A stretch of 25,537 nt of DNA from contig NZ_JAPEOB010000011.1 in assembly GCF_026341775.1 (NCBI RefSeq), forward strand, positions 1 to 25,537, read 5' to 3'. Below, one piece after another: positions 1-25,537 of this stretch (its first letter is position 1; the number at the start of each line of letters is the position of its first letter). This DNA comes from Streptomyces sp. NBC_00654. Lineage in GTDB: Bacteria; Actinomycetota; Actinomycetes; Streptomycetales; Streptomycetaceae. Below the pieces are notes generated by a model. It saw only the letters and a list, made by a program, of their open reading frames with translations. It was not told the DNA's origin and made no database searches. A program made the position numbers and the translations under genes.

Positions 1-355
1 AGGCATCGCTGACAAGGACCTCCCCCGATCAGTCAGCTTCGGGGGCGTTGCAGTCGTCTTCGCAGTTGCCGCTGGACCCTTCCGTTCGGTTGTGCGGGTC
101 GACCGCGGTAGCCGCCGTAGCCGTGGCGAGGGGCTGGCGGCCGGAGGACTTCGTGATCGGCGCGACGACACCGGCTGATCGTCAGTGGTCACTGCGCCGG
201 CCCGCGAACACGGTCTTCGTCGCCGCGATTCGGGAAAAGGCGTCTGCACAGCCTGACCATCGGCAGGGCCGCGACGACGACAACACCTGTCCACGACCAC
301 TTCGATGCCCGCCGGTGCTCACCCTGATCATCCCAGGCCCGCCCAACTCGCCCAT
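1..355. other. Degraded tail of the left mirror arm
   Basis: This stretch follows the reverse complement of about 8739-9245 (the PycTM and 181-aa genes) but with many deletions and substitutions. For example, the block around 20-50 matches the complement of 9190-9235 and the block around 291-350 matches the complement of 8740-8830, with about 150 bases missing overall. Open frames here are meaningless. The error pattern looks like an unpolished single long read at a contig end, not a diverged gene. Confidence 0.85.
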
Positions 356-729
356 ACCAGGCCGACGCCGCCAACATCCCCTACGAGAAGCGCACCGCCG
401 TCGAACTCTCCCTCACCGCGAAGCCCCGCCAGCTGTACGAGGCCACGGTGATCGCCCCGAAAGAGGGAGTCCTGGTACTTCTCAACGCCCGCAAGCTCCG
501 CAGCAGCCGGGACGTCGCCCTGACCCTCGTCCACGCCTTCGTCCACGTCGACCAGCTCAACCGCAAAGGCAGCCGGGCCCTACGGATCAGGCATCTCCAG
601 CACGAATTCCACGTCCAGGCACTCCACCCCTCCCAGGTCCGCGAATTCGCCCGACTCCTCAAAGAGGAGGAAGCCGAAGCGCAGCACCTCGAGGGACGAC
701 TCGTCGACCAGATGCAGCGCGCAGCCTGA
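355..729 (+). pseudogene. Mirror copy of the 181-aa HxxxH gene, 5' part corrupted
   Basis: From 361 to the stop at 727-729 the frame is identical to the C-terminal two thirds of the gene at 8365-8910. Upstream of about 355 the sequence degrades and no start remains. It is probably an assembly duplicate. Confidence 0.85.
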
Positions 730-766
730 GACCAGGAGAAATTCATCAGCCACCAGATGCACCACG

Positions 767-813
767 AAGCGGCCCTCGCCGCCCGGAATCCATCCGGGCG
801 GCGAGGGCCGCTT
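767..813. terminator. Mirror copy of the parB/181-aa bidirectional terminator
   Basis: A 20-bp perfect stem with a 7-base loop, followed here by five T. It is the same hairpin as at 8281-8327. Confidence 0.85.
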
Positions 814-846
814 TTTGTGTTTCTGGCGGGCATATCCTGTCGCTCC

Positions 847-900
847 AAGTGTCCCGGCCGGGACACTTGGAGCGACGGAAGTGTCCCGGCCGGGACACTT
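847..900. promoter_or_regulatory. Mirror copy of the parS-like palindrome pair
   Basis: Two copies (847-868 and 879-900) of the 22-bp palindrome described at 8196-8249. Confidence 0.6.
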
Positions 901-911
901 GGAGCGGTCCG

Positions 912-1727
912 TCAGCTCGACTGCGGCTGCTCGGTGTCTTTCAGGTGCTCCAGCTCCGCGAGGATGTCGCGTGCCAAAAGGCGGGCGAATTCGGGATCGG
1001 ACCGTACTGCGGTGCGCACCGACTCGCGGTCATAGCGGCCAGCCTGGAAGCGGACCACAGGGGGGTGCGTGCTCTTGGACTTGCCGGGCTGGCGATCGTC
1101 GTCGTCCGTCTCTTCCGCGATGGTCAGTTCCAGTGAGTCGCGGGCCTTGAGTAGCGTCTTGCGGTCCGTGGCACCCATCTTCGTCGCCGCTTCCCATACT
1201 CTTCGGCAGCGTGCCGCGTCGTGCTGGCGCAGCACCGGAGCCAGGATGTCCACCTGTTCCGTCGTCAGCTGCCCAGGATTGAGCGAGCGGAGGGCGTCTG
1301 AGACCGGCTCTTCGTTGACCATGCGATAGGACTGGCTCTTCGAGATGCCTACGCGACGGCACCACGGATTGAAGCCGCGGAATGCCTTGTCGGTTGCCGG
1401 GTCCACCTTGGTCTGCCAGGACTTGGTCCGGTACGCGAGGCGTACGGCGGGGCCGGCATAGCGGAACAGCGTCTCGCTGCCGTAGTGCTCTATGGCCTTC
1501 TGGACCGTGAGGGCTGCGTCGATGCGCAGCTCGCACGCCTGGATGATGTCGGCTGGGTCTGCGGTGTCGTCCGGAAGATCAGCATTCAGCGTTGTACGGA
1601 TCTGCTGGGGCAGCTGGAAGAGGAGCTTGTCCGGCTCGGGGACCGACGTCTTCTTCTCGGGTTGCTTCGACGGGCCCTGTAGCGTGCTGCGGTTGCCGAC
1701 GTCCTGGGCTCCAACGTTCAGTGCCAT
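912..1727 (-). CDS. ParB-like protein, mirror copy
   Basis: The encoded 271-aa protein is identical to that at 7369-8184. It is almost certainly the same gene read again through the fold-back; see that entry for function. Confidence 0.7.
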   Translation of the reverse strand: MALNVGAQDVGNRSTLQGPSKQPEKKTSVPEPDKLLFQLPQQIRTTLNADLPDDTADPADIIQACELRIDAALTVQKAIEHYGSETLFRYAGPAVRLAYRTKSWQTKVDPATDKAFRGFNPWCRRVGISKSQSYRMVNEEPVSDALRSLNPGQLTTEQVDILAPVLRQHDAARCRRVWEAATKMGATDRKTLLKARDSLELTIAEETDDDDRQPGKSKSTHPPVVRFQAGRYDRESVRTAVRSDPEFARLLARDILAELEHLKDTEQPQSS

Positions 1728-2527
1728 TACGCCTTCACCTCATCCTTCGGCGCCTTCTGCTTCGGGGTCTTCCTGGCCAACTGCGCGCGGAGCGCCACCA
1801 GCTCGTCATGAAGCCGGTCAGTGCTGTGGAGGGACAGCTCGTTGGCCAGGGCCATGAAGTCCAAGCGAGCCTGCAATGCCACCTGGTTGGTCTTGTACTG
1901 CGTGCAGACCTGCCCGTTGGCCGACGCGTTCGTGTGGATGCGGTAGCGCCGGATCACCGTCTGGGCGACCGGCCAGTCGTTGTCAGCACAGAAGTTCCGG
2001 GTGTCATCGACATAGACCTCACCCTCCTGGGGCGGCCAGTTGTTGATGACCACGGTGAAGTCCTTGCCGTACGGCTTGAGCACCAGCTCGATCGTGCGCC
2101 ATGTGGCGTTGAAGGACTGCGGTTCCGTGAGCATCGGCACGATGACATGAGTGGCCTGATCGAGGATCGCGCGGAGCATGTCACCCAGCGGCTCTTCCGA
2201 CAGCGGGTCCATGCCAGCCTCCACCTGCTCCGGCTTCAGCGGGATGAAGCCGGGAGTGTCGACGTACACGTACCGGTACGGCCAGTCCTTGAGGTCGTTG
2301 ATCGCCTCCATGTCATGGGCGATGTTGATGACGTCGAAGGGCTGGTCGGCCATACGGTTCGCCCACCACAGGGCATCCGACTGGGGGTCCCAGACGGCCA
2401 CCGCCACTTGAGCGTCACCGTTCTCGTCACGGCCGTATGCCTGGGCGTTTATGGCGGCGAGGTTCATTCCGACGAGGGTCTTACCGACCCCGCCCTTCTG
2501 GGCGAACTGAACGCGGACTTCAGCCAC
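1727..2527 (-). CDS. ParA partition ATPase, mirror copy
   Basis: The encoded 266-aa protein is identical to that at 6569-7369, including the KGGVGKT P-loop. It should not be counted as a second parA. Confidence 0.9.
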   Translation of the reverse strand: MAEVRVQFAQKGGVGKTLVGMNLAAINAQAYGRDENGDAQVAVAVWDPQSDALWWANRMADQPFDVINIAHDMEAINDLKDWPYRYVYVDTPGFIPLKPEQVEAGMDPLSEEPLGDMLRAILDQATHVIVPMLTEPQSFNATWRTIELVLKPYGKDFTVVINNWPPQEGEVYVDDTRNFCADNDWPVAQTVIRRYRIHTNASANGQVCTQYKTNQVALQARLDFMALANELSLHSTDRLHDELVALRAQLARKTPKQKAPKDEVKA

Positions 2528-2616
2528 GTCGCTCCTTCCGTTTGTTTCCCCGCTCGCCGAAGCGCTCGGGTACTGCGGAGTGCCACCCGCATGGGTTCAC
2601 CGCTCATCGGGAGCAG

Positions 2617-2838
2617 CTACTGCAGGCGACGAGGACACTCTGTCACGCGGTCCCCACGATGCTTAATGCGACAAGCCGACCAACGGATACTGGCCCGGGA
2701 CTGGCGGCTGACTCCGTCCGCGGTGCGTGATGTTGCTGCGGCGGCCAGTGCGGGGGGTGCTGAATCTTTCACGACTGCTTCGCCCGTGCGGTTCTTCACC
2801 CTCTCTATTCCAGATGGAATTAAAGGGATCTGGAACAT
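2617..2838 (-). CDS. Possible 73-aa protein, mirror copy
   Basis: Mirror of the doubtful small frame at 6258-6479, including its inverted repeat (here 2808-2835). Confidence 0.3.
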   Translation of the reverse strand: MFQIPLIPSGIERVKNRTGEAVVKDSAPPALAAAATSRTADGVSRQSRASIRWSACRIKHRGDRVTECPRRLQ

Positions 2839-2983
2839 TTCTTCTCCTGAAAAAATGATTGATATTCCGAACGAGTGCAAGTTGCGTGGCTAACCCGGGT
2901 TTCCTTCAGAGTCTGGTTCGGTGCGGCGAACGCACCGTTACCGCCTGCCTGTTGGCAGGCCTGATCCGACAAGGGGGGACTCC

Positions 2984-3154
2984 ATGTCCACGCTCGCCCT
3001 GCTCGTCCTGCTGCTCCTGGTCCTCGTCGTCCTGCTCGTCCTGGCCGCCCTGGCGTATGTGAGTTTCCGTCACCCTCGTATGGCGACGCCGCTGATCGTC
3101 GCGGGGACGTTCGCCGCTGTGATGGTGGCCGTTGTGGCCCTGATTGCCGGTTGA
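2984..3154 (+). CDS. Small two-helix membrane protein, mirror copy
   Basis: Mirror of the 56-aa gene at 5942-6112. The ATG at 2984 has the same AAGGGGGG ribosome-binding site in front. Confidence 0.75.
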   Translation: MSTLALLVLLLLVLVVLLVLAALAYVSFRHPRMATPLIVAGTFAAVMVAVVALIAG

Positions 3155-3218
3155 CCCCGTGACAGGGATCGGCAGCCTCGTACTCACGGCTGCCGGCCTC
3201 TGGCTCGCCCGCCGATGA

Positions 3219-3294
3219 CCGGGTAAGCCTCTCCGAGGGGCTTACCCGGCTGCGCCCCTGCTTGCCCGGTCAAGTTGGGCAAGCAGGGGCGCAG
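3219..3294 (+). terminator. Mirror copy of the twin terminator hairpins
   Basis: Same two stems as at 5802-5877, here lying downstream of the mirror 56-aa gene. Confidence 0.75.
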
Positions 3295-3622
3295 TATGCG
3301 TTCAGGGCCCTTCCTGGAGCGCTCGTTGGGTTGCACCGGAGGGTGGCTGCACAGTTGTCTGCATAGGCGCACCGGGAGTTGTACCGGAGGTACTGCCGGA
3401 GGTGTGCACCCCCTTTTCGGCAGTCTGCTCGTTTCCGCAGGCCAGAGCACCTGGGCAAGCCGGTCAAGCTCGCCGACACCTCTTTCCACGCGATAGCCGT
3501 GGGAGAGAGGTTGGATCAGTGTCCGGAGCAGCGGCGGGGGTGTGTTCGCTCTGGCCGGAGTTGCCGCGTACGGCACCGGCTGCGGGTGGCGCCGTCTGGC
3601 CCTGCGGGAGCGCTGTGCGACC

Positions 3623-3687
3623 CTGTGAGCGCCTCAACGGCTGGGCGGCACTCCTGGGGTGACCTACGGCCGTTGAGGCGCTCACAG
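3623..3687. terminator. Mirror copy of the long-stem hairpin after the 89-aa gene
   Basis: Same 19-bp inverted repeat as at 5409-5473. Confidence 0.7.
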
Positions 3688-3699
3688 GCGCCCGTCAGC

Positions 3700-3969
3700 T
3701 CATTCGGTGGGTGAGATGTGTTCGATGACTTCCAGGACCTTGACGTGGTTGTTCGGGATGATGTGGGCGCCGTCGATGTCCTGGGAGGTCCACCACTGGG
3801 TTCCGACGGGGCGGCCAGCGATGCCCCACTGGATGAGGATGAGTTCCTGGCCCGTGGTGAAGTGCCGCTGGACGTCCGGGTCGACGGCTCCCGCGGTGTA
3901 GTCGAGAGTGATCCTGACGCGGGCCCGCGTGTGCCAGTAGCGCTGAGCGATCACGGTTTCCTGCTGCAT
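3700..3969 (-). CDS. 89-aa hypothetical protein, mirror copy
   Basis: The product is identical to that at 5127-5396; assembly mirror. Confidence 0.7.
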   Translation of the reverse strand: MQQETVIAQRYWHTRARVRITLDYTAGAVDPDVQRHFTTGQELILIQWGIAGRPVGTQWWTSQDIDGAHIIPNNHVKVLEVIEHISPTE

Positions 3970-4307
3970 GGTGGCTTCCTCCTGCGGTCGGTCTGGGGTC
4001 TCTCCCCCCGGTACAACGCCCCGGCATCTGACAGGAGCCGGGAGAGCGCTGAGCCGTACAAATCTGAGGCTGGTGTGACTGGTGTGGCACCACTGCGTCT
4101 GTATTCGAGGAAATCATTCAATTCATCAAGAATCATCGTCTTCGGCAAGTTCATCAACTTTTTCATCGAGAAGATCAGCGCTTCCATCAAGAGGATTCGT
4201 GCACGGGAATTTCTGATGGCACCTCAAGTACTTTCCCAGATCTGATCGTTCGGCCCGGTCTGGGGCATCACCTCATTCCGCCAACTCAACATGTGCATTT
4301 TCCCGCG

Positions 4308-4541
4308 ATACAGACCCCCTCCTCGTAGCCAGCCGCCCGCGAAGCGGGCCCTTGGCCCTGGAGGCGGAGCCGCAAGGGCTGTGGTGGGGGAGCGAAGCGG
4401 ACCCGCCCTCGCTCACGGAGCGTGGGCCTGGAACGGCCCAGCCCTGAAGCGAAGCGCAAGGGCCTCACCCCGCGAAGCGGGGTGTGCGGTGAGCGAAGCG
4501 AACCGCCTTCTCTTGCACAGCGCGCAGCGCTGTGGGACCCG
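4308..4541 (-). repeat. Mirror copy of the left telomere
   Basis: The hairpin-rich telomere sequence in inverted orientation. Compared with 4556-4790 it carries about seven base substitutions and one inserted base near the axis, while the rest of the arm is close to identical. Two of these changes alter the third hairpin (CCCCGC-TTC-GCGGGG here, six C against six G around GTCGC in the other arm). Confidence 0.75.
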
Positions 4542-4555
4542 CCCGCGGCCGCGGG
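4542..4555. other. Axis of the left palindrome (terminal palindrome I of the left telomere)
   Basis: The two left arms meet in CCCGCGGCCGCGGG, a perfect 14-bp palindrome. Streptomyces archetypal telomeres begin at the 5' end with a palindrome of the form CCCGCGGAGCGGG. The physical end of the plasmid is therefore expected within or a few bases either side of this block, with the two terminal copies collapsed onto each other. The exact terminal base cannot be read from the contig. Confidence 0.7.
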
Positions 4556-4790
4556 GCGGTCCCACAGCGCTGCGCGCTGTGCAAGAGAAGGCGGTTCGCT
4601 TCGCTCACCGCACACCCCCCGTCGCGGGGGGAGGCCCTTGCGCTTCGCGTCAGGGCGGGGCCGTTCCAGGCCCACGCTCCGTGAGCGAGGGCGGGTCCGC
4701 TTCGCTCCCCACCACAGCCCTTGCGGCTCCGCCTCCAGGGCCAAGGGCCCGCTTCGCGGGCGGCTGGCTACGAGGAGGGGGTCTGTATCG
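4549..4790 (+). repeat. Left telomere, archetypal-like, dense in foldback palindromes
   Basis: Reading inward there is palindrome I (around 4549-4560), then ACAGCGC-TGC-GCGCTGT at 4564-4580 followed by GCAAG. This closely resembles palindrome II of archetypal Streptomyces telomeres (ACATCGC-TGC-GCGATGT, then GCAAG). Further hairpins include a six-C/six-G stem (4614-4630) and CCCGC-TTC-GCGGG near 4758. TTC/GAA loop motifs recur throughout, as is usual for these ends. Such palindromes are thought to fold in the 3' overhang left by replication and to be recognised by the telomere complex and Tpg. No gene is likely here; long open frames across it are by-products of the repeats. Confidence 0.85.
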
Positions 4791-5126
4791 CGGGAAAATG
4801 CACATGTTGAGTTGGCGGAATGAGGTGATGCCCCAGACCGGGCCGAACGATCAGATCTGGGAAAGTACTTGAGGTGCCATCAGAAATTCCCGTGCACGAA
4901 TCCTCTTGATGGAAGCGCTGATCTTCTCGATGAAAAAGTTGATGAACTTGCCGAAGACGATGATTCTTGATGAATTGAATGATTTCCTCGAATACAGACG
5001 CAGTGGTGCCACACCAGTCACACCAGCCTCAGATTTGTACGGCTCAGCGCTCTCCCGGCTCCTGTCAGATGCCGGGGCGTTGTACCGGGGGGAGAGACCC
5101 CAGACCGACCGCAGGAGGAAGCCACC
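4791..5126. other. Relatively AT-rich subtelomeric leader
   Basis: This is one of the few low-GC stretches in the plasmid. Between 4904 and 4976 GATG occurs five times in variants of TTGATGAA (cores at 4908, 4929, 4941, 4959 and 4969), with irregular spacing of 21, 12, 18 and 10 bases. A 79-codon plus-strand frame opens with ATG at 4906 but lacks a ribosome-binding site. The stretch probably holds the promoter of the 89-aa gene. A protein-binding or helix-opening site is possible but unproven. Confidence 0.4.
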
Positions 5127-5396
5127 ATGCAGCAGGAAACCGTGATCGCTCAGCGCTACTGGCACACGCGGGCCCGCGTCAGGATCACTCTCGACTACAC
5201 CGCGGGAGCCGTCGACCCGGACGTCCAGCGGCACTTCACCACGGGCCAGGAACTCATCCTCATCCAGTGGGGCATCGCTGGCCGCCCCGTCGGAACCCAG
5301 TGGTGGACCTCCCAGGACATCGACGGCGCCCACATCATCCCGAACAACCACGTCAAGGTCCTGGAAGTCATCGAACACATCTCACCCACCGAATGA
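5127..5396 (+). CDS. Conserved-looking hypothetical protein, 89 aa
   Basis: I do not recognise this protein. It is small and soluble, with no membrane segment or signal peptide. Residues 40-65 are rich in W, Q and I and suggest a compact mostly-beta fold, and the C-terminus is acidic. The ATG is preceded by a very good ribosome-binding site (AGGAGGAA, 6-7 bases away), and GC-rich third positions support coding. It is the gene nearest the left telomere, stands alone, and is followed after 12 bases by a long-stem terminator-like hairpin, so it is probably monocistronic. Its well-formed start makes it a likely real gene; its role is unknown. Confidence 0.7.
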   Translation: MQQETVIAQRYWHTRARVRITLDYTAGAVDPDVQRHFTTGQELILIQWGIAGRPVGTQWWTSQDIDGAHIIPNNHVKVLEVIEHISPTE

Positions 5397-5408
5397 GCTG
5401 ACGGGCGC

Positions 5409-5473
5409 CTGTGAGCGCCTCAACGGCCGTAGGTCACCCCAGGAGTGCCGCCCAGCCGTTGAGGCGCTCACAG
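5409..5473. terminator. Long-stem hairpin after the 89-aa gene
   Basis: A 19-bp perfect inverted repeat (5409-5427 with 5455-5473) with a 27-base loop. There is no T-run. It begins 12 bases after the 89-aa stop and is the likely end of that transcript. Confidence 0.7.
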
Positions 5474-5801
5474 GGTCGCACAGCGCTCCCGCAGGGCCAG
5501 ACGGCGCCACCCGCAGCCGGTGCCGTACGCGGCAACTCCGGCCAGAGCGAACACACCCCCGCCGCTGCTCCGGACACTGATCCAACCTCTCTCCCACGGC
5601 TATCGCGTGGAAAGAGGTGTCGGCGAGCTTGACCGGCTTGCCCAGGTGCTCTGGCCTGCGGAAACGAGCAGACTGCCGAAAAGGGGGTGCACACCTCCGG
5701 CAGTACCTCCGGTACAACTCCCGGTGCGCCTATGCAGACAACTGTGCAGCCACCCTCCGGTGCAACCCAACGAGCGCTCCAGGAAGGGCCCTGAACGCAT
5801 A
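5474..5801. other. Gene-poor spacer with short CTCCGG-type repeats
   Basis: It lies between two convergent units. Four imperfect copies of a CTCCGG(T/C)(A/G)C-type motif fall at about 5694-5765 (CTCCGGCAGTAC, CTCCGGTACAAC, CTCCCGGTGCGC, CTCCGGTGCAAC). A 69-codon frame starts at GTG 5617 directly against GGAAAGAG, but runs into the terminator and shows no protein-like composition. I call no gene here. Confidence 0.5.
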
Positions 5802-5877
5802 CTGCGCCCCTGCTTGCCCAACTTGACCGGGCAAGCAGGGGCGCAGCCGGGTAAGCCCCTCGGAGAGGCTTACCCGG
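5802..5877 (-). terminator. Twin terminator hairpins for the minus-strand 56-aa gene
   Basis: The first hairpin has an 18-bp perfect stem (5802-5819 with 5829-5846) and a 9-base loop. The second has an 11-bp perfect stem (5847-5857 with 5867-5877). They are back to back, about 65 bases downstream of the 56-aa gene on the minus strand. Confidence 0.75.
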
Positions 5878-5941
5878 TCATCGGCGGGCGAGCCAGAGGC
5901 CGGCAGCCGTGAGTACGAGGCTGCCGATCCCTGTCACGGGG

Positions 5942-6112
5942 TCAACCGGCAATCAGGGCCACAACGGCCACCATCACAGCGGCGAACGTCCCCGCGACGA
6001 TCAGCGGCGTCGCCATACGAGGGTGACGGAAACTCACATACGCCAGGGCGGCCAGGACGAGCAGGACGACGAGGACCAGGAGCAGCAGGACGAGCAGGGC
6101 GAGCGTGGACAT
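5942..6112 (-). CDS. Small two-helix membrane protein, 56 aa
   Basis: After a four-residue start the protein is almost wholly hydrophobic: helix 1 at about residues 4-25 (Leu/Val rich), a short polar link containing FRHPRM, then helix 2 at about 34-55. I chose the ATG at 6112 because AAGGGGGG sits 5 bases upstream; a longer frame adds 21 basic residues without support. Small hydrophobic proteins of this kind are common on Streptomyces plasmids and some act in plasmid spread (Spd proteins), but this one stands apart from the transfer operon. It is transcribed away from parA. Upstream, CCTGCC-AACA-GGCAGG (near 6139-6154) could form a leader hairpin. Function unknown. Confidence 0.75.
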   Translation of the reverse strand: MSTLALLVLLLLVLVVLLVLAALAYVSFRHPRMATPLIVAGTFAAVMVAVVALIAG

Positions 6113-6257
6113 GGAGTCCCCCCTTGTCGGATCAGGCCTGCCAACAGGCAGGCGGTAACGGTGCGTTCGCCGCACCGAACCAGACTCTGAAGGAAACCCG
6201 GGTTAGCCACGCAACTTGCACTCGTTCGGAATATCAATCATTTTTTCAGGAGAAGAA

Positions 6258-6479
6258 ATGTTCCAGATCCCTTTAATTCCATCTGGAATAGAGAGGGTGA
6301 AGAACCGCACGGGCGAAGCAGTCGTGAAAGATTCAGCACCCCCCGCACTGGCCGCCGCAGCAACATCACGCACCGCGGACGGAGTCAGCCGCCAGTCCCG
6401 GGCCAGTATCCGTTGGTCGGCTTGTCGCATTAAGCATCGTGGGGACCGCGTGACAGAGTGTCCTCGTCGCCTGCAGTAG
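6258..6479 (+). CDS. Doubtful small protein upstream of parA, 73 aa
   Basis: The ATG has a good ribosome-binding site (AGGAGA, 6 bases away) in a locally AT-rich stretch. The first 20 codons look plausible, but the C-terminal half is Arg/Ser-rich without a pattern I recognise. It would precede parA by about 90 bases. The start overlaps a clean inverted repeat, so the region may instead be a regulatory leader. I report it because of the start signal, not the protein. Confidence 0.35.
   Translation: MFQIPLIPSGIERVKNRTGEAVVKDSAPPALAAAATSRTADGVSRQSRASIRWSACRIKHRGDRVTECPRRLQ
6261..6288. promoter_or_regulatory. Inverted repeat upstream of parA, possible operator
   Basis: TTCCAGAT and ATCTGGAA form a perfect 8-bp dyad separated by 12 AT-rich bases. 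It lies between the divergent 56-aa and parA genes. ParA or ParB proteins commonly autoregulate their operon from such upstream dyads, but no direct evidence is visible here. Confidence 0.4.
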
Positions 6480-6568
6480 CTGCTCCCGATGAGCGGTGAA
6501 CCCATGCGGGTGGCACTCCGCAGTACCCGAGCGCTTCGGCGAGCGGGGAAACAAACGGAAGGAGCGAC

Positions 6569-7369
6569 GTGGCTGAAGTCCGCGTTCAGTTCGCCCAGAA
6601 GGGCGGGGTCGGTAAGACCCTCGTCGGAATGAACCTCGCCGCCATAAACGCCCAGGCATACGGCCGTGACGAGAACGGTGACGCTCAAGTGGCGGTGGCC
6701 GTCTGGGACCCCCAGTCGGATGCCCTGTGGTGGGCGAACCGTATGGCCGACCAGCCCTTCGACGTCATCAACATCGCCCATGACATGGAGGCGATCAACG
6801 ACCTCAAGGACTGGCCGTACCGGTACGTGTACGTCGACACTCCCGGCTTCATCCCGCTGAAGCCGGAGCAGGTGGAGGCTGGCATGGACCCGCTGTCGGA
6901 AGAGCCGCTGGGTGACATGCTCCGCGCGATCCTCGATCAGGCCACTCATGTCATCGTGCCGATGCTCACGGAACCGCAGTCCTTCAACGCCACATGGCGC
7001 ACGATCGAGCTGGTGCTCAAGCCGTACGGCAAGGACTTCACCGTGGTCATCAACAACTGGCCGCCCCAGGAGGGTGAGGTCTATGTCGATGACACCCGGA
7101 ACTTCTGTGCTGACAACGACTGGCCGGTCGCCCAGACGGTGATCCGGCGCTACCGCATCCACACGAACGCGTCGGCCAACGGGCAGGTCTGCACGCAGTA
7201 CAAGACCAACCAGGTGGCATTGCAGGCTCGCTTGGACTTCATGGCCCTGGCCAACGAGCTGTCCCTCCACAGCACTGACCGGCTTCATGACGAGCTGGTG
7301 GCGCTCCGCGCGCAGTTGGCCAGGAAGACCCCGAAGCAGAAGGCGCCGAAGGATGAGGTGAAGGCGTAA
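6569..7369 (+). CDS. parA: ParA-family plasmid partition ATPase
   Basis: This is a Walker-type ATPase that moves or positions plasmid copies together with a ParB partner and a centromere. The deviant Walker A box KGGVGKT is at residues 11-17, with the signature Lys11 and the catalytic-loop Lys16. The A' aspartate lies in WDPQSD (Asp47), and Walker B is VYVDTPGF with Asp90. At 266 aa with no N-terminal DNA-binding domain it resembles the small type Ib-like ParA class. The start is GTG, with GGAAGGAG 4 bases upstream. Its stop overlaps the next start by one base (TAATG), so the two genes are translationally coupled. The last 20 residues are Lys/Pro-rich. Confidence 0.92.
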   Translation: MAEVRVQFAQKGGVGKTLVGMNLAAINAQAYGRDENGDAQVAVAVWDPQSDALWWANRMADQPFDVINIAHDMEAINDLKDWPYRYVYVDTPGFIPLKPEQVEAGMDPLSEEPLGDMLRAILDQATHVIVPMLTEPQSFNATWRTIELVLKPYGKDFTVVINNWPPQEGEVYVDDTRNFCADNDWPVAQTVIRRYRIHTNASANGQVCTQYKTNQVALQARLDFMALANELSLHSTDRLHDELVALRAQLARKTPKQKAPKDEVKA

Positions 7370-8184
7370 TGGCACTGAACGTTGGAGCCCAGGACGTCGG
7401 CAACCGCAGCACGCTACAGGGCCCGTCGAAGCAACCCGAGAAGAAGACGTCGGTCCCCGAGCCGGACAAGCTCCTCTTCCAGCTGCCCCAGCAGATCCGT
7501 ACAACGCTGAATGCTGATCTTCCGGACGACACCGCAGACCCAGCCGACATCATCCAGGCGTGCGAGCTGCGCATCGACGCAGCCCTCACGGTCCAGAAGG
7601 CCATAGAGCACTACGGCAGCGAGACGCTGTTCCGCTATGCCGGCCCCGCCGTACGCCTCGCGTACCGGACCAAGTCCTGGCAGACCAAGGTGGACCCGGC
7701 AACCGACAAGGCATTCCGCGGCTTCAATCCGTGGTGCCGTCGCGTAGGCATCTCGAAGAGCCAGTCCTATCGCATGGTCAACGAAGAGCCGGTCTCAGAC
7801 GCCCTCCGCTCGCTCAATCCTGGGCAGCTGACGACGGAACAGGTGGACATCCTGGCTCCGGTGCTGCGCCAGCACGACGCGGCACGCTGCCGAAGAGTAT
7901 GGGAAGCGGCGACGAAGATGGGTGCCACGGACCGCAAGACGCTACTCAAGGCCCGCGACTCACTGGAACTGACCATCGCGGAAGAGACGGACGACGACGA
8001 TCGCCAGCCCGGCAAGTCCAAGAGCACGCACCCCCCTGTGGTCCGCTTCCAGGCTGGCCGCTATGACCGCGAGTCGGTGCGCACCGCAGTACGGTCCGAT
8101 CCCGAATTCGCCCGCCTTTTGGCACGCGACATCCTCGCGGAGCTGGAGCACCTGAAAGACACCGAGCAGCCGCAGTCGAGCTGA
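7369..8184 (+). CDS. ParB-like centromere-binding partner of ParA
   Basis: This 271-aa protein is encoded immediately after parA in the same operon, which is the main reason for the call. Residues 1-35 are disordered and Lys/Pro/Ser-rich. Residues 60-110 look helical. A helix-turn-helix-like stretch lies at about 122-140 (RRVGISKSQSYRMV), followed by more helices (150-200) and an acidic linker. The C-terminal helical segment (235-265) could dimerise. I do not see a canonical ParB box (GERR), so it is a divergent, actinobacterial plasmid-type partner. Two 22-bp palindromes begin 12 bases after its stop and are natural binding sites. It could alternatively be a replication or copy-control regulator. 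Confidence 0.65.
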   Translation: MALNVGAQDVGNRSTLQGPSKQPEKKTSVPEPDKLLFQLPQQIRTTLNADLPDDTADPADIIQACELRIDAALTVQKAIEHYGSETLFRYAGPAVRLAYRTKSWQTKVDPATDKAFRGFNPWCRRVGISKSQSYRMVNEEPVSDALRSLNPGQLTTEQVDILAPVLRQHDAARCRRVWEAATKMGATDRKTLLKARDSLELTIAEETDDDDRQPGKSKSTHPPVVRFQAGRYDRESVRTAVRSDPEFARLLARDILAELEHLKDTEQPQSS

Positions 8185-8195
8185 CGGACCGCTCC

Positions 8196-8249
8196 AAGTG
8201 TCCCGGCCGGGACACTTCCGTCGCTCCAAGTGTCCCGGCCGGGACACTT
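8196..8249. promoter_or_regulatory. Tandem 22-bp palindromes, candidate parS centromere
   Basis: AAGTGTCCCGG-CCGGGACACTT occurs at 8196-8217 and again at 8228-8249, centres exactly 32 bp apart (about three helical turns). The second copy extends to a 34-bp palindrome (8222-8255). They lie between parB and the terminator, the usual place for a partition site. Because each could also form a hairpin in RNA, a role in termination is not excluded. Confidence 0.6.
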
Positions 8250-8280
8250 GGAGCGACAGGATATGCCCGCCAGAAACACA

Positions 8281-8327
8281 AAGCGGCCCTCGCCGCCCGG
8301 ATGGATTCCGGGCGGCGAGGGCCGCTT
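8281..8327. terminator. Bidirectional terminator between parB and the transfer operon
   Basis: A 20-bp perfect GC-rich stem (8281-8300 with 8308-8327) with a 7-base loop, placed between convergent genes. Confidence 0.85.
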
Positions 8328-8364
8328 CGTGGTGCATCTGGTGGCTGATGAATTTCTCCTGGTC

Positions 8365-8910
8365 TCAGGCTGCGCGCTGCATCTGGTCGACGAGTCGTCC
8401 CTCGAGGTGCTGCGCTTCGGCTTCCTCCTCTTTGAGGAGTCGGGCGAATTCGCGGACCTGGGAGGGGTGGAGTGCCTGGACGTGGAATTCGTGCTGGAGA
8501 TGCCTGATCCGTAGGGCCCGGCTGCCTTTGCGGTTGAGCTGGTCGACGTGGACGAAGGCGTGGACGAGGGTCAGGGCGACGTCCCGGCTGCTGCGGAGCT
8601 TGCGGGCGTTGAGAAGTACCAGGACTCCCTCTTTCGGGGCGATCACCGTGGCCTCGTACAGCTGGCGGGGCTTCGCGGTGAGGGAGAGTTCGACGGCGGT
8701 GCGCTTCTCGTAGGGGATGTTGGCGGCGTCGGCCTGGGTGGTGTGGGCGAGTTGGGCGAGGCCGCGCGGGGTGGTGAGGATGATCTCGGGGGTGGCCAGC
8801 GGGCGGCGTCCGAAGTGGTCGTGGACGACCCGGGCGGCGGCGGGTGCGGTCGCGGTGACGGTGTGCTTGAGGCTGCGGCTGCCGATGAGGTGGTGTGTGC
8901 GGACCTTCAT
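8365..8910 (-). CDS. Hypothetical protein with degenerate zincin-like HxxxH motif, 181 aa
   Basis: This is the last gene of the long minus-strand operon. Residues 110-150 hold LVHAFVH (His117, His121), and then HLQHEFH with Glu141 follows. The layout resembles a small zinc metallopeptidase (HExxH ... E), but the catalytic Glu is Ala118 here, so if the fold is right it is probably inactive or uses another mechanism. The C-terminal 30 residues are a charged helix rich in Glu. There is no membrane segment. Its start overlaps the stop of the PycTM gene by four bases (ATGA), so the two proteins are made together and may work as a pair. The metallopeptidase likeness is my inference from the motif only. 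Confidence 0.75.
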   Translation of the reverse strand: MKVRTHHLIGSRSLKHTVTATAPAAARVVHDHFGRRPLATPEIILTTPRGLAQLAHTTQADAANIPYEKRTAVELSLTAKPRQLYEATVIAPKEGVLVLLNARKLRSSRDVALTLVHAFVHVDQLNRKGSRALRIRHLQHEFHVQALHPSQVREFARLLKEEEAEAQHLEGRLVDQMQRAA

Positions 8911-9392
8911 ACCAGTGCTCCGATCGCGGCGACGGCCAGTAGGGCGAGGGCGGTGAGGATGACGTCGACTGCGCGGGCCAGGCGCTGGTACTTGCTGACC
9001 GCGACGATCGAGAGCGTCTGAATCCGGGTGATACGTGTGTCCTCGCTCAGCGCGGTCCGCAGCGAGTCCTCGTCCAGCCGCGCCCAGAGGGGGAAGCCCT
9101 CGCGCACGACGCGGCGGCTGCCGCCGAGGTTGGGCCGCACGACCAGGAGCAGGAGGACAGCGGCGGCTGCGAGGGCCGCGACTGCGGCGCCCCCGAAGAG
9201 CTGACTGATCAGGGGGAGGTCCTTGTCGGCGATGCTGGCCAGACCGGCGAGGGCCGCGCCGGTGAACGCCAATAAGAGGCTGGCCTTGCTGTCGGTGCGG
9301 GCGATCTCACCGGCGACCGCGGTGCAGGCGCGTTCAAGGGTCCGGTCGGTCGCTTCGGTCGCTGCCGGTGCGGGTGCGGGTGTGGTGGTCAT
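8907..9392 (-). CDS. PycTM-type (Pycsar effector-like) membrane protein
   Basis: This 161-aa protein has a low-complexity Pro/Ala N-terminus, then the EIARTDSKASLLL stretch at residues 29-41. That stretch is typical of the PycTM/DUF5706 family of membrane proteins found as effectors of Pycsar anti-phage systems. Membrane helices fall at about 38-55, 64-87 and 142-160, with a polar loop at 88-138. In true Pycsar systems a cyclic CMP/UMP signal from a PycC cyclase triggers the membrane effector. No cyclase is visible anywhere on this plasmid, so this is an orphan family member and may have a plasmid-spread or exclusion role. The start has AGGAGC five bases upstream. It is coupled to the next gene by ATGA. 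Confidence 0.78.
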   Translation of the reverse strand: MTTTPAPAPAATEATDRTLERACTAVAGEIARTDSKASLLLAFTGAALAGLASIADKDLPLISQLFGGAAVAALAAAAVLLLLVVRPNLGGSRRVVREGFPLWARLDEDSLRTALSEDTRITRIQTLSIVAVSKYQRLARAVDVILTALALLAVAAIGALV

Positions 9393-9411
9393 GGGTGCTC
9401 CTGGGGTGTCC

Positions 9412-9485
9412 GGGCCGGGCTGTCCGGCTCCCCGTCACCACCCGGGCCGCCGTGGGGCGGTACGGGTGGATCAGGCAGCCGTCAG
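9412..9485 (-). ncRNA. Intercistronic stem-loop element, copy A
   Basis: Read on the minus strand, it has the conserved 5' flank GGCTGCCTGATCC, a stem (ACCCG...CGGGT with an inner CCGCC/GGCGG helix), then the conserved 3' flank GGTGACGGGGAGCCGGACAG. It lies between the 211-aa-frame membrane gene and the PycTM gene. See the finding on the four copies. Confidence 0.6.
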
Positions 9486-10060
9486 GACCGGTGCAGGTGC
9501 ACCACGGGTCGCAGCGAGATGCCGCGCATCGCGAGGGTGGAGCAGATGGTCCAGGCGATGACGGCGAGGCCGGTGGCGATGGTGCGGCCGGCGGTGGGGG
9601 AGGCGTCCCACACCATCGCGGCGGTGGCCGTGCCGTGGGCGATCCAGGTGAGGCGGGGGCCGACTCCGGTGGAGATCCAGGCGCCGATCAGGCTGCCCAG
9701 TCCCACGGCCTGCCAGATGACGTAGAGCGTGGTGGCGGTGATCGGGAGACCAGCGGTGTGGGCGCCCAGGTAGGTGCGGACGGGGTCGGTGATGGTGTCG
9801 GCCCACTGGGTCGCCCAGGTCCAGTCCTGGTTACGGGACCAGCCGATCGTGTCGGGGATGACCCAGTTGACGGCGGCGACCAGGGCGAGGATGCCGACCA
9901 GGACGATGCCGACGATCGCGCCGGGCGGAAGGTCGTCGAGGGTGTTGACCGGCTGCGGCAGCCGGGGCGGTGCGGGGCGGCGGGGCCGCGGTACGCGCTG
10001 TGCGTCGGGAATGGTGTGGAGCGGGGGGACCTCGGGGCCGGGCTCGTGGGTGTCGCTCAC
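9482..10060 (-). CDS. Multi-pass membrane protein of the transfer operon (Spd-like)
   Basis: From GTG 10060 this encodes 192 aa. There is a Pro/Arg-rich cytosolic N-terminus of about 45 residues, then hydrophobic helices at about 50-70, 110-135 and 140-190 (four predicted in all). No enzyme motif is visible. Its place between TraB-region genes and its make-up resemble the Spd membrane proteins that help spread conjugative Streptomyces plasmids through mycelium; that role is inferred. The longer frame starting at 10117 would extend through stem-loop element B, so I prefer GTG 10060 (weak GAAAGCGAG upstream). The stop lies inside element A. Confidence 0.7.
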   Translation of the reverse strand: MSDTHEPGPEVPPLHTIPDAQRVPRPRRPAPPRLPQPVNTLDDLPPGAIVGIVLVGILALVAAVNWVIPDTIGWSRNQDWTWATQWADTITDPVRTYLGAHTAGLPITATTLYVIWQAVGLGSLIGAWISTGVGPRLTWIAHGTATAAMVWDASPTAGRTIATGLAVIAWTICSTLAMRGISLRPVVHLHRS

Positions 10061-10087
10061 CGGTACTCGCTTTCGGGGTCGGGGTCG

Positions 10088-10160
10088 GGGCCGGGCTGTC
10101 CAGCTCCCCGTCACCACCCGGGCCGCGCACGGCGGTACGGGTGGATCAGGCAGCCGTCAG
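10088..10160 (-). ncRNA. Intercistronic stem-loop element, copy B
   Basis: Flanks are the same as in copy A, with one change to CTGG in the 3' flank. The stem is ACCCG...CGGGT with a shortened inner helix and loop. It sits between the RRQRL-type gene and the 192-aa membrane gene. Confidence 0.6.
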
Positions 10161-10174
10161 ATGCGGTGCGCGGT

Positions 10175-10615
10175 TCATGCGGCGGCCAGCTGCTCGTACG
10201 GCGTGGCCGTGTAGCTGCCGGGGTCGGCCGGGGTGCCGTCGTGGCATTCCAGGCAGGTGCCGAGGGACCGGAGCGGGAGGCAGTAGTGGTAGCGGCGGCG
10301 GCAGGAGGGGCAGGTCTGCCGGCGGGCCATCGCCCGGTCGAGGGCCAGCTCTTTGGCCAGGGTCATCGGCCGGACGGGCAGGGCCTTTTCGACGTCGTAC
10401 AGCCAGGCCCTGCGGGTGCCGGACCGGCATTCGATCTGTGCGACGGGGTCCTGGCCGCCGGGGCGTAATCGCATGTCGCGGAGCTGGCGGCGGGTGGCGA
10501 GTCCGCGGGGTGCCTGGCGCCACGGGTAGGTGGGGATCGATCCGGTCCGGCCGTACATCTCGACGTCCTGGACGACGGGTTCGTCAAGTGGGTGTGTGGG
10601 GTCAGCGGCGGCCAC
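10175..10615 (-). CDS. RRQRL-motif zinc-binding protein
   Basis: This 146-aa protein belongs to a family common on Streptomyces plasmids and integrative elements and annotated for its RRQRL-type motif. The motif is present as TRRQLRDMRLRPGG near residues 43-56. A treble-clef-like zinc site follows: CPSCRRRYHYC and then CLECH, in about residues 100-128. The role in the cell is unknown; genes of this family sit in transfer operons, which fits here. The GTG start at 10615 lies inside the preceding gene (14-base overlap with its end), so translation is probably coupled. A second GTG six bases upstream is equally possible. Confidence 0.72.
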   Translation of the reverse strand: MAAADPTHPLDEPVVQDVEMYGRTGSIPTYPWRQAPRGLATRRQLRDMRLRPGGQDPVAQIECRSGTRRAWLYDVEKALPVRPMTLAKELALDRAMARRQTCPSCRRRYHYCLPLRSLGTCLECHDGTPADPGSYTATPYEQLAAA

Positions 10616-11075
10616 GGCCACCCCGGCCGGTGTGGATCCGGACCTTCGCACGGCCGCGGGCGTTGACGTGGATGCGGGTGCGGCCCCCGCCACCGGAGCC
10701 GAGGATCTTGAGGACGACGACGCCGCCCACCAGGACGACGGCGAGGATCGCCAGCGCCTTGAGGAACGCCGCCAGGGCGAGGACGAACTGGCCGATGAAG
10801 TAGAGGGCGATCGCGGCACCGGCGAGGATGACCGCGCCGAGCGCCGCCTTGATGAGGAGCGGGGAGACCGGGACCGGCGGGGCGGGTGCGGGAGGCGGCG
10901 TGTAGTAGGCGATGGGCTGCCCGTGGGGGCCGGGCATGGTGACGACGCCGTCGATCCCGGCGGCCGGCGGGTAGACGACCGTGCCCTGGGGGAGCGGGAC
11001 GACGTGCTGCCCGTACTGGGGCGGGTGCGGGGCCGGGTAGTAGGTGGGCTGGGTCTGGTCGCCGTAAGACGGCAT
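10602..11075 (-). CDS. Proline/tyrosine-rich membrane protein, Spd-like, 157 aa
   Basis: The N-terminal 65 residues are rich in Pro, Tyr, Gln and Gly with no secondary structure expected. Two hydrophobic helices follow at about 72-97 and 100-124, then a basic Gly/Arg C-terminal tail (about 130-157) that could contact DNA or RNA. This architecture is usual for SpdB-type plasmid spread proteins, which sit in the membrane and can interact with TraB. The ATG has GAGGAGAG about 11 bases upstream. The hairpin region before it (11125-11165) may modulate expression. Function is inferred from context. Confidence 0.7.
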   Translation of the reverse strand: MPSYGDQTQPTYYPAPHPPQYGQHVVPLPQGTVVYPPAAGIDGVVTMPGPHGQPIAYYTPPPAPAPPVPVSPLLIKAALGAVILAGAAIALYFIGQFVLALAAFLKALAILAVVLVGGVVVLKILGSGGGGRTRIHVNARGRAKVRIHTGRGGRGRR

Positions 11076-11205
11076 GATGAGGTCTCTCCTCTGTTGGGGA
11101 GCCGGGTGGTGATCATTGGCGTGAGATTCGCCCGGGAGGCTTCGGCCTCTTCGCCCGTCCCCGAGGTGTTTGCCTCATCTCGGGGGCGAGCGGAGCCGTC
11201 GAAGC

Positions 11206-11373
11206 TCAGTCGGTAAGTGCGGCGAAGCGGGTGGCGGTCTCTCCTTGCGGGTGCGGGAAGACCATCGGTTCCGTCTCGCGCGGCGGCACGGTGTCGATGG
11301 TGAATCCGCCGGTGCTGACGAAGTCGAACGTGATGTCCGGGGCCGGTTCGGGTTCGGGCTGGTTGCGGAGCAA
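11206..11373 (-). CDS. Small acidic protein, 55 aa, TTG start
   Basis: This frame is read from TTG 11373, with GAGGGAGAA 4 bases upstream, to TGA at 11206. The product begins MLRNQPEPEPAPDITFDFV and has a mixed acidic/aromatic composition with PRETEPMVFPHP in the middle. It contains no membrane helix or cysteine. It starts only 15 bases after the DUF2637-type gene and is in step with the operon. Codon third positions are strongly GC-rich, as in its neighbours. I do not recognise a family. A downstream ATG exists but would give only about 20 residues. Confidence 0.6.
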   Translation of the reverse strand: MLRNQPEPEPAPDITFDFVSTGGFTIDTVPPRETEPMVFPHPQGETATRFAALTD

Positions 11374-11388
11374 CGGGTTCTCCCTCGG

Positions 11389-12849
11389 TCAGGCGGCGTT
11401 GGTGTCGGTGTCGTCGGTGGCGAATGCCTCGAGGGCTGCGGCGATCACCGAGGTCTCGAATCCGTCCTCTTCTTCGAGGCGGCGGCGTGCGCTGCGGGCG
11501 CGGTCGCCGGTCCAGGTCTCGCCCTTGCCGTAGTGGTTTGCGAGGCCTTCCAGGTCGGGGGTCACGCCGTTCAGGAGGCACTTCGCGACGTAGCGCTCGG
11601 CTTCGTCGCGCTGCTTCTCGCGCACTTCGCGAGGCACCCGGCCCTCACTTTCCGAGCCGACCGCGACGAGCGCCGCCCCATTCTTCGAGCCGTTTCCCGA
11701 GGTGCGGCCGGAAGTAATCGAGGCGCGGCGACCACTGTTCTCCGAGGCGCGCTGGTCGCGCTTCGCGGCCCGCTCCAGTACCTGCTGGCGCTTGAGTTTC
11801 TCGGCTTCTTCCAGGGCGCGGGTTTCGGCTTCCGCCTTCTCCAGCAGGGCTTTGGCCTCGGCTTCCGCCCGGATGATGTCGGCTTGGCGCGTGGCTTCCC
11901 GGTCGCGGTCCTCCTGGTCCAAGGCGGCCTGGACGCGCAGCCGGTCGGCTTCGAGTTCGGCCTCGCGTTTGGCGCGGAGCGCCTCGCGTTCTTCCTTCTC
12001 GCGCTCCAGCCGGGCCGTGTCGCGGGCTCGCTCGATTTCTGCGCGGCTGGCCCGGTCGGCCAGCTCGATTTCTGTCTCGCGCCGCTCGCGTTCCAGCCGG
12101 GCGGCGTGCTCGCGTTCTTCGCGTTCGGCCTCGATTTTCGCCTCGCGTTCGGCCTTCGCGATCTCGCGTTCTTCGCGCTCGCGGTCGCGGTCGCGTTCCT
12201 CGCGTTCCCTCGCGTTCTTCGTCTCGCGTTCTTCGTTCTCGCGGTCGCGCTTGGCCGCTGCCTCGCGTTCGCGGTCCGCGAGGAGGCGTCCCTCGTAGAT
12301 GTCGATGACGGCCTGGTGGTGCGCGAGGCGGCCCGCGACGTACTTGCGGTAGCCGGACGCGGCCTCGGAGAGCAGGATCAGCAGCACCGGGGCGATGGAG
12401 TGGAGCAGGATGCCGCCCGCGTCCGGCTTCTGGGGGACGAGGTGGAAGTGGCCGTCCGGGTAGAGGCTGGTCCAGCAGTTCATGACCCAGGTGCTCAGTC
12501 CTGCTGTCCAGCGGAGCAGGAAGGGCCAGCCCCCGGCCTTGTATCCGCCCTGTTCGGCGAGGACGCCGTCGACGTAGAGCACGGTGATCAGGGCGAGGGA
12601 GGCGAGCGGGTCGAGCATCCAGGCGACGTACCAGGGAATGTCGTGTGTCATCGCGAAGCGGGTCACATTCACACACGTGAAGATCAGTGCGCCGCCACCG
12701 AGGGCGAGGAGCGCCTTGGTGACGAGGTCGCCGACCTGCTTGAGCTTGCCGATCGCCTCCGTGGCCGTGTCGCGGTCCTGCTTGGTGGCGTGAGCGGGTG
12801 TGCCAGGCGGTCCGGTCTTCGGCCGGCGCTCGGTCGCAGTGCTCGTCAT
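11389..12849 (-). CDS. DUF2637-type membrane protein with long coiled coil and C-terminal helical DNA-binding-like domain
   Basis: This 486-aa protein has membrane segments at about residues 45-63, 74-97, 108-128 and 146-163 in a DUF2637-like domain. A very long charged helix of Glu/Arg/Ala heptads follows at about 185-400, then a C-terminal domain (about 415-465) with a winged-helix look (YVAKCLLNGVTPDLEGLANHY). Such proteins are encoded beside traB on actinobacterial conjugative elements. Tethering DNA or TraB to the membrane through the coiled coil is a reasonable inference, not shown. The start has GGAAGGTAG in front. It is separated from traB by about 160 bases packed with GGTGCGCA repeats. 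Confidence 0.8.
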   Translation of the reverse strand: MTSTATERRPKTGPPGTPAHATKQDRDTATEAIGKLKQVGDLVTKALLALGGGALIFTCVNVTRFAMTHDIPWYVAWMLDPLASLALITVLYVDGVLAEQGGYKAGGWPFLLRWTAGLSTWVMNCWTSLYPDGHFHLVPQKPDAGGILLHSIAPVLLILLSEAASGYRKYVAGRLAHHQAVIDIYEGRLLADREREAAAKRDRENEERETKNAREREERDRDREREEREIAKAEREAKIEAEREEREHAARLERERRETEIELADRASRAEIERARDTARLEREKEEREALRAKREAELEADRLRVQAALDQEDRDREATRQADIIRAEAEAKALLEKAEAETRALEEAEKLKRQQVLERAAKRDQRASENSGRRASITSGRTSGNGSKNGAALVAVGSESEGRVPREVREKQRDEAERYVAKCLLNGVTPDLEGLANHYGKGETWTGDRARSARRRLEEEDGFETSVIAAALEAFATDDTDTNAA

Positions 12850-12864
12850 GGCTACCTTCCGTAA

Positions 12865-13002
12865 GGTGCGCAGGGGGTGCGGACCGCACCGTGCGCAGAG
12901 GACAAAGTGGTGCGCATCGGACGGTGCGCGGAAGAATGCGGGGCCCCTACCTGGGGCGGGGACGGGTGCGCACGGTGCGCGTCACTGCGCACCGTGCGCA
13001 CC
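12865..13002. repeat. Nine-copy 8-bp motif array, candidate clt (conjugal transfer locus)
   Basis: Exact GGTGCGCA occurs at 12865, 12909 and 12965 on the plus strand, and as its complement at 12986 and 12995. One-mismatch copies lie at 12876, 12890, 12923 and 12974. The last four copies form a strong dyad (12965-13002). The array fills the gap directly after traB. TraB translocases of Streptomyces recognise short 8-bp repeats in clt through a C-terminal winged helix, so this is the best clt candidate on the plasmid. Confidence 0.6.
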
Positions 13003-13011
13003 ACCCGGCGG

Positions 13012-15207
13012 TCACTCTTCGTTGACATTTCCGGGGTCGGAGAGCGGGGAGCGGAGGATGTCGTACTGGCCGAAGCCCTCCTCGGTCTCGTCCTCGGAGA
13101 TGACGCCCGCCTCGATCAGGCGGTCCCGCTCGCGGTAGAACCAGCGCTTCGTGTCGCCCAGGTCGATCCGCATGAGCAGGTCGGTCACTTCGCGCGGAGC
13201 AAACGAGAATTTGCCACTGCGCACCCATTCGTCGAGGCGGGCGTACAGGGCGTCGCGCCCCTGCGCGGAGGTGAGGCGCTCCGCGTCGTCCACGGCGAAG
13301 TCCAGGCTCAGGACCGGGGTGTCCTCGGGCGCCTCGATCTCGTCCTCCAGGCGCAGCCCCTGGTACTCGCCCGGTTCGGGGTCCTCGTCCAGGACGAGCT
13401 TCATCATCTCGGTCAGGTCTTCCACCTCGCGGGCCATGGTCTCCTCGTCCACGTCGTCCATCTCCTCGATCTCCGGGGGGTCTGGCGAGAGAACCGGCTC
13501 CGCGTACTGCTCGACCGGCTGCTGCCGGGCGGCGGGGACCGGCGCCTGGGCGGGCGCCGCCGCAGGGGCGGGCGCGCCCAGGTCGTCTTCGTCCGGTGCC
13601 GGCAGCAGCGGGGTGTCGTAGGTGAGGCGCTGGGTGTACAGCTCGCCCAGCGCCTTCGCGGTGACCTCGTCCATCGGGGTGCGGACGTCGACGGCCGCGG
13701 TGATGGCTGCCGCCAGGTCGGCCTTCGACGCGTTCTCGGTGCGGGCGGTGATGTGCCAGCGGTCCTCCGCGATCCCGAGGCCCGCCACGTACAGGTAGCC
13801 CGGCTTGCGGTTGCCCCACTGGGGCCAGGCCCCGGCCTCGATCGCCTCGTCCGGCAGGCAGTACTGCGCGTCCGAGCCGTCCCGCAGGCCGTAGCACAGG
13901 CCAGCGGGCGAGTTGGCCCGCGAGTCGGTGTCCATGTTGTTGTGCGTCGCCCGCTGGAGGCTGGTCTCGATCCAGATCCCGGCGGCACGCGCGGTGCGCA
14001 GGATCTTCTGGTACGCCTCGTTGTCGGCGGCGTAGTCCGCGGCTTCCTCGCCGATGACGACCAGGAAGTTGAGGCCGCAGCCCGGCTTCCAGTACGGCAG
14101 GCCCTTGGCGGCCAGGTAGTCGGTACGGGCCTCGATGACGGAGGCCAGGATCTTGAAGAACCGGCGGGCGGTCCCCTTGTCCTTGATGCACATGGCGATC
14201 CCGTGCCGCACCGCGCCGAAGTCCTGGTCGAACTTCGCGCAGTCGATGGCGATGACGGACGCCTCGGTGCGGGTGGCCGTCTCGGTGATGATCAGCGCGT
14301 TGCCGACCGTCTTGCCCGCGCCGTTCACGCCCATCGCGATGCCGTGCTCAACGTTGCCGTTCTTCAGGCCCTGCGGGTCGCGCAGCTGCCCGGGGATGTT
14401 GAGGACCAGGTCCTCGCCGTCCTCGTAGCGGCCGATGCGGATCGGCGAGTCCCCGAAGGACGCGCCGAAGTTGGAGGGCCCCCGCCAGGGGAAGCCCTCC
14501 TTCAGGAGATCGGCTACCTGCACCCGCAGCGACACGACGGACGAGTCGTCCTCGTCCACGGTGTGTGTGATGCGGCCCTTGCCGACCTTGAGTGCGGACG
14601 CCAGGGCGGGGATGCGGCGGGCGAGTTCCTCCGCTGTGGCACCGTCCGTGCCCTCCACGGTCGCGGTGACCGTGCCCTTGCCGTTGGACACCGGGTTCTT
14701 CAACTCGTGTTTGGCGAGCCCGATCGCGTCCTCGAGCTTGGCCCACTTCCCGCCGGCCTTCGTCTCCTTGCCCTTGGTCCCGAACTTCGACCAGAGGTTG
14801 TTGGCGAGCGCCATCCCGGTACCGGCGGTCGCCCAGGCCCCGGCCGTCGCGGCCGACTCCAGACCGACCACCGTGCCCAGCGTCACGCCTGCCGCCACGA
14901 CACCGCAGTTGACGGTGTGCATCAGCCGGGTCTCGCGGTCGACCTTCGCCCGCACGTCCAGCTTGGCCATGAACTGGGTGAGCGCGAAGCCGGTCCCGGC
15001 CAGCGCCAGCGAAGTGAAGCTGGCCATCGCCGGATTCCCCGCGACGGCCAGGTGCAGCCCCTCCACCACCGCACCGCCGCCCAGCACGACGCCCCACGGA
15101 CCGCCGTAGGTCAACAGCCCGGATCCCTCGGTGCCCTCCTCCGCAGCGAAGGAGTCCTTGCGACGCGACCGCAGACCCCGGCCGAACGCCTTGTCCCGGC
15201 GCGCCAT
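13012..15207 (-). CDS. traB: TraB/FtsK-family conjugative DNA translocase
   Basis: This 731-aa protein would be a hexameric ATPase that moves double-stranded plasmid DNA between hyphae. Hydrophobic segments at about residues 33-60, 66-80, 100-118 and 122-138 anchor the N-terminus. Walker A is GVNGAGKT (293-300), and Walker B is FLVVIGEE (381-388). The ATPase core is followed by a Pro/Ala/Asp-rich linker (about 530-640). A C-terminal winged-helix-like domain (about 665-725, with VRSGKFSFAPREVTDLLMR) fits the DNA-reading gamma domain of FtsK/TraB. The length is usual for the family. The ATG overlaps the previous stop (TGATG), so translation is coupled. The repeat array directly downstream is a likely binding target. 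Confidence 0.9.
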   Translation of the reverse strand: MARRDKAFGRGLRSRRKDSFAAEEGTEGSGLLTYGGPWGVVLGGGAVVEGLHLAVAGNPAMASFTSLALAGTGFALTQFMAKLDVRAKVDRETRLMHTVNCGVVAAGVTLGTVVGLESAATAGAWATAGTGMALANNLWSKFGTKGKETKAGGKWAKLEDAIGLAKHELKNPVSNGKGTVTATVEGTDGATAEELARRIPALASALKVGKGRITHTVDEDDSSVVSLRVQVADLLKEGFPWRGPSNFGASFGDSPIRIGRYEDGEDLVLNIPGQLRDPQGLKNGNVEHGIAMGVNGAGKTVGNALIITETATRTEASVIAIDCAKFDQDFGAVRHGIAMCIKDKGTARRFFKILASVIEARTDYLAAKGLPYWKPGCGLNFLVVIGEEAADYAADNEAYQKILRTARAAGIWIETSLQRATHNNMDTDSRANSPAGLCYGLRDGSDAQYCLPDEAIEAGAWPQWGNRKPGYLYVAGLGIAEDRWHITARTENASKADLAAAITAAVDVRTPMDEVTAKALGELYTQRLTYDTPLLPAPDEDDLGAPAPAAAPAQAPVPAARQQPVEQYAEPVLSPDPPEIEEMDDVDEETMAREVEDLTEMMKLVLDEDPEPGEYQGLRLEDEIEAPEDTPVLSLDFAVDDAERLTSAQGRDALYARLDEWVRSGKFSFAPREVTDLLMRIDLGDTKRWFYRERDRLIEAGVISEDETEEGFGQYDILRSPLSDPGNVNEE

Positions 15208-15698
15208 CAGGCTGCGCTCCGGCCCTCGGGACCAGCCGATCGGTACGGCTTGTCACCGATGATGAAGCCCTCGTTCTTGGGCTTGACCTTCTTGTTCTGC
15301 GCCTCGATCTCGGGCTTCACGAAGTGCTTCTGGAAGCTCGCGTACATCTTCACGCCGGACAGACCGACCACCCGCGCCGCAGAGGCACCGGCACGCAGGT
15401 GCGCGCCGACGAGCTTGGCCCGGATCTTGGACTGCGCGCCGAACGTGTACCACTTGCCCTTGTACTGGCCCAGCAGCGCGGACACCCAGTCGGCGTCCAT
15501 CATCATCCGCATGGACAGCTCCAGGCCGATGGCGCGGGTCAGGCGGGCGTACTGGTAGAGATCCCGATCGTTCCGGATCTCGATCTTCTCCAGCTGCATG
15601 ACCAGCTTGGCGAGGTTGGTGGTGCCACCACCACCGCCGCCGCTGGAGGGCGACGGCGAGCTGGCGGGACCGGAACCAAGGGGAGTAGGAGTACCCAC
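15207..15698 (-). CDS. Conserved-type hypothetical transfer protein, 163 aa
   Basis: I chose GTG 15698 because GAGAGGA lies 9 bases upstream; a longer frame would read back through stem-loop element C. The first 27 residues are Pro/Ser/Gly-rich, including a run of six Gly. The rest is helical and basic, with Met-rich LSMRMMMDADWVSALLG in the middle and a Lys-rich C-terminus. No membrane helix or known motif is seen. It is immediately upstream of and overlaps traB, so it is probably made in step with it and may assist transfer. I do not recognise the family. Confidence 0.7.
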   Translation of the reverse strand: MGTPTPLGSGPASSPSPSSGGGGGGTTNLAKLVMQLEKIEIRNDRDLYQYARLTRAIGLELSMRMMMDADWVSALLGQYKGKWYTFGAQSKIRAKLVGAHLRAGASAARVVGLSGVKMYASFQKHFVKPEIEAQNKKVKPKNEGFIIGDKPYRSAGPEGRSAA

Positions 15699-15734
15699 GG
15701 TTGGACGTCCTCTCGAAAGGGGGGAAGGGGCGAG

Positions 15735-15805
15735 CGGAGCTGTGCGGCTCCCCTTCACCGCCCGTCCCGGCCGGGGCCGGTGCGGGCGGATCAGGCAACC
15801 GCCGG
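15735..15805 (-). ncRNA. Intercistronic stem-loop element, copy C
   Basis: The conserved flanks GGTTGCCTGATCC and GGTGAAGGGGAGCCG surround a stem changed to GCCCG...CGGGC. It is located between the 67-aa and 163-aa genes. Confidence 0.55.
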
Positions 15806-15813
15806 ATCCGTCG

Positions 15814-16017
15814 TCAGCTGGCGGCGTCGCTGCTCGCCGACTGAACGGCCTTGCCCAGGCCGTCGCCGAACGCGTCGATCGCGCCTGAGATCGGCGAGGT
15901 GGCGAGCGCGTAGCCGCACACCAGGGCACACAGCAGGTGAATCACCCGGGCATCGGACAACCGCCAGCACACGACGGTCGCGATCCCGGCGAGGATGAAA
16001 AGCGGCACGCTGATCAC
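15814..16017 (-). CDS. Small two-helix membrane protein, 67 aa
   Basis: GTG 16017 has CTGGAGG 5 bases upstream. Residues 3-20 form one hydrophobic helix and about 28-46 a second, followed by a short amphipathic, Ser/Ala-rich tail. It contains two cysteines in or near the membrane part. Such small membrane proteins in transfer operons are usually called Spd-like. Its exact role is unknown. The next gene follows after stem-loop element C. Confidence 0.65.
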   Translation of the reverse strand: MISVPLFILAGIATVVCWRLSDARVIHLLCALVCGYALATSPISGAIDAFGDGLGKAVQSASSDAAS

Positions 16018-16036
16018 AGGGACCTCCAGGGTGGAA

Positions 16037-16120
16037 GGCCGGGCTGTCCGGCTCCCCTTCACCGCGAAGCGCCCCTCGCCGATGCCGGCGGGGGCGCTTC
16101 GCGGATCAGGCAACCGTCAG
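16037..16120 (-). ncRNA. Intercistronic stem-loop element, copy D
   Basis: The same flanks surround the longest stem: GCGAAGCGCCCC paired with GGGGCGCTTCGC, 12 bp. It is located between the 106-aa and 67-aa genes. Confidence 0.6.
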
Positions 16121-16126
16121 ACCGGA

Positions 16127-16447
16127 TCACCAGCCGTTGAGGACCGCCTCGTAATGCGGCCAGCCGAAGCGGGCGGCAGCCGCGAGCTCCCGGGACTCCC
16201 GGGCGCCGCGCGTCCAGATCCCGGCCGCGATGTCGTGCCCGGCGGCGGCCAGCCGGTCGGCCACGGCCTGCTGGTTCCCTGCCGACCACAGGTGGTCGGC
16301 GGCGAGGACCTGCATCTCCGCGTAGCTGTAGAGCGTCGGCGGGGGCGGGGTGATCTCGCCGAGCACGATGTAACTGTCGATGTCGGCAGCACACCAGACG
16401 ATCGGGTCGCCATGCTGGTCGCGGAACTGGTCGAGGGTGAGCGTCAT
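16127..16447 (-). CDS. Hypothetical protein, 106 aa
   Basis: This is a soluble protein with an acidic N-terminal half (MTLTLDQFRDQHGDPIVWC) and an Ala-rich helical second half. Residues 60-80 (ADRLAAAGHDIAAGIWTRG) look like a helix pair. No catalytic or metal motif is evident. The ATG has GAGGAG 8 bases upstream. Its position between the Cys-rich 63-aa gene and the first Spd-like gene suggests a plasmid-specific accessory role. I do not recognise the family. Confidence 0.65.
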   Translation of the reverse strand: MTLTLDQFRDQHGDPIVWCAADIDSYIVLGEITPPPPTLYSYAEMQVLAADHLWSAGNQQAVADRLAAAGHDIAAGIWTRGARESRELAAAARFGWPHYEAVLNGW

Positions 16448-16477
16448 CTCTGTGCTCCTCGCAGTGGTGTTGGGGGG

Positions 16478-16669
16478 TCAGCGGGTGCGCAGCTGGCGGT
16501 TGTAGGCGTCCTGAAGGACCGCGAGCTTCTGGTAGAGCGGGGCGCCGCCGGTGCAGCAAGCGCCGCCCTTGGTGCGGACCCAGGCCCGGCAGACCGGGCA
16601 GGCCGCGCAGTGTGCTTTCCAGAGGCCAGCGGCCCGGAGGTAGCGCTGGTAGAGCGTCGACGTCGCCAT
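16478..16669 (-). CDS. Small Cys-rich protein, 63 aa
   Basis: The protein has HCAACPVC at about residues 20-27 and a later CC pair, suggesting one zinc knuckle. The N-terminal half is basic and Tyr-rich. The ATG overlaps the WhiB-like stop as TGATG and lacks its own ribosome-binding site, so it depends on translation of the WhiB-like gene. It may bind nucleic acid or assist regulation; function unknown. Confidence 0.65.
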   Translation of the reverse strand: MATSTLYQRYLRAAGLWKAHCAACPVCRAWVRTKGGACCTGGAPLYQKLAVLQDAYNRQLRTR

Positions 16670-17310
16670 CAGGCGGCGCTGGCCGACCGCACCGGCCGCC
16701 GGAGCGGAACGACCCGGTTGTACTGGTCGGTCTCGTCCCGCTCCGGCCCCCGGGCGTCGTCGTCCTGGGTCATGTCGTCGGCGATCCCGGCGCGAAGGCC
16801 GGTGGTCCCCCATCCGGTCCGCGCACGGCGGGCGGTGCGGATCCGACGGATGCTCGCGGAAAGGGCGCGGAGCCGGAGGTGCTGCTCGTGCCGCCGCTGG
16901 TCGGTGTCGGGCGACCGCCCGGCCTGGGTCTGCAACTCGACGGACAGATCCTCGAGGAGTCGGCCCTCGGTGTCGCGGTCGCGGTCGACAGCGACGGCCA
17001 GGCGCACGGCCTGGTCGACGCGGACGGCAGCAAGCTCGGGCCCGGTCAGCCCGGCGCGTACCAGCTCGTCCACGTCAGCCTCGCCATCGCCGGAGCGGAG
17101 CGCGAGTTCTTCGCACGCGGCCCGGACCGGGCAGCCGATGCAAACACGCTGCGCGGCGGTGCGGCGGGTCTGCCAGTCGGCGTCCGGCTCGTCGTCGCCG
17201 CGGAACCACATCTCAAGGTCCGAGCTGGCGCAGCGGGCGCCGGCATCGACCACGGACTGGAGCACGGCCCGACGCGTGTGCCGGGCCTGAGTGGATGTCA
17301 TCCTGTTCAT
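16669..17310 (-). CDS. WhiB-like iron-sulfur regulator, first gene of the transfer operon
   Basis: The 213-aa product has four cysteines spaced as in WhiB proteins: Cys27, Cys57, Cys60 and Cys66, with CIGCPVRAAC matching the family. In WhiB proteins these bind a 4Fe-4S cluster and the protein works with sigma factors. The usual GVWGG turn is replaced by RAGLTGPEL near 85-93. A long Arg-rich tail follows (about 100-213), much longer than classic WhiB proteins of about 85-130 aa. I chose ATG 17310, with GAAGGG upstream; ATG 17301 is an alternative. It heads the minus-strand operon and may control transfer genes. Confidence 0.82.
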   Translation of the reverse strand: MNRMTSTQARHTRRAVLQSVVDAGARCASSDLEMWFRGDDEPDADWQTRRTAAQRVCIGCPVRAACEELALRSGDGEADVDELVRAGLTGPELAAVRVDQAVRLAVAVDRDRDTEGRLLEDLSVELQTQAGRSPDTDQRRHEQHLRLRALSASIRRIRTARRARTGWGTTGLRAGIADDMTQDDDARGPERDETDQYNRVVPLRRPVRSASAA

Positions 17311-17846
17311 GCGTGGGTGCCCTTCGATGGAGGGTGACCTGCGAAGAAGGGCCCTTGGGGAGGCAACCCCGGGGGTCCTTCGTGTTGGGGCCCTGGTGGC
17401 CCCCCGCGTGTCGCCGTCCAGCACGCGAGGTGCGGACGGCGGCCACGGGTAGCCCAGGGCTACGAAGTGGGTGTTGGCGCGGTACTCGGTTTCCCAGTTC
17501 CGGGTGCCAGATCTCGTGAGACGCGGACCGCGAGCCGTCCGGGAGATCCGTCCGGACGGGATATGGGCGGTGAAGGTTTGCCGCGTCGTTCTTTTGCGTC
17601 GCGAGGGTGTCCACCCTCCGCAGACCGTCAGTCACAGCTGACGCTGCGCCCGGCGGTCTCCGCGTGGACTGCCACCACCAGTGGTAATGGCGTCTCGCGA
17701 CGGTTCTCCACCACCCCGGCCGCGATGTAGTCACGGCCGGACTTCGGTGATGGATGCACTGTGGAGTTCTCAAACAACGGACGCTTCCTTCGAGCCCGTT
17801 TCACCGGGTCCCTCCGGGCGCAGCGGACGTGAATGACCAGCCGCTA
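17311..17846. other. Non-coding leader of the transfer operon
   Basis: I find no convincing gene in these 536 bases. The part near 17345-17405 is made of G- and C-runs that could fold into an attenuator-like structure in the minus-strand transcript. The stretch around 17752-17830 (starting ATGCACTGTGGAGTTC) reminds me of a sequence that recurs in Streptomyces genomes, but I cannot confirm it. Promoters for the operon should lie here. Confidence 0.45.
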
Positions 17847-17965
17847 CGCATCAAGCAGTTGATGCGCATTGACCAGACAATGCGTTCCGACGTGATGATG
17901 CTGACACCCCGGGGTGCCACCCGTCAAGCGAACGCGCGAACAGTTCGCATTGACTGGACAATATG
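17847..17965. promoter_or_regulatory. Divergent control region with several dyads, candidate GntR operators
   Basis: The dyads are CGCATCAA-GCAG-TTGATGCG at 17847-17866, GCATTG-ACCAGA-CAATGC at 17866-17883, CACCCC-GGGGTG at 17906-17917 and GCGAA-CAG-TTCGC at 17936-17948. The core GCATTGAC(C/T)(A/G)GACAAT is repeated at 17866 and 17947, 81 bp apart, and each copy contains a TTGAC that could serve as a -35. KorSA/TraR-type repressors of Streptomyces plasmids bind just upstream of their own gene, which fits. Confidence 0.5.
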
Positions 17966-17990
17966 GGGGTGAGGGGGGTACATATGACCT

Positions 17991-18779
17991 ATGAAGCCGA
18001 TCTACCAGCGCATCGCTGACGACCTGCGCGAGCAGATCTCCGATGGCACCCTGCCGCCGGGCAGCAGGCTGCCGACCGAAGCGGACCTACGCGAGAAGTA
18101 CGGCACCAGTGCCCGATCTACCGTCCGGCAGGGCCTATCTCTCTTGGTAAACGAAGGCTTGATCGTCCCTCAGCGCCCCAAGGGATACTTCGTACGAGAG
18201 ATCAGGCCGCTGGTCTACCGGCCGCAAAGCGAGTTTCGGCGCCGGCCGCCCGAAGTGGACATCTACACAGACCTCCTGGCAGCCGAAGGGGACGAGCGCC
18301 GTCCAGCCCAGGACATCGAGGTGTCGATCGTGGAGCCCAACATCACGGTCAGGACACGCCTACAGCTCAAGGACGAGCTGGTTGCCGTGCGTCGCCGCAC
18401 GCGCCGCCTCGATGGGGAGGCGTACAACATCAACGACTCCTATGCGCCGCTCTCCCTGGTTGAGGGCAGCGAGTGGATGACTCCTAGCGACGTTGCCCGG
18501 GGAACCAACCAGGTCCTAGCCGAGCTGGGGAAAGAACTCGTCAGAGCCTTGGACGAGATCTACGTGCGGATGCCGACGCCCGACGAGGTACGACGTCTAC
18601 AACTGGGCCCAGGCACGCCCGTTGCGGAGCACGTGGTCACCACGTACGCCGCAGACGACTCGCCGGTCCAGGTCACCATCAACGTGGTGCCAGGCGACCG
18701 ACACGTAATCGTGTACGAGCGTGTCAAGGATCCGCGAGACTTCGAGGAGCGCCCCCGCTCCGACTGGGGTGCCGAATGA
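17991..18779 (+). CDS. GntR/HutC-family transcriptional regulator (KorSA-like)
   Basis: The 262-aa protein has an N-terminal winged helix (residues 3-70: PIYQRIADDLREQI, then LPTEADLREKYGTSARSTVRQ and the GYFV wing) and a C-terminal UTRA ligand domain (about 90-250). That is the standard layout of HutC-type GntR regulators. On Streptomyces conjugative plasmids and ICEs, proteins of this class repress transfer genes and themselves. Its divergent position to the WhiB-led transfer operon supports that job. The ATG at 17991 follows GAGGGGGG by 12 bases; the ATG at 17984 is out of frame. It overlaps the acetyltransferase gene by four bases (ATGA). Confidence 0.92.
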   Translation: MKPIYQRIADDLREQISDGTLPPGSRLPTEADLREKYGTSARSTVRQGLSLLVNEGLIVPQRPKGYFVREIRPLVYRPQSEFRRRPPEVDIYTDLLAAEGDERRPAQDIEVSIVEPNITVRTRLQLKDELVAVRRRTRRLDGEAYNINDSYAPLSLVEGSEWMTPSDVARGTNQVLAELGKELVRALDEIYVRMPTPDEVRRLQLGPGTPVAEHVVTTYAADDSPVQVTINVVPGDRHVIVYERVKDPRDFEERPRSDWGAE

Positions 18780-19315
18780 TCATCACCCCTGCCGAAGAAG
18801 CAGATCTGCCGCGGCTGCTCAAATTCCGCAAGGACACATCCGTGTGGCTCGGAGCGCAGGGGATCGATCAGTGGTCGAAGCCTTTCCCTGCTGACCACAT
18901 TCTCGCCAGCATCCGCGCCGGGGAAGTATTCATGATCAAGGAATCTCCCATGCGTGATGCTGCGGCGACAGTCACTCTTGACGAGGATGCCGACGAGCGG
19001 CTCTGGACCGCCTCGGAGCGTGCGCAGCCTGCCCGCTACGTGCACAAGCTAACGGTCGATCGCGAGCACGCAGGAACTGGCTTGGGCGCGCGCATCCTCG
19101 ACTGGGCAGGTGACGAAGCAGCACGTGCGGGCGCCAAGTGGCTGCGGCTCGATGCATGGACGACCAATCCGCGTCTGCACGCCTATTACCGTCGCCAGGG
19201 GTTCGTCCACATCCGTACATCGCCTGACCCGGACGTGGTTTCTGGCTGGGTTGCTCAACGACCGGCCCGAGCCTCGTCTCACGGCCTGGTGGTCCCTGAC
19301 AGGATGACGTCATGA
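18776..19315 (+). CDS. GNAT-family N-acetyltransferase
   Basis: The 179-aa protein carries motif A of the acetyl-CoA-binding site, VDREHAGTGLGARIL (about residues 94-108), and a later WLRLDAWTTNPRLHAYYRRQGF segment typical of the C-terminal half of GNAT enzymes. It should transfer an acetyl group to an amine; the substrate cannot be told. It is translationally coupled to the GntR gene. GntR-GNAT pairs recur on Streptomyces elements and might adjust resistance or stability functions. A terminator follows after about 30 bases, closing a two-gene unit. Confidence 0.9.
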   Translation: MIITPAEEADLPRLLKFRKDTSVWLGAQGIDQWSKPFPADHILASIRAGEVFMIKESPMRDAAATVTLDEDADERLWTASERAQPARYVHKLTVDREHAGTGLGARILDWAGDEAARAGAKWLRLDAWTTNPRLHAYYRRQGFVHIRTSPDPDVVSGWVAQRPARASSHGLVVPDRMTS

Positions 19316-19345
19316 CGCACGTCGCCCGCCCCCCGTAACGCGGAC

Positions 19346-19380
19346 GAGCCGCCCCCTCCTGGCAGGGAGGGAAGCGGCTC
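19346..19380 (+). terminator. Terminator after the GntR-GNAT unit
   Basis: GAGCCGC pairs with GCGGCTC, and an inner C-rich/G-rich helix extends the stem around a GGC loop. There is no T-run. Confidence 0.7.
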
Positions 19381-19423
19381 CATTCGACTCGCAGTGGCCA
19401 TACCCACGCCTGAGTCGTTGTCC

Positions 19424-19471
19424 GGTGAGGTGACCTCGCCGGGGTGATACCCACGTATCCGCGTGGTCACC
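19424..19471. promoter_or_regulatory. Dyads upstream of the 315-aa gene, possible operator
   Basis: GGTGAGGT-GACCTCGCC (19424-19440) is nearly palindromic. It is followed by an interrupted dyad at 19443-19471 pairing GGTGA with TCACC and CCACG with CGTGG. They may bind the product of the downstream gene or another regulator. Confidence 0.4.
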
Positions 19472-19547
19472 TTCGCCAAGGGTACGCGGCGCGCCCTACC
19501 AAGCGCCACCACCCGAGGCCCATCCTGGTCACACCCGGATCACGGCT

Positions 19548-19563
19548 CCCCTAATCAGGGGAC
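19548..19563 (+). promoter_or_regulatory. Small hairpin covering the ribosome-binding site of the 315-aa gene
   Basis: CCCC-TAATCA-GGGG places the Shine-Dalgarno sequence (AGGGGAC, six bases before GTG 19570) in its 3' arm. This could damp translation of a replication gene. The stem is only four GC pairs. Confidence 0.35.
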
Positions 19564-19569
19564 AGTCCC

Positions 19570-20517
19570 GTGACCCAGCACACCCCGATCCCACCTGATG
19601 AGTGCAAATCCTGCGTCAAAGTGTTCGCGCAGCTCAGCGCGGCGACCGAGCGCCTGAGCAACGCTCAGCTGAGTGCCGCCGTCGCGCTGAAGGACCGTGC
19701 GCTACGCATTCACATCTCCTACCTCGTGCAGCACCGCCGGGTCGAAGACGACCGGCGAACGCCGGTCCCGGGCATGACCGTCGCCCCGGCCGCCGTCACA
19801 CCGGCAGAGGACATCTGGACCCCGTTGGACTGGGTCCTCACTGTCACCTGCCCGGACCGCACCTGTCGCCGCATCCTTGTCGTGCTGGCCCGTGAAGCTG
19901 ACGCGGCGTGGGGCGGACAGCTGAGTCTCCGTGAAATCGCGGAGCGCGCCGGATGCAGCGTCCGCACGGCCAGCACCCACCGCGCCCACCTCATCGACGC
20001 TGGTCTCCTCCGGGCCACCGTCACCGCCGTACACCGGCCCTCCGGGCACGTCGACCGCAGCGCCGACCGGTATCTGATCCTCTCCGGTCAAGTGGCGCCC
20101 GGCGCCTCGTGGGAAGAAGACGCAGCACGGGACGTGCTCGCCCGGATCCGGTGGTGGCAGGGAGGAGCCAGCGAAGAGCGGCAGCGCGCGGTATGGCGCA
20201 TCCTTCGCCGGATGCGCAACGGCTGGCCCGCGCACGAGCTGGTCGCCCGTACCGACATCGAGCCCGCCCGCACGGTGGTCTCACGGCTCCGGCTCCTCGA
20301 CAAGCTGCTGCCCGGATCCGACGAGCCGTACGTCATCCCAGCCCGCGAGGCCGCGACCGGCATCGCGGCCGGGCCGGTGTTCTGTGCCGCCGGGTGCGGC
20401 GCGCAGTTCCCGCACGTCGCTCAGGTCCGGCCCGGCACCGTCTGCCGGGACTGCCGCACCGAGACCGCCACCGCCCACTACGCCCAGGCCGCTGGGGCGT
20501 ACGGCACCGACTTCTGA
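19570..20517 (+). CDS. Winged-helix/zinc protein upstream of tpg: candidate replication initiator or Tap-like partner
   Basis: The 315-aa protein has a clear helix-turn-helix at about residues 118-148 (LSLREIAERAGCSVRTASTH) inside a winged-helix domain. A second helical domain at about 185-250 could be another winged helix (GWPAHELVARTDIEPARTV). A C-terminal zinc ribbon uses Cys272, Cys276, Cys292 and Cys295. Tandem winged helices are a known plan for iteron-binding initiators. The gene is directly upstream of tpg (14-base gap), the place of tap in many linear replicons, but it is far shorter than Tap (about 700 aa) and I see no similarity. No other replication gene is visible on the plasmid. 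The role is inferred from fold and context. Confidence 0.75.
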   Translation: MTQHTPIPPDECKSCVKVFAQLSAATERLSNAQLSAAVALKDRALRIHISYLVQHRRVEDDRRTPVPGMTVAPAAVTPAEDIWTPLDWVLTVTCPDRTCRRILVVLAREADAAWGGQLSLREIAERAGCSVRTASTHRAHLIDAGLLRATVTAVHRPSGHVDRSADRYLILSGQVAPGASWEEDAARDVLARIRWWQGGASEERQRAVWRILRRMRNGWPAHELVARTDIEPARTVVSRLRLLDKLLPGSDEPYVIPAREAATGIAAGPVFCAAGCGAQFPHVAQVRPGTVCRDCRTETATAHYAQAAGAYGTDF

Positions 20518-20531
20518 CGGGGGACCACATC

Positions 20532-21077
20532 ATGGGCAAGATCCTCGACGCGATACGTGCCCGGACCTGGACCCGGGCACTCCCGAAGAGCCCGAGCGCC
20601 CAACTCAACCTGGTGATGCGCGCGGAAAAGGGCAGCACCCGGGCGGTGGCTGCCCGGCTCGGCGTCTCCCAGCGGACCATCCAGCGCTGGGTCAAGGGCG
20701 AGCAGCAGCCATCGGCACGGATCGCCGGTCGCCTCCAGGAGGAGGCCGCCAAATCCCACCAGCCGCGCGTCACAGCACGCGCCCGGCGAGCAGCCGGCGC
20801 CGGAGGCATACGAGTGGAGACACGAGCCACCTTCGGTTTCCGTGCCGCCCCCGGAAGTACCGACGATGCCCGCCTGCGCCGTATCACCGACGACCTGCCG
20901 CGAGAGCTGGCCGGACGCCTGTGGGACGCAGCCGCGGCCGGTGACGAGTCCCAGTTGCAGCGCCTCGTAGGCGAAGGGCTCGGGCACGCCTACTTCCGCG
21001 ATGGCGGACGCCGCGCGGACGGACTCGACGTCGAGCTGACCGACATCGACTACATCGACCTGGACTGGAATCAGTAG
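20532..21077 (+). CDS. tpg: Telomere terminal protein Tpg
   Basis: This 181-aa protein matches the Streptomyces Tpg family in length (about 184 aa) and in pattern. The N-terminal part has a helix-turn-helix (residues 36-54, AVAARLGVSQRTIQRWVKG) and a basic stretch (WQPR-like HQPRVTARARR). A middle domain holds RATFGFRAAPGSTDDARLRRIT, and the C-terminus ends in YFRDGGRR and DVELTDIDYIDLD. Tpg is covalently bound to the 5' ends and primes end patching after replication. The priming Thr of the S. lividans protein (Thr114, from memory) should fall near Thr110 here; alignment is needed. The ATG has GGGGGACC upstream. It is probably cotranscribed with the 315-aa gene. Confidence 0.93.
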   Translation: MGKILDAIRARTWTRALPKSPSAQLNLVMRAEKGSTRAVAARLGVSQRTIQRWVKGEQQPSARIAGRLQEEAAKSHQPRVTARARRAAGAGGIRVETRATFGFRAAPGSTDDARLRRITDDLPRELAGRLWDAAAAGDESQLQRLVGEGLGHAYFRDGGRRADGLDVELTDIDYIDLDWNQ

Positions 21078-21134
21078 AGCAGCCGCGGCAGTCAAAGAGC
21101 GCGGCCTGAATCGGCGGACCTGCAAGATGGAGTC

Positions 21135-21812
21135 ATGAGCGACGAGATAGCCCAGGACCCCTGGGCTCAGCGTGTGTACATGACCTGGCTGGCGAGAGAT
21201 GCCCGCTACGCGCTGGAGGCATTGGAGAGGCTGATGACCCAGGCCCACCTCGATCCGATGCCTCCAGCGGCATGGTTCTACCTCGAAAGCTTCCTTGCCT
21301 TCACCGGCAAAGTCTCCAGGATGCTCCGGCCCGTCGAGCAGAAGAGCCATGGGCAGACCAACGAGGGCGTCCAGTGGCGGCTGAAGCGTGGCGCCTACCT
21401 GCGAAGCGTCCTTGGGATCGAGGACGCTTCGCCGTTGTGTGAGCGCGGTGTTCGCAACGCAAGCGAACACTTCGACGAGCGCCTGGATGAATGGGTCGTC
21501 CACCATCCCCGACCGACGCTCACTGATCTGGAATCCGGCACCGCGACGTTCCCCGCGCCTCCGATGCGGCTCATCAACGCACAGTCCTGGACCGTGGAGG
21601 TGGTCGACGTCGTGCTGGAACTGAAGCCCGTGGACCAGGAGCTCCGGCGGATCTTGGCCAGGATCGAGGAGCTTCAGCCACTGGCCGGGCTGCAGAATCC
21701 CGAAGCCGCGGCGATGCTGGGCAGCCTTTTCTCCGTTCCGCTCGTCTCGTTCAGTGCCCCGACGCAGCGCCCTGATGAAGACGTCACAGCAGGTGTGATG
21801 CCTGCCGAATGA
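21135..21812 (+). CDS. Hypothetical protein, 225 aa, beside the origin array
   Basis: This is a soluble, mostly helical protein. Residues 15-60 form Ala/Leu/Arg helices (MTWLARDARYALEALERL), a Trp/Phe segment (AAWFYLESFLAF) follows, and the C-terminal 60 residues are helical and end in a polar tail. No catalytic, zinc or DNA-binding motif stands out, and I do not recognise a family. The ATG has GGAG three bases upstream. It starts 57 bases after tpg and ends just before a strong palindromic terminator. It may belong to the replication transcript. A HEPN-like helical fold is conceivable but not supported by a clear RxxxxH motif. Confidence 0.75.
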   Translation: MSDEIAQDPWAQRVYMTWLARDARYALEALERLMTQAHLDPMPPAAWFYLESFLAFTGKVSRMLRPVEQKSHGQTNEGVQWRLKRGAYLRSVLGIEDASPLCERGVRNASEHFDERLDEWVVHHPRPTLTDLESGTATFPAPPMRLINAQSWTVEVVDVVLELKPVDQELRRILARIEELQPLAGLQNPEAAAMLGSLFSVPLVSFSAPTQRPDEDVTAGVMPAE

Positions 21813-21838
21813 GCACGGACTACCGATCCATTCCGCCC

Positions 21839-21866
21839 AAGGGCCCGTCCGTACGGACGGGCCCTT
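21839..21866 (+). terminator. Terminator after the 225-aa gene
   Basis: A perfect 28-bp palindrome, AAGGGCCCGTCCGT and its complement, 26 bases after the stop codon. It insulates the origin array from upstream transcription. Confidence 0.85.
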
Positions 21867-22215
21867 CCCTGTACGCCTGCACAGCAGCCTGAAAGCGGCA
21901 CGGGCAGGGATTCCCACCGGCATCCACCCCCAGGCGCTCTCAACGGCCTTGACAGCCGCCCAGGGTGACGAGACGCCAGGCCGCGAACCCCCAGCGGGAC
22001 CACAGGCGCCCACACACTCCGAAGTCCCGCCGCAGAGAGCCCGATTCACGGGCCGTCAGACCACCGCCCCCCAGCGGCAGCAGACTTACCGTCACCGCAC
22101 ACATGCAGTGATGCCCCCACCAGGCCACACGGCACCAGAGGCACGGCGGCACGGCCACCGGCATAGCGGCATCAACCACGTCAGTCACTCCCCGTGTTGT
22201 ACGGTTCGCGTTTCC
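21867..22215. other. Gene-free spacer between the replication genes and the origin array
   Basis: I see no plausible gene in about 350 bases. There is scattered CAC/CCAGG-rich sequence but no repeat as clear as those downstream. Near 22197-22210 TTGTACGG occurs before the first repeat of the array. Confidence 0.5.
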
Positions 22216-22532
22216 GCAGGTCAGACTGTAGATGCAATTTCCGTGCCGCATCACCCTCTGTCATAACCGCAGGTAGACGCCGAAGATGCAATTTCCGTGC
22301 CGCCAAGGCATACGTTCGATTCACCCTGTGGATAACCAGGTCACGAATGGAGCAATTCGGACACACGCCAGCACCGACCGGCACGAGAATTGCATCTACG
22401 GTGCACCCCTCCTGACCTGCGATGATGCCAATAGCCTGTGGATAACCAATTTGCCACATGCCGCCCAAAAACATGCGGTGACCTGCAACGATTTAGGCTT
22501 GAACCCCAAAACCGGCACGTCCATTGCATCTA
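22216..22532. other. Iteron and DnaA-box array, candidate replication origin next to the right telomere
   Basis: Four 20-bp iterons share TAGATGCAAT-N3-CGTGCCG: direct at 22229-22248 and 22283-22302 (first base A in the latter), inverted at 22379-22398 and 22513-22532. Two perfect DnaA boxes (TTATCCACA read on the minus strand) are at 22327-22335 and 22437-22445, same orientation, 110 bp apart. A third motif, GCAGGTCA or close variants, occurs at 22216, 22269 and 22336, and inverted at 22413 and 22479. The stretch is clearly less GC-rich than its surroundings and has no gene. This is the strongest origin-like signal on the plasmid. Confidence 0.75.
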
Positions 22533-22540
22533 CCCTTAGT

Positions 22541-22692
22541 AGGTAGCAGTTGAGCGAGCGGAGTCGAGCGGCGCCGCCGGCCGCGAAGCGGTCCGGCCTC
22601 TCGGGCGAAGCCCGAAGGCGCTGTTTGTAGCAAGCGTAGCGCGCTACAAACGATTGTACTGCGCGCAGCGCAGTACAGACCCGCTCCGCGGG
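22541..22692 (+). repeat. Right telomere
   Basis: Reading outward, the palindromes are CCGGCCGC-GAA-GCGGTCCGG (22577-22596), TCGGGC-GAA-GCCCGA (22601-22615), TTTGTAGC...GCTACAAA (22624-22650), GTACTGCGC-GCA-GCGCAGTAC (22656-22676) and finally CCCGCTCCGCGGG (22680-22692). The last is the exact complement of the archetypal 5'-terminal CCCGCGGAGCGGG. The plasmid end is therefore expected at about 22692. The internal palindromes differ from those of the left telomere, but both ends share the GCGCTGCGCGC core of palindrome II. Confidence 0.88.
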
Positions 22693-22843
22693 CGGGTCTG
22701 TACTGCGCTGCGCGCAGTACAATCGTTTGTAGCGCGCTACGCTTGCTACAAACAGCGCCTTCGGGCTTCGCCCGAGAGGCCGGACCGCTTCGCGGCCGGC
22801 GGCGCCGCTCGACTCCGCTCGCTCAACTGCTACCTACTAAGGG

Positions 22844-23160
22844 TAGATGCAATGGACGTGCCGGTTTTGGGGTTCAAGCCTAAATCGTTGCAGGTCACCG
22901 CATGTTTTTGGGCGGCATGTGGCAAATTGGTTATCCACAGGCTATTGGCATCATCGCAGGTCAGGAGGGGTGCACCGTAGATGCAATTCTCGTGCCGGTC
23001 GGTGCTGGCGTGTGTCCGAATTGCTCCATTCGTGACCTGGTTATCCACAGGGTGAATCGAACGTATGCCTTGGCGGCACGGAAATTGCATCTTCGGCGTC
23101 TACCTGCGGTTATGACAGAGGGTGATGCGGCACGGAAATTGCATCTACAGTCTGACCTGC
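22844..23160. other. Mirror copy of the iteron and DnaA-box array
   Basis: Same four iterons and two DnaA boxes as at 22216-22532, in reverse orientation. Confidence 0.7.
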
Positions 23161-23509
23161 GGAAACGCGAACCGTACAACACGGGGAGTGACTGACGTGG
23201 TTGATGCCGCTATGCCGGTGGCCGTGCCGCCGTGCCTCTGGTGCCGTGTGGCCTGGTGGGGGCATCACTGCATGTGTGCGGTGACGGTAAGTCTGCTGCC
23301 GCTGGGGGGCGGTGGTCTGACGGCCCGTGAATCGGGCTCTCTGCGGCGGGACTTCGGAGTGTGTGGGCGCCTGTGGTCCCGCTGGGGGTTCGCGGCCTGG
23401 CGTCTCGTCACCCTGGGCGGCTGTCAAGGCCGTTGAGAGCGCCTGGGGGTGGATGCCGGTGGGAATCCCTGCCCGTGCCGCTTTCAGGCTGCTGTGCAGG
23501 CGTACAGGG

Positions 23510-23537
23510 AAGGGCCCGTCCGTACGGACGGGCCCTT
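23510..23537 (-). terminator. Mirror copy of the 28-bp palindromic terminator
   Basis: Same sequence as 21839-21866. Confidence 0.8.
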
Positions 23538-23563
23538 GGGCGGAATGGATCGGTAGTCCGTGC

Positions 23564-24241
23564 TCATTCGGCAGGCATCACACCTGCTGTGACGTCTTCA
23601 TCAGGGCGCTGCGTCGGGGCACTGAACGAGACGAGCGGAACGGAGAAAAGGCTGCCCAGCATCGCCGCGGCTTCGGGATTCTGCAGCCCGGCCAGTGGCT
23701 GAAGCTCCTCGATCCTGGCCAAGATCCGCCGGAGCTCCTGGTCCACGGGCTTCAGTTCCAGCACGACGTCGACCACCTCCACGGTCCAGGACTGTGCGTT
23801 GATGAGCCGCATCGGAGGCGCGGGGAACGTCGCGGTGCCGGATTCCAGATCAGTGAGCGTCGGTCGGGGATGGTGGACGACCCATTCATCCAGGCGCTCG
23901 TCGAAGTGTTCGCTTGCGTTGCGAACACCGCGCTCACACAACGGCGAAGCGTCCTCGATCCCAAGGACGCTTCGCAGGTAGGCGCCACGCTTCAGCCGCC
24001 ACTGGACGCCCTCGTTGGTCTGCCCATGGCTCTTCTGCTCGACGGGCCGGAGCATCCTGGAGACTTTGCCGGTGAAGGCAAGGAAGCTTTCGAGGTAGAA
24101 CCATGCCGCTGGAGGCATCGGATCGAGGTGGGCCTGGGTCATCAGCCTCTCCAATGCCTCCAGCGCGTAGCGGGCATCTCTCGCCAGCCAGGTCATGTAC
24201 ACACGCTGAGCCCAGGGGTCCTGGGCTATCTCGTCGCTCAT
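23564..24241 (-). CDS. 225-aa hypothetical protein, mirror copy
   Basis: The product is identical to that at 21135-21812; assembly mirror. Confidence 0.75.
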   Translation of the reverse strand: MSDEIAQDPWAQRVYMTWLARDARYALEALERLMTQAHLDPMPPAAWFYLESFLAFTGKVSRMLRPVEQKSHGQTNEGVQWRLKRGAYLRSVLGIEDASPLCERGVRNASEHFDERLDEWVVHHPRPTLTDLESGTATFPAPPMRLINAQSWTVEVVDVVLELKPVDQELRRILARIEELQPLAGLQNPEAAAMLGSLFSVPLVSFSAPTQRPDEDVTAGVMPAE

Positions 24242-24298
24242 GACTCCATCTTGCAGGTCCGCCGATTCAGGCCGCGCTCTTTGACTGCCGCGGCTGCT

Positions 24299-24844
24299 CT
24301 ACTGATTCCAGTCCAGGTCGATGTAGTCGATGTCGGTCAGCTCGACGTCGAGTCCGTCCGCGCGGCGTCCGCCATCGCGGAAGTAGGCGTGCCCGAGCCC
24401 TTCGCCTACGAGGCGCTGCAACTGGGACTCGTCACCGGCCGCGGCTGCGTCCCACAGGCGTCCGGCCAGCTCTCGCGGCAGGTCGTCGGTGATACGGCGC
24501 AGGCGGGCATCGTCGGTACTTCCGGGGGCGGCACGGAAACCGAAGGTGGCTCGTGTCTCCACTCGTATGCCTCCGGCGCCGGCTGCTCGCCGGGCGCGTG
24601 CTGTGACGCGCGGCTGGTGGGATTTGGCGGCCTCCTCCTGGAGGCGACCGGCGATCCGTGCCGATGGCTGCTGCTCGCCCTTGACCCAGCGCTGGATGGT
24701 CCGCTGGGAGACGCCGAGCCGGGCAGCCACCGCCCGGGTGCTGCCCTTTTCCGCGCGCATCACCAGGTTGAGTTGGGCGCTCGGGCTCTTCGGGAGTGCC
24801 CGGGTCCAGGTCCGGGCACGTATCGCGTCGAGGATCTTGCCCAT
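24299..24844 (-). CDS. tpg: Terminal protein Tpg, mirror copy
   Basis: The product is identical to that at 20532-21077; it should not be counted as a second tpg. Confidence 0.9.
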   Translation of the reverse strand: MGKILDAIRARTWTRALPKSPSAQLNLVMRAEKGSTRAVAARLGVSQRTIQRWVKGEQQPSARIAGRLQEEAAKSHQPRVTARARRAAGAGGIRVETRATFGFRAAPGSTDDARLRRITDDLPRELAGRLWDAAAAGDESQLQRLVGEGLGHAYFRDGGRRADGLDVELTDIDYIDLDWNQ

Positions 24845-24858
24845 GATGTGGTCCCCCG

Positions 24859-25315
24859 TCAGAAGTCGGTGCCGTACGCCCCAGCGGCCTGGGCGTAGTG
24901 GGCGGTGGCGGTCTCGGTGCGGCAGTCCCGGCAGACGGTGCCGGGCCGGACCTGAGCGACGTGCGGGAACTGCGCGCCGCACCCGGCGGCACAGAACACC
25001 GGCCCGGCCGCGATGCCGGTCGCGGCCTCGCGGGCTGGGATGACGTACGGCTCGTCGGATCCGGGCAGCAGCTTGTCGAGGAGCCGGAGCCGTGAGACCA
25101 CCGTGCGGGCGGGCTCGATGTCGGTACGGGCGACCAGCTCGTGCGCGGGCCAGCCGTTGCGCATCCGGCGAAGGATGCGCCATACCGCGCGCTGCCGCTC
25201 TTCGCTGGCTCCTCCCTGCCACCACCGGATCCGGGCGAGCACGTCCCGTGCTGCGTCTTCTTCCCACGAGGCGCCGGGCGCCACTTGACCGGAGAGGATC
25301 AGATACCGGTCGGCA
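24859..25315 (-). pseudogene. Mirror copy of the 315-aa winged-helix gene, N-terminal part lost in noise
   Basis: It matches residues 165-315 of the gene at 19570-20517. Upstream (beyond 25315) the copy dissolves into the error-rich tail. Confidence 0.85.
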
Positions 25316-25537
25316 CGTGGAGAACAGGCTGTACACGGCGGTGATGAGCTGGAAACGGGTGGCCGTGCGGACGGCGCCGGGGGACAGCTCCGCCCGCGCA
25401 TTCCGCAGGCCCGGCGACAGGGCGGCAGGCCCGGAAGCGGGTGACAGTGAGTTGATGGTCCGGATGTCCTCTGCCGATGTGACGGCCGCCGGCGACGCTG
25501 ATCATGCCATTCGCCGGTCCGGCGGCACGAGGTAAGT
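25316..25537. other. Degraded tail of the right mirror arm
   Basis: It aligns patchily to the complement of about 19735-20060. Recognisable blocks include TGTACACGGCGGTGATG, GGCCGTGCGGACG, GGTGACAGTGAG and GATGTCCTCTGCCG. Deletions and substitutions are frequent. It is a likely uncorrected read end. Confidence 0.85.

Follow-up and report, generated by a model that had tools for sequence, protein, structure and literature searches.

A putative replication origin abutting one telomere, beside a proposed rep gene and tpg, in an 18.1-kb linear plasmid of Streptomyces sp. NBC_00654

Results

Comparison with related plasmids gives good support to a putative replication origin that abuts a telomere and lies beside a probable rep-tpg operon in Streptomyces sp. 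NBC_00654. The segment in question (nt 22215-22536), an array of iterons and DnaA boxes, is likely the origin of an 18.1-kb linear plasmid with terminal-protein-type ends, where Rep and DnaA would open the DNA and the ends would be patched by Tpg priming. An origin had already been suggested at this place by a sequence-only reading, and its identity is now supported by other linear plasmids, where similar arrays stand downstream of related genes and nearly always occupy one end.

The window, i.e., the whole stretch of DNA that was analysed, is the entire contig C11 (25,537 bp) of a 9.6-Mb assembly in 15 contigs. It consists of a linear plasmid unit of about 18.1 kb (nt 4549-22691), read through at both ends. 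At the right fold the contig is a perfect palindrome, exact over 2623 bp, with arms 7 nt apart (22684|22692); at the left fold the arms are 99.6% identical over 4.2 kb. Both fold points sit within packed, telomere-like palindromes, so that the packed terminal palindromes proper to terminal-protein-capped linear replicons are found at both plasmid ends. In the right telomere (nt 22540-22691) they extend up to the fold point, and beyond it a mirror copy of the array is found (nt 22840-23161; self-match at 22836-23176), which is no second feature since the contig reads through the right end. The two telomeres differ. Sequence related to the left telomere region (nt 4549-4834) was found in the same genome on contigs C4 and C12. 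For the right telomere the genome gave no further match, and the DNA of nt 21800-22690, right telomere included, retrieved no similar sequence from the plasmid records. Contig C4 (G000:C4 near 347744) folds back at the left-telomere-related sequence, ~11 kb before the contig end, and is a further linear replicon whose end was read through. The sign of a fold-back in C12 is weak, consisting of one 105-bp match to the left telomere in both orientations. Covalently closed hairpin ends, as described for the left end of pELF1 (PMC6863802), were also considered; a folded contig alone is compatible with hairpins, and the presence of a tpg gene (see below) makes them less likely.

The sequence-only reading had listed four 20-bp iterons, two direct and two inverted, and all of them were found: iteron 1 (nt 22228-22249, + strand), iteron 2 (nt 22284-22303, + strand), identical to iteron 1 over 20 nt, and the inverted iterons 3 (nt 22379-22399, - strand) and 4 (nt 22513-22533, - strand), the latter being the closest to the telomere. 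The corresponding AGATGCAAT cores, at 22230(+), 22284(+), 22389(-) and 22523(-), are the sole four in the 18.1-kb unit, with 0.039 expected per dinucleotide shuffle. Motif search also detected two perfect TTATCCACA DnaA boxes on the - strand, box 1 (nt 22327-22335) and box 2 (nt 22437-22445), reading TGTGGATAA on the + strand at 22327 and 22437, 110 bp apart. No other perfect box occurs in the unit, and two within 120 bp were obtained in 0 of 1000 shuffles, in keeping with the earlier remark that such a pair in one orientation is notable. The expectation of 0.14 perfect boxes given with that remark is lowered at the real composition, to 0.017 per shuffle. Chance is excluded for the iterons and for the pair of DnaA boxes. 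Thus ~20-bp repeats near rep (four copies) and DnaA boxes in the same region (two, perfect), both characters of iteron-type origins, are present.

Five short motifs had been reported as well. Three of them are perfect GCAGGTCA motifs (at 22216, 22413 and 22479), and the other two turned out to be degenerate, one being a shorter CAGGTCA at 22337 and one, near 22268, matching more weakly. The perfect copies coincide with the TGACCTGC matches of the motif search at nt 22216-22223 (- strand, inside TGACCTGCGGAAACG), 22413-22420 (+ strand) and 22479-22486 (+ strand). By itself the 8-mer is not rare, occurring four times in the unit (one at 17335) with 0.8 expected per shuffle. As to the longer TGACCTGCGGAAACG, it was present in all of the 9 genomes searched, chromosomes included, up to 9 times, and is thus not special to the arrays; the highest counts were observed in G104:C1 (nine copies) and G108:C1 (six), in same-strand groups, and the backward control occurred in none of the genomes.

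The array is AT-richer than the plasmid, as previously noted (GC 54.7% vs 68.0% in the unit), although it is not its most AT-rich place. The lowest GC (39% near 4899) was observed ~350 bp from the left end, in the stretch 4879-5000, which contains TTGATGAA-like repeats and is a weaker candidate for an unwinding element. Iteron 4 ends at 22533, that is 158 bp from the right end (22691), confirming the ~160 bp estimated earlier.

Three frames upstream of the array, all on the + strand, point towards it. The first (nt 19570-20517), ending 1.7 kb before the array, encodes a 315-aa winged-helix protein that we propose as the initiator (Rep). The second (nt 20532-21077) is tpg, coding for the terminal protein (NF047541, 206.3 bits, cut-off 90), a neighbour that had escaped mention in the sequence-only reading; the Tpg of a terminal-protein-capped replicon is thus encoded by the plasmid itself. 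Its start codon was taken from the reading frame, and profile scans used nt 20535-21077. Since this start lies 14 nt past the rep stop, rep and tpg probably form one operon. The predicted Tpg carries a Thr within an S-T-D-D motif, the counterpart of the position of T114, described as the priming residue of the S. lividans terminal protein with Ser before and Asp after (PMC3572947). Relatives of tpg were detected in 394 of the 72,556 plasmid records. No tap was matched on C11 by profile search, and four matches over the cut-off were found elsewhere in the genome (two on C4, one each on C5 and C7), two of which have one in-frame stop. The third frame (nt 21135-21812), encoding 225 aa, had no Pfam, NCBIfam, PHROGs or PADLOC match, and its sole match among plasmids was a distant one (26%) in Tritonibacter mobilis. 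A perfect 28-nt palindrome (nt 21839-21866), retrieved by palindrome search after the operon, is a possible terminator.

The Pfam matches of the 315-aa protein are helix-turn-helix domains (HTH_36), and the PHROGs collection gave weak matches to replication initiators (best E 1.2e-4). A structure model was obtained from an alignment of 25 sequences (pLDDT 83.8, pTM 0.39). Foldseek retrieved no match to this model at E <= 0.001; RepE ranked 9th (E 0.025), a likeness confined to the generic winged-helix fold, and entries named 'Rep-DNA complex' and 'Structure of initiator' were listed amid many unrelated winged-helix proteins. We take these initiator matches as leads, not as proof. None of the other plasmid genes scanned was initiator-like; they comprise a ParA-like gene, a PycTM effector, TraB- and TraA-like genes (below cut-offs), WhiB, GntR, GNAT and unknowns. 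Relatives of the 315-aa protein are rare, being detected in 10 of the 72,556 plasmid records, in 9 of 392 genomes of the genus (its own included) and 25 times among 7995 scored candidates of a large protein search; the closest were P0011, at 64% identity, and P0022, at 56%. None was found in 50,697 phage records, and among the 36 and 33 pattern matches that an alignment of close relatives retrieved from the genome-contig and viral-contig collections, respectively, no relative was confirmed. A 317-aa relative was observed in NZ_CP108608.1 (nt 30372-31325; L003:5986-6939) as an open frame without a listed gene in the incomplete plasmid table.

The remaining repeat clusters of the plasmid are better explained otherwise, as partition-type palindromes, traB-side repeats and coding repeats. 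The possibility that the array is a partition site (parS) was rejected, given that the ParA-like gene and its partner (nt 6569-8184) have their own palindromes and the array lies 14 kb away. Just after the gene in parB position, two exact 22-nt palindromes AAGTGTCCCGGCCGGGACACTT occur at 8196 and 8228 (nt 8196-8249) and are likely the partition site. Between the traB-like gene and the next one, 8 of the 14 GTGCGCA matches of the unit (both strands) cluster at nt 12866-13001, a possible transfer locus. A PycTM-type (Pycsar) effector gene was recognised at nt 8907-9392 by Pfam and PADLOC matches; no cyclase partner was recognised among the proteins scanned.

Sixteen loci, the window included, were compared, each with the 315-aa protein or a relative of it; locus L008, whose gene runs off the record, was excluded from the counts. 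An array was found downstream of the gene in eight of them (the window, L003, L004, L005, L007, L012, L026 and, in reduced form, L006). In seven of these eight its near edge is less than 600 bp from an end, with 0.56 expected at random placement, the distance being ~158 bp in the window, 579 in L003, 460 in L004, 522 in L005, 65 in L006, 176 in L007 and 112 in L026. The record of L006 stops ~65 bp past the repeats and may lack the telomere; without it, six of seven arrays are near an end. When one plasmid per protein clade is taken, all four arrays are near the end (P ~3e-5). The remaining array belongs to a 180-kb plasmid (L012) and lies ~74 kb inside it. DnaA boxes and TGACCTGCG clusters were used to locate the array in the full records L048-L050, L006, L007 and L026 as well as in the window, and placed it at a single end in each.

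The arrays have a common layout. In L003, L004, L005 and L012 the elements follow the order iteron, DnaA-type box, ACTACGAAT, inverted iteron, TGACCTGCG (replaced by TGGCCTGGC in L012), box, TGACCTGC, inverted iteron, and the array of the window keeps this order, with a second forward iteron added and ACGAAT in the like place. The boxes are 118-119 bp apart in the relatives with the window's order, vs 110 in the window, and in L003, L005 and L012 the first of them has one mismatch (TGTGGAAAA). In L026 the boxes are reversed in orientation and 157 bp apart, the second being imperfect. Seven perfect TTRTCCACA boxes were counted in five full plasmid records, all inside arrays, where 0.5 would be expected. 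No perfect box occurs in the full records of L006 and L007; the L007 array holds a one-mismatch box only, and no box within one mismatch was found in that of L006. For L012, counts refer to a 10.8-kb locus of the 180-kb plasmid, with one perfect box in the array and two outside, ~3.1 kb before the rep stop. The type of iteron follows the protein clade, being CATTGGGTAAT in the group at 75-80% (ATTCGGTAAT in L004) and TCACACCC in the 58% pair L007/L026, and the iteron of the window stands alone. Of 392 genomes of the genus, two have the three-part motif TGACCTGC-TGTGGATAAC-TGACCTGC, and both encode a 315-aa-type protein; the reversed control was found in none. A looser array pattern retrieved, among genome contigs, five contigs and no Streptomyces (two Lachnospiraceae, one Acetobacteraceae, one Prevotellaceae and one Nonomuraea), which we took as chance.

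No array of such kind was found in the other eight loci (L009, L010, L011 and L027-L031). Four of them (L009, L010, L028 and L030) form a clade in which tpg comes directly after the gene. In L009 and L010 tpg is followed in turn by a tap matching the profile from position 161 on (L009:6513-8216, L010:6487-8199); the part of Tap that is absent there, profile positions 1-160, might be made up for by the winged-helix protein. In this clade the protein might act at telomeres.

Discussion

We file the array as a probable iteron/DnaA-type origin in an unusual place, within a recurrent but rare plasmid family. By analogy with iteron-type plasmid origins, the 315-aa Rep would bind the iterons and host DnaA the two boxes, and together they would open the DNA. 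Forks would leave both ways. With the putative origin 158 bp away from the right end, one fork would run off almost at once, meeting the end after a few hundred bases, and the leftward one would copy the plasmid. For an inference of direction from GC skew, 18 kb is too short a length when gene blocks are so strongly oriented. Both ends would be finished by patching primed by Tpg from the putative rep-tpg operon, with Tap presumably supplied by the host; the left end would be patched after the full traverse, the right one almost at once.

Gaps of ~300 nt have been described (PMC3572947), a 3' overhang of about this length normally being left to be patched by Tpg priming. In the plasmid studied here the ~300-nt tract next to the right end (nt 22392-22691) holds DnaA box 2, two TGACCTGC motifs and iteron 4. 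As a gap of this length would cover part of the array, patching and re-initiation may be linked. Origin and telomere might even be one device, with patching rebuilding the origin before it refires, or with the opening by Rep and DnaA exposing the 3' strand and so letting Tpg prime the leftward leading strand, an idea that we regard as improbable. If it held, the rep-tpg operon would be a sign of the coupling, and priming of the leading strand by Tpg would make the plasmid an intermediate between internal-origin and phi29-like protein-primed replication.

The sequence-only reading had left room for a telomere-binding or maintenance site. On this account initiation occurs elsewhere, and the winged-helix protein recruits Tpg, and Tap with it, to the right end through the array, as the adjacency of rep and tpg in the window, L009, L010, G182, G166 and G226 would suggest, together with the shortened tap of L009 and L010 for which the winged-helix protein could stand in. 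Both telomeres need patching, yet the array is found at one end only: no iteron core and no perfect DnaA box were found at the left end of the unit, where a site for Tap and Tpg serving both telomeres would have a counterpart. The internal position of the L012 array is equally at odds with it, as is the plasmid NZ_CP108511, whose tpg, preceded by a 732-aa HTH gene, is at the opposite end from the array. The DnaA boxes fit initiation, and the protein family has no sequence similarity with one Tap of the same genome (L054). The one-end array, the internal L012 array, the opposite tpg of NZ_CP108511 and the DnaA boxes lead us to consider a maintenance site unlikely for the window, so that the alternative stands weakened. 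An operator or silencer for telomere-proximal transcription, or a transfer site, with DnaA boxes that are merely regulatory, would suit winged-helix proteins in so far as these are often repressors; however, the gene of the candidate binder is 1.7 kb upstream, no credible gene follows the array, and a transfer-site-like repeat cluster is already present beside traB (nt 12866-12995), making this reading very improbable.

The end position itself might be questioned, should the contig have been cut and folded back during assembly and the real plasmid extend past 22691. Indeed, both ends of C11 are palindromic, with outer tails that depart from a perfect fold, for which reason the contig ends are not to be taken literally. 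Against such an artefact, the fold points are within telomere-like packed palindromes, contig C4 of the same genome also folds at a left-telomere-related sequence (the sign in C12 being weak), and in six relatives from other assemblies the array is less than 600 bp from the record or contig end. We hardly believe, therefore, in a plasmid that extends further, and maintain an origin close to the right telomere as the preferred reading.

Initiation in Streptomyces linear plasmids is described as central or internal (PMC3583192; PMC4513846). With plasmids of the pSLA2/pSCL1 type the window shares linearity, palindromic telomeres and a tpg-type terminal protein, whereas their origin is described as central and the candidate origin here is 158 bp from one end (PMC3583192; PMC4513846). 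In pWTY27, as well as pFP1 and pFP11, a rep gene has adjacent repeats as in the window, and there binding by Rep is known; the pWTY27 locus replicates in linear form too, once telomeres are attached (PMC3583192). Its RepA (522 aa) is, as far as described, a different Rep, and these loci are not at a natural telomere (PMC3583192). The 18-kb mycobacterial linear plasmid pMyong2 is similar in size and also has a rep gene with a repeat-bearing origin, but the putative origin described for it is internal (bp 9446-11914 of 18,089), unlike that of the window (PMC4378964). SLP2 resembles the window in having tpg without a tap on the same plasmid, and a Thr priming site in the same motif (PMC3572947). 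The lone tpg of SLP2 is described as functional but dependent on a chromosomal tap, and its description includes no link with a rep gene, unlike the rep-tpg adjacency observed here (PMC3572947). Terminal proteins and end-located origins are also found in phi29 and adenovirus, which are contrasted with end patching (PMC3572947; PMC3583192). No resemblance to a protein-primed polymerase was found among the plasmid genes scanned. Iterons and DnaA boxes are not known from phi29/adenovirus-type protein-primed replicons. The literature searched, in which few of the older subscription papers were included, gave no description of a Streptomyces linear plasmid with its origin against a telomere.

In the accepted picture replication initiates internally and both ends are patched afterwards, and a family with the origin pressed against one end would depart from it. 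If the origin is confirmed, these plasmids would be natural, very small replicons in which a single known end could be used to study fork run-off, the length of the overhang and priming by the terminal protein, and the coupling between initiation and end patching would become testable. The plasmid would also be a candidate minimal linear vector, and its rep and array would define a Rep/ori group for plasmids that mostly are without a replicon label in the plasmid collection searched.
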